From positions 186,001-250,000 of the forward strand of contig NZ_BMPB01000013.1 in NCBI RefSeq assembly GCF_014647375.1: DNA of 64,000 bases, given 5' to 3'. Under the pieces are notes generated by a model, which saw only the letters and a program-made list of their open reading frames with translations, was not told where the DNA came from and did not search any database. Shown one piece after another: positions 1 through 64,000 of this stretch; position 1 is the stretch's first letter, and the number at the start of each line of letters is the position of its first letter. The position numbers and the translations under genes were made by a program. The DNA comes from Parabacteroides faecis. Its GTDB lineage: Bacteria > Bacteroidota > Bacteroidia > Bacteroidales > Tannerellaceae.

Positions 1-1347
1 GCCCGTAAAGCGGCTTATGGAGCAGGTGAAAAGCAGCTGAATCAATTACGTCAGCAGCTTTTGCAACTCCATAAGGAACTGACCGAGGCTGAACAATCCC
101 GTACGGATATTCTGGGACGACAGAAACTGGCTGAAACCCAGATCACCCGCGAAGAGTCCATCTGTGCGGAGAGCAAGGAAACACTCAATAAATCCCTCTC
201 TGCCGCAAACCGGCTTTTCGGGAATGATGAATGGCAGAAAGCATGGTTACAGGACCCGGATTCTTTCCGGGAAACATTAACGACTTTTGCTCGTCAATGG
301 CATGAAAATACGGAGAAGTTACAGCAACTGCAACGGGAGCAAAGCGCTCAGAAAGCCGAGTGCGAATCGTATGCTTCTTTTCTTCCTTCATTGATCAGGG
401 AGACGGAGGAGGCTACCTTGCGCCATGAGAAAAACCGAACGGAGTTGTCCGCACTACAGGCGGAACGTTCAAAACTCTTGTCCGGTAAACCTGCCGATCA
501 GGTTGAACAGGAGTATAACCTTCGTAAAGAAGAATTAAAAGAACGTTTGAAACGTCTGCAAACCGTCCAGACTGAACAATCGGGTATTGCCGATCAGTTG
601 AAAGGTATTTCCGACCAGATCGCCCGTGATCTTGAAAAAGCATCGGAGGATTTGTTGCTTCGTCAGAAAGCGTTGTCCGACTGGTCCGAATCCTGGAATG
701 AGAAACACGGAGGGGAGTCCCTGGATGCTTTATTGGCTCGTGTCACCCAAGAGAAAAATGAGTATGCTTTCCGTCTCCGCTCCAATGCAGAGAACAAACA
801 AAAAATAGCCAGTCAGCAAAAAGAACTGGAGGCATGCCGTGTACAGAGTGAACGTTGGGCGAAACTGAATGACCTGGCGGGTTCTGCGGATGGAGCCAAG
901 TTCCGCCGTATTGCGCAGGGTTATACACTGGATGTCTTGCTTAATTATGCCAATGTCCAGTTACGTGACCTGAGCCGTCGGTATCGTTTGGAGAGGGTAC
1001 CCGAAACGTTGGCCTTGCAGGTGATCGACCGTGATATGTGCGATGAAATACGTACGGTACATAGTCTGTCAGGTGGGGAGTCATTTCTGGTTTCGCTGGC
1101 GCTAGCATTGGGGTTATCTTCTTTATCTTCAAACCGGATGAAGGTAGAAAGTCTCTTTATCGATGAAGGTTTCGGATCTTTGGATGCCGATACGTTACGT
1201 ATTGCTATGGATGCATTGGAAAGCCTGCGTACCCAGGGGCGTAAAATCGGTGTGATTTCACATGTGCAGGAAATGACGGAGCGTATTCCGGTACAGATCC
1301 GCGTAAATCGGGCAGGGAATGGAAGGAGTTATCTGGAAGTGATATAA
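1..1347 (+). CDS. sbcC: SbcC exonuclease subunit, C-terminal part (cut by window start)
   Basis: The frame is open from base 1, so this is the 3' part of a gene that begins outside the window; about 448 residues are visible. Most of the visible part is a charged, Glu/Lys/Gln-rich coiled coil. It is followed by an SMC/Rad50-type ATPase C-lobe with the signature HSLSGGESFLVSLALAL and a Walker B segment LFIDEGFGSLD, then a D-loop-like stretch and the terminal ISHVQEM segment. SbcC pairs with the SbcD nuclease to cut hairpin and palindromic DNA and open ends during repair; SbcD would be expected upstream, outside the window. The family assignment is firm from the ATPase motifs; the partner is inferred. 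Confidence 0.93.
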   Translation, partial: ARKAAYGAGEKQLNQLRQQLLQLHKELTEAEQSRTDILGRQKLAETQITREESICAESKETLNKSLSAANRLFGNDEWQKAWLQDPDSFRETLTTFARQWHENTEKLQQLQREQSAQKAECESYASFLPSLIRETEEATLRHEKNRTELSALQAERSKLLSGKPADQVEQEYNLRKEELKERLKRLQTVQTEQSGIADQLKGISDQIARDLEKASEDLLLRQKALSDWSESWNEKHGGESLDALLARVTQEKNEYAFRLRSNAENKQKIASQQKELEACRVQSERWAKLNDLAGSADGAKFRRIAQGYTLDVLLNYANVQLRDLSRRYRLERVPETLALQVIDRDMCDEIRTVHSLSGGESFLVSLALALGLSSLSSNRMKVESLFIDEGFGSLDADTLRIAMDALESLRTQGRKIGVISHVQEMTERIPVQIRVNRAGNGRSYLEVI

Positions 1348-1454
1348 ACTGTGATGGAATGATTTTTTGAAGGTTGGGGTCATATCTTCTTAGAGGCTTT
1401 TGTAGGTAATAATCTTAGAATTGGTTTATCATCTTTATCTACTACTTATTAAGT

Positions 1455-1489
1455 AAAAGAAGGTGTCTGAAAAGGATGCCTTCTTTTTT
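1455..1489. terminator. Hairpin terminator between sbcC and the IS transposase
   Basis: A stem of about 13 bp (1455-1467 with 1475-1487, including two G-T pairs) closes a 7-base loop and is flanked by A and T runs, so it can end transcription in both directions. It lies 107 bp after the sbcC stop and 2 bp beyond the transposase stop. The same hairpin, nearly base for base in inverted orientation, recurs at 6447-6484. It may therefore be a common terminator type of this genome, or an IS end. Confidence 0.7.
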
Positions 1490-1490
1490 G

Positions 1491-3123
1491 TTATGCCGCT
1501 CTTTTATTATCCATTTTTATTTTAAGACCATCTTTGTTTTTCTCAATTATCTCTTTTCGAGAAGTTATCCTACAGAAATAAGTAAAAAACAAAAGAGAAC
1601 TGACTTTTTTAGCCAGTTTCCTTAGATTATGTGCAATAGCAACTAGGGTAAACTCTGTTTTTACCTTCTCCAACCCTCTTAATCTAAATCGGTTCCATGC
1701 CGAGTTATGCTTTATCTGTGCAAAGACAGCTTCCGGTTCTATACATCGTCTGCCCCGATGATAAATACCTTCCTCACTCATGAGCTTTTCCCGTGCTTTT
1801 TGTTTATGCCTGTTAAGGTTATAGTTAACTTCTATGATCCGGTTAGTCTTTGATTTATGACATTGAGATTTCAGCGGGCAACCCTCACATTTCTGTGCCT
1901 GATAACGCTTCAGTACGGATACATATCCCTGCATCGGATTTATTTTTCCTTTGCCCTGTATATTCCATATGTTGTCCCATCGGGCATACGTAGTAATCCT
2001 GTTCCTGATTATAGTAAAGGTTTTGTATGGCAAAAGCATCCTTCTTCCAGGCACGCTTCTGCTCTTTGTGGAAATAATTGTACTTGACAAAAGCCTCTAT
2101 ACCCGCATTCTCCATAAATTCGTAGTTTTGTTCGCTTCCATAACCGGCATCGGCCACTACGATAGAAGATTGCCTATGATAAGTCTCTCGAAAATCATTC
2201 AAAAAAGGAATTAGAGTTCCCGTATCTCCGGCACGCCTGTAAATCCCCAGATTTGTAATAAACTGATTTTCTGTAGAAATCTGTACGTTATAGGCGGGTT
2301 TCAATTGCCCGTTTTTCATATGATCCTCTTTCATGCGCATGAAGGTTGCGTCTTCATCCGTCTTACTGAAAGAATTACGATCCTCTAATTTCTCTAATTG
2401 CAATTCATATTTGGCAAGGCGGGGCAGATATTCTTCCTGTAACTTTTTGACTTGCTTCTGCTCAGCCTTATTCATCTCGGAGAGCCGTTTGTTTAAAGCG
2501 CTCACCTTTTCCCGCAAACCACAGGAATCCATATCTGGTAAGGCTTCCGGTGTCCTTTCCTGTTTGTCCTGTTCGATATGTTTGTCAATCTCACTAAGGA
2601 TTGCTTGTATTTTCGACTCCAGTTTGGCCTTGTTCTTTTCCACGCTGCCACGCCAGACAAAAGTGTAGCGGTTGGAGGCCGATTCCACTTTGGTGCCATC
2701 GATATACTGTACATCCAAACTGACATAGCCGGATTCTTGTAACAACAGAACAATGGCTGAAAACAACGATTTTATGTGTTCTTTTAAACGTTTGCTACGG
2801 AAATCATTGATTGTACGGAAGTCGGGAGTATTATTTCCGGATAACCACATGAAGTGAATGTTCTCCTCCAAGGCCTTTTCTATTTTACGGCAGGAATAGA
2901 TATTGTTCAAGTACGCATAAAACAGAACCTTGAGCATCATACGGGGATGGTAGCTGCTGGTGCCTCCTCCTTTATATGTCTGAAGAAGACTGCTAATATC
3001 CAATGTGTCTACAACACTGTTTACAACACGAACGGGATGATTGGGAGCTATCTTTTCCGATAAACTTACCGGAAAAAGTACATTTTGGTTGGAAGTTAAC
3101 TCTTTAAATACTATCTTAGCCAT
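1491..3123 (-). pseudogene. IS1182-type transposase, split by a +1 frameshift
   Basis: The first part (start codon at 3121-3123, protein starting MAKIVFKEL) carries the N-terminal DUF772-like helical region ([17 protein letters not shown], then [13 protein letters not shown]). It continues into the DDE region ([12 protein letters not shown]; later [15 protein letters not shown]). Near 1927-1929 the frame must shift by one base, at a GGG run, to continue into [10 protein letters not shown] and the C-terminal block EAVFAQIKHNSAWNRFRLRG. Joined, the product would be about 544 residues, the usual size for this family, which is normally one frame. The likely reading is a single-base insertion that inactivates the gene; a sequencing error or programmed frameshift is possible. 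An upstream in-frame start at 3186 would overlap the border hairpin and is less likely. Confidence 0.85.
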
Positions 3124-3184
3124 TGCTATTGGTTTTGTTTTTTGCAACGGTAAGATACTGCTTTTTACCGAAATAAACAATAGC

Positions 3185-3222
3185 AAAAGGGGCTATCCGA
3201 CTTTTTGGACAGCCCCCTTTTT
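3185..3222 (-). terminator. GC-rich hairpin after the PCMD lipoprotein gene
   Basis: The stem pairs 3189-3194 with 3211-3216 and 3196-3198 with 3207-3209, with a loop of about 8 bases and A/T runs on both sides. It lies 27 bp past the stop of the lipoprotein gene, where its terminator is expected. It also coincides with the right edge of the IS, so it may be an IS end, or both. Confidence 0.6.
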
Positions 3223-3249
3223 CACGATATGGATTTTACGAATCGTGTA

Positions 3250-4719
3250 TTATTCGAAAACGACTTCCAGTTCATCTATATATAAGGTACTTCCGGGTGC
3301 TCCCTGGAAAGTATCACCTTTACTGCTGGAAGAGAAAATGAGAGCCAGCTTATACAATTTGGTTGAATCATACGTTTTGCCATCCAGAAAATTGAATTCG
3401 AGGCTGAACGGAGTATATTCCGCTTTCGCCGTACCATCGGCCAGGCTTGCTACTGCTACAATCTTTTCAGAATCGCCGATGTTCAGGCCTGTCAACGTTT
3501 CGCTTTCGTTAGCTACTTCATATAAAACACCTTTAATGCTGCATTCGTCCGTCAATTCAGGATGCTCTACGATATTCTTTTTATCAGAACCATCCAGGAA
3601 CAATTCGCCCGGGGTATATTTATAGTAACCGTTAAAGAGCAACGGTTTCTTATCACACATGATACCGAATTTCGTACTGTTCAACTGGTTAAAAGGATCG
3701 ACCGCAAAACGTCCGGTATACAGAGAACCGGAAGTAATAGCAGGTGCTAAAGAAATATCCGATGTATTCTTAGTTGTCAGTTTAGCTGCCATACCTTTAA
3801 CAGCATCCTCTGTTGGAACAACCGGAAATTCGTCTGTATAACCAAATAATGCCAAATAGCTGGCACCGGCACTGCTGGTCGCCAATTTATCATCGGGGAA
3901 TGGCGTTTTATAGGCAGCCTTACCGGTTCCTTTGTCAACCCATTCGTCTAGTGAATATTTCTGCATTTTGCCAGCTACGGAAACAGTATAAGTCGTGGTC
4001 GTAATTCCATCCTCCGAAGTCACAGTGTAAGTGACAGGTTTAGAGAAATCCTGCGCTACACCGCTTGCAGGAGTGATTGTTGCTTTATCGGAAATTTTGA
4101 TTGTTGGAACTAAAGCTGCCAATTCTTCCGCTTTGATGGTGTCTGTTACCATAAAGGTGATGTTTGTTCCGTCAATTTCCGGCTGTGAAACGACTTCTTT
4201 GCTGTCGAAAGTAAATTCTGTGATCTTAGCCTCCGAACTCTGGTCGGTAGCCAGTTTCGTACCCTTGAAATCGACTTTCACTGTGATGGCTGCACCTGAC
4301 TGGGTAGCTTTTACATTGATCACCATATCGAGTTTTTCACCGGCGATAGTACCGTTCATTACCACATCACAATCGCCGACGATAGGTAACGTCAACTTTT
4401 GTTCGCCATCGAACTTACAAACGTCATCACTTTGTTTTTCTACATTACATTTGTCTACGGAAATGTTTCCGAGTGCCATAGCCCCGAAACTGAAGTTTTT
4501 CAGTTCCATCTTGATCTGGTTGTCGCCGACTTTGGTCACATACACTTTCTGGGGAAGATTTTCACCGACTTTAGTTCCGTCCAGATCTACATCGAGCGTT
4601 CCTTTATATACGCCGTCAAATTCTGTTCCGATAGGTCCTCCCTTATCGTCATCACTACAAGCCGTGAACAAACTTAACATGCAGAACATGCTGAATAAAT
4701 ACATTAGTTTTGTTTTCAT
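3250..4719 (-). CDS. Surface lipoprotein with calycin-like and PCMD-type domains
   Basis: A 489-residue protein. It begins with a lipoprotein signal peptide; the lipobox ends at Cys21 in SLFTACSDDD, and the acidic residues after Cys fit surface export in Bacteroidota. Residues about 35-150 read as a calycin-like beta-barrel (FDGVYKGTLDVDLDG and following strands). Residues about 160-247 form a short Ig-like or DUF5018-type repeat ending TTTTYTVSVAG. Residues about 250-489 resemble the PCMD (putative carbohydrate metabolism) domain, with an FQGAPGSTLYIDELEV ending typical of that beta-sandwich. Substrate and partners are unknown. Its signal peptide is nearly the same as that of the lipoprotein at 6501-7745, which suggests duplication of at least the 5' end. 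Domain names are from recognition only. Confidence 0.75.
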   Translation of the reverse strand: MKTKLMYLFSMFCMLSLFTACSDDDKGGPIGTEFDGVYKGTLDVDLDGTKVGENLPQKVYVTKVGDNQIKMELKNFSFGAMALGNISVDKCNVEKQSDDVCKFDGEQKLTLPIVGDCDVVMNGTIAGEKLDMVINVKATQSGAAITVKVDFKGTKLATDQSSEAKITEFTFDSKEVVSQPEIDGTNITFMVTDTIKAEELAALVPTIKISDKATITPASGVAQDFSKPVTYTVTSEDGITTTTYTVSVAGKMQKYSLDEWVDKGTGKAAYKTPFPDDKLATSSAGASYLALFGYTDEFPVVPTEDAVKGMAAKLTTKNTSDISLAPAITSGSLYTGRFAVDPFNQLNSTKFGIMCDKKPLLFNGYYKYTPGELFLDGSDKKNIVEHPELTDECSIKGVLYEVANESETLTGLNIGDSEKIVAVASLADGTAKAEYTPFSLEFNFLDGKTYDSTKLYKLALIFSSSSKGDTFQGAPGSTLYIDELEVVFE

Positions 4720-5000
4720 AAATCTGTTAGTAAACTAATACCTTTTAGTTATTAAAATAAAGTTCTTCAAAACAGCACGAAGATAAAGAGATTTTTTGAG
4801 AAATTCCTAACTATAGAGTTATCAAAAGGTTTGGTTCTCATTTAGAAGAATATTGATATTTGCAGGTAGCTCCCTGAATACATTGACTAAGGATATTTAT
4901 CAATTGTCAACGATTTATATAAAAAAAATAGAATATTCATTATATTTTCGTTAGCTTTATTGCCTATAGTTTAAACTAATATTAATTTAATCTTTACATT

Positions 5001-6425
5001 ATGAAAACTATTTATTCAAAATTATTTCTTTCATTGTTGTTGACCTTCCTTTTTAGTACAATCTCTGTCGCTCAGTACAAAATACAAGGTCCAGGAATTT
5101 CACCCTCTAAAGATACTGTCTATGCTGGTATCAAATATGAGTATAAAGTTGTAAATTTCCCTAATACTCGCTCATTGGTATGGCAAACACTTTGGGGTTT
5201 ACTTGATGGACGAGAGGGAGAATCAGTAAAAATCACTTGGGACAATGTACCACAAGGAACAATTATGGTCACAGGATTTAATGGCACTTCTAATGTAACA
5301 ATGGAAGCTAAAGTAAAAATTTCAGGAATAAAGCCAGTCCCAGAACCAGAACCAGAAAAACCTTCTGCACCCGAATTCATTAGCAAATTAGGTCCACTCC
5401 TCTTTTTTTCAAATGTTGAAAATACAAGGACTTATCAATGGACTTTACCTAGAGGATGTAAAACTACAGACGGTTTAAGTGGGACTTTCCAACGAAAAGA
5501 TATTTCGAATAACAATGTTTGGTTGCTAATTGAGACTCCTTTGCAATTATATTACGAAGGAGATATAAAAGTTCAAGCAATCTCTAATAAAAATTCATTA
5601 TTAAGTGAAACCACTAAATATAAATTAAAAGTACTTGATATTTCATATCTAAATATTATAGAAGTTCCTGAGGCAATATATTCTGATGATAAGCAGAAAA
5701 CATATACTATTGCTGTTGATAATATTGCAGGTGCAAAATATAAATGGAATATTTCAAATGGGATAATTGTTAGTGGACAAAACACCAATAGAATTACTGT
5801 TAGACCTGATAGTCCATACCCTTATTATAAAATTGATTTAGATTTCTCTATAAACGAAACAACCAGTAGTAAAAGCATTAATATAAAAGCAATTTCCAAT
5901 GAATACGGACTTTTTGGTCCTGAGGATGTTTATGATAAACCGGTTGAATTCTATGTAAAATACCCTCAGTCATCACCAATCTATCAGATAGCATGGCTAA
6001 TAAATCAGCATTTTTATAGTCTAAATCCTAGCTCAAAATTTGTACTTGATCCTTCAAATTTGAATATAGGAGAAAATATTTTAACAGTTCATGTACAATT
6101 AAGTGATAGATATATCAAAGAATATAATAAAATTATTATCAAACATTCTAATAATGAAAACAAGATATATAGTATAACATACGATAATAATACAAAAGTC
6201 TTAAAAGTCTCACAAGATCAAACATGTAACCTTGATTCTAAATTAAGTATTAGAAATAAATCAACAATTCAAATATACAACCAACAAGGAGTTTTAGTTT
6301 TATCAAAAGCACATCTGAACACAAACAGCTTTGAATCTAACCTAAATAACCTTAAGCAGGGAATTTATTTTGTTATAGTTACTGATGGCAAAAATAAAAC
6401 TGAACAAAAAATTGTAATTAGGTAA
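5001..6425 (+). CDS. Secreted PKD/Ig-like protein with a type IX secretion tail
   Basis: A 474-residue protein. A Sec signal peptide (LFLSLLLTFLFSTISVAQ) is followed by beta-rich repeats, a Pro-Glu linker (PVPEPEPEKPSAPE, about residues 112-125) and further Ig/PKD-like repeats containing TYQWTLPRG and AKYKWNISNG. The last 60 or so residues match the Por (type IX) C-terminal sorting domain, type A: IQIYNQQGVLVL, NLKQGIYFVIVTDG and a basic KIVIR end. In that family the tail directs transport across the outer membrane and is then removed. No type IX transporter gene is in the window. The gene is much more AT-rich than its neighbours and sits alone on the plus strand between two minus-strand lipoproteins, which suggests transfer. 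Function is unknown; it could be an adhesin or surface structural protein. Confidence 0.75.
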   Translation: MKTIYSKLFLSLLLTFLFSTISVAQYKIQGPGISPSKDTVYAGIKYEYKVVNFPNTRSLVWQTLWGLLDGREGESVKITWDNVPQGTIMVTGFNGTSNVTMEAKVKISGIKPVPEPEPEKPSAPEFISKLGPLLFFSNVENTRTYQWTLPRGCKTTDGLSGTFQRKDISNNNVWLLIETPLQLYYEGDIKVQAISNKNSLLSETTKYKLKVLDISYLNIIEVPEAIYSDDKQKTYTIAVDNIAGAKYKWNISNGIIVSGQNTNRITVRPDSPYPYYKIDLDFSINETTSSKSINIKAISNEYGLFGPEDVYDKPVEFYVKYPQSSPIYQIAWLINQHFYSLNPSSKFVLDPSNLNIGENILTVHVQLSDRYIKEYNKIIIKHSNNENKIYSITYDNNTKVLKVSQDQTCNLDSKLSIRNKSTIQIYNQQGVLVLSKAHLNTNSFESNLNNLKQGIYFVIVTDGKNKTEQKIVIR

Positions 6426-6446
6426 AGATTTTAAAGTAAAACAATT

Positions 6447-6484
6447 AAAAAAAGAAGGCATCCTTTTGGGACACCTTCTTTTTT
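6447..6484. terminator. Bidirectional hairpin terminator between convergent genes
   Basis: An A run, a GAAGG/CCTTC stem with extra inner pairs, a TTTTG loop and a T run lie between the plus gene ending at 6425 and the minus gene ending at 6501. It can serve both. It nearly matches the reverse complement of the hairpin at 1455-1489. Confidence 0.8.
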
Positions 6485-6500
6485 AGTTTAAATATTTGTA

Positions 6501-7745
6501 TTAATTTGCAGCTTGTAAATTCATGCCTAAACCGAATGCTGTGGTTCCAGGCCAATATTCAGTTATCATATTTATGAATAATGCCATAGGTTGCATTTCT
6601 TGAGGTATTTTTCCTGCTGCAACTAAGGCTTTCCATATTTCTGACAAATCCGATGTTGCTTCGCCTGAAGCATCATGCGAGGAGAAGAATGGATCAAATG
6701 ATTTTTTATCAAGATACATATAAGTGCAGCTGTTCTCTATTTTTACATTCATGGGAATACCATCTTTAACCCAGCTTAATAAAGTTGCAAAAGAAGCATC
6801 TGATATATTAGATAAGTCTATACCAGCCATTGTACTTAGCATACCTTTTATAACTGAAGGATCTCCATTAAGGAGTTCGTTGATAATATCTCCGAGACCT
6901 TCAGCTTCTGATCCTAATACTTGAGAAAGAATTGTTGAAATGTTCAGTTTGACATATAATTGGTCATTTTTTACAAACCAATAGGCTAGATGCTTAGGAG
7001 CCGTTTGCCATCCACTAGCTGGTATTAATGCTTTAACTGTACTTTCGTCAGGAGCATTTCCTGTAAAGAAAAAGCTCATGATCCAACTTTGTTCAAATTG
7101 AACTTTTGGCTTTTGCATGAATTCTGCGGTGATATTTCCATCGGTTTCAAGTGTTACTGTATTTAATACTTGAGGTAAAAGGATTCCTCCTGCAATTTTA
7201 AAGATAGGAACGAGTACATTTACATAATTCTCTTCTGCCTCCCAATTCGCATATAAAGCACAATTTGTTGGAACAATCATAGGCATTCCTTCATAGTTAT
7301 ATTCTCCTGTTTCGTAATTGGATAAACGATATGTCTTAGCCCATCCGTTCGGATCATTCATAACCACAGTCAGTTTCAACGTCATAACCTCATCTTTTAC
7401 AGAGCCGGTATATTCGACGTTTGCATTGGTTGTAGTCGCTGTCCCGGAGAATTCGCCTTTGGTAACAGCTATATCAGAGATTGTCGTTTCGTTTTCACCC
7501 GGGATTACATTCTTTAGTAAAAGACTGCCGTTTGTTCCGTTTGTTGCTGAAAATTTCACTTCTTTTCCTGTCAGAGTCGTTTCACCGTATGAGAATGTCA
7601 GCTTTTCTCCGCTGTAATCGCCGACTACCTGTTCCCAGCTATTGTCAACTTCTTCTTCCTTCTTCTCGTTATCGTCATCGCTACATGCTGTAAATAAACT
7701 GATAGAACAAATCAGTGTAAGTAGATACAGTAATTTTTTGCTCAT
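6501..7745 (-). CDS. Surface lipoprotein, possibly DUF4925-type
   Basis: A 414-residue lipoprotein with lipobox Cys21 in SLFTACSDDD, followed by a very acidic stretch (NEKKEEEVD) that fits surface exposure. Residues about 35-135 are a beta-rich barrel-like module (VVGDYSGEKLTFSYG, VEYTGSVKDEVMTLKLTV). Residues about 150-414 contain repeated hydrophobic and helical segments with Trp-rich patches and end at a phenylalanine/glycine-rich beta segment. The shape recalls Bacteroidota DUF4925 proteins, but I am not certain of this. It has no operon partner. Weak -7-like sequence (CAAATTAA on the plus strand near 7785) is the only promoter trace, and a 22-bp tandem repeat lies 234 bp upstream. Confidence 0.7.
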   Translation of the reverse strand: MSKKLLYLLTLICSISLFTACSDDDNEKKEEEVDNSWEQVVGDYSGEKLTFSYGETTLTGKEVKFSATNGTNGSLLLKNVIPGENETTISDIAVTKGEFSGTATTTNANVEYTGSVKDEVMTLKLTVVMNDPNGWAKTYRLSNYETGEYNYEGMPMIVPTNCALYANWEAEENYVNVLVPIFKIAGGILLPQVLNTVTLETDGNITAEFMQKPKVQFEQSWIMSFFFTGNAPDESTVKALIPASGWQTAPKHLAYWFVKNDQLYVKLNISTILSQVLGSEAEGLGDIINELLNGDPSVIKGMLSTMAGIDLSNISDASFATLLSWVKDGIPMNVKIENSCTYMYLDKKSFDPFFSSHDASGEATSDLSEIWKALVAAGKIPQEMQPMALFINMITEYWPGTTAFGLGMNLQAAN

Positions 7746-7978
7746 AATAAATTATTTAATTAATTATATAATATAAAAACATGGCAAATTAACTGCTTTC
7801 TTTGTTACTACACAATGGCCATTTTGAAGAATGAGTGTTCTAAATTTAAGATTTAAGAAATAGTGCTTGTCCTGCGGTTTATTTCATATACACCTTTCAG
7901 CTTTCAGCTGTTTTTAGGGTGTTGATTTACAATCGTTTTTACCTGAAAGGAAACAATGCGTATTCTAATGAAAATACT

Positions 7979-8044
7979 TAAGTATTTGTCTACAAAAACA
8001 TAAGTATTTAGATCACAAAACATAAGTCTTTTGTAGTCAAAACA
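7979..8044. repeat. Three imperfect 22-bp tandem repeats
   Basis: Units at 7979-8000, 8001-8022 and 8023-8044 each begin TAAGT and end CAAAACA or AAAAACA, and a partial fourth unit follows. The 22-bp period places each unit on the same face of the helix, as with repeated protein-binding sites. The array lies in the 468-bp gap between the lipoprotein start at 7745 and the terminator at 8115. Apart from these two elements I see nothing in that gap. Confidence 0.7.
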
Positions 8045-8114
8045 TATATGTTTCTCGCTGCCTGCCGGAAATGGTTCCGGTGCCTGTCGATGAATGTACG
8101 GATAGTTATCCGTT

Positions 8115-8178
8115 TAAAAAAAACAGCCTTCAGGTATCTAGCTTTGAATAACAATGCTTAACGATGTCCTGAAGGCTG
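8115..8178 (-). terminator. Terminator of the haem/FGE-like fusion gene
   Basis: A perfect 11-bp stem (8124-8134 with 8168-8178, CAGCCTTCAGG) with a 33-base loop is followed on the minus strand by eight T residues. It lies 35 bp past the stop at 8214. Confidence 0.75.
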
Positions 8179-8213
8179 AAGGGTACTTTGAATTATACTG
8201 TAGTGATGTGCTT

Positions 8214-11200
8214 TTAATCTTCTATGATAATACGGAATCCGACATTGAACGGACGTTGCCACGGATAGTAAGCCTTACGGATAGCCGAAGTGGAATACTT
8301 CGGACGTTCGCGCCATGAACCGCCGCGTACGACTTTCTGTTCTGCTTTCACTTTCTCTGCTTTTTCTTTAAGCGGATAAGGAACATAGTCGGAACGTGTC
8401 CATTCTGCCACATTTCCGTTCATATCATATACACCCCAGGGATTCGGTTTCATCGATGCCACATCTGCGGAGATCAGATGATGGTCGTTTACAGCCAGCT
8501 CTTTCGGCAGAAAATCCCAGAATTTACGCATTGGGTCATTCGGGCGCATCGGTTTGGGGTTTACACCGGTAACGGCAAGGTCGACGGTCGTACTGTCTGC
8601 CAGGTTTTCATAGGAACCGAAGTCTGCATGACGGTCTCCAAACCAGAAATCGTTTGCCGATCCGGCACGGGCTGCCCATTCCCATTGTGTTTCGGTAGGG
8701 AGGGTGACGTTACATTGATTCTTTTCACCCAGTTTTTTACAGAAATCGTTTGCTTCATCCCAGCTGATACGGATAACCGGTTGTTTGGGGAGATTGGCTG
8801 CATAACCGGGAGTTGTATGGTCTTTCCAGGTCTGACCTATGAAACGACTGTCATGTTCGGGAAACAGTGCACCGAACTGTTCGTTCGTGATCTCCGTTGT
8901 ACTCATCCAGAATCCTTTCCTGACTTGTGTCTTGAAAGCTGGGGAGGCTGACGGATCATTGTTATCACCCATAACAAATGTACCGGCAGGTATCCAGACC
9001 ATGTCGAGGGTGATACCGGGAGCTACGGTCAGCTGGCGGTTTGCTTTGTTATCTGCCGTCTGCTTCTTTACTGCTTCTTCCCGGCTAAAAGGAAAACCTT
9101 TGACTTTGACTGTTTTTATTTTCTTTGCCTCTTTCAAAGAACCGGTTTCTGCGGATGTACTCGCGCCGGTAGTCGCATCGACAACATTGTCTTCTTTGTT
9201 TTTTAACCAGGCAGCGTAATCTTTGATTTCCTGTTGCCAGTCAACCCGTACGCCACTGTATTTTTCTGCCAGTTCCATACGGCGTTCTACCTGGTTCTTT
9301 GGTGCTTCCTTCTTTAAATCCAATTGAGTGAACGCACCGAAATAAGGAGCATTCAGGTCGATCCAGGTATATAACGTCTTCATATCTTGTTCCGGGATTT
9401 TTACACCATGATGGCCTGCCTGCAGGATACGGATGAGTTCGCTGTTATTCGCGTAATATTCATAAGGGCGGAGTACGTAAATATCCGATTCCGGTCCCTG
9501 GCGGTATACGTATGGATGGAGGTTCAGATAACTCTGGTCATAAGGACGTTCGAGCTTGGTCAGGACACCTCGTTTGTAAGTGACCATCTGGTCTTTGCGG
9601 AAGTCCGGCTGAGCTATCGTACCGTTATGACAGGAAACGCAGTTACGATCTAACACCGGCTGCACTTCCAGGCGGAAAGTGAACGGCCGGATGCCTCCTT
9701 CAGGCATTTTCAACTGATGCGGAGTGATTGTCGAGGCGATCGTACGCTTGGGCATAGCGATTGTATTCTGGTCTTCATGACAGCCCGTACAGGATACGAT
9801 TTCGCCGGGCATACCCGTCAGCCAGCTTCGCATCCATTGGATGGCAGCTCCGTTTTTGTCCAGCGGCTGGATAGAAACAGGCGTATTGGCCGGAATCTTG
9901 AACATGACGGAACCGTCCTCTTCGACCGGAACCGTGCCGAGGATACGTTTGATATCCCATCCGCTCTGGATACCTTGCGCATCGTGGTCGGACGGAGCGA
10001 GGATATAAGCATATTCGTAGGCAAAGATACGAAGCGCTTTGATTGTTCCGCGGGGTACTCCCTGCGTTCCTTCCCCTTCATAAATGTCCTGAATGAATAC
10101 GGTAGCCTCTTTTTCTCCCGGTTTGATCTTGGACGGGATGATAGGGGGCGTTTCCGTTTTCTTCAGAGGAATAGGGGCGGTGAGGCCTTCGCCTTCCTGT
10201 TCGGCTATCAGGGTCAGGTTATCGAATACGTCCACCAGATAGATACCCCAAAGTGCATCGGGTGCCGGTTTACAAGCTACCAGGAAATATTTTTCATTCA
10301 ACGGATAAGGCTTCATGAACTGGGGCCAAACGCCTTCTACGAGTTCATCCTTGATGATCGGGACGATGGGACGTTTGCTGAAAGGGAGTTCCTGTATCAT
10401 TCCTTTTTCTTCTTTGCGACTCTTGGCCGGATCGAAGATGATCAACCGTCCTGAACGTGAAGTCCCGTGATGGCCGGATATGATGCCGATAAAACGGCTG
10501 TTGTATTTGGAAAGCGGTTTCATATCGAACGTACTATTCGGAAAATAAGAACCACTTCCGTATAAGGCTTTATTTTCTGTACCGTCCGGATTCATGTGCA
10601 TCACGATACGGGAGAAATAATGTGTCAGGTCGGTGTATTCCCAGCGGGTGTACATCAGGCGGCCGTTCGGGATAACGATCGGTGCCCAGTTTCCGTCCTG
10701 GTCGAATGTCAGCCGGCGTATGTTTTTTGTCTCTGGATCATAAGAGATGAGGTTTGCGACAACATCATCTCCGTGTACACAGGGAACGCCGTTATAACCG
10801 ATATTGCAGGTGGCTACGACTTTGCCGTCCGGCAGATAGTTGGCATCGCAGAATTCCAGGTCCGGTTCATCGACCGTTATCTTCTGGTGGAGTCCGCTTC
10901 CATCTGTGTTCATTTCGTAGATCTGCCATTTCCGGTTTTCGTCGAGAGATGAAAAGAGCAGGCGGTCGGCATCCCAATGCAGCTGGATATCGGAAATAGG
11001 AACATCGGCGTTTGGTTTATAGAGTGTCTTGCTTTGAATTTCTCCGCGCAGATTGGAAAGACGGCAGATTTCAGCGTCATATCCTTTGCGTCTGTTGGAG
11101 AAGAGCGAGTTATAGTTGGCGGTAGATGTACCGAGTGACGGTCCCATTGCTTTGCGTGCTTTATCGCCCAGATGATAACGGGCTATCAATAGGTTGTCGA

Positions 11201-11543
11201 CATCCAGAAGGGGATTAGCCAGTATGATTTCCCGTTTGAGAGCGAGTAGTTTTTCTGCCTCGTTAATTGTTTGCAGGCTTGTGTCTTTAGCGAGATGTTG
11301 GTTTACCTGGGGCAATAAAGATTCCAGCTCTTCCAGTTTCTGATAGAGTCCGGGTGCCTGGTCACCCAGAGATGATTTTGAATCATCCAGATAAGCACGG
11401 ATGGCTTCCGGATTTACCCAGTTGACTTGTTCTTGCAGTCGGTTTATTTGTACTTGACGTAACGAGTCGGCATCGTTGGCAAGAATGTTACCGAATGAAA
11501 GGAAAGATAATGTAATAGAGACTAAACAGGCTTTATATCTCAT
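8214..11543 (-). CDS. Secreted propeller, di-CxxCH and FGE-like fusion protein
   Basis: A 1109-residue protein with a Sec signal peptide (ITLSFLSFGNILA). Residues about 150-500 are a WD40/TolB-like propeller like the middle domain of hydrazine synthase alpha (ADRLLFSSLDENRKWQIYEMN). Two c-type haem motifs follow: CTGCH (585-589) and CVSCH (635-639). Residues about 860-1109 match the formylglycine-generating enzyme/SUMF1 fold: MVWIPAGTFVMGDNND, TLPTETQWEWAARAG, NGNVAEWTRSDY, VVRGGSWRERP and NVGFRI. It would act in the periplasm or outside the cell, perhaps as a redox-active oxidase. It follows susD but has its own perfect -7 box (11576-11583) and a terminator separates the two. The substrate is unknown, and sulfatase activation is not supported because no sulfatase is nearby. 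Confidence 0.85.
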   Translation of the reverse strand: MRYKACLVSITLSFLSFGNILANDADSLRQVQINRLQEQVNWVNPEAIRAYLDDSKSSLGDQAPGLYQKLEELESLLPQVNQHLAKDTSLQTINEAEKLLALKREIILANPLLDVDNLLIARYHLGDKARKAMGPSLGTSTANYNSLFSNRRKGYDAEICRLSNLRGEIQSKTLYKPNADVPISDIQLHWDADRLLFSSLDENRKWQIYEMNTDGSGLHQKITVDEPDLEFCDANYLPDGKVVATCNIGYNGVPCVHGDDVVANLISYDPETKNIRRLTFDQDGNWAPIVIPNGRLMYTRWEYTDLTHYFSRIVMHMNPDGTENKALYGSGSYFPNSTFDMKPLSKYNSRFIGIISGHHGTSRSGRLIIFDPAKSRKEEKGMIQELPFSKRPIVPIIKDELVEGVWPQFMKPYPLNEKYFLVACKPAPDALWGIYLVDVFDNLTLIAEQEGEGLTAPIPLKKTETPPIIPSKIKPGEKEATVFIQDIYEGEGTQGVPRGTIKALRIFAYEYAYILAPSDHDAQGIQSGWDIKRILGTVPVEEDGSVMFKIPANTPVSIQPLDKNGAAIQWMRSWLTGMPGEIVSCTGCHEDQNTIAMPKRTIASTITPHQLKMPEGGIRPFTFRLEVQPVLDRNCVSCHNGTIAQPDFRKDQMVTYKRGVLTKLERPYDQSYLNLHPYVYRQGPESDIYVLRPYEYYANNSELIRILQAGHHGVKIPEQDMKTLYTWIDLNAPYFGAFTQLDLKKEAPKNQVERRMELAEKYSGVRVDWQQEIKDYAAWLKNKEDNVVDATTGASTSAETGSLKEAKKIKTVKVKGFPFSREEAVKKQTADNKANRQLTVAPGITLDMVWIPAGTFVMGDNNDPSASPAFKTQVRKGFWMSTTEITNEQFGALFPEHDSRFIGQTWKDHTTPGYAANLPKQPVIRISWDEANDFCKKLGEKNQCNVTLPTETQWEWAARAGSANDFWFGDRHADFGSYENLADSTTVDLAVTGVNPKPMRPNDPMRKFWDFLPKELAVNDHHLISADVASMKPNPWGVYDMNGNVAEWTRSDYVPYPLKEKAEKVKAEQKVVRGGSWRERPKYSTSAIRKAYYPWQRPFNVGFRIIIED

Positions 11544-11575
11544 GTCATGATATCGTTTAAAGTTATCTAATACTA

Positions 11576-11583
11576 CAAAAGTA
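11576..11583 (-). promoter_or_regulatory. -7 box of the fusion gene at 8214-11543
   Basis: On the minus strand this reads TACTTTTG, a full match to the Bacteroides -7 consensus TAnnTTTG, 33 bp upstream of the start codon. No clear -33 TTTG is found at the usual spacing. Confidence 0.5.
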
Positions 11584-11688
11584 TGAGTTAATAGAGAATG
11601 AAGAATGGTAATTTTGTATCAAAAGCGATCATTATTATCTCTGTGCTTTATAAAAGCATGAGAATTTCCATATAATCAATCCAAAAAG

Positions 11689-11725
11689 AAAAGGAATCAT
11701 TCTATTACTAAAATGATTCCTTTTT
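11689..11725 (-). terminator. Terminator after susD
   Basis: A perfect 13-bp stem (11689-11701 with 11712-11724) with a 10-base loop is flanked by A and T runs. It lies 19 bp past the susD stop and separates the susC-susD unit from the next gene. Confidence 0.85.
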
Positions 11726-11743
11726 CAGTAGGTATCTAATCAA

Positions 11744-13651
11744 TTATTTATTTTCCCAACCTTTGTTCTGAACTAAGTTCGGGTTCATAATTAATTCTTC
11801 TTTCGGGATAGGCCAATAGTAGCGGTAATCATCCCAGGGTAATGTACCTTTGATCGTATTTTGATACGGACTTTTCGGATAGCAAATCAGGAAACCTTCG
11901 TCGTCAACGAATACGGTTTTGTTTAATTCAACCTGTTGTGCTTTTTCCGGCTTTTCTGTATGTGTCCCATCATATAAATCCTGAACTGTAAGGAAATGCA
12001 TACCACGCATTGGTACGGTTAACAGTTTTCCTGCTTTCCAGCGTATCAAATCTTCATAACGACGATTTTCAATAGCCATTTCAATACGACGTTCACGACG
12101 GATTTCACGTAATAACGGAGATACGGTGTATTCCAGTTTATCAGCATAGATTTTATCCAGGCGCGGATCGGCAGGTTCACTGCCTACGGTTAAGCGTGCA
12201 GTCGGGTATTTATTGAAGTCAAATCCGGCACGTTCACGCAAAGCATTGATCGTTAGGTCTACATCAGCCTGGCTCAGGGTTCCGTTCAATTCATATTTTG
12301 CTTCAGCATAGATAAGTAACAATTCAGCATAACGGAATTCGATAGCAGCCTGTATACCTTGAGTTGTACGGTCTTCTTCCACTTTATCCCCCATCCAGTG
12401 CTTGATCACGCGGTAACCGGTTACTGTGGAGCCGGATGCGTTGTAATTCAAATCTGGATATTTAATTCCATTTGCATCTTTGTCAACAACGCCACCTTCA
12501 TAGACAGTAACGTGTTCACCGGGACGACATACTGTTTGTGTCAGACGTGGGTCACGGTTCTCCAGTTCTGTCCATTTGCCATAACCAAGGAAATTAGAAT
12601 TCTTTTCGTAGTTCTTTTCGCTTCCTCCCGTATAAATAGGGCGACCGTCGATACAAAGATATTCATCGATCAGGCTACGAGTCGCACCCATTGACTGACG
12701 GTTAGAGTTATTCTGATTAAAATAGCGCTGGGCAGCATGACCTACCTTATTTTCCAAATAATTGCGTGCAAGAATTACTTCCGGATTACCTGACAGGTCG
12801 GTGGTTGCGAACATTTTCCAATATGTATCTTCTCCGTTTTTATAAAGAGAATATTTACCGATTAATGTTTCACTGGCTTTAACTGCTTCTTCCAGCCATT
12901 TGTTTGCAGTTTCCTGCAGACCGGCTTCCGTATGGTATTTACGGAATGTACCTTCAAACAAGCAGATACGAGCTTTCAGGAAATTAGCCTGATCTTTGTT
13001 TAAACGTTCGTCTTCCTGTTTCCCTTTTTCAGGTAACCATTCTACGGCTTTATTGATACACATTAATACAGAATCCATTACTTCCGAACGAGGTGTACGG
13101 GCAGCATACAATTCTTCCGAGTCTACATTCAGGTCTCGTGTGAGCCAGGGTACATCACCGAACAAAAGTACTTTTTGATAATAGTCCCATGCTTTGAAGA
13201 AATAAGCTTCTGCTGCATATGCATTTTTCTTTTCCTGGCTAAGATCTGCTCTATCGTAACGGTTCAGAAAGAAATTTACTTTGCGAAGATTCCACCAGTA
13301 CCATCCGTTATCGGCAGAAGCTCCGGTCGGAACGATCAGTTCACCAGCCATGCTTCTGAATTCGTTACCAGTCTTAACACAGTTGTCGGAATAGACATCG
13401 CCGTACATTAAAGGGCTACCGACAACATTCAGTGCGGGGCTTTTATCTTGTGCCCAACCGCTTTGGTGGCCGATAATGTAAAGAGGATAAAGACTGTTCA
13501 ACATTAGTTTTAAATCTGTCTCTGTTTTCCAGAAACTCTCATCTGTAAGCTGGTCTTGAGGATAACGTTCCATGAAGTCATCGTTACAGCCCGGTAGCAA
13601 TACCGATGCCATTCCAAGAGCCAGTATATATTTCTTAAAATTGAATTTCAT
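11744..13651 (-). CDS. SusD/RagB-family outer-membrane glycan-binding lipoprotein
   Basis: A 635-residue lipoprotein with lipobox Cys22 in SVLLPGCNDDF and the usual SusD opening (FMERYPQDQLTDESFW). The N-terminal half carries TPR-like helices (AYFFKAWDYYQKVLLFGDVPWL, PRSEVMDSV). The C-terminal half has the family block LLREIRRERRIEMAIENRRYEDLIRWKAG and a YYWPIPKEELIMNPNLVQN ending. SusD proteins cap the SusC transporter on the cell surface and hold the ligand. It lies 39 bp downstream of susC and is almost surely co-transcribed. The substrate cannot be read from the sequence: the cluster has no glycoside hydrolase, lyase or peptidase. Confidence 0.95.
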   Translation of the reverse strand: MKFNFKKYILALGMASVLLPGCNDDFMERYPQDQLTDESFWKTETDLKLMLNSLYPLYIIGHQSGWAQDKSPALNVVGSPLMYGDVYSDNCVKTGNEFRSMAGELIVPTGASADNGWYWWNLRKVNFFLNRYDRADLSQEKKNAYAAEAYFFKAWDYYQKVLLFGDVPWLTRDLNVDSEELYAARTPRSEVMDSVLMCINKAVEWLPEKGKQEDERLNKDQANFLKARICLFEGTFRKYHTEAGLQETANKWLEEAVKASETLIGKYSLYKNGEDTYWKMFATTDLSGNPEVILARNYLENKVGHAAQRYFNQNNSNRQSMGATRSLIDEYLCIDGRPIYTGGSEKNYEKNSNFLGYGKWTELENRDPRLTQTVCRPGEHVTVYEGGVVDKDANGIKYPDLNYNASGSTVTGYRVIKHWMGDKVEEDRTTQGIQAAIEFRYAELLLIYAEAKYELNGTLSQADVDLTINALRERAGFDFNKYPTARLTVGSEPADPRLDKIYADKLEYTVSPLLREIRRERRIEMAIENRRYEDLIRWKAGKLLTVPMRGMHFLTVQDLYDGTHTEKPEKAQQVELNKTVFVDDEGFLICYPKSPYQNTIKGTLPWDDYRYYWPIPKEELIMNPNLVQNKGWENK

Positions 13652-13690
13652 AATTGAATCTCTTTAATTGTTGTGTTTTAAATGTACTTA

Positions 13691-16600
13691 TTAGAAACCT
13701 ACCTGCAGACCAAATGCTACTGAACGCATCATCGGATAAGCAGATGAAATCTGATCAGGGTCATACAGATCTGGAATCTGTGTGATTTCAAACAGGTTAT
13801 ATCCTGACAAGCTTAAACGCACTGTAGACAGTTTAGCTTTGCTGGTCCATTCTCTAGGCAATGTGTATCCTAATGCCAATGTTTTCAAGCGGAGGTAAGC
13901 TCCGTTAAACAGATATCCTGTCTGAGCAACACTGGAAATACGTCCTGCATACATCGGATATTTTGCGTCGGTGCGTTCCGGTGTCCATGAGTTATTATAC
14001 ATTTCCCAGTTTCCGGCTGTACCTGAACCACCCCAGAATACGTTATCGCTGATCCAAACGTCTTTCTTTGCAATTCCCTGGAAGAATATATTCAGATCGA
14101 AGTTTTTCCATGAAATATTACCGGTGATACCATATTGGAAGCGAGGGGTGGAGTTACCGATTACTTTCTTATCACCATGGTTATCTATTGTATTGTCACC
14201 TTTTGAAATTTTACCGTCACCGTCCAGGTCGGCATAACGGATATCACCTGGGTAATGGTTAGCCAGAATTTCGGTTTGGTCTGGTCCATTCAGGATATAT
14301 TTACCGTTTTCATCGATAGTAAAATCGTTTTCCTGTAAGATACCAACAGTTTCATATCCCCAGATTTCACCCATTTTCATACCATCATATAAAGTATCCA
14401 GCAGGCCATTAGGGTTACCTGTGAATTTAACGACTTTAGATTGATAGTCAGATAAAACTAATCCGATATCATAACGAATGCCATTGCTTAACTGGTCTTT
14501 CCATTTTAAACTCAATTCCCAACCGTTTGTTTTTAATTCTCCGGAGTTACGTTTAGGAACGGAGGCTCCCAGAACTGCCGGAAGTTTTGTTCCACTCATC
14601 AAAATGTCGGTTGTACGGCGGGTGTACCAGTCGAATGTAGCATCCAAACGACCATTTAATACCGTAAAGTCAACACCAAAGTCTAATGTGCTGGCTGTTT
14701 CCCATGTCAAGTCGTTTGCAATGATTGCTGTAGGACTCATACCCATCAGTTGAGAACCGTTCATTACCCATGAAATATAATCGGCTGCACCGTAGCTGGC
14801 AATATAAGCATAGTTTGCAACATCCTGGTTACCTAATGAACCCCATGATCCACGAATTTTTAAATTGTCTAACCAACTACGTGTATCTGTCATGAATTTT
14901 TCTTCCGAAAGTCTCCAACCTGCAGAGAAAGAAGGGAAGAACTGGAAACGGGAGTTTTTTCCGAAGCGGGAAGTTCCGTCGTAACGTCCGCTGAATTCAA
15001 ATAAATAACGTCCGTCGTAGTTGTAATTAGCACGGACAAAAGCTCCGCGAATAGCCCAATGTTCGAAATTGTCACCTGTATATTGTGCACCGTTAGTCAT
15101 ACCTAAAGTCGGCATGTCGTTGGAGATAACATCCTCTGCTTCTCCCCAGGTTTTACGGAATTGATACCATTCCTGGTTGAAACCAGCCACTGCCGAAATA
15201 TTGTGTTTTCCGAATGCTTTGTTGAAATTTGCATAAGCATTGATTGTGTAATAGTCGGAATGACGGGCTTCTTCCCTTACACTGGATGGGTTTGTATGTG
15301 TGTTAACCGTACCCCCCCAAGAGTCTACAACATAGTTACGAACAGGAATGAATCGTTTCTGGAAGTATTCTGTCGGACGATAAGACAATTCTGCCTTTAT
15401 ATTGAATTCAGGACAAAAAGTGATGGTTGGAGTAACATTAAATACTGTACTGGTATTTTTGGTCTGCTGTGTAGCACCATAAGCTAGCCAACCCAGAATA
15501 TTATCTGTATAAGTATTGGGTATAGGGTCGTTAGGACCTGTCATAATCGGCATATTCAGATTACGTCCGGGTTCATTTTTCATTGCAGACCATACGGAAC
15601 CTTTCTGAGGGTTCATGTAAGGTTCGTTATAATTGCTGGAGTTGAATGAAATTTTAGAAGCGATATTAAACCAATTCGTGATTTCTGTATTCAGGTTCAT
15701 ATTGATATTATAACGATTCTGAATATCCGTATTGATATTATACATACCTTCCTGACGTTGGTAACCCATAGATATGTAGTAACGAGTTTTAGCAGATCCT
15801 CCACTGATAGAGATATTGTGACGCTGCAGAGGTGTCCAGTCTTTTACTCCAACTTCATACGGGTTCATATTGGCTACCCATGTCATTGCGGTTGTACTAC
15901 CCTCATTGTAAATCCAGGCATTTTCAGGTGTCGGATTTTCCATGTATTTTTTCTTGGCGGCTAACAGGGTTTCCATCCATGGAGTAACCGTACCTCCTGT
16001 CATTTCTGTCTGTTTGTTGGAAGCTAACTGGTGTGTGTAAGAATCCAAAATGTCAGGAATACGAGATGGTGTATTCCATTGTAGGTTCATATTATATGTA
16101 ACCGTTGCTTTCGATTCATTTTTACCTGATTTGGTAGTGATCAACATAACACCATAAGTCGCACGTGCACCGTAAATAGCAGAAGCAGAAGCATCTTTTA
16201 ATACAGATATGTTTTCAATATCGCTAGGGTTCATCATGTTCAAATAATCCGCATCAACCTGGATACCATCGACTATGATCAACGGACTGCCGTTTTTAAC
16301 TTCCCATTCATTCGTTTTGTTTTCTTTCAAACCGATAGAAGTACCACCACGAACGTTAAAAGAAGGAGTTGCATTTGGTGATGCATTCGTAGCTGATACG
16401 TTCAAGTTGGGAACAACACCCTGCAATGCCTGACCGACATTGGCTACCGGTTTATTTTCCAATACTTCAGAGCCGACAGAAGCAACGGCACCTGTCAGGT
16501 TCACTTTCTTTTGTGTACCGAAACCGACTACAACCACTTCTTCAAGTGCTTGAGAGTCTTCCTTTAATGTGACGTTAATAACTTTATTTCCCTTTACAGC

Positions 16601-16849
16601 TATTGTCTGAGTCTGATATCCCATATAAGAGAATACCAATTCGCTGTTTGCGGGCACAGAGGAGATCATGAAATTACCGTCTATGTCGGTAATGTTCCCG
16701 ATTGTGGTCCCTTTTACCTGGATGGAGACACCGATCAGCGCCTCACCCTTCTCATCTTTTACATTACCTGACACAGAAATGTCTTGTGCCATTAATTGGT
16801 GGGCGAAAAGAAAAATTCCCATCAACATTGTTAAAAACTTGTTTCTCAT
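13691..16849 (-). CDS. SusC/RagA-family TonB-dependent outer-membrane transporter
   Basis: A 1052-residue protein. After the signal peptide comes a carboxypeptidase-regulatory-like domain (about residues 25-105, SGNVKDEKGEALIGVSI). The SusC linker LEEVVVVGFGTQKKVNLTGA leads into the plug (about 115-235, with IENISVLKDASASAIYGARA) and a beta-barrel of about 800 residues ending in the aromatic FGLQVGF. The family imports ligands held by SusD, powered by TonB. It is the first gene of a two-gene unit with susD. A partial -7 box (CACTTTTG on the minus strand, 16893-16900) lies 44 bp upstream, and the HTCS gene at 17010 just beyond is the likely activator. Confidence 0.96.
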   Translation of the reverse strand: MRNKFLTMLMGIFLFAHQLMAQDISVSGNVKDEKGEALIGVSIQVKGTTIGNITDIDGNFMISSVPANSELVFSYMGYQTQTIAVKGNKVINVTLKEDSQALEEVVVVGFGTQKKVNLTGAVASVGSEVLENKPVANVGQALQGVVPNLNVSATNASPNATPSFNVRGGTSIGLKENKTNEWEVKNGSPLIIVDGIQVDADYLNMMNPSDIENISVLKDASASAIYGARATYGVMLITTKSGKNESKATVTYNMNLQWNTPSRIPDILDSYTHQLASNKQTEMTGGTVTPWMETLLAAKKKYMENPTPENAWIYNEGSTTAMTWVANMNPYEVGVKDWTPLQRHNISISGGSAKTRYYISMGYQRQEGMYNINTDIQNRYNINMNLNTEITNWFNIASKISFNSSNYNEPYMNPQKGSVWSAMKNEPGRNLNMPIMTGPNDPIPNTYTDNILGWLAYGATQQTKNTSTVFNVTPTITFCPEFNIKAELSYRPTEYFQKRFIPVRNYVVDSWGGTVNTHTNPSSVREEARHSDYYTINAYANFNKAFGKHNISAVAGFNQEWYQFRKTWGEAEDVISNDMPTLGMTNGAQYTGDNFEHWAIRGAFVRANYNYDGRYLFEFSGRYDGTSRFGKNSRFQFFPSFSAGWRLSEEKFMTDTRSWLDNLKIRGSWGSLGNQDVANYAYIASYGAADYISWVMNGSQLMGMSPTAIIANDLTWETASTLDFGVDFTVLNGRLDATFDWYTRRTTDILMSGTKLPAVLGASVPKRNSGELKTNGWELSLKWKDQLSNGIRYDIGLVLSDYQSKVVKFTGNPNGLLDTLYDGMKMGEIWGYETVGILQENDFTIDENGKYILNGPDQTEILANHYPGDIRYADLDGDGKISKGDNTIDNHGDKKVIGNSTPRFQYGITGNISWKNFDLNIFFQGIAKKDVWISDNVFWGGSGTAGNWEMYNNSWTPERTDAKYPMYAGRISSVAQTGYLFNGAYLRLKTLALGYTLPREWTSKAKLSTVRLSLSGYNLFEITQIPDLYDPDQISSAYPMMRSVAFGLQVGF

Positions 16850-16892
16850 ATAAATTATAATAAATGGTTAACACTTATTGATTGACCCACTG

Positions 16893-16900
16893 CAAAAGTG
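16893..16900 (-). promoter_or_regulatory. Possible -7 box of susC-susD
   Basis: Minus-strand CACTTTTG matches 7 of the 8 positions of TAnnTTTG-type boxes at a sensible distance from the susC start. No -33 box is seen, as is common for promoters that need an activator. Confidence 0.35.
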
Positions 16901-17009
16901 ATGAGAAATCAAGGCGAAAAAAGTCTATTTCGTTTCAAAAAAGGTTAGTTTTGTCTCTAAATAGAGATTCTGAGACTATTTTTACTTGTTAATAAAGGAT
17001 ATTTATTTT

Positions 17010-20000
17010 TTAATCTTTTAAATTATTGACGTTTCTGTATTCTTTTGGTGACATGCCATATACAGCTTTGAAGCAGGATGCAAAGTATCCGCTGCTGCTG
17101 AACGCAACCTTTTCCAGTATTTCGGAAATACTTAAATTGGTTTCACGTAGCATTTGGGCCGCAGCTTCCAAACGGAGATGCTTGATCATTTCGGCAGGAG
17201 ACAGGGCGGTCAGGGTTTTTGCTTTCCGGTAGAAGTTAGCGCGGCTCATACCTATTTCTTTACAGATCATATCGACATCCAAGTCAGGATTAGAGAAATT
17301 TGCTTTAATAATGGCTGTGTATTGTTTGAGGAATTCTTCATCCTGCCGGGTTGTTTTAACACCAAGTTCATCAAGATTCAGTTTTTTCTCATATTTCCGT
17401 TGTATCTGTTTCCGTGAGGTCAATAGATTTTTTATACGGGTTTGTAATAGAGTAATGTCGAACGGCTTTATGATATAGTCGTCTGCTCCGGCCTTGTATC
17501 CTTCGGTTATTTGAGAAGGCATGGTTTTGGCTGTCAATAAAATGACAGGAATATGGGAAAATTTGATATTTTGCTTGATTTGGGTGCATAACTCCAATCC
17601 GTCCATTTCCGGCATCATGATATCGCTGACAATCAGATCCGGCGTTTTCAATGCTATTTGTTCCAATGCTTCTTTACCGTTCCCTGCTTTTAAGATGTTA
17701 TATTCATTTTCAAATTGTTTTTCGAGATATTCCAATACATCTTTATTGTCTTCAACGAGCAATAGTGTTTGTGTGACGGCTGTATTTCTTTTTTTATCGT
17801 TCGGGATGAGCTCCTGAATATTTACGGGAATTATCGATTCTGTTTGTTTTATCGGGGCACTGACCGGTTTTTCCTGTACAGGGAGTAATACATGCATTCG
17901 GGTACCGGATTGAGGCATTGTTTCCGCCCATATGATACCATTATGCTGTTCTACGATAAATCGTGCTAAACTTAAACCGATACCGGAACCTGCAACCTGG
18001 TGATGTAAATCCTGTGAAGAACGGTAGAATGGCTGGAATATTTTTTCAAGCTCTTCCTGTGATATACCTTGCCCATTATCAGATACTTGTATGTGTAAAT
18101 AATAGTCCTCGATGAGGTGTGAATTTTGACTTAGTTTCACACGAACTAAGTCACTTTCGTTGGAAAGTACTGATAATTTCATCTCAATAGTCCCCTTTTC
18201 CGGTGTGAATTTAAAAGCATTAGACAATAAGTTAAACAGCACTTTTTCAACCTCTTGACGGTCATAATAGACACAAAAACAGTCAGGAATATCATTTTTT
18301 TGAGTGAATGTGATATGTCGATGGTTAGCAATAGATATAAAGGAATCATATAATTCTTTTATAAATTCTGCCAGATTAAATTTTTCTTTTTGTAATACCA
18401 TTTTATGAGCATCGTATTTTTGTACATCCATTAGATTATTAACGAGTAAGAGTAATCTCTGAGTATTTTTACGCATGAGTTGTAAAGCGTTTTTTACCTC
18501 TGTAGAAAACGCACTATGGCTTAAAAGATCTTCCAGTGGATTGATAATAAGAGTTAAAGGAGTGCGTAGTTCGTGTGAGAAGTTGGTAAATAATCTCATA
18601 CGCTCCTCGTGTAATTCCTTCATTTTTTCTTGTTCCAGCTGTTTGAAACGGATATTACTTTCCAGTTCGTGGCGTACTTTCTGGTGGTAGACAAACTTGT
18701 ATATAATAATACATATAACGATGATATACAGGGTGTAAGCCCACCATGTTTTATATAAAGGAGGCATGACTGTAATACTTAAAGAGGACTCTTGCGGATT
18801 CCACTCTCCTTCGCTATTTGCGACCTTTACTTTGAAATTGTAACTACCTGGTGCTAAATTACTATAGTAGGCCACTCTTCGCCCCTTTACGTAGTTCCAC
18901 TCACTTTCTACTCCTTCCATCTTATATGCATATTGATTTTGTTGAGGCGATATAAAGTCTGGAGCTGTATATCCGATAGAAATATTGGTTTCGTCAGCCT
19001 TTAATTCGATAGATTTTTTATCCTCAAATTCTACCTGATTATTATTAATAGACAATGAAGTCAGATAGACAGGTGGAATATAGGTGTTTTTGTTCATAGA
19101 GGTGGGTTTAAAGCACATGATTCCTTTATTTCCCGGGAAATAAAGAGTACCCCTGCTATCGCTTGTTCCTGCAAGCAGAGTGAATTCCAGTACTTGTTGG
19201 CTGGCATTATGAACAGATATGAAACGATCTGTCTCCGGTTCGTAGTAATATAGACTATTTCCGGATAAGGCCCATAAACATTGATTTTTATCCTGTACCA
19301 TGGTGTAGATATAACCATCCGTTACACCGGTGGTGTCAGTATATTGTTTGATCAGATTCATTTCCCGATCAAAACAGTAGATGCCACTACCGAAGAAAGA
19401 TATCCATATATTCTGTAGCGAATCGGTTAAAATGGCGCTGATGGCTCCGGGCTTTACATTGTCATGCAGGTTAAGATCCTGTGAAGAGATCGTTTTGAGA
19501 GTCTCTTTCTTCATATCATATCTGTAAAGTTCCTGCTTGAGTGTTCCCAGAATAAAAACATCGGGTTCTACTTCTTTTAATGTGGAGACATAAAGAAATT
19601 TTCTGTTTTTTCCATCTACCGGAAATTGGTTAATTTGCTTTCCTTTATCTATCAACACTAATCCGGTACCGGAGTTGGTCGGAATCCATAGTCTACCTTT
19701 ACTGTCATTCAGCAGGGTATAAATATCTCCCCGCTCACAATCAAAAAGTAACCGGTAATCTTTTCTTTTTCTGGAGAACAGGTAAACAGACCCGGTATTA
19801 GTCGCACAAAGAATACTGTCACCTTTTATGAATAAAGATTTGAATATGTTGGAACTGTAATTACTTTTATACGGTGATTTTTTAGGATAAAACTGCTGAC
19901 TTTGTGTATCAGGATTATAACAGAATAATCCGGCACCTTCTGTGGCAAACCAAATATTACCGTTGTCGTCTTCTTTTCCCATACCCAGCAATCCGGTGAA

Positions 20001-21047
20001 TTCATTGGGAGTGATTAGATAGAATTGTTTTCTGGCAGGGCTGTAGTAATTCAATCCTTTCCAGGTCCCGACCCATAATGCCCCGGCATTATCTTTGAGC
20101 AGGCTGTGAACGGAATAATAACTCAATGCTCCGGGCTCATTCGGATTGAATTTATAAGGAGTCACCTTAAATGTTTCCAGATCCAGACTATTCAATCCGG
20201 CGAAAGTGCCGAGTAATAATGTTCCGGGTTCCCCTTCTGCTATCGCGCGGACAACATTGCTGCTTAATGCTGAGTTTGTCGTATTCAGATGGATAAACTT
20301 GTTATTAGCCTTGTCCAGATAACAAAGCCCCGATGTTTCAGAAAGTATCCATAGGCGTTTATGACTATCGGTAAATAACCCGCAAATAGAACCTTTGATA
20401 AGTGAAAACGGATCATCCGGATCATGTTTATAATAATGTATGACTTCCCTCTGCTTGTTTAATACGGCAAGTCCGGATTGTGAACTGGCTACATACAAAT
20501 TTCCTTCTTCGTCTTCCTGTAGGGCTTTTATGTTAGGAGCGATGGGAGTAGAGGATAGCCAATCTTTATAAACGAGTGAATCGCCCTGTTCATCATATTG
20601 GTATAGATACTTTTCTCCGGCAAATAGAAATTCTCCGTTCCGGCAGCGTAAACAACAATGCATAAAGCGGGTTTCTTTCACATGATATCGTTGGATATGC
20701 CCTGTCTCATGCGCAATTTTGTGAACCCCATTGTCTGTGATCACCCAAATATTTTTATTCCTGTCTTCGGCGATGTCCTGTACATTATTGTCAGCCAATG
20801 AACAAGAGTCTGTCGGATTGTTCTTAAATACCTTAAATTCGTATCCGTCGTACCGGTGTAAACCTCCCTGGGTTCCGAGCCATAAATACCCGTCTGTATC
20901 TTGATAGATATGAGTAACAGTGCCTTGGGTAAGTCCATCCTCTATCCCGATCTGCGAGAAAAAATAGGGGGAAATATTTTTACTGTCGGCAGAATGGAAT
21001 AGCAGTGATAACAGAAGAAAGAATAATATTTGTGTGTGCTTTGTCAT
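17010..21047 (-). CDS. Hybrid two-component system (HTCS) sensor-regulator
   Basis: I chose the start at 21047 (MTKHTQILFFLLLSLLF, a signal peptide). A longer in-frame start at 21104 would overlap a perfect -7 box. The product is about 1345 residues. About 14 Reg_prop propeller repeats (DGLTQGTVTHIYQD, DGYLWLGTQGGLHRYDG) fill residues about 30-680, then a Y_Y_Y domain and one transmembrane helix (YTLYIIVICIIIYKFVY). Inside the cell come HisKA with the H-box FSHELRTPLT (near residue 820), HATPase_c (FNLLSNAFKFTPEKG, GSGIGLSLARFIV), a receiver domain with phospho-acceptor Asp in DLIVSDIMMPEMDG (near 1142) and an AraC-type HTH (ISEILEKVAFSSSGYFASCFK). HTCS proteins sense a periplasmic oligosaccharide and activate neighbouring susC/susD genes, here the likely target. 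Confidence 0.95.
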   Translation of the reverse strand: MTKHTQILFFLLLSLLFHSADSKNISPYFFSQIGIEDGLTQGTVTHIYQDTDGYLWLGTQGGLHRYDGYEFKVFKNNPTDSCSLADNNVQDIAEDRNKNIWVITDNGVHKIAHETGHIQRYHVKETRFMHCCLRCRNGEFLFAGEKYLYQYDEQGDSLVYKDWLSSTPIAPNIKALQEDEEGNLYVASSQSGLAVLNKQREVIHYYKHDPDDPFSLIKGSICGLFTDSHKRLWILSETSGLCYLDKANNKFIHLNTTNSALSSNVVRAIAEGEPGTLLLGTFAGLNSLDLETFKVTPYKFNPNEPGALSYYSVHSLLKDNAGALWVGTWKGLNYYSPARKQFYLITPNEFTGLLGMGKEDDNGNIWFATEGAGLFCYNPDTQSQQFYPKKSPYKSNYSSNIFKSLFIKGDSILCATNTGSVYLFSRKRKDYRLLFDCERGDIYTLLNDSKGRLWIPTNSGTGLVLIDKGKQINQFPVDGKNRKFLYVSTLKEVEPDVFILGTLKQELYRYDMKKETLKTISSQDLNLHDNVKPGAISAILTDSLQNIWISFFGSGIYCFDREMNLIKQYTDTTGVTDGYIYTMVQDKNQCLWALSGNSLYYYEPETDRFISVHNASQQVLEFTLLAGTSDSRGTLYFPGNKGIMCFKPTSMNKNTYIPPVYLTSLSINNNQVEFEDKKSIELKADETNISIGYTAPDFISPQQNQYAYKMEGVESEWNYVKGRRVAYYSNLAPGSYNFKVKVANSEGEWNPQESSLSITVMPPLYKTWWAYTLYIIVICIIIYKFVYHQKVRHELESNIRFKQLEQEKMKELHEERMRLFTNFSHELRTPLTLIINPLEDLLSHSAFSTEVKNALQLMRKNTQRLLLLVNNLMDVQKYDAHKMVLQKEKFNLAEFIKELYDSFISIANHRHITFTQKNDIPDCFCVYYDRQEVEKVLFNLLSNAFKFTPEKGTIEMKLSVLSNESDLVRVKLSQNSHLIEDYYLHIQVSDNGQGISQEELEKIFQPFYRSSQDLHHQVAGSGIGLSLARFIVEQHNGIIWAETMPQSGTRMHVLLPVQEKPVSAPIKQTESIIPVNIQELIPNDKKRNTAVTQTLLLVEDNKDVLEYLEKQFENEYNILKAGNGKEALEQIALKTPDLIVSDIMMPEMDGLELCTQIKQNIKFSHIPVILLTAKTMPSQITEGYKAGADDYIIKPFDITLLQTRIKNLLTSRKQIQRKYEKKLNLDELGVKTTRQDEEFLKQYTAIIKANFSNPDLDVDMICKEIGMSRANFYRKAKTLTALSPAEMIKHLRLEAAAQMLRETNLSISEILEKVAFSSSGYFASCFKAVYGMSPKEYRNVNNLKD

Positions 21048-21101
21048 ATTTCTTTGGTTATTTAGGTATAAGTCCGTAAATTCTTTTGATTTATATGAAT
21101 A

Positions 21102-21109
21102 CAAAGATA
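21102..21109 (-). promoter_or_regulatory. -7 box of the HTCS gene
   Basis: Minus-strand TATCTTTG matches TAnnTTTG exactly, 55 bp upstream of the chosen start. It argues against the longer start at 21104. No -33 match is found at 19-21 bp. Confidence 0.5.
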
Positions 21110-21163
21110 TGTAATATTTTGTTTACTCTTCGTCAACCCCCTATTGTATTTCCTGTTAAAATG

Positions 21164-21203
21164 TCAAGTCCTGAATAACCCTTATAAGTTATTCAGGACT
21201 TGA
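21164..21203. terminator. Perfect 16-bp hairpin after the CoADR-like gene
   Basis: Bases 21164-21179 pair with 21188-21203 without mismatch, with an 8-base loop. It lies 28 bp past the stop at 21231. The T run after it on the minus strand is short, so termination strength is uncertain. Confidence 0.65.
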
Positions 21204-21230
21204 TAGAAATATAGAAGATGTTGTGATCTC

Positions 21231-23687
21231 TTAGATGAAGAGGTTTATATTGGCTTCTTCTGCGCGTTCGAGATAAGTGGCGACACCTCCTAAAGTGACA
21301 TTATCCATTAATTCTTCTTTTTTCACACCCATGACGTCCATACTCATAGTGCAGGCGATCATTTCGATTCCGTTTTCTGCAGCTTGTGCAATCAGACTTT
21401 CCAGGCTATCGATATGTTTCTTCTTCATGATCAGACGCATCATCCAGCTTCCGGCTCCTCCCATATTCATTTTTGACAGTTTCAGTTTACTGCTATGCGA
21501 TGGGAGCATCCAACCGAACATTTTACCGAACAGGTCTTTCGATACTGACGGCTTCTGGCGTTTCTTGATAACATTCAATCCCCAGAAAGTAAAGAACATG
21601 GTTACTTTCTTGCCGGTTGAGGCTGCTCCATTTGCAATAACGAATGAAGCTAAAGCTTTGTCGAGGTCGTCACTGAAAACGATAAGAGTTTTGTTGTCGG
21701 CACCGCCCAGAACTTTACAACTACTTTTCGGTTCTCCTTTTTCGATGGTGGCGTGAATTACTCCTGATTTGTTTTCTACTCCAACCAATTGCGCTCCGGT
21801 CATATTACACCAGGCAGCAACATCTTTTCCAAATCCTTGATCTGTGGCCGTTATCAGGAGCCGGTCGCCAGTGTTTATTTCGGCATAATGCTTTTTTAAT
21901 TGCAGAACCGGACCGGGGCATTGCAGTCCGCAGGCATCAATCCGAACTGTCTGTTTTTCGGATACTTGCGAAGGAGTCGGTCGTGATACTTTTGGGGTTT
22001 CTATTGTTTTTTGTGTACCGTTTTCCATAACAGATATTGGTTTTGCAGAAGCTACGCTCCATGTTTTATAACCTCCGGAAAGATTTTTTACATTCTTGAA
22101 ACCATGTTGTGTCAGGATACGATAAGCCAGATAACCTCGTAATCCGACAGCACAACTTACTACGATCGATTTATCTTTCGGCAATTCCGATAAGCGGGTA
22201 CGGAGTTCGTCCACCGGAATATTGATGGCATTAGGTAGTGTTCCCAGGCTGTATTCATCGGCTGTACGGACATCCAGTAACAATGTATCTTTCTGTAATC
22301 CGGCAATATCACGCCAGTGTACTATTTCGACCTTTTGAGTCAGGATATTTTCAGCTACATAACCAGCCATGTTAACCGGATCTTTGGCTGAAGAGTAGGG
22401 GGGAGCATAAGCATGTTCTAGCGTCGCCAGGTCGTAAACCGTACCTTTACGTTGGATCACTTGTGCAAACATTTCAATTCGTTTGTCCACTCCGTCGAAT
22501 CCGACGATTTGTGCACCTAGTAACTGACCGTTTTCCGGTGAAAATAATATTTTAACAGACATCGGTACTGCTCCCGGATAATAGCCGGCGTGTGATGCCG
22601 AATGAGTATAAGAGGACTGGTAAGTAATCCCTTCGCGTTTCAGTAACTTGGCGTTAGCCCCAGCCGCTGCAACGGTAAGGTCAAAAACTTTGGCAATAGA
22701 AGTTCCCATCGTACCCGGATATGTCTCGCGATTTCCATATACAATATTATTAGCTACGATGCGTCCTTGTTTGTTTGCCGGGCCTGCGAGTGGGATTAAA
22801 GCAGGTTTGCCTGTAACCAGATGACGAACTTCTACGGCATCGCCTAAAGCGTAGATGTCAGGATCGGAAGTTTGCATGTAATCGTTTATAGCAATACCTC
22901 CTAATGTACCGAGAGACAATCCTGCTTCTTTGGCCAGTCTGGTTTCCGGACGTACGCCTATACTAAGAATAACGAGATCAGTCGTAATCTGTTTGCCGCT
23001 ACGTAGGTGAACTATTATCCCTTCAGGTGTTTCTTCAAAACGTGAGACGCCATCTTCCAGCCGCAGATCGACTTGCTTGTCTGTTAATTGCTGATGTACA
23101 ATGGCTGCCATAGAATAGTCCAACGGAGCCATGACCTGGTTTGCCATTTCAACGACAGCTACCTGAATGCCTAGTTGGTGCAGGTTTTCTGCCATTTCAA
23201 GTCCAATAAATCCACCTCCGACAACTACGGCGTGCCGGGGATTGCTTCTGCTGACATATTTCTTGATTGTATCAGTGTCCGGGACATTACGTAAAGTGAA
23301 TATCTTATCGCTATTGATTCCTTCAATGCCGGGACGAAGAGGTTCTGCTCCGGGAGAAAGGATCAGTTTATCATAGTTTTCGCTATAGGTACGAGCAGTG
23401 TTGATATCTGTTATCTCAACTGTTTTTTCTTTCGGATGAATAGCTGTCACCTCTTGTTCGGTACGAATATCTATATTAAAACGGGCTGTAAATCCCTGAG
23501 CTGTCTGTACGAACAGTTTATCGCGTTCGGCGATTGTCCCACCTATATAATAAGGTAATCCACAATTGGCATAAGAGACATACTTTCCTCTTTCGAACAG
23601 GATTATTTCTGCATTTTCATCGATTCTGCGTAAACGGGCTGCTACGGTAGCTCCACCGGCAACTCCTCCGACTATTAAGTATTTCAT
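21231..23687 (-). CDS. CoA-disulfide reductase-like, rhodanese, TusA and DsrE fusion
   Basis: An 818-residue protein. Residues 1-440 form an FAD/NAD(P)H disulfide oxidoreductase of the CoADR/NADH-oxidase group: LIVGGVAGGATVAARLRR binds FAD and SYANCGLPYYIGG holds the redox Cys42. A rhodanese domain follows (about 455-545; active Cys in VVSCAVGLRGY). Next are a TusA/SirA-type sulfur carrier (about 575-650; CGLQCPGPVL) and a DsrE-like domain (about 655-818; IACTMSMDVMGV). The pieces are all sulfur-handling parts, so it probably moves persulfide sulfur and reduces disulfides or polysulfides with NAD(P)H in the cytoplasm. It lies 66 bp after the MarR gene and is probably controlled by it. The substrate is inferred from family members. 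Confidence 0.9.
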   Translation of the reverse strand: MKYLIVGGVAGGATVAARLRRIDENAEIILFERGKYVSYANCGLPYYIGGTIAERDKLFVQTAQGFTARFNIDIRTEQEVTAIHPKEKTVEITDINTARTYSENYDKLILSPGAEPLRPGIEGINSDKIFTLRNVPDTDTIKKYVSRSNPRHAVVVGGGFIGLEMAENLHQLGIQVAVVEMANQVMAPLDYSMAAIVHQQLTDKQVDLRLEDGVSRFEETPEGIIVHLRSGKQITTDLVILSIGVRPETRLAKEAGLSLGTLGGIAINDYMQTSDPDIYALGDAVEVRHLVTGKPALIPLAGPANKQGRIVANNIVYGNRETYPGTMGTSIAKVFDLTVAAAGANAKLLKREGITYQSSYTHSASHAGYYPGAVPMSVKILFSPENGQLLGAQIVGFDGVDKRIEMFAQVIQRKGTVYDLATLEHAYAPPYSSAKDPVNMAGYVAENILTQKVEIVHWRDIAGLQKDTLLLDVRTADEYSLGTLPNAINIPVDELRTRLSELPKDKSIVVSCAVGLRGYLAYRILTQHGFKNVKNLSGGYKTWSVASAKPISVMENGTQKTIETPKVSRPTPSQVSEKQTVRIDACGLQCPGPVLQLKKHYAEINTGDRLLITATDQGFGKDVAAWCNMTGAQLVGVENKSGVIHATIEKGEPKSSCKVLGGADNKTLIVFSDDLDKALASFVIANGAASTGKKVTMFFTFWGLNVIKKRQKPSVSKDLFGKMFGWMLPSHSSKLKLSKMNMGGAGSWMMRLIMKKKHIDSLESLIAQAAENGIEMIACTMSMDVMGVKKEELMDNVTLGGVATYLERAEEANINLFI

Positions 23688-23752
23688 GTTATGGATATAT
23701 TATTTTGATTACACATATTTGCTATTAGAAAATATATTGATAAAAAAAGGTT

Positions 23753-24118
23753 TTACCCTTTTTCCATGCATTGCTGCAATTTACCGAACAAACCGTCGAA
23801 ACGTAGTTCGGCATTCATCATCTGTTGTACTTTCTCTTTACCTTTCGGAGTGAGGGAGAAAAACATCTGCCGTTTATCCTCTTTGCTGATTGCCCGGTGG
23901 ATAAAACCTTTATTTTCGACAGAAGTGATTACCTTCGATACCCGTGAATTCGATAAACCTATATAATCACAGATCGTCCCTGCTGATTTTGCTTGGTTGT
24001 CCTTCAGGCAACAGAGTAACATCGCTTCATTGATCGTGATCTCGTGTACCTCTGAAAAAGCCTTTTCAAACTGATACAATGTTTTGTATATGTCTTTGAT
24101 TACACAGATTGCTTCCAT
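23753..24118 (-). CDS. MarR-family transcriptional regulator
   Basis: A 121-residue winged-helix protein. The recognition region is TICDYIGLSNSRVSKVITSVENKGFIHR and the wing is KEDKRQMFFSLTPKGKEKV. MarR proteins usually repress their own operon and release DNA when a ligand or oxidant binds. It contains several Cys residues (CVIKD, LLCCLKD, ICDY), so thiol or persulfide sensing is possible but not shown. It is first in a two-gene unit with the sulfur-related fusion at 21231. A -7 box and an ACAATAT...ATATTGT inverted repeat lie just upstream. Confidence 0.88.
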   Translation of the reverse strand: MEAICVIKDIYKTLYQFEKAFSEVHEITINEAMLLCCLKDNQAKSAGTICDYIGLSNSRVSKVITSVENKGFIHRAISKEDKRQMFFSLTPKGKEKVQQMMNAELRFDGLFGKLQQCMEKG

Positions 24119-24139
24119 GTTGTATTTTTATTGATGGTG

Positions 24140-24173
24140 CAAATATAGACAATATTTTTAATATTTATATTGT
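24140..24173 (-). promoter_or_regulatory. Promoter and likely MarR operator
   Basis: The -7 box is TATATTTG on the minus strand (24140-24147), 22 bp from the MarR start codon. An inverted repeat, ACAATAT at 24149-24155 and ATATTGT at 24167-24173, lies just upstream of it, in the place where a self-repressor would block polymerase. Binding by this MarR is inferred. Confidence 0.55.
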
Positions 24174-24216
24174 TTAGTGGAAAATATTTTATTCTTCCTA
24201 TAAACAGGCTGTTAAG

Positions 24217-24237
24217 AACAAATGTTTTTCATTTGTT
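24217..24237. promoter_or_regulatory. Perfect inverted repeat upstream of the cupin gene
   Basis: AACAAATG and CATTTGTT flank five T residues, 47 bp before the cupin start codon. It could be an operator or an RNA hairpin. No clear -7 box is seen here. Confidence 0.4.
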
Positions 24238-24283
24238 GTTTAATAAAGAAAATAAGAAGAATAATTTGTAACAGATAAATTGG

Positions 24284-24616
24284 ATGAATATGGAAAAGTT
24301 ATTTCAAAAAGGAGTTGTGGTCGATCTGAGTAGTTGGGTTGATTATTCTGAAGGAGGGGTAGTCAGTAAACAAATCGTAAAAAGTGCAGCAGGCAATATC
24401 ACTTTGTTTTCTTTTGATAAAGGCGAAGGATTGAGTGAGCATACTGCTCCTTTTGATGCCCTGGTCCAGATACTGGAAGGTGAGATGGAAATAGTAGTCG
24501 ATGGAAATCATTCCAAGATGAAAGCTGGGGAGTCATTGGTGCTTCCTGCGAATGTACCCCATGCATTAACTGCAGTACAACGGTTTAAAATGCTTTTGAC
24601 CATGATCAAAGGATAA
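24284..24616 (+). CDS. Small single-domain cupin protein
   Basis: A 110-residue cytoplasmic protein that is one cupin barrel. The first cupin motif is visible around EGLSEHTAPFDALVQILEGEMEIVVDG and the second around LVLPANVPHALTAVQ, with His residues placed for metal binding. A second possible start is the ATG two codons later. It is transcribed alone, divergent from the MarR operon and closed by a strong terminator. Small cupins like this often bind metals or small ligands; the role here is unknown. Confidence 0.85.
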   Translation: MNMEKLFQKGVVVDLSSWVDYSEGGVVSKQIVKSAAGNITLFSFDKGEGLSEHTAPFDALVQILEGEMEIVVDGNHSKMKAGESLVLPANVPHALTAVQRFKMLLTMIKG

Positions 24617-24620
24617 ATAA

Positions 24621-24660
24621 AAAAAGAGACAAGGTTTTTTGATAGCCTTGTCTCTTTTTT
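24621..24660. terminator. Bidirectional terminator between cupin and DHOD-like genes
   Basis: A 14-bp perfect stem (24621-24634 with 24646-24659), an 11-base loop and A/T runs on both sides lie between two converging genes (stops at 24616 and 24677). Confidence 0.9.
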
Positions 24661-24676
24661 CTTTATTCTATCTATA

Positions 24677-25654
24677 TTAGTCTCTGTTAGAGAAATATTT
24701 CATGAACTGTGAACGTTCATACATAGCCGGATTCGGTATGTTAGCGTAATTCAGTTTGCCTTGGAATTGTGCCAGGCTTTGATAGTGTGCCTGATGCATC
24801 CATTCTTCCACACAAGTAAGTACCTGTGAGATGATTTCACCGCCATGCGTATACAATGCGCTACACATCTGTACGGCAGACGCTCCGGCTAACAGACATT
24901 TGATAACGTCTTCCCAATCATGTATACCGGTAGATGAAGCAATACTTATTCCTGGTACTTTTCCTGAAACAATGGCTGTCCAACGGATCGTATCACTCAG
25001 GTCGGAGTGGTTACTGAATACATTGCCAGATACTATTTGCATATTGTTAATGTCGATATCCGGTTGGTAAAAACGGTTGAACATCACTACACCATCCGCT
25101 CCGTTTACCTTTAATGTGTTGACCAATGCCGGAATATTTCCTACATTCTTTCCGATCTTTATAATAACAGGTATTGAAACTGTTTCTTTTACTTTCCTGA
25201 TGATATTTACGTAGAGGTCGCGTATTTCATCCTGATTATATTCCAGGCTTGTTTCGAGGAAATAAACATTCAATTCCAGTGCATCGGCTCCGGCCAGTTC
25301 TATTTGACGGGCAAAGTCGATCCATACATCAGATTTGTAACAGTTGATGCTGGCAATAATAGGAATGGTACACTGTTCTTTAGTCTTTTTGATCAGCTCC
25401 AGATAATTGTTTACCTGGTTTGCTTTTACATAACCGCGGATATAATCGGCTGCTTCCGGATAATCAGAATCCTGCATGAGCGAATCGCTCTGCATTTCGA
25501 TCTGTTCTTCAAAAAGAGATTTGAGAACGATTGCTCCGGCACCGGCCTTTTCAAATTCCTTGTTCCGTTCAGGGTTATTTGTCAGACCTGAACTTCCAAC
25601 GATTAAAGGATTACGAAGTGTTAGTCCCGCGTATTGGGTTTTAATGTCAATCAT
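24677..25654 (-). CDS. Dihydroorotate dehydrogenase-like flavoprotein
   Basis: A 325-residue TIM-barrel protein of the FMN-dependent DHOD class 1 family. The opening, YAGLTLRNPLIVGSSGLTNN, is typical, and FMN contacts are suggested by IPVIIKIGKNVG, GADGVVMFNR and ASSTGIHDWEDVIKCLLAGA. True DHODs have a catalytic Cys or Ser in an N-x-S-C-P-N loop; here that place reads LELNVYFLE, with neither. It is therefore probably a DHOD-like protein with another substrate, as annotated in many Bacteroidota. It lies 21 bp after yggS, and the order DUF4494-yggS-DHOD-like is probably one operon. Confidence 0.85.
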   Translation of the reverse strand: MIDIKTQYAGLTLRNPLIVGSSGLTNNPERNKEFEKAGAGAIVLKSLFEEQIEMQSDSLMQDSDYPEAADYIRGYVKANQVNNYLELIKKTKEQCTIPIIASINCYKSDVWIDFARQIELAGADALELNVYFLETSLEYNQDEIRDLYVNIIRKVKETVSIPVIIKIGKNVGNIPALVNTLKVNGADGVVMFNRFYQPDIDINNMQIVSGNVFSNHSDLSDTIRWTAIVSGKVPGISIASSTGIHDWEDVIKCLLAGASAVQMCSALYTHGGEIISQVLTCVEEWMHQAHYQSLAQFQGKLNYANIPNPAMYERSQFMKYFSNRD

Positions 25655-25675
25655 GTCAGATTCAATTTTAATGTG

Positions 25676-26344
25676 TTAGTACTCGCGTTCGCCGAAAATA
25701 CTGGTTCCAACCCGTATCATGGTGCTACCTTGGCTGATGGCGATCGGATAATCGTGACTCATCCCCATAGATAACACTGCAAAATTATCATTTCCTTTGA
25801 AATATATAGATTTTAAATCACTGAAAAGTTTATGCAAGGTGTGAAATTCCTGTTCGATGAGTGTTGTGTCATCTGTATAGGTCGCCATTCCCATCAATCC
25901 GCATATTTGAATGTTCCTGAGTTCTGCGAGTTGTTCGTTCTGCAGAAGTTCGCGGCATTCGTCAGGAGTCAGTCCGTGTTTGGTATCTTCCTGTGCGACG
26001 TGTATTTCCAGTAATACACGGATCATCCGGCTGTTTTTCACAGCCTGTTTATTCACTTCCTGCAATAATTTAAGGGAGTCGATGCTATGGATCGTATGGA
26101 TGAACGGCGCAATATCTTTCACTTTATTACTTTGCAGCGGTCCGATGAAATGCCATTCGATATCACCCGGTAGTACTTTCTGTTTTGCCGTCAGCTCCTG
26201 TGCCCTGCTTTCGCCGAAAACACGCTGGCCTGCATTGTAGGCTTCCTTCAATGCTTCTGCCGGATGAAACTTAGACACGGCTACCAGCGTGACATTTGCC
26301 GGTAACGATGCCTTGAGTTGTACTATATTCTGGGAGATACTCAT
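25676..26344 (-). CDS. YggS/PLPBP-family pyridoxal phosphate homeostasis protein
   Basis: A 222-residue single-domain PLP protein. The Schiff-base lysine is Lys25 in LVAVSKFHP. Other family marks are FGESRAQEL, WHFIGPLQSNKVK, GLMGMATYTDD and LSMGMSHDYPIAI, with the phosphate-binding end IRVGTSIFGERE. The family keeps free PLP in balance in the cytoplasm and is not known to catalyse a reaction. Its start overlaps the DUF4494 stop by 4 bp (ATGA), so the two are translationally linked. Confidence 0.95.
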   Translation of the reverse strand: MSISQNIVQLKASLPANVTLVAVSKFHPAEALKEAYNAGQRVFGESRAQELTAKQKVLPGDIEWHFIGPLQSNKVKDIAPFIHTIHSIDSLKLLQEVNKQAVKNSRMIRVLLEIHVAQEDTKHGLTPDECRELLQNEQLAELRNIQICGLMGMATYTDDTTLIEQEFHTLHKLFSDLKSIYFKGNDNFAVLSMGMSHDYPIAISQGSTMIRVGTSIFGEREY

Positions 26345-26850
26345 GCTTCCTGTGCTTTGTCTTCAGCTTGCTTTTTCTGTTCGGCGATCAGTTCTTCTCC
26401 TGATTTGGGTGTTTTATCATCGTTGACGGAGAAAGGAAAAACATCCATCAACATAGTTTCTGTAACCGAAGCGATCGTATAATCGGCCATTGTTCCCTTC
26501 ATACCTTCTTCCAGTACGGAGATAGCTTCCTTCAGCGTACAAGCCTGTGCAAGCATCTGTGCTGCTGTTTTCTTTTCTGCACCGCTTTTTTCGTCGAGTG
26601 TGATAAAATATACTTTAATCTTATAGAAACGGTCGCCGTTTTCATTAAAGAACAATTCGGAAAGGCGGGCACGTTTAATGTCTGTAACAGTAAATTCGCC
26701 GGAGATGAACGGACGGATTTCTTCGATGATACGGGCTTCTGCCTCGGTAAAAGAGAGGGCATCGACCAGGTAAGGTTCTGTTACTTTCTTTTGCATTCCA
26801 TTCTCCAGTACTTTTTCAAAGGAGACTTTACATTCAAACCAACTGTGCAT
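26341..26850 (-). CDS. DUF4494 domain protein
   Basis: I chose the start at 26850 (MHSWFECKVSF), where the conserved domain begins; an in-frame start at 26958 would lie upstream of the promoter boxes. The 169-residue protein matches the Bacteroidota DUF4494 family: YLVDALSFTEAEARIIEEI, ISGEFTVTDIKRARLSELF and DRFYKIKVYFITLDEKSG. It has no signal peptide or membrane segment, so it is probably cytoplasmic. It is first in the operon with yggS. The family has no known function. Confidence 0.88.
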   Translation of the reverse strand: MHSWFECKVSFEKVLENGMQKKVTEPYLVDALSFTEAEARIIEEIRPFISGEFTVTDIKRARLSELFFNENGDRFYKIKVYFITLDEKSGAEKKTAAQMLAQACTLKEAISVLEEGMKGTMADYTIASVTETMLMDVFPFSVNDDKTPKSGEELIAEQKKQAEDKAQEA

Positions 26851-26895
26851 ATTGTTTTCGTTTTTATTGTCTGTACTCGTGTTTAAAATACAGTA

Positions 26896-26927
26896 CAAAT
26901 ATAGGTGCAATTCGGGAATAATACAAC
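26896..26927 (-). promoter_or_regulatory. Promoter of the DUF4494-yggS-DHOD-like operon
   Basis: The -7 box TATATTTG (26896-26903, minus strand) is a full match. A GTTG at 26924-26927, one base off the -33 TTTG, lies at a 20-bp spacing. Transcription would begin about 40 bp before the start codon at 26850. Confidence 0.6.
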
Positions 26928-27073
26928 TGCAATGAATTTCTTTATTTTTTCGGAACATTTCATAGAGAGGGCTTGTTTATATGATGTAGTGTGTTTTTCA
27001 TGGTATTAGATTTTTAGATTAGTAATGAGGTTGTTCATCCGGTCCGCGAGGATAGGATGAGATATCTGAAATA

Positions 27074-27117
27074 AAAAAGCCGGAAAAGAGATATCATATA
27101 CTTTTTTCCGGCCTTTT
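27074..27117 (-). terminator. Terminator after ndk
   Basis: GCCGGAAAA and TTTTCCGGC form a hairpin flanked by A and T runs, within 60 bp of the ndk stop at 27133. Confidence 0.8.
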
Positions 27118-27132
27118 GTTTTACTTTATATC

Positions 27133-27594
27133 TCAGAATTCGTCATTCGCGTAAAGACTGAGCAGGTTTTTTGTCTCATAATTAAATAATTCATCCTCGC
27201 TGAAGAATCTTTTTAATTCAATGGCTGCTGTTTCCTGTGAGTCGGAGGCGTGTACGATATTTTCCTGTACACTCATGCTGTAATCTCCCCGGATGGTACC
27301 GGGTGCTGCATTCCTGCCATTAGTGGCTCCGGCCAGCGTACGTACAACATTTACTGCATCGACCCCTTTCCAACAACAAACAATGACAGGACATACGGCC
27401 ATTGCATCTTTAACCCTTTGGAAAAAAGATCTTTCTTTTAAATGAGCATAATGCTCACTTAAAATCTCGTCTGTCAGCCATGTCATTTTCATACCTTCGA
27501 GGATCAGGCCCTTCTTTTCAAAACGGGCAATAATTTCACCGATCAAACCTCGTTGAATGGTGCATGGTTTCAATATTACAAGTGTTCTTTCCAT
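27133..27594 (-). CDS. ndk: Nucleoside diphosphate kinase
   Basis: A 153-residue cytoplasmic enzyme that passes a phosphate from ATP to other NDPs through a phosphohistidine. The fold marks are TLVILKPCTIQRGLIGEI, VVRTLAGATNGRNAAPGTIRGDY and the active-site His115 in NIVHASDS (usual form NxxHGSDS). Its length is close to the usual 140-155. It is transcribed alone from a -7 box at 27647-27654 and ended by a hairpin. Confidence 0.97.
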   Translation of the reverse strand: MERTLVILKPCTIQRGLIGEIIARFEKKGLILEGMKMTWLTDEILSEHYAHLKERSFFQRVKDAMAVCPVIVCCWKGVDAVNVVRTLAGATNGRNAAPGTIRGDYSMSVQENIVHASDSQETAAIELKRFFSEDELFNYETKNLLSLYANDEF

Positions 27595-27646
27595 ACTGAT
27601 TTTTTTTATAAGGTTCTACGAATATTCCACTTTGCGCTAATTGTCC

Positions 27647-27654
27647 CAAAGATA
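27647..27654 (-). promoter_or_regulatory. -7 box of ndk
   Basis: Minus-strand TATCTTTG matches TAnnTTTG, 53 bp upstream of the start. The rest of the gap, from here to the recombinase stop at 28213 (about 560 bp), is AT-rich. I see no convincing gene in it, only short frames without recognisable domains and possibly gene debris on the minus strand. Confidence 0.5.
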
Positions 27655-28212
27655 GTATATTTATTTACTATTAGTTAATTTATTGTATAATAATGTGTAA
27701 AAGTAAGGTGGGAAAATGAAGTTTTCCCTATACACCAATAATTCATTACTAAAGTAAAATTCCAAAGTCTTTGTCCTTTTTATTACTTGCTGCGCTATGG
27801 ATTCATCTCTTTTGTTTTTAACTCGGACTCTTGTGTCCATTATTGTTTATTCTTTGAATTCTTTCTCTTGGTGTAATTTTTACAACCTCAGATTTTTTTC
27901 CAAAAAACCATCTATCTTATCCGAAGAGAGTCTGCATATTTGCCTTAAATGCAAAAATCATTTGAAATTAATTTTCTGCCGATCTATAATTGTATCTAAT
28001 TGTCTTATAATGAGAGTGTAATTGCGGTCAAAATATCCCTTAAGAACACAAACATTATTAATATTAGAAACTTTCGCACAGGTATTCCCCGTATATTTAG
28101 AACAAACAACTATAAATAAACAATTTAGCTTAGGATTCATTCACCGGGATTGCATTGTTTAACAATTTAGACATATATTCTTCGGGTGACAAAAAACTTA
28201 ATATTTCTATAA

Positions 28213-28815
28213 TTAGTCCAATTCCGGATTCATCCTCATGAAATCTCTCAGAGTTTGCCTGTTTACACCTAGCTTTTTACTGATGTACAGCCTGGTTTTC
28301 TTTTCCTCCAGGAGTTTGCGTATCTGACTTTCTTTACCGGATAATTTGTATTGTTCTGATTTTCCCCCTTTAGGACGTCCCAGTTTGGTGCCTTCTTTCT
28401 TTTTTCTGGCTAATGCCTCTTTGGTACGTTGTGAAATCAGGTTGCGTTCTATCTCGGCACTCAGGCTGAAAGCGAATGCCAGGATTTTGCTGTTGATGTT
28501 GTTTCCCAACTCATAGCGCTCTTTTACCGTCAGCACGAAAATGTCTCTTTCCATACATTGATGAAGGAAGCTCATCACCTGCATCAGGTTACGCCCTAAA
28601 CGCGATAACTCAGTTGTGACCAGCATGTCCCCCTTGCGGATTTGCTTAATTAACCGGCCAAGCTGCCGTTCTGCAACATCTGTTGTTCCACTGATTGTTT
28701 CTTCTACCCAGCGATCAATACGCATGCTTTTGGCTTTTGCGAACTTTTCAATTTCAAATCGCTGATTTTCAGTACTTTGTTTGTCTGTACTGACTCTTAC
28801 ATAACCGTATATCAT
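28213..28815 (-). CDS. Serine site-specific recombinase (resolvase/invertase family)
   Basis: A 200-residue protein. The catalytic domain begins YGYVRVSTDKQ with nucleophile Ser9 and continues with LVTTELSRLGRN, the long helix (AFAFSLSAEIERNLISQRTKEAL) and GTKLGRPKGGKS. A C-terminal helix-turn-helix reads IRKLLEEKKTRLYISKKLGVNRQTLRDF. The size and layout fit DNA invertases such as Mpi of Bacteroides fragilis, which flips capsule promoters by recombining short inverted repeats. It stands alone beside the polysaccharide region. A site resembling the dyads around the capsule promoter lies 58 bp upstream of its start. Whether it acts there is inferred. Confidence 0.93.
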   Translation of the reverse strand: MIYGYVRVSTDKQSTENQRFEIEKFAKAKSMRIDRWVEETISGTTDVAERQLGRLIKQIRKGDMLVTTELSRLGRNLMQVMSFLHQCMERDIFVLTVKERYELGNNINSKILAFAFSLSAEIERNLISQRTKEALARKKKEGTKLGRPKGGKSEQYKLSGKESQIRKLLEEKKTRLYISKKLGVNRQTLRDFMRMNPELD

Positions 28816-28872
28816 ACAATTGAATATTAAATGAATAACTAAAGATACGTTAGAATACGAAAAGACAGGGGG

Positions 28873-28904
28873 TGATTAGTAAAAACCAACGTTTTTTATC
28901 GTCA
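28873..28904. promoter_or_regulatory. 32-bp site related to the capsule-promoter dyads
   Basis: It runs from TGATTAGT to ATCGTCA and agrees with the site at 48104-48135 at 24 of 32 positions, and with that at 47954-47985 at 22 of 32, without gaps. Its own two halves agree at 10 of 16 positions. It sits between the divergent recombinase gene and fkp. It could be a recombination site or a regulator-binding site. Part of the match comes from A and T runs. Confidence 0.45.
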
Positions 28905-29001
28905 ACTGGATATGTAAGTTGTTTTTCTCTACAAATATGAATATAATAATTTAAACCAATATCATCTTGAATGGTAAAATTAAATTAAAATTTAACTTCG
29001 A

Positions 29002-29033
29002 TGTGATCGAAATGCTAGGAAAAACTACTTTTG
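29002..29033 (+). promoter_or_regulatory. Promoter of fkp
   Basis: The -7 box TACTTTTG (29026-29033) is a full match. A TGTG at 29002-29005, one base off TTTG, stands 20 bp upstream. Transcription would begin near 29040, and the chosen start codon is at 29095. Confidence 0.6.
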
Positions 29034-29094
29034 TGCTAAAGATTTGATTAATTAGACGGAAATGACTTCATTGTTTTCCGACACATATATAAAT

Positions 29095-31932
29095 ATGAAG
29101 AAATTATTATCGTTACCTCCTAATTTGGTGAACTGTTTCCACAAAATAACGAAAGTGGATGCTGATGAGTGGTTTTGTACTTCTGATCCGGTGGGTGCCC
29201 GGTTAGGTTCCGGTGGTGGGACAACCTGGCTGGTCGAGGCATGCCGGCAAAAGGAAGCACCGGAAATGTCTGTAAAAGAATGGTTGGCTAAAGAAAAAAG
29301 AATATTGTTGCATGCCGGAGGACAAAGCCGGCGTTTGCCCGGATATGCTCCGTCGGGAAAGATTTTAACACCGATACCTGTATTCCGGTGGGCGAGAGGA
29401 CAGAAATTATCACAAAATCTACTGTCCCTGCAACTTCCGCTGTATGAAGAGATCATGCAGAAGGCACCCGCTTCGCTTCATACATTGATTGCAAGCGGAG
29501 ATGTATATATCCGAAACAGCGAACCGTTACAGGATATTCCGGAAGTGGATGTTGTCTGTTACGGATTATGGGTCGATCCCGCTCTGGCAACCAATCATGG
29601 CGTGTTTGTTTCAAACAGGCAGACACCGGATAAATTAGACTTTATGCTCCAAAAGCCATCTTTGACTGAACTGGGACAGTTGGCTCAGACACATCTTTTT
29701 CTGATGGATATAGGAGTGTGGTTGCTTAGTGACCGGGCGATGGAGTTGCTGATGGGGCACTCATATGCAGGTGAGGAAAAAAAGATGAAGTCATATGATC
29801 TGTATTCTGAGTTCGGACTGGCATTGGGAGATCATCCCCGTATCGTTGATGATGAACTGAACCAGTTGAGCGTAGCTATTCTTCCTTTGGAAGGAGGGGA
29901 GTTTTATCATTATGGGACGAGCCGCGAACTGATTTCTTCGACGTTAGCTGTGCAGAATCTGGTTCGCGACCAACGCGCTATCATGCACCGGAAGGTGAAA
30001 CCTCACCCGGCCATGTTTGTGCAGAATGCTTCTATCGATCTTCCGTTGACTGCCGGAAACTCGGAGTTATGGATAGAGAACAGTTATATAGGCAAGAACT
30101 GGAAACTGGATAACCGACATATTATAACCGGTGTACCCGAAAATAACTGGAAACTGAATCTCCCGTCCGGTGTTTGTATCGATGTGGTACCTGTCGGTGA
30201 ACAGGATTGGGTTGGACGTCCTTATGGTTTTAATGATCTGTTCAAGGGGGCATCTACTGATGAGAAGACTCTCTTTATGGGAGTGCCTGTTACCAAGTGG
30301 GCAGAAGATAGAGGCATCACATTGGAAACATTCGATGATTTGCAGAATGCTGCATTGTTCCCCGTTTGTAAAGATATAGAAGAATTAGGACTGGTTATAC
30401 GCTGGATGGTTTCTGAAGCAGAACTGGAAAGCGGCAGGGAGATATGGAAATCGTCTGAAAAAATGTCGGCGAATGAATTATCCGATCGTGCTAATCTGAG
30501 TCGGTTGTTTACTCAGCGTGAGAAATTCCGTTATACGAATTGGCCTATGTTGGCTGCCAATCATGAAAAAAGTGTCTTTTATCAGTTGGACCTGGCCGAT
30601 GCAGCCCGAGAGTTTGCCGGAGGAGGCCTTGATTTACCAGCAGCACTTTCGGAAGAAATGCCTTTGATGAAGCAGATACATAACCGGATGTTCCGGGCAC
30701 GTGTGTTGCAATTGGAAGGGAAACCGTATGAGGAAGAACAACAGGAAGCTTTCTCTTTGTTACGGAAAGGACTGATAGGATCTGTCTCTGGTGAAAAGCA
30801 ATCTCCTTATTTGAATGTATACCACGATCAGATTGTATGGGGGCGCAGTCCGGTTCGTATCGACTTGGCCGGAGGCTGGACCGATACACCTCCTTACTGT
30901 ATGTATGCCGGAGGAAATGTCGTTAATGTAGCCATTGAGTTGAACGGTCAACCGCCTTTGCAGGTCTATGTAAAACCTTCGAAAGAATATAAGATCATCC
31001 TGCGTTCTATTGACCTGGGAGCGATGGAGGTTGTTTCGACCTGGGATGAATTACGGGATTATAAGAAGATCGGTTCTCCTTTTTCTATTCCTAAAGCAGC
31101 ATTGGCTCTCGCCGGTTTTGTTCCGGAATTTTCTGCAGCACATTATTCTTCGTTGGAAGATCAGCTGAAGAACTTCGGTTGTGGCCTGGAGGTTACTTTG
31201 TTGGCCGCTATTCCGGCAGGTTCCGGACTTGGTACCAGTTCCATCCTGGCAGCAACAGTGCTTGGAGCTATTTCTGATTTCTGTGGTCTGGCATGGGACA
31301 AAAGTAAAATAGGATATCGTACATTGATTTTAGAACAACTGCTTACAACGGGCGGAGGCTGGCAAGATCAGTATGGCGGCGTATTGCATGGTTTGAAACT
31401 GCTACAGACAGGAGAAGGTTTCAATCAGAATCCTTCTGTGCGTTGGTTGCCGGAATATTTATTTACCGATCCGCAGTACCGGGCTTGTCACTTATTATAT
31501 TATACAGGTATTACCCGTACGGCAAAAAATATTCTGGCAGAGATCGTGCAGGGAATGTTCCTGAACAGTACAACCCATCTTCGTTTGCTTTCAGAAATGA
31601 AAACGCATGCTTTGGATATGTTCGAAGCAATTCAATGCGGTAATTTTGAGACTTACGGTAAGCTTATCGCAAAGACATGGGAACAGAAAAAGGCGCTCGA
31701 TTCCGGAACGAATCCTCCGGCTGTCGAAGCATTGATCACCCAGATAAAAGACTATGCATTAGGCTGTAAACTGCCCGGAGCCGGAGGCGGAGGCTATTTG
31801 TATATTGTGGCTAAAGATCCTGAAGCCGCTTTGCTGATACGTAAAAAGCTGACAGCCTCTCCTCATAATCCGAATGCCCGTTTTGTAGAGATGAGTCTTT
31901 CGGACAAGGGTTTGCAGATCAGCCGGTCATAA
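29095..31932 (+). CDS. fkp: Bifunctional L-fucokinase / GDP-L-fucose pyrophosphorylase
   Basis: The start at 29095 (MKKLLSLPPNL) matches the known beginning of Bacteroides Fkp; a longer in-frame start at 29062 adds 11 unmatched residues. The product is about 945 residues, close to the 949 of B. fragilis. The N-terminal half is the pyrophosphorylase (VGARLGSGGGTTWL, HAGGQSRRLPGYAPSGKILTP). The C-terminal half is a GHMP-type sugar kinase (WGRSPVRIDLAGGWTDTPP, IPAGSGLGTSSILAA, KLPGAGGGGY). The enzyme turns free L-fucose and ATP into fucose-1-phosphate, then with GTP into GDP-fucose for capsule and glycoprotein fucosylation. It converges on the polysaccharide operon and probably supplies its glycosyltransferases, though Fkp also serves protein glycosylation. 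Confidence 0.97.
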   Translation: MKKLLSLPPNLVNCFHKITKVDADEWFCTSDPVGARLGSGGGTTWLVEACRQKEAPEMSVKEWLAKEKRILLHAGGQSRRLPGYAPSGKILTPIPVFRWARGQKLSQNLLSLQLPLYEEIMQKAPASLHTLIASGDVYIRNSEPLQDIPEVDVVCYGLWVDPALATNHGVFVSNRQTPDKLDFMLQKPSLTELGQLAQTHLFLMDIGVWLLSDRAMELLMGHSYAGEEKKMKSYDLYSEFGLALGDHPRIVDDELNQLSVAILPLEGGEFYHYGTSRELISSTLAVQNLVRDQRAIMHRKVKPHPAMFVQNASIDLPLTAGNSELWIENSYIGKNWKLDNRHIITGVPENNWKLNLPSGVCIDVVPVGEQDWVGRPYGFNDLFKGASTDEKTLFMGVPVTKWAEDRGITLETFDDLQNAALFPVCKDIEELGLVIRWMVSEAELESGREIWKSSEKMSANELSDRANLSRLFTQREKFRYTNWPMLAANHEKSVFYQLDLADAAREFAGGGLDLPAALSEEMPLMKQIHNRMFRARVLQLEGKPYEEEQQEAFSLLRKGLIGSVSGEKQSPYLNVYHDQIVWGRSPVRIDLAGGWTDTPPYCMYAGGNVVNVAIELNGQPPLQVYVKPSKEYKIILRSIDLGAMEVVSTWDELRDYKKIGSPFSIPKAALALAGFVPEFSAAHYSSLEDQLKNFGCGLEVTLLAAIPAGSGLGTSSILAATVLGAISDFCGLAWDKSKIGYRTLILEQLLTTGGGWQDQYGGVLHGLKLLQTGEGFNQNPSVRWLPEYLFTDPQYRACHLLYYTGITRTAKNILAEIVQGMFLNSTTHLRLLSEMKTHALDMFEAIQCGNFETYGKLIAKTWEQKKALDSGTNPPAVEALITQIKDYALGCKLPGAGGGGYLYIVAKDPEAALLIRKKLTASPHNPNARFVEMSLSDKGLQISRS

Positions 31933-31938
31933 AGCCGA

Positions 31939-31989
31939 CGGATATTTGCCGGTCAAAATAACTGTTTATCTTTGACCAGCAAATATCCG
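31939..31989. terminator. Long hairpin between fkp and the Wzz gene
   Basis: Bases 31939-31957 pair with 31971-31989, 18 of 19 positions, with a 13-base loop. It begins 7 bp after the fkp stop and includes the last codons and stop of the converging Wzz gene (31953). There is no long T run, so it may protect transcript ends or stop both transcripts by structure alone. Confidence 0.6.
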
Positions 31990-33026
31990 GTTAATCCGGC
32001 GATCGTCATAAAAACAAAACCGATAAGGATCAGCACTTTTTTAGGAGCTGAAGCTTTAAGGGGAACTGTTGCCGGTTCTATGATCGTATAGACCGGTGTT
32101 TGTTCCTGAACCCGTAATTTATCTTGCTCGAGTTTTTGTGCTAACGTATTGTATACATTAAATGTGAGTGTCATCTCATTCTTCAAACGTTCCTGTTCTG
32201 TCCGGGAACTGGCGGAGATGATTTGCTTATTCCCGTCTTCAAAAGCGGCATAGGCTTGCTGGGCTTTGTAGTAGGCCTCTTGTGCTTCTTTCAATACCTT
32301 ATTGGTAAACTCCAGGTCTTGTTTGGCTTTTTGAGTCCGGTAATTGGTAATGTAACTTTGTAACATATCGATGACCTTCCTTGTCACGGACGCCGAAATT
32401 ACCGGGTCCTGCATCTCAACGGAAACAGTTACTACCTGTGTTTTTTTATCGATATAAACCGATATTCGGTTTTGTAACTCTTTGATAATTGCTTTTTGTT
32501 GTTTTGTCAGAAAAAAAGGATCGATCTTTCCCGGGTTTTCTTCTTGTCCGTTGAAAAGCTCTGCCAGATACGATACACCTGCTAAAGGTGCTTTTAGCAG
32601 ATAGCTCCACCAGGCTTCCCGTTGATGTTCATTCATATAATCGAACAAAGTCGTAGACAATGTCTTTTTCTTATTGATAACTTCTTCGGGGAATAATTCC
32701 AGTAAAAAAGGTGTGCTGTGAACAACATCCGGATATAGATCCGGCGAGATCGCATCCTGGCTATTCCCACTATTCAAGTCAATTCCTGCCATGGCAGCTA
32801 GTCCGCCAAGATTACCCATTTTGTTCGATATATTGTTCGTCTCGGGCATTAATTTGACCGTTGTCGTATATTCTTTAGGTATACTGAAGGCAACGATGAG
32901 TCCGGCAACGATCGCTATGCCACAACATTTCAGGAATAATTTCCGTTTGGACCATAAATATTTAGTTAAAGCGATAAAGTCTATATCTCGTTCGTCTTCC
33001 GGAGTTTTATTATCGGTTATATTCAT
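31953..33026 (-). CDS. Wzz-family polysaccharide chain-length determinant
   Basis: A 357-residue inner-membrane protein. The first membrane helix is near residues 33-52 (CCGIAIVAGLIVAFSIP), followed by the Wzz domain start YTTTVKLMPE. A coiled-coil region (about 210-300) comes next, then the proline-rich PVYTIIEPATVPLKASAPKK segment and a second helix (VLILIGFVFMTIAGLTGYLLV). There is no tyrosine-kinase domain. It sets the length of the polymer made by Wzy. It is the last gene of the minus operon, 5 bp after the Wza-like gene. Confidence 0.92.
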   Translation of the reverse strand: MNITDNKTPEDERDIDFIALTKYLWSKRKLFLKCCGIAIVAGLIVAFSIPKEYTTTVKLMPETNNISNKMGNLGGLAAMAGIDLNSGNSQDAISPDLYPDVVHSTPFLLELFPEEVINKKKTLSTTLFDYMNEHQREAWWSYLLKAPLAGVSYLAELFNGQEENPGKIDPFFLTKQQKAIIKELQNRISVYIDKKTQVVTVSVEMQDPVISASVTRKVIDMLQSYITNYRTQKAKQDLEFTNKVLKEAQEAYYKAQQAYAAFEDGNKQIISASSRTEQERLKNEMTLTFNVYNTLAQKLEQDKLRVQEQTPVYTIIEPATVPLKASAPKKVLILIGFVFMTIAGLTGYLLVKDKQLF

Positions 33027-33031
33027 AGATC

Positions 33032-35413
33032 TTATTTTAAAGAGTTTATCAGTGTCGTGATCATGGCTGCAATAGATGTTGTCGAACTGGCAATACTTAA
33101 CACTTCTGCCAGACTGGCTCCTCTGTCCCGTTGGGTCTTGCTTGGAATTACGATTTCACAGCCCGGTTCGACTTTCGGATACCGTTTGAAGAAGATACCG
33201 ACTTTACGTGTTGTCGCCACTTTTCCATTCATGTAAATGACGATGGGATATTTGCGTGCAATATCGTTATATCCTCCGGCTTGTGACAGGCAGTCCTGTA
33301 CAGACATTCCTTTCGTATAGGTTATACTGTTCGGATAAGTGACGGAGCCACTGATCTTCACGGTACTTTGTAACTGAGGAATATAAATAGCATCACCATT
33401 CCTCAGAACCAGGTCATGAGTACTGCCAGGGTGAGCGAGTGCCTGTTGCAGATCTATCCCGACTGAATAATCTTTGATGTTTTCCAGTGATAAGGCGACA
33501 GAATCTTTACTACTTTTGTTTTTACTTAATTCAAGAAGTGTTTCGACCTGACGGATTTCATCTTGTGTTAACTGGCGTTTCAGGCTGGCTCCCTTTACAT
33601 AAGCATCCGGGGTAACTCCTCCTGATTGAGCGATAATGTCGCTTAAGCGGGTATTTTTATGTGGAAGTGCATAATCACCCGCAAAAGTAATTTCACCATC
33701 GACCTTTACAACCTGCTGCTTTTCATAACCGGGAGAGAAACGCACGAATACCTCATCGAAAGGTTCGAGGGTAAAGAGTGTATCGGGTGTTCCTGCTATT
33801 TTGGATGGTAAATGTAAGTTTTCGTTTAGCGAGATAGTATATACTTTTGCTATTTGGTTCGTACTTTTATCTGCTGTCGGATCTTTTATGCGGCGTGCTA
33901 TTTCCACATTGATGGTGGAAGCTGATTCCTGTAATCCCCCTGCCTGAATGATCGCATCTTCCGCAGTCATATTTTTGCTGTAAGGAAGGATCGTATCCGG
34001 GTTATTTACAGCTCCACCTACTTTTATGGTGTAAGGTTCCCGAAGTTCAAATAAAGAAGGGATATGTACTTTATCCTCTTTCTGTAATTCGATGTCGGGT
34101 GATTTCCCATTCATAATATCCTGTATGTCGATAGCCAGGACTGTGCTGGTGAAATCGGGGTTCAACCGGATGATCTGGGCACGTCCGATAAACTCATCGC
34201 CTTTTAAACCGGCAGCCTGATTTACCAGTTGTTTCACCGTATGTACTTTAGGGCTTAATTCATATTCACCCGGTCGCCAGACAGCCCCGGTTATAGTGAG
34301 CCGGTTGTCATAGAACGGGATAACGGAATCCACAAGCAGCGAATCGCCGTCCTGTAACATGAATGTCGGAAACTCTTCTTCCGTTACGGTCGCTATCTGA
34401 TAGCGTGAACCTGATTTTCTTTTGATTGTGACATCTTCGGTAAAAGCATCTCCGGTGAATCCTCCCGCCATTTTAAGCAGGTCGCTTAAAGTTTCGCCTT
34501 TGCGAAGTTCGAATGTACGGTTGCGTTTTACTTTTCCATGCGTGTTGACGAGTTGTTCATAAGGTTCGATGATGATCATATCATTGTCTTCCAGACGAAT
34601 ATTCGTGTCATACTTCCCTTTCAGGAGATAATCGTATACATCCAGGTTGGCAATTTCTTTGTTATTCCGGTAGACACGGATATTTCGTAAAGAGCCGATA
34701 TCATTTACACCTCCTGCCGCGTATAATGCATTGAACAGGGAGGCTAGAGAAGGTAATGTATAAGTACCGGGTGCGATCGCTTCCCCGACAATGTTTACTT
34801 TTATACTGCGTATCTTACCGAGGCCGACTGAAACGAATGTGTTGGGTTCGCTATCGTTCAGGTTCGCTATGATTTTCCCAAGTTCCTGTTTGATCTTGTT
34901 CTCTGCCTGTTCGATGGTGAGTCCGCTTAAAGGGACAAGGCCGACATTCGGGATAATGATCGTCCCGTCAGGAGATAAAGTTAATTTCAGATTTAATTCA
35001 GAATCTCCCCATACATTGATAAGGACTTCATCACCGGCCGAGAGAGGATAATTTCTGGGAGTCGGCATGTTCATGTTCGGTTCGAACGAGAGATTTTTGT
35101 TTGAGAATATGTCACGGCCGAATACTTGATTCCGGGTGCTGTCCTGGATGCTATTATCTTCTCTTTGCTTTTCTATCGATGGAATTTCATTGTTGGTTGT
35201 AACCCTTTGTATATCTGTTGTACCGGAAGAAGGAGTTACCGGAGTTTTACTATTTGTGTTTCCTATTCGTTTGGCTATTTCCTGTTGGATCTGCTCTTCG
35301 GTCATCCCAGCCGCTTTGGCTTTGTCGATGAATTCCTGCGGGATCTGTGCAGATACAATGATTGAAAATGAAAGAAAAAGAGTACAGAAAAAAAGTTTGT
35401 TTAGCGTCTTCAT
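33032..35413 (-). CDS. Wza-like polysaccharide export protein with SLBB repeats
   Basis: A 793-residue protein with a Sec signal peptide (LFLSFSIIVSA). The polysaccharide export domain begins NYPLSAGDEVLINVWGDSELN (about residues 120-225). Several SLBB repeats follow (INVVGEAIAPGTYTLPSLA, LTITGAVWRPGEYELSP, VKVDGEITFAGDYALPH, VKISGSVTYPNSITYTKG). A C-terminal hydrophobic stretch ends the protein. It forms the outer-membrane and periplasmic channel for the polymer. At nearly 800 residues it is about twice the length of E. coli Wza, as is common in Bacteroidota. It overlaps the wecB-like gene by 4 bp. No second export gene is seen in the plus operon, so this channel may serve both pathways. Confidence 0.93.
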   Translation of the reverse strand: MKTLNKLFFCTLFLSFSIIVSAQIPQEFIDKAKAAGMTEEQIQQEIAKRIGNTNSKTPVTPSSGTTDIQRVTTNNEIPSIEKQREDNSIQDSTRNQVFGRDIFSNKNLSFEPNMNMPTPRNYPLSAGDEVLINVWGDSELNLKLTLSPDGTIIIPNVGLVPLSGLTIEQAENKIKQELGKIIANLNDSEPNTFVSVGLGKIRSIKVNIVGEAIAPGTYTLPSLASLFNALYAAGGVNDIGSLRNIRVYRNNKEIANLDVYDYLLKGKYDTNIRLEDNDMIIIEPYEQLVNTHGKVKRNRTFELRKGETLSDLLKMAGGFTGDAFTEDVTIKRKSGSRYQIATVTEEEFPTFMLQDGDSLLVDSVIPFYDNRLTITGAVWRPGEYELSPKVHTVKQLVNQAAGLKGDEFIGRAQIIRLNPDFTSTVLAIDIQDIMNGKSPDIELQKEDKVHIPSLFELREPYTIKVGGAVNNPDTILPYSKNMTAEDAIIQAGGLQESASTINVEIARRIKDPTADKSTNQIAKVYTISLNENLHLPSKIAGTPDTLFTLEPFDEVFVRFSPGYEKQQVVKVDGEITFAGDYALPHKNTRLSDIIAQSGGVTPDAYVKGASLKRQLTQDEIRQVETLLELSKNKSSKDSVALSLENIKDYSVGIDLQQALAHPGSTHDLVLRNGDAIYIPQLQSTVKISGSVTYPNSITYTKGMSVQDCLSQAGGYNDIARKYPIVIYMNGKVATTRKVGIFFKRYPKVEPGCEIVIPSKTQRDRGASLAEVLSIASSTTSIAAMITTLINSLK

Positions 35414-36570
35414 AAAATCTCTTTAATTTTAGTGACAATTCGTTCGCTGGCAAGTCCGTCTCCATAAGGATTGACAGCCTTGCTCATTTGTTCATAATAT
35501 GCTTGATTTTCCAGTAACCGGGAGGTCTCGTCTAATATCTTGACAAAATCAGTTCCAACCAGTTTCACTGTTCCGGCGTCTACTGCTTCCGGGCGTTCGG
35601 TGGTATCGCGCATGACCAATACCGGTTTTCCTAATCCCGGAGCTTCTTCCTGAATACCGCCGCTATCTGTCAGGACGATGGCAGATCGCTCCATCAGATA
35701 AACGAACGGAAGATATTCCTGCGGCTCTATAAAGAACATGTTCGGAAGATGCGTATTTCCGAACACCTCCTGTATAGGTTTCCGTACATTCGGGTTCAGG
35801 TGCATCGGATAGACAAAGTCTACATCCGGATATTTTTCAGCTAAAGTTTTGATAGCTTTACACATGGCTATAAAACCAGTACCGAAATTTTCCCTGCGAT
35901 GACCTGTTATTAAAACCAATTTCCGGTTACTTTGTTCTGACAGACGGGCTATTTTATAACCCGCTGTTTCCAGGTCTGCAATAAGCTGTTGGCGTAAATT
36001 GTCCTTATTCTTTATTTGACTGACCACATGATACAAGGCGTCTATTACAGTATTGCCTGTTACTGTGATCCGGTTCTCGTCTATCCCTTCCGCAAGCAGA
36101 TTTTTTTTACTTAAAGAGGTAGGAGAGAAGTGATAAGAAGCTATTCTCCCCGTGATCTGGCGGTTCATTTCTTCCGGCCAGGGACTGTATATATTATGAG
36201 TACGCAATCCGGCTTCTATATGTCCGACGGGTATCTGTTGATAAAAGGCGGCCAGGGCGGCTGCGGTAGAGGTGGTCGTATCGCCGTGTACCAGTACCAG
36301 GTCGGGGTTGGCTTTTTGCAAAACGTCTCTCATATTGGTCAGGACACGGGCGGTAACATCATATAAATCTTGTCCCTGTTTCATTATGTTGAGATCGTAA
36401 TCGGGATGAATATCAAAAAGGTGAAGAACCTGATCCAGCATCTCCCGATGTTGTCCGGTGACGCAAACGATTGTTTGGAACTGTTCCGGATATTTTTGAA
36501 ACTCCTTGATCAGCGGAGCCATTTTTATTGCTTCGGGGCGAGTCCCGAAGACTAGCATAATCTTTTTCAT
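35410..36570 (-). CDS. wecB: UDP-GlcNAc 2-epimerase (non-hydrolysing)
   Basis: A 386-residue cytoplasmic GT-B-fold enzyme that interconverts UDP-GlcNAc and UDP-ManNAc. The marks are VFGTRPEAIKMAPLIKEF, VHGDTTTSTAAALAAFYQ, HIEAGLRTHNIYSPWPEEMNR, LITGHRRENFG and LTDSGGIQEEAPGLGKPVLVMR. Together with the WecC-type dehydrogenase at 45125 in the same operon it gives UDP-ManNAcA, so the polymer of this operon probably contains that acid or an amide of it. It overlaps both neighbours by 4 bp. Confidence 0.95.
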   Translation of the reverse strand: MKKIMLVFGTRPEAIKMAPLIKEFQKYPEQFQTIVCVTGQHREMLDQVLHLFDIHPDYDLNIMKQGQDLYDVTARVLTNMRDVLQKANPDLVLVHGDTTTSTAAALAAFYQQIPVGHIEAGLRTHNIYSPWPEEMNRQITGRIASYHFSPTSLSKKNLLAEGIDENRITVTGNTVIDALYHVVSQIKNKDNLRQQLIADLETAGYKIARLSEQSNRKLVLITGHRRENFGTGFIAMCKAIKTLAEKYPDVDFVYPMHLNPNVRKPIQEVFGNTHLPNMFFIEPQEYLPFVYLMERSAIVLTDSGGIQEEAPGLGKPVLVMRDTTERPEAVDAGTVKLVGTDFVKILDETSRLLENQAYYEQMSKAVNPYGDGLASERIVTKIKEIL

Positions 36571-37778
36571 TTTGTTTCTTTTATTATATGCAACATTTGT
36601 TCAGCAAGGAGTTTGCGGTTGAAGTCGTGAGCCAGTTTCCGGCATCCTTCTTTGCATTTTTCATATAAAGCGGGATCAGAAAGAAGCAGATGCAGCTTCC
36701 GGTTAAAATCATCTTCCGACTCCGGCTCGAAGCACAATCCTGCCTGATAAGATTCTACGATCTGGCGGGCTTCACCGTCCACACCCATAAGAATAGGGAT
36801 TTCCATACCTGCATTCTCAAATATTTTGGAAGGAATGACTGTCGTGAATAAATCGGATTTGCGTAAATTGATCAAAGCAATATCCAGAATAGATATGTAT
36901 CGTTTTACCTCTTGCTTGGAGACCGGATCGAGCATGGTTACATTCTTTATATCTAATTGCTCTTTTCGTTTTAGTAAATTCTTTTTTTCTGCTCCAGTCC
37001 CGATCAGCAGGAAATGATAATTGTTTTTACCATCCATCCCGGCTGCACATTGCAGTATGAAATCCAGTTTATGAGCCATCCCGTGTGTACCTATGTAACC
37101 GATGATTTTTTTCCCTTCCAGATGTAGCTCTTTGAGTAACTTCCGATCTTTTTCTGCCGGTTTGAACTTTGTTAAGTCTACTCCGTTCTTTATCACAACT
37201 ATCTTTTGAGGTGATATTCCTTTTTCTTCCAGCCTTTTCTTGAAAGAGTCGGTTACAACGACGATCTTTCGGGCTGACTGATAACATCTTTTCTCTTCCC
37301 ATTCAAAAAAGCGAATGACCGGATTGTCTTTCATGGCCCCGACGGTCTTGATCGATTCAGGCCACAGATCCCTCACTTCCATGATCCAGGGTTTTCTTTT
37401 CCAAAAAGCTAATGTGCGTCCGGAAAGAGCCGTGAAGAATTGGGGAGATGTTGCTATGATCATATCAGCCTGCTGGAAAAGACCGGCGAAGAAAGAAGAA
37501 ACGGAGAAGCTGATGTAATCGAGCGTACGTTTCAGGAATCCTTCGTTAGCGGTGATATAACTCCATACACGGATCACTTTGATGCCATCCATGTATTCCG
37601 TCTGATACAGTTTATTCTGGTACCCTTCGTATACCTTTCCCTGTGGAAAATTGGGTGTGCAGGTGATAACTGTTACTTTTTCTCCAAGCTGAACCCACTC
37701 TTTGCAGTGCTCATAGGTTCTGCTGGCAGGTGCATTTACCTCCGGGGGAAAATTGTCGGTAAGAAATAAAATGTTCAT
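36567..37778 (-). CDS. GT4-family glycosyltransferase, WbuB-like
   Basis: A 403-residue GT-B glycosyltransferase. The N-terminus MNILFLTDNFPPEVNAPASR is typical of WbuB-type enzymes, and it has IMEVRDLWPESI and a GT4 core with GYIGTHGMAHKLDFIL and the donor-site segment SKIFENAGMEIPILMG. WbuB enzymes are linked to transfer of N-acetyl-L-fucosamine, but the donor here cannot be read from sequence. It is cytoplasmic or membrane-associated, and linked by a 4-bp overlap to wecB. Confidence 0.88.
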   Translation of the reverse strand: MNILFLTDNFPPEVNAPASRTYEHCKEWVQLGEKVTVITCTPNFPQGKVYEGYQNKLYQTEYMDGIKVIRVWSYITANEGFLKRTLDYISFSVSSFFAGLFQQADMIIATSPQFFTALSGRTLAFWKRKPWIMEVRDLWPESIKTVGAMKDNPVIRFFEWEEKRCYQSARKIVVVTDSFKKRLEEKGISPQKIVVIKNGVDLTKFKPAEKDRKLLKELHLEGKKIIGYIGTHGMAHKLDFILQCAAGMDGKNNYHFLLIGTGAEKKNLLKRKEQLDIKNVTMLDPVSKQEVKRYISILDIALINLRKSDLFTTVIPSKIFENAGMEIPILMGVDGEARQIVESYQAGLCFEPESEDDFNRKLHLLLSDPALYEKCKEGCRKLAHDFNRKLLAEQMLHIIKETK

Positions 37779-37796
37779 TTGTGTTTTACTCTTATG

Positions 37797-39386
37797 TTAG
37801 TCGCAGCGTATCGTGTATTGCATTTGATTGGTAAATGCGATTCCTATTCTTTTAGTTGCGACTCGTTTATTATATTCGAAAGCTATTTCACAGTTTTCGA
37901 TCCATATTTCATCTGTTCCGTAAAAATTGAAAATTGCCAGGTTTGTTTTTATAGAATCATTATTGACGGAGATGATCCGGATATCCGGATGAAGATGGAT
38001 CAGATTGATTCCGTTTTTCCCGGATATGGGTAGAAGAGAATCACAAATCATAATCTCCTTATCATTCATATTGAAGATTCGTTGATGTTCGACTCCGGAT
38101 TTCCTGAAACCGTTGTGACATGCCGTAATACAGTACTTATCTTCTTTTAAGCCCGTGATCTTTGCCCGGTGTGCCACCCTGAAGCCTCCCCACACTTCAC
38201 TGGAACTCTTTCCATTTACCAGTACGGTATTGTGGGCACGCGTCTCGCGTTCATATTGTCTGCGGTCATTCTTCTCATAAGTTGAAATACCCGAATCGAC
38301 AACAAAAGGCTTCCCGTCGATACGTAATTCATAATTGAATGTATCGGCATGGGCATGTCCGGGGATATAATCGGGACCGATGTTCCCGACATCCAGAACC
38401 ATTTCAAAAGGTCCGGATACAAATTTGCGGTAGCCGCTTTCTTTCAGTTTATGGACCGACCATTGAAGATCCAGCCGTTTAGCATAGGCAAATAATTCTT
38501 TTGACGTCGGCGCTATCCCGTAAGCGGAATCATTCAGTAAAGGGATTGTTCCGTCTTTATAGATGATCGCGTTCAGCCAGCTAAGCATAAGCCGGGCTTT
38601 TTCTTCAAGAAAAGAAATAACATATTCTTGCCCTTCAAAACGCTCATTATATTTTAAAGCATTGATACAGTCCAGCAACCGGTCCAGAAGTATTTCATGA
38701 TACATCGGGCTTAATTCATAATGTGCTCCATCGGGAAGGATCTGTTCATTCAGTTCCTGCGTCAACAGCCAGACTGCTTTTTCGTAAAACTTTCCTTCCT
38801 GAAAATAAAGACCTCCCCATAAAAGCGAATAAGCGTTTTCCAGAAGGTGATTGCCTGATAAATGATATTCTAAATTGCCATATAAACAGAGATACTGGGA
38901 GTAGAGCGAACTGTCCCATTTCTGTAGTTCTTGTGCCGGGATCAGTTCGCGGTAGCGAGAAATGCATTTTATCCAGTTAATACCTCTGAGTGCGGTAGGA
39001 TAGGGTTCCATGCCCGGTCGATTCAGTGGAAGTACTTCAATGAATGAATTGATCCAATAAGACGCTTCTTCAAAAGTGATATTCTTTTGTAAAAGAAAAT
39101 CCATATAATTCAGGTTATAGAGCCATAATGCACCTTGCCGTTTGTCTTCCCATCCGGCGAAGTCTGCATCCAGGTTTAGGAATGTGAAAGTATTTTTACC
39201 GGAAAATGATGTCGGTTTGACTATGAACGAGGCAAGCTGCAGCGTATTGCCTGGTTTATAAATCATTGTTTTGTGACTTCTATTGTGTCGAAAAGCCAAA
39301 TGTTTCTTCGTTCTGTTTCTTAAGAGGTAAATTAATTGCTGAATTTTCAGAAACCGTATTGTGTGGTAATATCGTTTAATCTTCAT
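37797..39386 (-). CDS. Heparinase II/III-family protein
   Basis: I chose the start at 39386 (MKIKRYYHTIRF), overlapping the upstream gene by 11 bp; an in-frame start at 39434 also exists. The product is about 529 residues. The N-terminal part is alpha-helical toroid-like (SGNHLLENAYSLLWGGLYF, LPDGAHYELSPMYHEILLDRL). The C-terminal beta-sandwich has GHAHADTFNYELRIDGKPFVVDSGISTYE, the Tyr/His-rich block of polysaccharide lyases. Such proteins are often found in Bacteroidota capsule operons without proven function. No signal peptide is evident, so it may act on lipid-linked intermediates in the cytoplasm, or have lost lyase activity. Confidence 0.85.
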   Translation of the reverse strand: MKIKRYYHTIRFLKIQQLIYLLRNRTKKHLAFRHNRSHKTMIYKPGNTLQLASFIVKPTSFSGKNTFTFLNLDADFAGWEDKRQGALWLYNLNYMDFLLQKNITFEEASYWINSFIEVLPLNRPGMEPYPTALRGINWIKCISRYRELIPAQELQKWDSSLYSQYLCLYGNLEYHLSGNHLLENAYSLLWGGLYFQEGKFYEKAVWLLTQELNEQILPDGAHYELSPMYHEILLDRLLDCINALKYNERFEGQEYVISFLEEKARLMLSWLNAIIYKDGTIPLLNDSAYGIAPTSKELFAYAKRLDLQWSVHKLKESGYRKFVSGPFEMVLDVGNIGPDYIPGHAHADTFNYELRIDGKPFVVDSGISTYEKNDRRQYERETRAHNTVLVNGKSSSEVWGGFRVAHRAKITGLKEDKYCITACHNGFRKSGVEHQRIFNMNDKEIMICDSLLPISGKNGINLIHLHPDIRIISVNNDSIKTNLAIFNFYGTDEIWIENCEIAFEYNKRVATKRIGIAFTNQMQYTIRCD

Positions 39387-40419
39387 TTTCAATTTCTTTA
39401 TATATTTGGAGAATACGGGGAACAGGATTTTCAATATGATCCGGTTGCAGATTGCATTCTATTCGTTTGTAAACGACATCTAACGTTTTATTCAGTAGAT
39501 CATCAAAGTCTCTGTTGCGGAACAATATTGTTGAAGCAGGACGGGAACAAACATCACTGGCAATGACTGGTGTTTTGTATAATAATGCTTCCTTTACGGA
39601 AATACCTTCAATATCTGTAGAAGTGGGGCGGAGGAATAAATCAGATAGTTCCCATATTTCAAAACCATTGCTAAGTGAGTCTGAAAAGATCAGAATGTGA
39701 TCATTTAATCGATATTGCTTGATTTTGTTAAGACACTGATCATAATATTCTTTATCCCCTATTTGAGGTAAACAAAAGATGAGTCCTGCATTTATTTCTT
39801 TTCGGTTGAGTTCACGGATCAGTTCGATCAGAAGATCAAAACCATAGGTGTCGATTCCATTTTCCAGCAACAGACAGGAGGCATTTGCAGATATAAGGAA
39901 AGTATGCCGATTGCGGAAATTAAGTATAGAGTTATTTATTTTCGCCCGTTCGTTATCTCCCGGAGGGATAAATGCCGGCATAAGGTGCATGTTTTTATTC
40001 GTTCCAAATCCTTTTTCCAGTAGCAAGGCTTTATACAGGGGATCATTTAAAAAGATGAATGATGCCTGTTGTAAAAACTTTTTAATAATGACTTTTTTGA
40101 TAAACGACGTTTCATGAATCAACCGTTTATTATGTAAGGTAACACCAATCTTGTGTTTGATACCAAATAAGTATAGTAGCAGAAATGCTTTTGTGTTGTT
40201 AGAATGCAGATGAATGATTCTCTTCTCTTTGAATAATAATAAGAAAAACTCCCAAAAAGAATATTTTACTTGATGAATATACTTGCAGGAGACCTTATTG
40301 GGTTTGAAGTTCCGTAAAAGAACGAATTTCGATAGATTGAGGTGATATAACAAGCGCTTTACATGGATTGTTACACCACCGACGGGTGGGGGATATGCTC
40401 CCCATAACTCTATTTTCAT
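39376..40419 (-). CDS. GT4-like glycosyltransferase
   Basis: A 347-residue GT-B-type protein. The start KIELWGAYPPPVGGVTIHVKRL is typical of the acceptor domain of GT4 enzymes. The C-terminal donor domain includes FGFDLLIELIRELNR-type helices, LNDHILIFSDSLSNGFEIWELSDLFLRPT and the segment TDIEGISVKEALLYKTPVIAS, which carries the catalytic Glu pattern E-x7-E in a loose form. It overlaps the GT2 gene upstream by 4 bp. The sugar donor is unknown. Confidence 0.85.
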   Translation of the reverse strand: MKIELWGAYPPPVGGVTIHVKRLLYHLNLSKFVLLRNFKPNKVSCKYIHQVKYSFWEFFLLLFKEKRIIHLHSNNTKAFLLLYLFGIKHKIGVTLHNKRLIHETSFIKKVIIKKFLQQASFIFLNDPLYKALLLEKGFGTNKNMHLMPAFIPPGDNERAKINNSILNFRNRHTFLISANASCLLLENGIDTYGFDLLIELIRELNRKEINAGLIFCLPQIGDKEYYDQCLNKIKQYRLNDHILIFSDSLSNGFEIWELSDLFLRPTSTDIEGISVKEALLYKTPVIASDVCSRPASTILFRNRDFDDLLNKTLDVVYKRIECNLQPDHIENPVPRILQIYKEIENED

Positions 40420-41402
40420 AATGAATGTATTATATGTCTGTAAAGCCAGGCAGTGAATCGTTTGTGACAGTGAAATAATAGAATAAACAATGATCTGTTT
40501 CTGTTTTTGAAGAAAGCATACAGGTTGTTTCGATAATGTGTATCGAATATTCTAGCCAGTAACAATAGAAGTTCTTTCTTATTTTCGATATTTACCTGTA
40601 TTAGTTTACAGTATGTTAAAGCAGATTTAGATGTGATAAACATATCCCAGTAAACAGATAATCCAGGATAAAACCGTGTGCATAACATCCGTATCTCCAA
40701 GCCGGCTTTTATTTCATCCATATCTTTCAGGGAAAAGGAAGCTCTCGATAAACTGTTCGGTTCCAATACATAGAAATAAAGTTTCTGGTCGGAAAGGTAC
40801 ATTCGGTTGCATTGAGTCAGAACTTTGAACAGATACACCTTATCTTCTGATTTATATAAAGCCGGGAATCGTATCTCTCTGAATTTACTGCTCCTGAATA
40901 ACTTTCCCCAGGGAAAATTCTTTATTCTCTTTTGTTCGCTGAACATTTCCAGGCAGATAAAAGAACCTCTGAGTAGTTCGGGAAGAAGTTTTCTGCCGGA
41001 TATAATCTCTCCCTTTTCCGTAACGGAATAATGGTCGACCTGTACAATGTCCGCTTTGTGCAGGACTGCATGTGACAACATCCGTGATAAGAAATCCTGT
41101 TCTGTATAATCGTCACTGTCGACGAAACAGAAATATTCACCGTTCATATATTCCAGCCCCTTGTTCCGGGCAATTCCGGGACCGCTATTCGTTATGTCCA
41201 GTACACAGATACGCTTGTCGTTACGTGCAAAACGCAGTAATATCCCGGCAGACGAGTCTGTCGACCCGTCGTTGACGAAGATCAGTTCCGTGTTTCGGTG
41301 ACTTTGTGCCAGTAAAGAGCAGATACATCTTTCAAGTGTCCTTTCTGCATTATATACTGGGATAATAACAGATATCAGCGGATCATTCATGTCGTTCTTC
41401 AT
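40416..41402 (-). CDS. GT2-family glycosyltransferase
   Basis: A 328-residue GT-A enzyme. The fold is clear from ISVIIPVYNAERTLERCI, ELIFVNDGSTDSSAGIL, SGPGIARNKGLEYMNGEYFCFVDSDDY (metal-binding DxD-type motif) and DIVQVDHYSV. The true start may be 41390 (MNDPLIS); both overlap the stop of the GH99-like gene. It adds one sugar to the growing lipid-linked repeat unit; donor and linkage are unknown. Confidence 0.9.
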   Translation of the reverse strand: MKNDMNDPLISVIIPVYNAERTLERCICSLLAQSHRNTELIFVNDGSTDSSAGILLRFARNDKRICVLDITNSGPGIARNKGLEYMNGEYFCFVDSDDYTEQDFLSRMLSHAVLHKADIVQVDHYSVTEKGEIISGRKLLPELLRGSFICLEMFSEQKRIKNFPWGKLFRSSKFREIRFPALYKSEDKVYLFKVLTQCNRMYLSDQKLYFYVLEPNSLSRASFSLKDMDEIKAGLEIRMLCTRFYPGLSVYWDMFITSKSALTYCKLIQVNIENKKELLLLLARIFDTHYRNNLYAFFKNRNRSLFILLFHCHKRFTAWLYRHIIHSL

Positions 41403-42501
41403 TAAAAAAATCGTCGATAGTTCTTTTTAAAGTTTCCAGAAACTGTCTGCCGTACTTCAGGTCCGGTTCCAGATAATTCCCTTCTCCCCATTCATTCCAT
41501 GACTTGACAATGACAATCCGTTCTTCCTCCGGTTTATCTTTTACATTTTCACAAACCTCACGAATATGTTTGGCAAATAATCCGGGGGTTGAGTTTTTAA
41601 GGATAAAACCACTGTTCTTTGAGCGCGGGGAGTGATCCCAATTGGGGATCAGGGTAGGATAGATGTGTATATCTTTATCTTCATCCGTTGTGAAATACCG
41701 GGAAGCAAAAGCGTAGTCGATCACATTCGGCATGCGGTAAAAGGTACGGAATAGTTTCAGGTAAACCTTATACTGAAAACTGATGTGCTGATTATAAAAA
41801 TCCTTTTTCCTGTCCATATTGACTGCATTGAATCCTTTTTTCAGATAATCCTCAGGTTTTTGTAAAGTACATTCTCTTAATTGGGCGACAAAATGGATTC
41901 CTTCAAGACCATTTTCACGGGCCAGCTTGTTCCACAGGTCTATGAATTGTTCTATATCCGGTATTTCATCCGGATTGAATATCATAAAGAACGGTTTATT
42001 GTTCACCCTCACGTAACGTTTATCTTTAAACGCTTTGAGCAGATAATAGAAATGAGCGGTATGATCTTCCGTTCCCGGATACTCCTGTTTTATCAGTAAA
42101 GTATTATCTCCCGATTTATCGAACAGTTTTTTTTCCCAGCTATGATTTGCCCATGCCAGGCAAAAAGGAAAATCCGGTTTGCCGGAATCGACGACTTCTT
42201 CAAAAACTCTTTCTAACAGCATTCTTCCATTTCCGAACCAGTAATGCCAGTAGCAGAATGCTTCTATGCCATATTCATCAGCCATGTTCGCCTGTTCCTG
42301 TCTGATCTCCGGCAACCGCAGGTCATAATACCCCAGGTCGGCCGGTACTTTCGGTTGGTAGTGTCCCCGGAAAAGAGGACGTGCTTTTCCTACATTCGTC
42401 CATTCTGTAAACCCCTGTCCCCACCATCGGTTGTTTTCGGCAAACGGATAATATTGGGGCAGATAGAGTGCCAGCAGGCGTATATTTCGATCTTTACTCA
42501 T
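41383..42501 (-). CDS. WbsX-like protein with a GH99-like domain
   Basis: A 372-residue protein. It starts IRLLALYLPQYYPFAENNRWWGQGFTEWTNV, the hallmark of WbsX/GH99-like proteins in O-antigen and capsule clusters, and goes on with HYQPKVPADLGYYDLR, YWHYWFGNGRMLLERV, NKPFFMIFNP and VKSWNEWGEGNYLEPD. GH99 enzymes are endo-mannosidases; the polysaccharide-cluster members are often thought to work as glycosyltransferases or trimming enzymes, which is not proven. There is no signal peptide. It lies 4 bp after the polymerase gene. Confidence 0.87.
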   Translation of the reverse strand: MSKDRNIRLLALYLPQYYPFAENNRWWGQGFTEWTNVGKARPLFRGHYQPKVPADLGYYDLRLPEIRQEQANMADEYGIEAFCYWHYWFGNGRMLLERVFEEVVDSGKPDFPFCLAWANHSWEKKLFDKSGDNTLLIKQEYPGTEDHTAHFYYLLKAFKDKRYVRVNNKPFFMIFNPDEIPDIEQFIDLWNKLARENGLEGIHFVAQLRECTLQKPEDYLKKGFNAVNMDRKKDFYNQHISFQYKVYLKLFRTFYRMPNVIDYAFASRYFTTDEDKDIHIYPTLIPNWDHSPRSKNSGFILKNSTPGLFAKHIREVCENVKDKPEEERIVIVKSWNEWGEGNYLEPDLKYGRQFLETLKRTIDDFFNEERHE

Positions 42502-42505
42502 ATAT

Positions 42506-43708
42506 TTATTTTTTATTTCTTAGATCAATTAAGTTTTGAGTTGCGTTGTAAAAAATAAGTTCCCGTCCGTAATGTTCTTTGTTTGTGAAAACCGATTCAT
42601 ACGGATACCATAATTCATACCTGCGGGTATGATCGGCCAGACCGGAGGTATCTTTATAATAATAAAGCGATTTGTGTGCAAACAGGATAAACAATCCCAG
42701 GCAGGAAACAACTATCCCCAGTTGCTTACGCTTTTCCCGGGTAACATCGTATATCACATTGACGCTATAAGTGATAGCCAGAGGCGTCAGGTAATTGGTA
42801 AACCGGAAGATACCTTCGTTGAATCCTCCCAGAAAAGCGAAAAGAAGGAATACTTTGAACAGTAGATCCTGCCGGTTTCCCCCCGATTGGTCCGACCCTT
42901 TTCTTATCAGTCTGCCATGTACCAGATAAATAAGCAGATAACAGATGAAAGGCATTGAGTTGTTGATGATACCGTTCAGGTTATTCATCTCTCTGGTCCC
43001 ATATGAGTGCATTTTTATTAACAGGATGCCCGGTAAAAAGGTAAGGGAATCCGTTTTATTTTGCAGTATATAGAACAAGCAGGTGATCGTAATGAATAAT
43101 ATCGTCAATGAAACCTTGATATATTTTTTCTGCAATGTCATCATCAGGAACGGCAAAAAGAATAAAACAACGGCAGAAAGGTGGAATCCCAGGGATAAAA
43201 CACATCCGGCCGTATACCTTATCCATTTTTTATCGATCAGATTTTTCATATTGAACAGGAACACCGATATAGCCAGAGACTCTCTTAAAATCTCCATATT
43301 GAAATACAAAAAGTAAAACACATAATAGAGAAGGAGGCAGGCCAGTAAATGCCTGGAGTATTTATTGAAAAAAAAGACCATTGCCGTATTAATGATCAGG
43401 GCATGTATGATCTGCATAATGAAAAAACGGGTATCTATGGCTTTGGTTGTTGCGCAGAACAGATACCATAGCGGACCATATCCGTTTTCGTATAATCCAT
43501 AATTTCTCAAATCCTTGAATAGCGGAAAAGAGGGATAGATATCCTGATAGTATAAAGAATCGCCCCCCACACGATATCTGAGTCCGGCAACCAGCACAAA
43601 CAATATCCAGATGATATAACTACCCGGTATTCTCCAGGATTTCTCACCCTTTATTTCCGATAAATACAGGAAAAAGAGAATCGTGAACAGGATCAGCAGA
43701 TATATCAT
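42506..43708 (-). CDS. EpsG-family (Wzy-type) polysaccharide polymerase
   Basis: A 400-residue integral membrane protein with about ten hydrophobic segments. The start MIYLLILFTILFFLYLSEIKG and the first loop FVLVAGLRYRVGGDSLYY are typical of the EpsG family, where the R-x-G-D loop is conserved. EpsG/Wzy proteins join repeat units on the outer face of the inner membrane. It lies 13 bp after the flippase and is the only polymerase candidate in the minus operon. Confidence 0.87.
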   Translation of the reverse strand: MIYLLILFTILFFLYLSEIKGEKSWRIPGSYIIWILFVLVAGLRYRVGGDSLYYQDIYPSFPLFKDLRNYGLYENGYGPLWYLFCATTKAIDTRFFIMQIIHALIINTAMVFFFNKYSRHLLACLLLYYVFYFLYFNMEILRESLAISVFLFNMKNLIDKKWIRYTAGCVLSLGFHLSAVVLFFLPFLMMTLQKKYIKVSLTILFITITCLFYILQNKTDSLTFLPGILLIKMHSYGTREMNNLNGIINNSMPFICYLLIYLVHGRLIRKGSDQSGGNRQDLLFKVFLLFAFLGGFNEGIFRFTNYLTPLAITYSVNVIYDVTREKRKQLGIVVSCLGLFILFAHKSLYYYKDTSGLADHTRRYELWYPYESVFTNKEHYGRELIFYNATQNLIDLRNKK

Positions 43709-43721
43709 TTCTAAAACAGGG

Positions 43722-45128
43722 TTATGAACGAGGTTTCAAAAAGAGTTTCCTGATCCTTTTTCTCTGGAAAATAAAGAGAAGAAGCAGATATGACAGCAGA
43801 TAAATAATACCGGTAGTCATCATATCGAAGAAATTATTTACGGTAAAAGTAAACCTGAGTATCAGGAAAATGAATAAGGCTATCGAGAAAAGGGATGAAA
43901 AAGTGATGATAAAATCTTTTATATCCAACACTTTCCTCAAATAGAACAGCAGGAGCAAATGAACGACTGTCTCTGTAATAAGCGCCGAGTAAGCTGCCCC
44001 TTCAAAACTCAACCGGGGGATAAGCAGCAGGTTCAACAATATATTGACGATGGTTCCGCAAATCACTCCCCGTGTCAGTTGCCGGATCTTGTCCTGCGTG
44101 ATAAAAATATTGTATAAACCTAACCCTGAGTAGACAATTGTCGGTGCGACAATAGCTAATACCCTGTCTGAACCGTTAAATCCATTGCCGAATACAAACA
44201 AACATAACGTATGCGAAGTCAGTATCAGCAGGAACATAACCGGTATGCTGATGATCTGGGAGGCATATAACATTTGTGTCATTTTCTTCAAATACTCTTC
44301 CTGTGTCTTTTTCTTACTCAGATAAGCTAGCCGGGGCATCATAGTAATACCTAATATACTGATCATCGTGATCAGGATACGGGCAAGCTTATTCGGATAA
44401 TCATAGACGGCGACAGCATTCACCCCCGATATATATCCAAGCATGATATTGTTCAGTGACAGATAGATAGTCGTAAAAATACTTGGCACGAACAGGAATA
44501 TGGCCGGCTTGAATATAGCCCTCAATGAATTCCTGATCCCTGTAAAACGGATTTTTAACCCTATCCTCGACAAATTAGTCCAGAAAATGATATTGCTGAT
44601 CAATAGAACACCCTGCTGTATAATAATATAAAGCGGCAGGTCATCCGTATCCTTTACAAAAAGGAAGATCAGTAAAGTTCCGATTATTTTGATCAGTATA
44701 TTACGGGTAGCGATCAGATCGAACCGTTCGAAACCTGTATATACCCACGACAGGTCGGTCATTGTCGTGAACAGGACGATATTGAACAGGAAATAGATGG
44801 GGGTAATCTGCTGAGCAAAACAGACCCATATATTATATAAGGATATAGCCAGCAGATTAAAAAAGAACTGATATGTAATGCACTGGGAGAATTTTTTCTG
44901 TAGATTTTCCGGATGATCCCGCTGTTCGGCAAGCGATTTGGCGCCGTATAATACAATCCCCAGATTACCGACCAACGTAAAATAACTGGTGACGGATAAT
45001 CCGAAAGAATTGGTACCCAATGCTTCTTCCCCCAATACCCTGGTCAGATAGGGTAATAACAGCAGGTTGATCAGTATACCGGAAACCTGTACGGAACCAT
45101 TGAACAGTACATTTTTAATGATCCTCAT
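43722..45128 (-). CDS. Wzx-type lipid-linked repeat-unit flippase
   Basis: I chose the start at 45128 (MRIIKNVLFNG), which overlaps the WecC stop by 4 bp (ATGA); an in-frame start at 45143 gives 5 more residues. The product of about 468 residues has 12-14 membrane helices of the MOP/Wzx family. The N-terminal signature is SGILINLLLLPYLTRVLGEEALG, with WVYTGFERFDLIATRNI and VAVYDYPNKLARILITMISILG further on. It moves the undecaprenyl-linked repeat unit across the inner membrane. It is one of two flippases in the window (the other is at 52590). Confidence 0.92.
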   Translation of the reverse strand: MRIIKNVLFNGSVQVSGILINLLLLPYLTRVLGEEALGTNSFGLSVTSYFTLVGNLGIVLYGAKSLAEQRDHPENLQKKFSQCITYQFFFNLLAISLYNIWVCFAQQITPIYFLFNIVLFTTMTDLSWVYTGFERFDLIATRNILIKIIGTLLIFLFVKDTDDLPLYIIIQQGVLLISNIIFWTNLSRIGLKIRFTGIRNSLRAIFKPAIFLFVPSIFTTIYLSLNNIMLGYISGVNAVAVYDYPNKLARILITMISILGITMMPRLAYLSKKKTQEEYLKKMTQMLYASQIISIPVMFLLILTSHTLCLFVFGNGFNGSDRVLAIVAPTIVYSGLGLYNIFITQDKIRQLTRGVICGTIVNILLNLLLIPRLSFEGAAYSALITETVVHLLLLFYLRKVLDIKDFIITFSSLFSIALFIFLILRFTFTVNNFFDMMTTGIIYLLSYLLLLFIFQRKRIRKLFLKPRS

Positions 45129-46327
45129 GAATTGATCCCACAAAAATCCAGTATTATTTTATCGTCTGTATATGGTAGTTCTTTGAATTCCTTGTGTGCC
45201 ACCATAAAGACAACGATATCCGCTTTTTCATAAGCTACCTTATAATCGGTGAGCTTGAAGACCTTATGTTCCTTTACATTCGGTTCGACCACCAGGATAT
45301 CGGCATTATTGTGACTTTGCATCACTTTGGTCGTGATATATTTGGCAGGTGATTCCCTCAGATCATCTATATTAGGCTTGAAAGCCAGCCCCATCATGGC
45401 AACGACAGGCTTCCGGTGATGCTGTAATTCAAACTTCAACATCTCTTTTTCTATCTTTTCTGCACACCAGAAAGCCTTATAATTATTTATCTCCCGTGCC
45501 TTGGCGATCAGTTGCGATTCGTAGGGGAACTCGGCAGTGATGAAATAAGGATCGACGGCAATGCAATGACCGCCTACACCGGCTCCCGGCTGCAGGATAT
45601 TCACACGGGGATGCTTGTTTGCCAGTTCGATCAGTTTCCAGACATTGATACCCGCTTTATCGCAGATAAGCGACAACTCGTTAGCGAATGCGATCTGTAC
45701 GTCGCGTGAGGAGTTCTCGGTTAGTTTACACATTTCAGCAGTTTTGGAGTTCGTCTTATGCAACGTACCTTTCACGAAGCGGCTGTAGAATCCGACAGCC
45801 GCTTCCGTCGACTCTTCATTGATACCCCCGATAACCCGGTCGTTGTGCACCAATTCATAAATCACATTTCCCGGAAGTACCCGCTCCGGGCAATAAGCGA
45901 TAAATATATTATCTTTCAGCTCCGGGCGGAGTGAGAATATCAGTTGTGTCATTTTTTCCGTCGTTCCTACAGGCGACGTCGATTCGATCACAAACAGATC
46001 CTCTTTTTTCAATAACGGGATGACAGACCGGGTCGCTGTTTCCACATACGAAATATCCGGTTCATGGTTCCCTTTGAATGGTGTCGGTACAACGATCAGG
46101 TAGACATCGCTCACCTCCGGTTCGACTGAAGCTTTCAGATGGCCTGAAGCCACTACCTGCTGACAAAGTTCCTGCAGTCCCGGTTCGACGATATGTATTT
46201 CCCCTTTGTTTGTCATCTCTACAACCTGAGGGTTAATGTCTACTCCAATTACCTCGATGCCGTTTTCGGCTGCTATTATTGCTGTGGGAAGACCTATATA
46301 ACCTAATCCCATAAAACATGCTTTCAT
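45125..46327 (-). CDS. wecC: UDP-N-acetyl-D-mannosaminuronate dehydrogenase
   Basis: A 400-residue member of the UDP-glucose/UDP-ManNAc dehydrogenase family. NAD binding is shown by CFMGLGYIGLPTAIIAAENG. WecC-type marks are IHIVEPGLQEL, FVIESTSPVGTTEKM, YCPERVLPGN, LTENSSRDVQIAFANELSLI and the active Cys in GVGGHCIAVDPYF. It oxidises UDP-ManNAc to UDP-ManNAcA in two steps. WecB at 35410 makes its substrate. It lies 16 bp after the WecA-like gene. Confidence 0.93.
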   Translation of the reverse strand: MKACFMGLGYIGLPTAIIAAENGIEVIGVDINPQVVEMTNKGEIHIVEPGLQELCQQVVASGHLKASVEPEVSDVYLIVVPTPFKGNHEPDISYVETATRSVIPLLKKEDLFVIESTSPVGTTEKMTQLIFSLRPELKDNIFIAYCPERVLPGNVIYELVHNDRVIGGINEESTEAAVGFYSRFVKGTLHKTNSKTAEMCKLTENSSRDVQIAFANELSLICDKAGINVWKLIELANKHPRVNILQPGAGVGGHCIAVDPYFITAEFPYESQLIAKAREINNYKAFWCAEKIEKEMLKFELQHHRKPVVAMMGLAFKPNIDDLRESPAKYITTKVMQSHNNADILVVEPNVKEHKVFKLTDYKVAYEKADIVVFMVAHKEFKELPYTDDKIILDFCGINS

Positions 46328-46343
46328 AATTTAAATGATCCTT

Positions 46344-47471
46344 TTAAATGATTTTCTTTTTTTTCAACGAATTCTTTTTGTTTTGTATTTTATCCAGACA
46401 AACGTTCAGAGCCGTCCAGATCACTATATCTCCAATAAATAGAATATTGATATTTATATAAGGGGCCAGTACGATATTCAAACAGCTGAATGCCCATGAA
46501 ATTGCCAGGATATAGAGTAGTGCCTTGTGGGGGCTGCACCCTATTTCCAGGAATTTATGGTGTATATGATTTTTATCGGGTGAAAACAGGCTTTTACGTC
46601 TTCGGAACCGGATCAGCATGACCCGTATTACATCGAACATCGGAACGATCAATGTCGAAAATGAAATAAGGATGGCGCTGGTGGTATAAGGAGAGATGTC
46701 CGGGGTATACGCCGCATAACTGATACAGAGAAAAGCCAGGATATACCCCAGGGTCAGGCTTCCGGTATCCCCCATAAATATCTTCCTTCCGTGTTCCGCC
46801 TGTCCGAACACATTATAATAGAAAAAGGGGATCAGTACGCCCAGTGTTGAGAAAGACAACATCGCATACGACCACATATGTTGATGTAGAAACAAAGACC
46901 CTAATATCAGCAAGGCAGTCCCACTTAATCCGGATGCCAACCCGTCGATACCGTCTATCAGATTGATTGCATTCGTAATAAAAACGATTGCAAAGATAGT
47001 CAGCGGCATACCGATCCAGGGGGCCAGTTCATAGATACCGAAAAGACCGTAAAAGTCATTGATCCACAATCCGGAAAGTGGGAGTAGGGAGGCTGCTAGA
47101 ATTTGTACGATGAATTTGGTATGGTATCGCAGACCTATCAGATCGTCTTTGATACCGGCCAGATAGAGTACGATCAGTCCGCAGGTAAGTAAATAGAAAT
47201 CGGGAGTGATATGCGGAGTGATATTTTGAGGAATTTTCAACCCGTATAAATACCCCAGATACGAGATCGCGGAAACGAAAGCCAGCGAGAATAAGATAGT
47301 CGGTGCAAATGAAATCCCTCCCAGACGGGGGATAGCACCCGTGTGTATTTTTCGTTCGTTAGGCATATCAAAGAGTCTTTTTGTCAAAGCCACGATCAAT
47401 ATGCGTGGAATGATCAGCATAGATAAGACTACTGATATGATAAAGGCCATTAAAATCAAGACATATATCAT
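46344..47471 (-). CDS. WecA-like polyprenyl-phosphate sugar-1-phosphate transferase
   Basis: A 375-residue integral membrane enzyme of the MraY/WecA/TagO family with about ten helices. The marks are NERKIHTGAIPRLGGISFAPT, the Asp pair in LAGIKDDLIGLRYHTKF, FITNAINLIDGIDGLASGLSG and the HIHH motif in FSPDKNHIHHKFLEIG. It starts repeat-unit synthesis by moving GlcNAc-1-P or a related sugar phosphate to undecaprenyl phosphate at the inner membrane. It is first in the minus operon, so the control region of that operon is 47472-47985. I find no full -7 box in that region in this orientation. Confidence 0.92.
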   Translation of the reverse strand: MIYVLILMAFIISVVLSMLIIPRILIVALTKRLFDMPNERKIHTGAIPRLGGISFAPTILFSLAFVSAISYLGYLYGLKIPQNITPHITPDFYLLTCGLIVLYLAGIKDDLIGLRYHTKFIVQILAASLLPLSGLWINDFYGLFGIYELAPWIGMPLTIFAIVFITNAINLIDGIDGLASGLSGTALLILGSLFLHQHMWSYAMLSFSTLGVLIPFFYYNVFGQAEHGRKIFMGDTGSLTLGYILAFLCISYAAYTPDISPYTTSAILISFSTLIVPMFDVIRVMLIRFRRRKSLFSPDKNHIHHKFLEIGCSPHKALLYILAISWAFSCLNIVLAPYININILFIGDIVIWTALNVCLDKIQNKKNSLKKKKII

Positions 47472-47503
47472 TTGCGTTTGAAGTTAAGTTATACGACAAT
47501 GTT

Positions 47504-47528
47504 CGTCAGTCCCATCTGGTCACTGACG
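47504..47528. promoter_or_regulatory. Hairpin just upstream of the WecA-like gene
   Basis: CGTCAGT at 47504-47510 pairs with ACTGACG at 47522-47528 with an 11-base loop, 33 bp from the start codon. It would form in the leader RNA of the minus operon and could affect translation or transcript extension. Confidence 0.4.
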
Positions 47529-47815
47529 TTTATTCATTCTGTTTTTTGTTTAGTCGCTATATAAACAGAAGATTCCTTGATTCGTTCACAAATAGGAGGT
47601 CAATTACTCTATTTTAACTATGAATATCAATGCTTTGGAAGGCTCAAAAAAGAAAGACCTGTGTTTGGGAAGCTATAATTTTCATTTTCAGTTCTCATTA
47701 GAAGATGTATTTTTCATAAATGATAAATGAATCTAAATTCGAAAAAAAGATTAAAGAGCATACAGTTGCAGAATGAGTCGTTTTTACTCTCCGAAAAGAC
47801 CCTCGAAAATGACCG

Positions 47816-47882
47816 AAAAACCTGTTTAAAGGCGTATAAAAGGGCTTGTATCTGTAGATTTTGAGCTAAAAAACAGGTTTTT
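47816..47882. promoter_or_regulatory. Long-range inverted repeat in the shared control region
   Basis: AAAAACCTGTTT (47816-47827) and its complement AAACAGGTTTTT (47871-47882) are separated by 43 bases. On the minus strand it would lie in a long leader if the minus operon is read from the promoter segment. Both arms end in A or T runs, so a terminator or attenuator role is possible. Confidence 0.35.
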
Positions 47883-47953
47883 GTATATTTCTGATAACCT
47901 GTGTGTTAATAAATCGGATATGCCTTGTAGCTACTTCTCGATAGGGGTGAAAA

Positions 47954-47985
47954 TGACGAATTTAAACGATCGTTTATTCTCGCCA
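47954..47985. promoter_or_regulatory. Left 32-bp dyad flanking the capsule promoter
   Basis: The two halves of this site agree at 12 of 16 positions around the centre at 47969/47970. The core TAAACGATCGTTTA (47963-47976) is a perfect palindrome, and the outer arm TGAC...GCCA is near-perfect. With its partner at 48104-48135 it encloses the promoter. Read outward-in, both sites share AATGAC, six bases, then AAACGATCGTTT. Confidence 0.65.
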
Positions 47986-48068
47986 TTATTTAGTTTTTTT
48001 TAAGTGTTAAATTTAAGCATTAAAAGATTCATTATACCTTGTCTAACAAGGCATGATGAATTTTTTAT

Positions 48069-48100
48069 TTTGTTTGTTCGGAAATTAATGCATACTTTTG
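48069..48100 (+). promoter_or_regulatory. Promoter of the plus-strand polysaccharide operon
   Basis: The -33 box TTTG (48069-48072), a 20-bp spacer and the -7 box TACTTTTG (48093-48100) match the Bacteroides consensus fully. Transcription would begin near 48107, giving a leader of about 240 bases before the start codon at 48348. The promoter lies wholly between the two dyads, and its start point falls inside the right dyad. Confidence 0.8.
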
Positions 48101-48103
48101 CGG

Positions 48104-48135
48104 TGACTAAAAAAAACGATCGTTTTTCCTAGTCA
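48104..48135. promoter_or_regulatory. Right 32-bp dyad overlapping the transcription start
   Basis: TGACTA (48104-48109) and TAGTCA (48130-48135) flank an A run, the CGATCG core centred at 48119/48120, and a T run; the halves agree at 14 of 16 positions. Its centre is exactly 150 bp from that of the left dyad. It covers the expected start of transcription, so a protein bound here could block the promoter; recombination here with the left site would flip the promoter. Confidence 0.7.
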
Positions 48136-48140
48136 TTATC

Positions 48141-48166
48141 GTCGTTACAGCTTTGTGACTGACGAC
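48141..48166 (+). promoter_or_regulatory. Leader hairpin after the capsule promoter
   Basis: GTCGTTA pairs with TGACGAC in the 5' leader of the plus operon. A second small hairpin (ATCACC/GGTGAT, 48217-48233) follows. Neither is followed by a T run, so they are not simple terminators. Confidence 0.35.
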
Positions 48167-48347
48167 CTTCTGTGTATCAATTATATAACTAGTATTAATG
48201 TCCTATCTTTTGATAATCACCACTTCGGTGATTCCAATATTACACCCGTTTTTGAAATTCTCCGGTGTTTGGTAATAGCTTTCAGAGTTATTGCTCTGAT
48301 ATATCTATGCTTTCCGGGAAATTCGTAACCATATTCATACCCTTCTT

Positions 48348-50288
48348 ATGACAATGAACTATCATTATATAAGTTTACAGCATTTTTTTTCTCGTCTGAT
48401 AACAATGAGATACATTAATAAGTGGATTATTTTTTGGTTTGACTTGCTCATTTCGTTGTCAGTTTCATTGATTGGAGTATTAGGACTTTTTTCCTTTTTA
48501 CGTATCCCATACACCCAGGCGGATGTTTTGAAAGGTGCATTTGCTTCTTTAATAGGAAGTTTGATCGCTTTTTTCACGTTTAAGGTGTATCATGGGGTAA
48601 TTCGCCATTCCACCTTGCGTGGTTTATGGAGGATTTGGGGAGTTGCTGTATTGAAATCAATTGTCCTGTGTACGTTGCTTTTGGTCTTAAAAGCTTCGTT
48701 TACTCCCAAGGTTTATCTGGTCGGATTGTTTATCGATTGTGTTCTGACAATGTTGATGTTGGTCACCTTTCGCATTTTCATTGTGAACATGTATAATATG
48801 GTATTGCTGCAGTTCGGTAAAAAGCGAAAACAGGTGTTGGTCTATGGTACCGGTGATGAAAGTGTTATGATCGCTTCGACTGCAACCCGACATATTTTTG
48901 TTCAGGATTATTGTATAACCGGCTTCCTTACCTTCAACAAAGAGAAAAGGAATTTCCGCATCGCCGAATTGCCTGTTTATCAGGTTGCCTCTCGTGAAGA
49001 CCTTTTGAAGTTAGTAAACCGGAACTCTTTGGACGGAATACTTTTCCCTAATCTGAAAACAGTACAGTATGAGAAAGAACGGTTGATCCGTTTCTGTGAA
49101 CAGATCTCTTTGCATACTCTGGTGGTTCCCGAGATGGAAGAGGTTCATAACGGAACGATAAAACGGTCTATCCGTGACATAAAGATTGAAGACTTGTTGG
49201 GACGTGATGAGATCAAGATCAACATGCAGGAGATAGCTTGCTTGTTGGAGAATAAGGTGATACTGGTTACAGGTGCAGCCGGTAGTATCGGTAGTGAAAT
49301 TTGCCGTCAGCTAGCTCATTTCCCTATTTGTAAATTGATTTGTTTTGATTCAGCCGAAACTCCGATGCATAATTTGCGTTTGGAACTGGAAGATAAGTAT
49401 CCTAACCTGAGTTTTGTTCCTGTGATAGGAGATGTCCGCTGCGAAGATCGTTTGGACTATGTTTTCCGAAAATGGCATCCGCATATCGTATTCCATGCTG
49501 CTGCGTATAAGCATGTGCCGTTGATGGAGGAGAATCCTTGTGAGGCAGTGCGGGTTAATGTTTATGGAACACGGTTGGTTGCAGATGCTGCCGTAAAGTA
49601 CGGAGTTGAAAAGTTTGTAATGATTAGTACGGATAAAGCAGTGAATCCGACTAATATTATGGGGTGTAGCAAACGGCTGGCTGAAATTTATGTACAGAGC
49701 TTGAGTTTGGCTATTATAAAAGGTGAAGTACAGGGGGACACAAAATTTATAACGACCCGTTTCGGTAATGTTTTGGGTAGTAATGGTTCTGTCATACCTC
49801 GTTTCCGTGAGCAAATTAATAATGGAGGTCCGGTTACTGTAACTCATCCTGATATAATTCGTTATTTTATGACTATCCCAGAGGCGTGTCGGTTGGTGTT
49901 GGAAGCTGGTACGATGGGGAATGGAGGAGAGATATTTGTATTTGACATGGGGCAACCTGTGAAGATTGCAGATTTGGCTCGACGGATGATAGAACTTTCA
50001 GGTATGAGAGTCGGGGAGGATATTGAGATAGAGTATACGGGATTGCGCCCTGGCGAGAAATTGTATGAAGAGCTTTTAAGTCATAAGGAAAATACAAAAG
50101 AAACTCTCCACGAAAAAATTCGAATTGCTGATGTTAGAGAATATAACTATCAAGATGTGATAAGATGTGTCAATGTTTTGTCTAATCTTTCCCTGAATGT
50201 AGAAATAGTTGATATGGTGAGAGGAATGAAAAGCTTTGTTCCTGAGTTTAAGAGTCAGAATTCAGAATTTGAAAAGTTGGATAAGTAG
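48348..50288 (+). CDS. Membrane-bound NDP-sugar 4,6-dehydratase (CapD/PglF type)
   Basis: A 646-residue protein with four or so N-terminal membrane helices (about residues 25-155) and a CoA-binding-like linker domain (about 160-290). A cytoplasmic SDR domain follows: NAD binding by ILVTGAAGSIGSEICRQLAH, then MISTDKAVNPTNIMGCSKRLAE, FITTRFGNVLGSNGSVIPRFREQI and GLRPGEKLYEELL. Family members convert UDP-GlcNAc to its 4-keto-6-deoxy form, the first step toward bacillosamine, FucNAc4N or QuiNAc. It is first in the plus operon. A later in-frame ATG at 48408 exists, but relatives have a similar leader, so I keep 48348. The PglC- and PglD-like genes downstream fit a Pgl-type sugar. Confidence 0.92.
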   Translation: MTMNYHYISLQHFFSRLITMRYINKWIIFWFDLLISLSVSLIGVLGLFSFLRIPYTQADVLKGAFASLIGSLIAFFTFKVYHGVIRHSTLRGLWRIWGVAVLKSIVLCTLLLVLKASFTPKVYLVGLFIDCVLTMLMLVTFRIFIVNMYNMVLLQFGKKRKQVLVYGTGDESVMIASTATRHIFVQDYCITGFLTFNKEKRNFRIAELPVYQVASREDLLKLVNRNSLDGILFPNLKTVQYEKERLIRFCEQISLHTLVVPEMEEVHNGTIKRSIRDIKIEDLLGRDEIKINMQEIACLLENKVILVTGAAGSIGSEICRQLAHFPICKLICFDSAETPMHNLRLELEDKYPNLSFVPVIGDVRCEDRLDYVFRKWHPHIVFHAAAYKHVPLMEENPCEAVRVNVYGTRLVADAAVKYGVEKFVMISTDKAVNPTNIMGCSKRLAEIYVQSLSLAIIKGEVQGDTKFITTRFGNVLGSNGSVIPRFREQINNGGPVTVTHPDIIRYFMTIPEACRLVLEAGTMGNGGEIFVFDMGQPVKIADLARRMIELSGMRVGEDIEIEYTGLRPGEKLYEELLSHKENTKETLHEKIRIADVREYNYQDVIRCVNVLSNLSLNVEIVDMVRGMKSFVPEFKSQNSEFEKLDK

Positions 50289-50297
50289 TAGTAATAT

Positions 50298-51614
50298 ATG
50301 AATATAGCAATTGTTGGTACAGGTTATGTGGGGCTTGTTTCAGGAGCCTGTTTTTCAGAGATGGGAATAGATGTCACTTGTGTAGATATTGATGAAAACA
50401 AAATTACGAAGTTATTAAATGGTGAGATGCCTATCTATGAACCAGGTTTGGATGATTTAGTTACACGTAATGTGAAGGCCGACCGTCTTCATTTTACAAC
50501 AGATTTGACCTCTTGTTTGGATAAGGTGGAAATAGTCTTTAGTGCGGTGGGGACACCTCCGGACGAAGATGGAAGTGCCGATTTAAAATATGTACTGGAA
50601 GTAGCCCGTACGGTGGGACGTCATATTAAAAAGCATGTCGTATTAGTGACAAAGAGTACAGTGCCTGTTGGTACAGCCAAAAAAGTTCGGGCAGCTGTAC
50701 AGGAAGAGTTGGATAAACGTGGGGTTGAGATAGAATTTGATGTTGCTTCTAATCCTGAATTTTTGAAAGAGGGGGCAGCTATAAAAGATTTCATGACGCC
50801 TGATCGTGTGGTAGTTGGTGTTGAAAGTGAACGGGCAAAAAAAATGATGGAGAAATTATATCGTCCTTTCACACTGAATGGCTATCCCATCCTGATCATG
50901 GATGTTCCTTCAGCTGAAATGACGAAATATGCAGCCAATGCTATGTTGGCGACCCGCATCAGCTTTATGAACGATATTGCCAATCTCTGTGAACGTATCG
51001 GAGCAAATGTAGATAATGTACGTAAAGGTATGGGGACAGATTCCCGTATCGGTAGCCGTTTCCTGTATGCCGGTTGTGGGTATGGAGGTTCTTGCTTTCC
51101 AAAGGATGTGAAAGCTCTATTGCATACAGGAATAGAAAACGGATACCACATGCGTGTTATAGAAGCTGTAGAATCGGTAAATGAAGAGCAAAAGAATATT
51201 GTATTTGATAAGTTGAGTAAGGCTTTTAATGGAGATCTGAAAGGTAAGACTGTTGCTTTGTGGGGATTGTCTTTTAAACCTGAAACAGACGACATGCGTG
51301 AAGCTCCTGCGTTGGTTGTGATTGATAAGCTTTTGAAAGCAGGTGCTGTGATTAATGTATTCGATCCTATTGCCATGGATGAAACAAAGCGTAGGATAGG
51401 GGATGTAGTCACTTATTGTAAGGATATGTATGAAGCGGTGATTGATGCAGATGCTATCGCTTTGATGACGGAGTGGAAACAATTCCGTATGCCCAGTTGG
51501 GCTATTATTCGTAAAGCCATGAAGAATTACGTGGTTGTGGATGGGCGGAATATCTACGATGGTGAAGAATTGAAAGAGTTAGGTTTTATTTATTCGAGAA
51601 TCGGACAGAAATGA
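50298..51614 (+). CDS. UDP-glucose 6-dehydrogenase
   Basis: A 438-residue cytoplasmic enzyme that oxidises UDP-glucose to UDP-glucuronate with two NAD. The marks are [66 protein letters not shown], the active Cys in [14 protein letters not shown] and [16 protein letters not shown]. It lies 9 bp after the dehydratase and overlaps the next gene by 4 bp. The next enzyme uses its product. Confidence 0.96.
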
Positions 51615-52549
51615 AACGTATATTAGTAACGGGTGGAGCCGGTTTTATCGGTTCCCATTTATGTGAACGTTTGGTAAAAGAAGGTAATGATGTGATTTGT
51701 TTGGATAATTATTTTACCGGAAGTAAGGATAATATTCGTCATCTACTACAATATGATAATTTTGAGTTGGTTCGTCACGATGTAACCTCTCCCTATTATG
51801 CCGAAGTTGATGAGATCTATAACTTGGCTTGTCCTGCATCGCCTCCTCATTATCAATATAATGCCATCAAGACAATGAAAACTTCCGTTTACGGAGCAAT
51901 GAATATGCTGGGATTGGCTAAACGGACTAAAGCAAAAATCCTACAAGCTTCGACCAGCGAAGTGTATGGTGATCCGGCTATTCATCCGCAGGTTGAATCT
52001 TATTGGGGGAATGTGAATCCAATCGGTATCCGTAGTTGCTACGATGAAGGCAAACGTGCAGCCGAAACTTTGTTTATGGATTATCATCGTCAGAACGGTG
52101 TACGGATTAAAATCATCCGTATCTTTAATACGTATGGACCTCGAATGAATCCGAATGACGGACGTGTCGTTTCTAATTTCATCGTACAAGCGTTAAAAGG
52201 TGAAGATATCACAATCTATGGGGATGGAACCCAAACCAGAAGTTTCCAATATGTAGATGATCTGATTGAAGCCATGATCCGAATGATGGCAACAGGTGAT
52301 GATTTTATCGGTCCTGTCAATACAGGAAACCCCGGGGAGTTTACGATGTTGGAATTGGCAGAGAAAGTGATAGAGTTGACCCATTCAACATCTAAGATTG
52401 TGTATTGCCCGTTACCGGATGATGATCCGAAACAACGGAAGCCAGACATTACGTTGGCAAAAGAAAAACTGGAATGGGAACCTAAAATCCGATTGGAAGA
52501 AGGATTGAAGAAAACATTTGAATATTTTGAGGATAAAATAAAAGAGTGA
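51611..52549 (+). CDS. UDP-glucuronate decarboxylase (UDP-xylose synthase)
   Basis: A 312-residue SDR enzyme. The NAD site is [18 protein letters not shown]. The UXS marks are [31 protein letters not shown] and the Tyr-Lys pair in [13 protein letters not shown], plus [21 protein letters not shown]. It converts UDP-GlcA to UDP-xylose through a 4-keto intermediate. Directly coupled to the dehydrogenase by ATGA overlap, so the plus polymer probably contains xylose or a sugar made from it. Confidence 0.95.
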
Positions 52550-52589
52550 TACTTTTTAGGTAAAAGATTTATTCCCTTATTAAAATTAC

Positions 52590-54044
52590 ATGAGTGATTC
52601 ATTAAAACATCAAGCCGTAAAAGGCGTAATATGGAGTGCTATTGAACGGTTTTCCGTACAAGGGATACAGTTTGTGTTAACTATTATTATCGCTCGTTTG
52701 GTATTGCCGGCTGATTATGGATTGATAGCCATGCTGAATATCTTTTTGGCTATTGCCCAAGTTTTTGTGGATAGTGGTTTCTCGAATGCGTTGATACAAA
52801 AAAAGGATCGTACAGAAACAGATTTTTCTACGGTTTTCTATTTCAATATCTTTATTTCGGTAGTTTTTTATTTGCTCCTGTATTTTAGTGCACCTTACAT
52901 CTCGTCTTTTTATAAAGAACCAAGTTTGTCTCTGATAACACGTTGGATAGGATTGAATATTATTATATCAGGTTTATCCATTGTACAACGGGCTAAGTTG
53001 ACTATCAATGTCGACTTCAAAAAACAAGCTAAAGTTTCTTTTACAGCCGTATTAGTTAGCGGAATAATCGGGATTATATTGGCATATAAAGGTTGGGGGG
53101 TATGGGCGTTGGTAATCCAGACATTATCAAGCAGTCTATTAAATACATTATTATTATGGATATTTGCTAAATGGATTCCTAAATGGGTATTTTCAAGAGA
53201 ATCCTTTTACATTTTATTTTCATTTGGTTCTAAATTGCTCTTATCCGGGTTATTACATACAATTTATATGAACTTGTATAGCTTGGTGATAGGACGTCGA
53301 TATTCTTCTGTAGATGTAGGTTTTTATAATAGAGCGTACCAATTTGCTAATTTCCCTTCTATAAATATAGTGGGAATTATTAATAGGGTAATTTTCCCAA
53401 TACAGTGTGAAATGCAAGATGATAGTGAACGCCTTAGAATATCTTTTATCAATTACTTGAGAATGTCTTGTTTTATTATATTTCCATTAATGATTATTGC
53501 GGCGGTTTTATCTAAACCACTAATATTATTATTGCTGACAGATAAATGGCTTCCAGCTGCTAAATTGCTATCCATATTGTGTTTTGCTTATATGTGGTAT
53601 CCAGTAATGGTTGTCAATAATCAGATATTGAATGTAAAAGGTCATTCTGACTATTTTTTGCGTGCAGAAATTCTTAAAAAGATAATTGCGATTACTATAC
53701 TGTTTGTAACTTTATCTTTTGGAGTACAAATATTATGCTGGGGAATTGTTATATATAATTTCTTTGATATGATAATTATTATCTATTATTCCAAGAAAGT
53801 AATCTATGTAAAATATAGTGAACAAGTTCGTTATATAATGCCTTTATTTTTAATCTCATTATTAACTGGGGGAACAGTTTATTTGAGTACATGTTTTTTT
53901 GATGGAGATTTATTAGGCCAATTAATAATAGGGAGCCTCATTGGATTATTAGTTTATATATTGGCCTGCTTTATTTTTAGAATGCAAGAAATAGATCAAA
54001 TAGTATTGATAATAAAAAAGTTATATATAGAATGTACAAAGTAA
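52590..54044 (+). CDS. Wzx/WzxC-type flippase
   Basis: A 484-residue membrane protein with about 14 helices, of the lipopolysaccharide/teichoic acid flippase group (WzxC/AmsL-like). The start AVKGVIWSAIERFSVQGIQFVLTIIIARLVLP is diagnostic; VFVDSGFSNALIQKKDRTETDFSTVF follows. It is not close in sequence to the flippase at 43722, which supports two separate repeat-unit pathways. From about its middle on, the operon becomes clearly more AT-rich. It overlaps the next gene by 13 bp. Confidence 0.93.
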   Translation: MSDSLKHQAVKGVIWSAIERFSVQGIQFVLTIIIARLVLPADYGLIAMLNIFLAIAQVFVDSGFSNALIQKKDRTETDFSTVFYFNIFISVVFYLLLYFSAPYISSFYKEPSLSLITRWIGLNIIISGLSIVQRAKLTINVDFKKQAKVSFTAVLVSGIIGIILAYKGWGVWALVIQTLSSSLLNTLLLWIFAKWIPKWVFSRESFYILFSFGSKLLLSGLLHTIYMNLYSLVIGRRYSSVDVGFYNRAYQFANFPSINIVGIINRVIFPIQCEMQDDSERLRISFINYLRMSCFIIFPLMIIAAVLSKPLILLLLTDKWLPAAKLLSILCFAYMWYPVMVVNNQILNVKGHSDYFLRAEILKKIIAITILFVTLSFGVQILCWGIVIYNFFDMIIIIYYSKKVIYVKYSEQVRYIMPLFLISLLTGGTVYLSTCFFDGDLLGQLIIGSLIGLLVYILACFIFRMQEIDQIVLIIKKLYIECTK

Positions 54045-55027
54045 CCTTGTCCATGCCGATATACAATGTGGCTCCGTATGTGGAGCGTGCATTGCTTTCT
54101 GCATTGAACCAAACATTTGAAAGTATCGAATTTTTATTAGTGGACGATCGAGGAACCGATAACAGCATGGAGATTGTTCGTAGGATCATCAAAGACCATC
54201 CAAGAGGAAAAGATGTTCGTATTATAGAGCATCCACATAATATAGGTACGGGGGCTACAAAAAATACAGCTATAGACAATGCTCAGGGAGAGTTTCTGTT
54301 TTTCATGGATAGTGATGATGAGATTACCCCGGGTTGTATACAGGTGTTATATGATAAGATGATTGAGTGTCCTGTTGATTTTGTCGCTGGATCTATGTGT
54401 GAGGTCATAAATGATAGTAAAACTATAGATAGGGTTTTAATGGACACTACTCGAAAGGGAGAATTTGCTTTATCTACTTATATTTATAAAGATAGAAAGT
54501 ATTTCCCCATAATGCTTTGGAATAAATTGTATAATTTAAAATTTCTTCGCATAAATCATATTCGGTGTTATGATACTCATTTAAATGAAGATGATATTTT
54601 TAGCTTACACCTTTCTTATTATGTAAGAAGTTTTTCTTTTACTTCAAAAATAACTTTGAGATATTTTAGAAGAGATAGTTCAACTACAGGTAATACTAAT
54701 TTGATTAATACAGAAAGAATTATAAGGCAGGAAAAGGATATAGTTATAGAATTGAATAAGTATTTAAAAATGTATAATAAGGAAAGTGTATATCCTTATT
54801 ATTTATCATTTGTTATAAGAGTATTATTCTTTTTGTGTTTTAGATTTGTTAAATATAGGTGTACGAGTGATCTTGAAAAGAAAAATTTTGTAGATAGTTT
54901 ATATTTATTAGATATAAAGAATTGGGAAGTATTAAGATTTATGCATAAAGACATCAAAACACTGATGGCTTTTGTGTATTTAATGTTTCCATATAAAATA
55001 AAAAAAATTATTAGTAGATATTATTGA
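54032..55027 (+). CDS. GT2-family glycosyltransferase
   Basis: A 331-residue GT-A enzyme: VTLSMPIYNVAPYVERALLSAL, IEFLLVDDRGTDNSMEIV, GTGATKNTAIDNAQGEFLFFMDSDDE (DxD-type metal site), PVDFVAGSMCEV. The C-terminal third is Lys/Tyr-rich and has hydrophobic stretches. The donor sugar is unknown. The gene is very AT-rich. Confidence 0.88.
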   Translation: MYKVTLSMPIYNVAPYVERALLSALNQTFESIEFLLVDDRGTDNSMEIVRRIIKDHPRGKDVRIIEHPHNIGTGATKNTAIDNAQGEFLFFMDSDDEITPGCIQVLYDKMIECPVDFVAGSMCEVINDSKTIDRVLMDTTRKGEFALSTYIYKDRKYFPIMLWNKLYNLKFLRINHIRCYDTHLNEDDIFSLHLSYYVRSFSFTSKITLRYFRRDSSTTGNTNLINTERIIRQEKDIVIELNKYLKMYNKESVYPYYLSFVIRVLFFLCFRFVKYRCTSDLEKKNFVDSLYLLDIKNWEVLRFMHKDIKTLMAFVYLMFPYKIKKIISRYY

Positions 55028-55122
55028 GTTTATAGATAAGATATTTTATAGTTGTGTTTATGTTTTGATATATAGATGTATACGTTTGTAATATAAGAGT
55101 AGTATATTTTATTTATCTTGTT

Positions 55123-56202
55123 ATGTTAGATGCATATTTACATGTTTTTCTATTTCGATATATTTTATTATTAATTGTCTTTATTGAGTCTTTTTATTTG
55201 TTATTATTTTATAATCGTATACATGTTAATGGCGCTACAAATTTACGACTTACTTTGTTTTTTATATTTTGTCTATATTTTGTAGGATATAGACAATGGT
55301 GGATAGAAGATGTTTTTGGAGATTCTATACGTTATGGAAAAGCATATTTAGAGTTTTCATTATATAAATCATGGGATTTTGAAACCTATAAAGAATATGG
55401 ATTTTGGTTATTAACATATCTATGTAGATGGTTGGGGCTCTCAGTAGAGATGTTTTTTCTTGTTTGTGCATTTCTTTATCTTTTTCCTTTATTTGTATCT
55501 AGTTATAAGTTGTCAAAACAATATCCTCATTTGATTATATTATTTATTGTGACAACTATGAGTTTTTATATGTATGCAGTTGATGGAATAAGAAATGGTA
55601 TATCTACATCTTTTTTAATTTTAGCATTTGTGAATTATCGAAATACGTTACGATTTTTTATTTACTCATTAATTGCTTTTTCTTTCCATTACTCTGCAGT
55701 TTGGCCATTTTCGTTCTTTTGTATAGCAATTTTGTACCCTAAGGTTAAATTATATTTATTTGCCTGGGTGTTTTCAGTTTTTTGTGGATTTATGCTAAGT
55801 GGATATATAAAGAATCTACTTTTGATTATTCCTTTTTTGAATGAAAAAGCTGAGAGCTATCTGACTGGTACTGTAAGTTTAAGTATGTTTTCAAAAGTTG
55901 GATTCCGTTGGGATTTTGTTTTATATAGTTCGTTGCCTATCTGGTTTTCATCTTATTTTTATTTCATAAGATCTTATAGAAATGACTTTTATAATAAATT
56001 GTTTTCCTGTTATCTATTATCTAATATGCTATGGGTTTTTATAAATGAAGTTCCGTTTTCTAATAGATTTGCATATTTATCATGGTTTATGATGCCATTG
56101 TTAATTGTTTACCCAATGATTGATATGAAATATTTTAATTATAGATATACTTCTATATCAATTGTATTGATAGGATATTATTTATTTACGATTATTTTAT
56201 GA
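55123..56202 (+). CDS. EpsG/Wzy-type polysaccharide polymerase
   Basis: A 359-residue protein with about ten membrane helices. The first loop region FCLYFVGYRQWWIEDVFGDSIRYGKAYLEF and MYAVDGIRNGISTSFLILAFV with FSFHYSAVWPFSFF resemble the EpsG family (the last like F-H-x-SA). It follows a 95-bp gap with nothing recognisable and is joined to the next gene by a 4-bp overlap. It is the second polymerase candidate of the window and is strongly AT-rich. Confidence 0.82.
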   Translation: MLDAYLHVFLFRYILLLIVFIESFYLLLFYNRIHVNGATNLRLTLFFIFCLYFVGYRQWWIEDVFGDSIRYGKAYLEFSLYKSWDFETYKEYGFWLLTYLCRWLGLSVEMFFLVCAFLYLFPLFVSSYKLSKQYPHLIILFIVTTMSFYMYAVDGIRNGISTSFLILAFVNYRNTLRFFIYSLIAFSFHYSAVWPFSFFCIAILYPKVKLYLFAWVFSVFCGFMLSGYIKNLLLIIPFLNEKAESYLTGTVSLSMFSKVGFRWDFVLYSSLPIWFSSYFYFIRSYRNDFYNKLFSCYLLSNMLWVFINEVPFSNRFAYLSWFMMPLLIVYPMIDMKYFNYRYTSISIVLIGYYLFTIIL

Positions 56203-57197
56203 ATTCAAAGATTAGCTTAATAATACCAGTTTTTAATTTAGAAGCTTATATTGATCGATGCATTTCTAGTTTGCTTTTCCAAACTTATGAAAATTTGGAA
56301 TTTATTTTTGTCAATGATGGCTCTAAAGATAATTCGTTATCAATTTTACGTATGTACGAAAAGGAAGATAAACGTGTGAAGGTTATAGAACAAGAAAATG
56401 CGGGAGTTTCTGTTGCAAGAAATCGTGGTATTGAAGTTTCAACTGGAGATTATATCATGTTTGTTGATGGTGATGATTGGTTGGAATTTAATACAGTTGA
56501 AAAAATGTTTGAATATATAAATTCAGGGGACCATGATATTGCTTGTTGCAATTTTGTATTTGAGTGCTTAGAAACAGGTAAGAAACGTTATACTTCTCGT
56601 CCATTTACTTCATATGAATTGAAAGGTAGAGATATCCTTGCCTCTTATTTGTCTGGTAAAGGTTTATGGGCATCTTCGTGTGCTCGGTTATATAAAGTAT
56701 CTTTTTTGAAAACTTATTGTTTTCAGTTTGAACCAGGAGTTTCTATAGGGGAAGATGGTTTTTTCTCGCTTCAGGTAATGTCCAAGGCGAAATCAATAAT
56801 CATATGTGGAGATCCATTTTATCATGTACTTGTACGTTCTTCTAGTGCAACAAGAAGTGTAGCATATAATGGTTTTTTATTTAGAGAAAATTCTTATTGT
56901 AATTATTTATATAATAATGGTTTGTTAGAAGATTTTATAGAGGAGTATAGGGTATGGTTTCTTTGGTCTTGTACTTCTTATATTTTGAAAGCTGCATTAA
57001 GACTTTCTTATGCTAATTTTAAGACTTCTTATGATAGATATGTCATTGATTCAAATTTTTACCAATTTAATAAACACTCTATTCGTAAAAGAATGTCTTT
57101 GAAAAAGTATCTATTGGCATTGTTGTCTAAATATCCACAATTGGCTTACAGCATTTTTTATATCTATACGAAGATGTATAAAAAATATTTGTTTTGA
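56199..57197 (+). CDS. GT2-family glycosyltransferase
   Basis: A 332-residue GT-A enzyme: ISLIIPVFNLEAYIDRCISSLL, LEFIFVNDGSKDNSLSIL, NAGVSVARNRGIEVSTGDYIMFVDGDDWLE (metal site) and DIACCNFVFECLETGKKR. It belongs to the plus operon and is separated from the dehydratase by 24 bp. The donor is unknown. Confidence 0.9.
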   Translation: MNSKISLIIPVFNLEAYIDRCISSLLFQTYENLEFIFVNDGSKDNSLSILRMYEKEDKRVKVIEQENAGVSVARNRGIEVSTGDYIMFVDGDDWLEFNTVEKMFEYINSGDHDIACCNFVFECLETGKKRYTSRPFTSYELKGRDILASYLSGKGLWASSCARLYKVSFLKTYCFQFEPGVSIGEDGFFSLQVMSKAKSIIICGDPFYHVLVRSSSATRSVAYNGFLFRENSYCNYLYNNGLLEDFIEEYRVWFLWSCTSYILKAALRLSYANFKTSYDRYVIDSNFYQFNKHSIRKRMSLKKYLLALLSKYPQLAYSIFYIYTKMYKKYLF

Positions 57198-57221
57198 TTA
57201 AATGTAATTGTTATATAAGAT

Positions 57222-58244
57222 ATGTCTATATTTAAAGATAAAGTCCTTTTGATTACTGGAGGCACAGGTTCTTTTGGTAATATGGTTTTAAAGCGTTTTC
57301 TAGATTCGGATATTAAGGAAATACGTATTTTTAGTCGAGATGAAAAAAAACAAGATGATATGCGGCATTTGCTTCAAAATCCTAAAGTGAAGTTTTATAT
57401 AGGAAATGTCAGGGATCGTTCTTCTGTGGATAATGCTATGGCGGGTGTAGATTATGTGTTTTCTGCAGCAGCATTAAAACAGGTTCCTTCTTGTGAGTTT
57501 TTTCCTATGCAGGCCGTAATGACGAATGTGATGGGGACTAATAATGTTATAGAGTCTGCAATACTGCATAAAGTAAAAAATGTAGTAGTGTTATCTACAG
57601 ATAAAGCTGCCTATCCTATAAATGCGATGGGAGTTAGTAAAGCAATGATGGAGAAAGTCGCAATAGCGAGAGGACGTTCATTAGGTGCCAATGCGGAAAC
57701 AACAATTTGTTGTACCCGATATGGGAATGTAATGGCAAGTCGTGGTTCGGTTATTCCACTTTGGATAGAGCAAATCGAACGGCATTTACCTCTTACTATT
57801 ACAGATCCTAATATGACTCGATTTATGATGACATTAGACGATGCGGTGGATTTGGTTATTTATGCTTTTGAACATGGGAGTAATGGAGATCTATTTGTCC
57901 AAAAAGCGCCTGCGGCCACATTGGTAACTTTAGCATCAGCACTAAAAGAGTTATTTCATTCGGATTCTGAGATTCGGATTATAGGAACAAGACATGGTGA
58001 AAAAATATATGAGACGTTAGTTACTCGTGAGGAAATCGTTCGGGCAGAAGATATGGGGGAATATTTTAGAGTTCCGTGTGATGCAAGAGATTTGAACTAC
58101 GATCGATTAGAGTCAGGGAACGAAAGGATTACTCCTACTGATGATTATCATTCTCACAATACAAGGCGTTTGGATATAGAGGAAATGAAAGCATTATTGT
58201 TAAAGGTCGATTATGTAAGAGTAAAATTAGGTTTAAGTTTATGA
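57222..58244 (+). CDS. CapE/FnlA-like UDP-GlcNAc 4,6-dehydratase/5-epimerase
   Basis: A 340-residue soluble SDR enzyme: VLLITGGTGSFGNMVLKRFL, IRIFSRDEKKQDDMR, VVLSTDKAAYPINAMGVSKAMMEK, TRYGNVMASRGSVIPLWIEQI. CapE converts UDP-GlcNAc to UDP-2-acetamido-2,6-dideoxy-beta-L-arabino-hexos-4-ulose, the first step toward UDP-L-FucNAc or L-QuiNAc type sugars. The next gene is a reductase, as usual. The third enzyme for L-FucNAc, a CapG/FnlC-type 2-epimerase, is not beside it; the WecB at 35410 looks like the ManNAc type. Confidence 0.93.
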   Translation: MSIFKDKVLLITGGTGSFGNMVLKRFLDSDIKEIRIFSRDEKKQDDMRHLLQNPKVKFYIGNVRDRSSVDNAMAGVDYVFSAAALKQVPSCEFFPMQAVMTNVMGTNNVIESAILHKVKNVVVLSTDKAAYPINAMGVSKAMMEKVAIARGRSLGANAETTICCTRYGNVMASRGSVIPLWIEQIERHLPLTITDPNMTRFMMTLDDAVDLVIYAFEHGSNGDLFVQKAPAATLVTLASALKELFHSDSEIRIIGTRHGEKIYETLVTREEIVRAEDMGEYFRVPCDARDLNYDRLESGNERITPTDDYHSHNTRRLDIEEMKALLLKVDYVRVKLGLSL

Positions 58245-59098
58245 GGGTCTTAATTTTGGGAGCTACCGGTATGGCCGGTCATTTAATCACACTCTACTTT
58301 AAGGAGAGAGGGTATGATACAGTAGCCTTTGCTACAAGGAAAATTTCTTATTGTGAATGCATAGTAGGAGATGCTTTTGAACTTGATAAGTTACAAAATA
58401 TTCTTATTGAGGGAAAATATGATGTGGTAATTAATTGTATAGGTTTACTTAATCAAACAGCAGAAGACAATCCTGATAAAGCAATTTTTTTAAATAGTTA
58501 TTTGCCTCATATCCTTGAGAGTTGGTTAAAAGATAAGTCAACAAAGCTCATTCATATGAGTACAGATTGTGTATTTGCAGGAAATACAGGTCCTTATACA
58601 GAAAAAAGTTTTCCAGATGGAAAAACAATGTACGATCGTTCTAAAGCTTTAGGTGAGATTAATAATAATAAAGATTTGACCTTTCGAAATTCAATAATTG
58701 GTCCTGATATGAAGTGTTATGGCATTGGACTTTTTAATTGGTTTATGAAGCAAAAATCGTCTATTTATGGTTTCACTGGTGCTATTTGGACGGGGGTAAC
58801 TACTCTTACATTGGCGAAAGCTATTGAAAAAGCTATTGATGAAAATTTAACAGGAATATATAATTTGGTAAATAATGAAACTATCTCTAAGTATGATTTG
58901 TTGAATCTTTTTAATTGTTGTTGTAAAAAGCATCCTATAGAGATCTTGAAAAATAATGATTTCAATTTAGATAAAACTTTAATTAATACTCGTAAGGATT
59001 TTTCTTTTAAAGTTCCTTCCTATAAAGATATGATTGTGGAGATGAAAGATTGGATTGATGAACATAGTGGTTATTATCCTATATATTATTATCAGTAG
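58241..59098 (+). CDS. RmlD-like NDP-sugar reductase
   Basis: A 285-residue SDR protein: VLILGATGMAGHLITLYF, DVVINCIGLLNQTAEDNPDKA, IHMSTDCVFAGNTGPYTEK and the Tyr-x3-Lys pair MYDRSKALGE. It lacks the C-terminal cupin domain of CapF. It probably reduces the 4-keto sugar made by the CapE-like enzyme, with which it overlaps by 4 bp; the exact product cannot be told. Confidence 0.88.
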   Translation: MRVLILGATGMAGHLITLYFKERGYDTVAFATRKISYCECIVGDAFELDKLQNILIEGKYDVVINCIGLLNQTAEDNPDKAIFLNSYLPHILESWLKDKSTKLIHMSTDCVFAGNTGPYTEKSFPDGKTMYDRSKALGEINNNKDLTFRNSIIGPDMKCYGIGLFNWFMKQKSSIYGFTGAIWTGVTTLTLAKAIEKAIDENLTGIYNLVNNETISKYDLLNLFNCCCKKHPIEILKNNDFNLDKTLINTRKDFSFKVPSYKDMIVEMKDWIDEHSGYYPIYYYQ

Positions 59099-59108
59099 TG
59101 TATAAATT

Positions 59109-60167
59109 ATGGAAGAATATTGTGGTTCAAATATTTTGCTATTCATTCCAGGAGGAGTGAACACTTTATATGGAAAAGCTATATATAATTGTCTTGTAAG
59201 TAAAGGATGCAATGTTTCTGTTTATCCGGAACGACCAAGTTCTAAAACTGTAGACAAAATAGTATTACGTCTTGTGAAACGAACAATGCCTTCTTATTTC
59301 TGTTCTTATATAAAGCATGTTATTCAATTAGAACGGAAGTATTTTGATTTTATTTTTGTTATACGAGGTGAAGGATTTAGTCCTGTTGCTGTTGATATGT
59401 TACGAGATGCCTACCCTATGGCTAAATTAATTTTATATACTTGGGATGTATTTGCTACTAATGATCTTTCTTGGATTGTTAAAAGTTTTGATAGAACCAT
59501 ATCTTTTGATATAGGAGATGCTAAAAAATATAAAATGGTTTTTCGTCCTTCATTTTTTTTACCTGAGCATCTTACTCTTTCGAAGATAGAACCGATTAAG
59601 TATGACTTATTCATGGTTGGGACTATATCTAGCGATAGATATTACTGGATGAAAAGGATGGAAAGATATCTTCAGAATAAAGGGATGAATTATTTTTTTT
59701 ATTATTATATTCCATCATATCCATCTTTAATACAAGCAAAGATAAGGGGAAACATTCCTTTGTTGTGTAATAAAAAAGAATTTCATTTTACACCATTATC
59801 TATTGAAGATCAGTCATACTATATTGCCCAATCCAAATGTTTTTTTGATGTACAACATAGATTACAAACAACAAGTCTGAATAGACGTCCATTTGAAGCT
59901 TTAGCAACACGCACAAAATTAGTGACGAATTCAAATTGTGTATGTGATTATAATTTTTATAGAAAAAATAATATATGTGTAGTCTCAGACGATATAGATA
60001 TTCCAGAAAATTTTATGACTTCCCCTTTTGAAGATGTACCAGATTCGATAAAAAGTCTTTATACAGTAGATGCTTGGCTCAATGATATTTGGAGATTGGA
60101 TTTGGAAGAGTCTTATTTGAAATTTTTTAATTCAAATTGTAAAACAGATGAAATATTTCATAGATAG
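59109..60167 (+). CDS. Putative GT-B glycosyltransferase, CgeB/CpsH-like
   Basis: A 352-residue protein without signal peptide. The pattern NILLFIPGGVNTLYGKAIYNCL, LILYTWDVFATNDLSW, YDLFMVGTISSDRYYWMKRME and the donor-site-like block LNRRPFEALATRTKLVTNS resembles CgeB-like and capsule CpsH-like transferases. It is AT-rich like its neighbours. Assignment is by overall shape, so a glycosyltransferase role is probable but not sure. Confidence 0.7.
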   Translation: MEEYCGSNILLFIPGGVNTLYGKAIYNCLVSKGCNVSVYPERPSSKTVDKIVLRLVKRTMPSYFCSYIKHVIQLERKYFDFIFVIRGEGFSPVAVDMLRDAYPMAKLILYTWDVFATNDLSWIVKSFDRTISFDIGDAKKYKMVFRPSFFLPEHLTLSKIEPIKYDLFMVGTISSDRYYWMKRMERYLQNKGMNYFFYYYIPSYPSLIQAKIRGNIPLLCNKKEFHFTPLSIEDQSYYIAQSKCFFDVQHRLQTTSLNRRPFEALATRTKLVTNSNCVCDYNFYRKNNICVVSDDIDIPENFMTSPFEDVPDSIKSLYTVDAWLNDIWRLDLEESYLKFFNSNCKTDEIFHR

Positions 60168-60251
60168 TATATAGGATTTTGTTTTTATATTTTATTGATT
60201 GAGATAATTTTGTGTGTTTTCGGTTGAATTTGAGGATGAAAATTGTTTAAT

Positions 60252-60887
60252 ATGTATAGATGTTTTTGGAAGCAGATAATTGATTTTATTTTATCTCTAT
60301 TAATATTGATTGTACTTTTCCCAATATTATTAGTTGTGACTCTGTGTTTATATTTCACAAACAAAGGAGCCGGTGTTTTCTTTCTTCAAGAGCGTCCGGG
60401 TAAGAATGGGAAGATCTTCAAGGTTATTAAGTTCAAGACAATGACGGATGAGCGGGATGCTGAGGGAAAATTGTTGCCTGATGCTGATCGTTTGACGAAG
60501 ATCGGGAAATTTATTCGTTCTACTTCAATTGATGAATTGCCACAGTTGATTAATGTGCTTAAAGGGGATATGGCATTGATTGGTCCGAGACCGTTGTTGC
60601 CTGAATATCTACCGTTTTACACTACAAAACAGGCACGAAGACATGAAGTTCGTCCAGGTATAACTGGTTGGGCACAAGTAAATGGAAGAAATTTTCTCCC
60701 ATTTAGTAAACGGTTTGAATTAGACGTTTGGTATGTTGATAATTGTACATTTAAGACCGATTTAAAAATCATACTTATGTCAATAAAGAAAGTGCTACTT
60801 CGGAAGGACATATCTATTGGTTCAAATGTATCAAGAGATGCCGATGACCTAGGTTTTACAAAATATATCAAATATACAAAAGAATGA
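60252..60887 (+). CDS. PglC-like initiating sugar-phosphate transferase
   Basis: I take the ATG at 60252 (MYRCFWKQIIDF); a TTG three codons earlier is in frame. The 211-residue protein has one N-terminal membrane-anchoring segment (IIDFILSLLILIVLFPILL) and the monotopic phosphoglycosyl transferase core: VFFLQERPGKNGKIFKVIKFKTM, the catalytic Asp-Glu in STSIDELPQLINVLKGDMALIGPRPLL, HEVRPGITGWAQVNGRN. The enzyme moves a sugar-1-phosphate, often bacillosamine-like, to undecaprenyl phosphate. It gives the plus operon its own starting step, besides WecA in the minus operon. Confidence 0.94.
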   Translation: MYRCFWKQIIDFILSLLILIVLFPILLVVTLCLYFTNKGAGVFFLQERPGKNGKIFKVIKFKTMTDERDAEGKLLPDADRLTKIGKFIRSTSIDELPQLINVLKGDMALIGPRPLLPEYLPFYTTKQARRHEVRPGITGWAQVNGRNFLPFSKRFELDVWYVDNCTFKTDLKIILMSIKKVLLRKDISIGSNVSRDADDLGFTKYIKYTKE

Positions 60888-61519
60888 AAAAACTAATTAT
60901 AGTAGGTGGAGGTGGAATGGGACGCTCCGTGTATTGTATTGCAAAAGGTTGCGTTGATTTCAATAAAGATTTTTCAATTAAAGGTTTTATTGATGATAAT
61001 TTGCATTCACTGGATGGCTTTGAGGCTTATCCTCCGCTGTTGGGAACTATTGATGGTTATCAAATAGAAGACAATGATGTTTTTGTTTGTTCTATCGGAA
61101 ACACAAAAGTAAAAAAGATGGTATGTGAAAAATTAAAGGAGAGAGGAGCCAAATTCTATACCTTGATACATAAAACAGCAATAGTTAGAGAGAATGTTAA
61201 AATAGGTGATGGTTGTATTATAGCTGAATATGCTTCTGTTGGAGCAGATTGCACAATAGGAGAAAATTGCTTGATTCAGACTTTTTCGATTGCCGCTCAT
61301 GATTGTAAAATTGGTAATTATGTTCGTATAGATACACACTCAACTTGTGTTGGTGGTGTAGTAGTTAAAGACATGGCAACAATTCATACAACTGCAGTTG
61401 TGAGTCATAAAGTTGTTATTGGCGAAGGTGCTACAGTGGCAGCAATGAGTTTTGTAATAAAGAAAGTGAGTCCATATACAACGGTTTACGGAAATCCTGC
61501 AAAGGTATTGTTAATGTAA
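60884..61519 (+). CDS. PglD/NeuD-like sugar O/N-acetyltransferase
   Basis: A 211-residue left-handed beta-helix enzyme. The N-terminal nucleotide-sugar domain is LIIVGGGGMGRSVYCIAKG. Hexapeptide repeats include NVKIGDGCIIAEYASVGADCTIGENCLI and the probable catalytic His in SIAAHDCKIGNYV. The end is VYGNPAKVLLM. In Pgl pathways it acetylates the 4-amino sugar using acetyl-CoA. It overlaps the PglC-like gene by 4 bp. A matching PglE-type aminotransferase is not seen in the window. Confidence 0.92.
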   Translation: MKKLIIVGGGGMGRSVYCIAKGCVDFNKDFSIKGFIDDNLHSLDGFEAYPPLLGTIDGYQIEDNDVFVCSIGNTKVKKMVCEKLKERGAKFYTLIHKTAIVRENVKIGDGCIIAEYASVGADCTIGENCLIQTFSIAAHDCKIGNYVRIDTHSTCVGGVVVKDMATIHTTAVVSHKVVIGEGATVAAMSFVIKKVSPYTTVYGNPAKVLLM

Positions 61520-61530
61520 AAACGGAAGGT

Positions 61531-62469
61531 ATGAAAGCATTTGTATTCCCGGGTCAGGGAAACCAGAAAGAAGGAATGGGTAAGGATCTCTACGAGAATT
61601 TCCCTAAAGCGAGAGCTGTTTTTGAACAAGCTAACGATATTTTAGGTGAGCGTTTTAGCGATGTGCTGTTTTCTGTGAATGAAGAGCAACTTATGGATAC
61701 TCGCTATACCCAGAAAGGTGTATTTATTTATGAGGTTGCTGCGGCATTAGGACAAGATCTTATTTCACCTGATTGTGTAGCAGGTCATTCATTGGGCGAG
61801 TATGCTGCATTAGTAATTTCGGGGGCATTAAGCTTTGAAGAATGTCTCAAGTTTATTGTAAAACGAGGTAATGTCTTTTATGAGGCATTTCAGAAACATC
61901 CAAGTGCAATGGGTGCCATTATTGGTATTGCTGAAGATAAGGTTCAGACCGTAATTGATAGAGTTAGTGAAGAGGATAGTGAGAAACTCTATATAGCGAA
62001 CTATAATGGTCCAGGACAATTAGTTGTTACAGGGGCTAGAAATTCTGTGAAAAAAGCATGTAAAATACTAAAGGAGATGGGGGCAAAGCGTGCTCTCGTT
62101 CTACCTCAGAAGGGCGTTGGACATTCTCCTAATTCTGTAGTAGAAGGATTAATTCTTAGTAAAGAACTCAGGAAACTTAATTGGTTGACTCCAAGAATCC
62201 CAATTTATCAAGATGTGGATGGTTTGCCACATACGGATCCAGTGGAGATTATGGACAATCAAATTAAGTTAATGACATCTCCTGTTCAGTGGACAAAGCT
62301 GATAGATAATATGCTTAACAATGGAGTAAATGAGTTTTATGAGTGTGGTACCGATGACACATTACAGAAAATCATTTGTAGAATGGCACCGGAGTCATTG
62401 GTTACATCAATCTTGCATACTCCTATTTACGAGGGAAAAGTACACGATTATTCAATAGTTAAAGAGTAA
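61531..62469 (+). CDS. FabD-like ACP S-acyltransferase
   Basis: A 312-residue acyltransferase: AFVFPGQGNQKEGMGKDLYE, nucleophile Ser87 in VAGHSLGEYAALV, and a second His in KGVGHSPNS. FabD moves malonyl from CoA to ACP in the cytoplasm. It follows the acetyltransferase by 11 bp and starts a run of four fatty-acid-type genes. A copy of the housekeeping fabD is not expected in a polysaccharide operon, so this is probably a dedicated one serving the ACP at 62508. Confidence 0.92.
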   Translation: MKAFVFPGQGNQKEGMGKDLYENFPKARAVFEQANDILGERFSDVLFSVNEEQLMDTRYTQKGVFIYEVAAALGQDLISPDCVAGHSLGEYAALVISGALSFEECLKFIVKRGNVFYEAFQKHPSAMGAIIGIAEDKVQTVIDRVSEEDSEKLYIANYNGPGQLVVTGARNSVKKACKILKEMGAKRALVLPQKGVGHSPNSVVEGLILSKELRKLNWLTPRIPIYQDVDGLPHTDPVEIMDNQIKLMTSPVQWTKLIDNMLNNGVNEFYECGTDDTLQKIICRMAPESLVTSILHTPIYEGKVHDYSIVKE

Positions 62470-62507
62470 TATATTTAATTTATTTATTAATTAATTTTTT
62501 TGCAATA

Positions 62508-62735
62508 ATGAATTTAGAAGAATTTATCAAGGCATTTGCCGAGGAATTTGATGAGACACCTGCTGATATTTTCAAGGCTGACACTAAATACAGACAGCTT
62601 AAAGAGTGGAGTTCTCTTACTGCTTTGAGTATTATCTCTATGGTTGACGACCAGTTTGATAAAACTATCACAGGTGCAGATATTCGCTCAACGGAAACCA
62701 TCGAAGATTTGTTTAACATTGTACAGGCAAAGTAA
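62508..62735 (+). CDS. Dedicated acyl carrier protein
   Basis: A 75-residue acidic four-helix protein. The expected phosphopantetheine site is Ser36 in EWSSLTALSII, in place of the usual D-S-L. The Trp before it and the SSL form are found in non-housekeeping carrier proteins. It is placed between the FabD-like and KASIII genes, so acyl groups are probably built on it for transfer to a sugar or lipid. Confidence 0.9.
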   Translation: MNLEEFIKAFAEEFDETPADIFKADTKYRQLKEWSSLTALSIISMVDDQFDKTITGADIRSTETIEDLFNIVQAK

Positions 62736-62740
62736 TTATT

Positions 62741-63805
62741 ATGGCTATTGCGAGTATTAAAAACGTCAAGATAGCTGGAATGGCGGCGTGTGTCCCTGAA
62801 CGTATAGAAGAAAACAGGGACTACACTCTGCTTCCTCCGGATGAGATTGAAAAGTATATTGAGACTACAGGTGTTGAACGTCGACATTGTGCTATACACG
62901 ATGGTAGTATTTGTACATCTGATCTCTGTCAAAAAGCGACTGAGGGGTTGCTTGAAAAACTTGGATGGGTAAAGGAAGAGGTGGATCTTATAGTCTTTGT
63001 ATCACAGACATGTGATTATCGCTTACCATCAACAGGTATCGTGTTACAGGATAAAATGGGCTTCCCAAAATCTACACTTGCTTTTGATATAACACTCGGT
63101 TGCTCTGGATTTGTAGTAGGTCTTGGCGTTGCTGGAAATATGGTGTCAACTGGTAACTTTAAGAAATGTCTTCTGATGGTGGGCAACACTCAATCTGAGT
63201 ATGCCAACTATAAGGATAAAAGTATGTGGTTTCTTTTAGGAGATGCTGGCACCGTCACTGCTCTTGAGTATAATCCCGAAGAAGCTGATAAGATTGATAT
63301 ATGTTATTCCACAGATGGATCAGGAAGAAAACATGTAATAGTACCTGATGGTGGTTCTCGAAATCCTGTCAGTCTGAAGTCTTTCGAGGAGGAAGCTGTC
63401 GGTGATGGGAATTTCCGTACCAGGCTAGATGAAAAAATGGATGGAGTTGAGGTCTTTGCTGCTGCGATTACTGGCGTTCCTAAATTATACAAACAATTGC
63501 TTCAAGAGTTTAATATTGACAATGAGAAAATGGATTACTGTTTGATTCATCAAGCAAGTAAGGTGCTTTTTGAGAAGTTAAGAAAGAAACTAAAGTTCCC
63601 GGAAGAAAAAACACCAATGAACTTAAAAGATTTTGGAAATACGAGTGGAGCAACCATCCCATTGTTAATGGTGTGCAAATTGAAAGAAGAGCTAGAGAGC
63701 CGTCCTCTTGAGATGGTTATGGCTGCTGTTGGTGTCGGTTTTTCTATCGGAACTGGACGTATTACTACCAACAAAATTAAAGTTTGTGATTTAATGTATT
63801 TATAA
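62741..63805 (+). CDS. FabH-like 3-oxoacyl-ACP synthase III
   Basis: A 354-residue thiolase-fold enzyme. The catalytic triad is visible: Cys121 in FDITLGCSGFVVGL, His in YCLIHQASKVL and Asn in DFGNTSGATIPLL. KASIII joins an acyl-CoA starter to malonyl-ACP. It begins 5 bp after the ACP gene. The substrate-binding loops differ from textbook FabH (VSQTCDYRLPSTGIVLQ), so the starter cannot be told. It probably makes a short 3-oxoacyl-ACP for the SDR that follows. Confidence 0.93.
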   Translation: MAIASIKNVKIAGMAACVPERIEENRDYTLLPPDEIEKYIETTGVERRHCAIHDGSICTSDLCQKATEGLLEKLGWVKEEVDLIVFVSQTCDYRLPSTGIVLQDKMGFPKSTLAFDITLGCSGFVVGLGVAGNMVSTGNFKKCLLMVGNTQSEYANYKDKSMWFLLGDAGTVTALEYNPEEADKIDICYSTDGSGRKHVIVPDGGSRNPVSLKSFEEEAVGDGNFRTRLDEKMDGVEVFAAAITGVPKLYKQLLQEFNIDNEKMDYCLIHQASKVLFEKLRKKLKFPEEKTPMNLKDFGNTSGATIPLLMVCKLKEELESRPLEMVMAAVGVGFSIGTGRITTNKIKVCDLMYL

Positions 63806-63806
63806 A

Positions 63807-64000
63807 ATGTATAATCCTTTTTCACTTGAAGGCAGGACTATTCTTGTTACAGGCGCTTCCTCTGGCATAGGAAGAGGTATTAGTATTGATTGCGCTAAAA
63901 TGGGTGCCACTGTACATCTGGTGGCAAGAAATGAGGAAAGGTTAAATGAAACTTTATCCCAAATGGAGGGAGAAGGTCATATTATTCACAAGGTAGATCT
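63807..64000 (+). CDS. SDR oxidoreductase, FabG-like (cut by window end)
   Basis: Only the first 64 codons are in the window. The start ATG is 1 bp after the KASIII stop. The Rossmann motif ILVTGASSGIGRGISID and VHLVARNEERLNETL are typical of classical SDRs. From its place it is probably the 3-oxoacyl-ACP reductase that turns the KASIII product into a 3-hydroxyacyl-ACP; the catalytic Tyr-Lys region lies outside the window, so another SDR activity is possible. Confidence 0.85.
   Translation, partial: MYNPFSLEGRTILVTGASSGIGRGISIDCAKMGATVHLVARNEERLNETLSQMEGEGHIIHKVD

Follow-up and report, generated by a model that had tools for sequence, protein, structure and literature searches.

Paired sites with matched central dinucleotides flank a probable Mpi-type invertible capsule promoter in Parabacteroides faecis

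The Mpi recombinase of Bacteroides fragilis is reported to invert 13 regions, seven of which are polysaccharide promoters (PMC4747536), and its repeat is given as ARACGTTCGTN (PMC8375218). The PVR7-12 capsule switches described in B. intestinalis have an invertible promoter of 183 to 186 bp with the repeat GTTCGTTTAA, reported together with at least two Mpi homologues, and transcription from the Mpi-like switch of this species starts inside the proximal repeat (PMC8375218). The capsule switches of Parabacteroides distasonis are reported to carry another repeat (PMC12118408), and inversions in this species have been detected from sequencing reads (PMC5903667). Mpi-type invertible capsule promoters are already known, and the interest of the locus described here lies in the dinucleotide classes of its site family and in the question of site polarity. 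Among the titles listed in a literature search, none dealt with dinucleotide classes or with P. goldsteinii Mpi sites that have an AT centre, and no claim is made that these are unpublished.

The DNA analyzed was a stretch of 64,000 nt from Parabacteroides faecis (GCF_014647375.1, contig NZ_BMPB01000013.1, positions 186,001 to 250,000, forward strand), referred to as the window. The initial annotation had described two 32-bp dyads with the same core, lying 150 bp apart from centre to centre and enclosing a full promoter. A search with the pattern TGACN6AAACGATCGTTTN6GTCA, allowing up to three mismatches, confirmed this arrangement, with one mismatch at 47954-47985, none at 48104-48135 and only one further match in the whole window, the single site of Table 1; no match was detected in 100 shuffles. 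Both cores read AAACGATCGTTT, and their centres at 47969.5 and 48119.5 are exactly 150 bp apart. The core is, as the initial annotation had noted, one base off the B. fragilis repeat. The outer arms of the dyads are imperfect (GCCATT for GTCATT on the left and GGTGAC for AATGAC on the right). Extended to 36-mers, the left and right sites share 26 of 36 bases, and 28 of 36 are shared between either site and its reverse complement. The promoter was likewise confirmed: TTTG-N20-TACTTTTG occurs without mismatch and is the sole exact match in 47400-48450, both strands having been scanned, and several further matches with one mismatch were found on the plus strand of this interval. The interval 47954-48135 consequently holds a promoter flanked by two inverted copies of a recombinase-type site. 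As only 3 bases separate the -7 element from the right dyad, the start of transcription is expected at the edge of this dyad or within it (predicted near 48105-48107), so that the dyad probably overlaps the start. A perfect 12-bp inverted repeat with a 43-nt loop was also seen at 47816-47882, left of the site pair and upstream of the left operon.

Table 1. Coordinates of the features in the 64,000-nt window
Feature	Position	Strand	Description	Basis
Mpi-family master DNA invertase	28213-28815	-	serine recombinase, 200 aa	NF009949, 323 bits (cut-off 272); PF00239
Single family site	28873-28904		57 bp upstream of mpi start codon	pattern match
wecA-like gene, left operon	46344-47471	-	reads left	
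Conserved leader of left polysaccharide operon	47472-47641	-		similar in G004, G019, G022, G024
Left predicted recombination site (dyad)	47952-47987		core AAACGATCGTTT at 47964-47975, AT centre	pattern match and site family
Predicted invertible segment	47970-48119		150 bp, core centre to core centre	C11 paralogue inverted
Bacteroidales promoter	48069-48100	+	TTTG 48069-48072, 20 bp, TACTTTTG 48093-48100; points right, toward capD	
Right predicted recombination site (dyad)	48102-48137		core 48114-48125, AT centre	pattern match and site family
First gene of switched operon	48348-50288	+	646-aa CapD/PglF-like	PF02719, 402 bits
Rest of presumed operon	50298-63805	+	polysaccharide genes	by eye except Wzx (PF13440)

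The sites belong to a family that is dispersed over the 6.66-Mb genome, which falls in the goldsteinii/gordonii group of Parabacteroides. The core AAACGATCGTTT occurs 18 times, against approximately 0.7 expected from base composition and none for a reversed-pattern control. Outer arms are missing in 3 of these 18, and the 12-mers at C7:67816, C9:205802 and C23:33147 were excluded for want of outer arms or of a partner. A 34-mer pattern with up to three mismatches gave 37 matches per strand and none with the control. Many loci share the site: once weaker partners in the fetched loci were counted, the genome held 46 sites in 23 pairs, spaced by 141 to 176 bp, with ten pairs at 173 bp. Two sites were unpaired, namely the site upstream of mpi and a solitary site on contig C12 (L293 2687-2718; G000:C12:2687), which lies approximately 1.5 kb before a gene that resembles a TonB receptor by eye. 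In the strict B. fragilis sense (ARACGTTCGTN) the window pair is one base off, and AAACGTTCGTTT is read by single sites of two other own pairs (C8:294906 and C15:210228). In another Parabacteroides genome (G060), 16 of 28 sites have TA centres (AAACGTACGTTT), which are also self-complementary; 6 of the 16 lie within 75 bases of a contig start.

Spacings were mostly grouped near 141, 153, 163, 174 and 184 bp, with a few values in between (179 and 181). A periodicity of 10.2 to 10.8 bp was detected with a p value of 0.0016 for distinct values without 172 to 174, a choice made after the values had been seen. A period of approximately 10.5 bp is consistent with two phased sites brought together in a looped synapse, and would suit a repressor loop too. 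An apparent triple site (G024:C11, L311 1567-1949), with two direct sites 177 bp apart, was read as a scaffolding artefact because the stretch between the sites contains a string of N and duplicates the segment next to it; its spacing was taken as 174 in the periodicity test. This artefact seems to sit at a heterogeneous switch.

The central dinucleotides varied from pair to pair. Centres of the 23 own pairs were AT (9), TT/AA (10), GT/AC (3) and TC/GA (1), and the two centres agreed in the inverted sense in all 23 and in all 21 pairs tested from P. gordonii (G019). Every pair with an asymmetric centre was inverted (14/14 own and 11/11 P. gordonii) and none was direct. The observed agreement was never matched in 20,000 re-pairings, which had means of 5.9 and 6.3. 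As the own 23 pairs were entered as pairs, the solitary C12 and mpi sites fall outside this count by construction, and the test bears on agreement within pairs, not on how many of the sites have a partner. For P. gordonii there were 51 sites, of which 50 were listed and 49 used, C2:1148164 having been dropped as a poor match; the 21 pairs took up 42 of the 49, and 7 were left single. Of these seven, six (C2:86325, C2:1651485, C1:1596333, C1:1673489, C1:1798973 and C2:1474503) have a weaker partner whose centre is in agreement on inspection by eye, and the last one lies upstream of mpi. With unequal 2-bp overlaps, resolvase-type enzymes are reported to yield recombinants in traces only (PMC11607074), and efficient exchange by serine integrases is described only for parallel alignment of the central dinucleotides (PMC3783163). 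Matched centres would be required by a serine recombinase, since mismatched 2-bp overlaps yield traces only, but are not needed by operators. The self-complementary AT centre of the window sites, which the initial annotation considered unusual for an invertase, is real but is not unusual in the genus, being found in 9 of 23 own and 10 of 21 P. gordonii pairs.

Inversion was detected between homologous loci. For P. goldsteinii (G024), 20 of the 21 fetched loci (L266 has no pair) were compared with 18 loci of genome G022; the G024 loci came from 20 regions plus G024:C51, and with the 18 G022 regions they represent a sample of the sites. With a flank score of >150 as the cut-off, nine orthologous pairs, some of which lean mainly on one flank, could be aligned. 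The inner segment was inverted in two, L251/L272 (AT centres) and L261/L280 (TT/AA centres), and collinear in seven. Among these seven, two G024 loci have the same best partner in G022 and two more have another in common, so that the nine comparisons are not all independent. Comparison of P. gordonii with G022 at five loci detected one inversion (again L272, with weak flanks), three collinear segments and one unclear case; nine loci compared with G024 gave no inversion, six collinear segments and three unclear cases. Against L272 of G022 the own locus L085 was inverted, and against L251 of G024 it was collinear, with modest flank scores; the remaining own loci with comparable inner segments were collinear. 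When bases were compared one by one, the outer half-arms kept to their flanks and the inner ones moved together with the segment; half-arms differed by one base at most in L251/L272 and were identical in L261/L280. From this behaviour of the half-arms the crossover can be placed within the core.

The window segment has a paralogue at G000:C11:82784-82973, which is 75% identical, sites included, and carries the segment in the inverted orientation; a stretch of 31 bases, leading from the promoter to within the inner half-arm, is an exact reverse complement in the paralogue. Right flanks of the two loci are 90% identical over approximately 71 bp; the site takes up the first 32 of these, which leaves approximately 40 bp for the leader proper. 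The left flanks are unrelated. The difference between C11 and the window is an inversion between paralogues and not within one locus. Both orientations were observed for the two orthologous loci and for the window segment relative to its C11 paralogue; the evidence for inversion comes from these homologous loci and the paralogue, the window locus being known in one assembled orientation.

A gene of the curated Mpi family lies in the same window, and its product is 97% and 95% identical to the homologues of P. goldsteinii and P. gordonii, respectively. The solved chains closest to it by sequence, 4m6f and 3uj3, are both named DNA-invertase. Among 39 Parabacteroides genomes, at least two sites were present in 18 of 21 with an Mpi homologue versus 5 of the remaining 18 (p = 0.0003, Fisher test), a comparison that favours close relatives because the site pattern was built on the own genome. 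A homologue was defined as full length with ≥70% identity, and G003 (72%, residues 1 to 153 only) was counted among the others. Exceptions were G004, with 18 sites and no close Mpi; G023, with an Mpi of 66% identity and 9 sites; G034, with an Mpi of 72% identity and no site; and G015 and G030, with one site each. The own genome also has two further small serine recombinases, which are 37 to 40% identical to Mpi. The window Mpi is presumed to be the enzyme that acts on these sites. The single site upstream of its gene recurs as an identical 32-mer in P. gordonii (L299) and P. goldsteinii (L301, opposite strand), and may be an Mpi binding site for autoregulation of mpi. Beside mpi and divergent from it lies a gene for a 956-aa Fkp-like protein (29062-31932; fucokinase/GDP-fucose pyrophosphorylase, by eye).

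In the assembled orientation the promoter faces the capD-led operon, which would correspond to an ON state in its presumed effect on expression. Genes downstream of capD all read in its direction and, named by eye apart from Wzx, encode a sugar dehydrogenase, an SDR protein, a Wzx flippase, glycosyltransferases, a Wzy-like protein, epimerases, a sugar transferase, an acetyltransferase and acyl-chain functions. Four other pairs stand beside a capD-like or wecA-like first gene as identified with Pfam (L290/L003, L292/L013, L079 and L086), and the promoter of each points away, that is, OFF; the window pair is thus the one ON state among five switches of this type. At these other loci promoter direction was read from the -7 element, as TTTG at -33 was present in some cases but not in all. 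Seven of the ten 173-bp pairs (L067 to L075 and L082) precede a gene for a MNKKFST-type protein, recognized by eye, with the promoter pointing away. Overall, the promoter pointed away from such a gene, again by eye, in 8 of 8 own loci and 11 of 12 sampled G022 loci, L272 being the one that pointed toward it. Neither of two such proteins tested had a Pfam match, and one of them (L067) starts differently from MNKKFST. Phase-variable surface glycoproteins are known in P. distasonis. Two site pairs were also seen directly before genes of the ECF-type sigma-70 family (L011 1731-2324 and L076 1702-2262), and entire regulons may therefore be phase-variable.

Taken together, what was observed is the sites, the promoter, inversion between homologous loci, a crossover within the core and a single gene assigned to the curated Mpi family, and the dyads are very probably crossover sites at which an Mpi-type serine recombinase flips the promoter; we infer inversion of the window segment in living cells. 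Mpi would bind both dyads and loop the 150 bp of DNA between them, cut each site at its central AT with a 2-bp stagger, as taken from the chemistry of the family, and rotate and rejoin the ends so that the promoter is flipped; in the inverted state the promoter would point away from the capD operon and leave it OFF. The initial annotation had proposed both such an invertible promoter, which is supported by the matched inverted centres, the inverted homologous segments, the core crossover and the Mpi-family gene, and a pair of operators that loop DNA over the promoter. In the latter reading a dimeric repressor would bind both dyads and the DNA would not rearrange. Near-perfect dyads, one of them over the predicted transcription start, and spacings that cluster near multiples of approximately 10.5 bp would suit operators, and the single site upstream of mpi could plausibly serve binding only. 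A repressor loop nevertheless fails to explain why homologous segments lie in opposite orientations, with half-arms that travel with the segment, or why asymmetric centres are matched within pairs and always inverted, and we regard it as very improbable; a fixed arrangement of operators is at odds with the rearrangement seen between homologous pairs. An invertible promoter could, in addition, serve the capD operon on the right or the wecA operon on the left according to its orientation. On geometry alone such a toggle had appeared likely, since both flanking operons are polysaccharide loci that read away from the site pair, and the best promoter match on the minus strand of 47471-47954 has two mismatches, with no full consensus. 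It was weakened by the leader of the left operon, which is conserved in four relatives (Table 1) with no invertible pair in the regions fetched there, and by a DnaJ-like gene (by eye) that lies upstream in G019 and G024. In the leader search, 8 of 39 genomes, the own included, matched part of the query, and those four matched two stretches. Conservation of the leader without a pair makes a separate promoter for the left operon most likely, so the toggle is unlikely and the capD operon, with its own switch, most likely just stands beside the left operon.

Whether the sites of an inverting pair also permit excision bears on the AT class. An AT centre is self-complementary and leaves the site without polarity, and with no orientation check an AT-centred pair might be deleted as well as inverted. 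The solitary AT site at C12:2687 would fit this, as over approximately 970 bp its right flank shares 79% identity with a P. gordonii locus that has a complete 142-bp pair with a promoter. However, AT pairs are intact at 9 own and 10 P. gordonii loci, and deletion must hence be rare or selected against; furthermore, the left outer flank of C12:2687 resembles the P. gordonii locus weakly. With 90 bases of this flank the score was reached by 0 of 500 dinucleotide shuffles and by 1 of 160 flanks of other loci, and with 40, 60, 150 and 300 bases by 20, 1, 7 and 0 of 500 shuffles, respectively; when the eight bases next to the site were left out, it was reached by 12 of 500 shuffles with 90 bases and by 32 of 500 with 60 bases. 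These flanks hint faintly at C12:2687 as a candidate deletion scar, and deletion of AT pairs is conceivable though doubtful. With similar reserve, we suggest that one Mpi may serve AT, GT/AC, TT/AA and TC/GA pairs, the AT class being both inverted and excised with geometry favouring inversion. Different central dinucleotides would then leave loci of different classes unable to recombine with each other, and in the AT class, which has no polarity check, it would have to be the looped geometry of the complex, and not site polarity, that favours inversion. If this is true, the genus offers a natural comparison of polar and nonpolar sites for one enzyme.

With the site family comes a large and clearly delimited collection of surface switches, probably phase-variable, in the P. 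goldsteinii/gordonii group, with polysaccharides, the MNKKFST-type protein family and ECF sigma factors as their targets. Polar and self-complementary centres that are matched within pairs would allow a direct test of how a serine invertase chooses between inversion and deletion.

Among known systems, Hin and Gin belong to the same recombinase superfamily as the window Mpi (PF00239). Gin needs Fis and an enhancer, and these bacteria are not known to encode Fis. The same need is reported for Hin (PMC4817059). The APCS2/PD switches of P. distasonis come from the same genus and are putative invertible promoters before capsule operons; their GCTACTYRGNRAGTAGC repeat and segment of 314 to 345 bp differ from the site sequence and the 150-bp spacing found here. 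With PVR7-12 of B. intestinalis the window locus shares a capsule promoter that is invertible and a start of transcription in the proximal repeat, both of these being predicted here, whereas the repeat reported for PVR7-12 is shorter, its segment longer and its core another. The sites described here differ from those of B. fragilis in being longer dyads with TGAC outer arms and in their centres, which are AT at the window locus and GT/AC, TT/AA or TC/GA elsewhere in the own genome, and by inspection the operon has no leading UpxY gene. As in B. fragilis, an Mpi-family serine recombinase is found together with many scattered promoter segments that have polysaccharide operons downstream.
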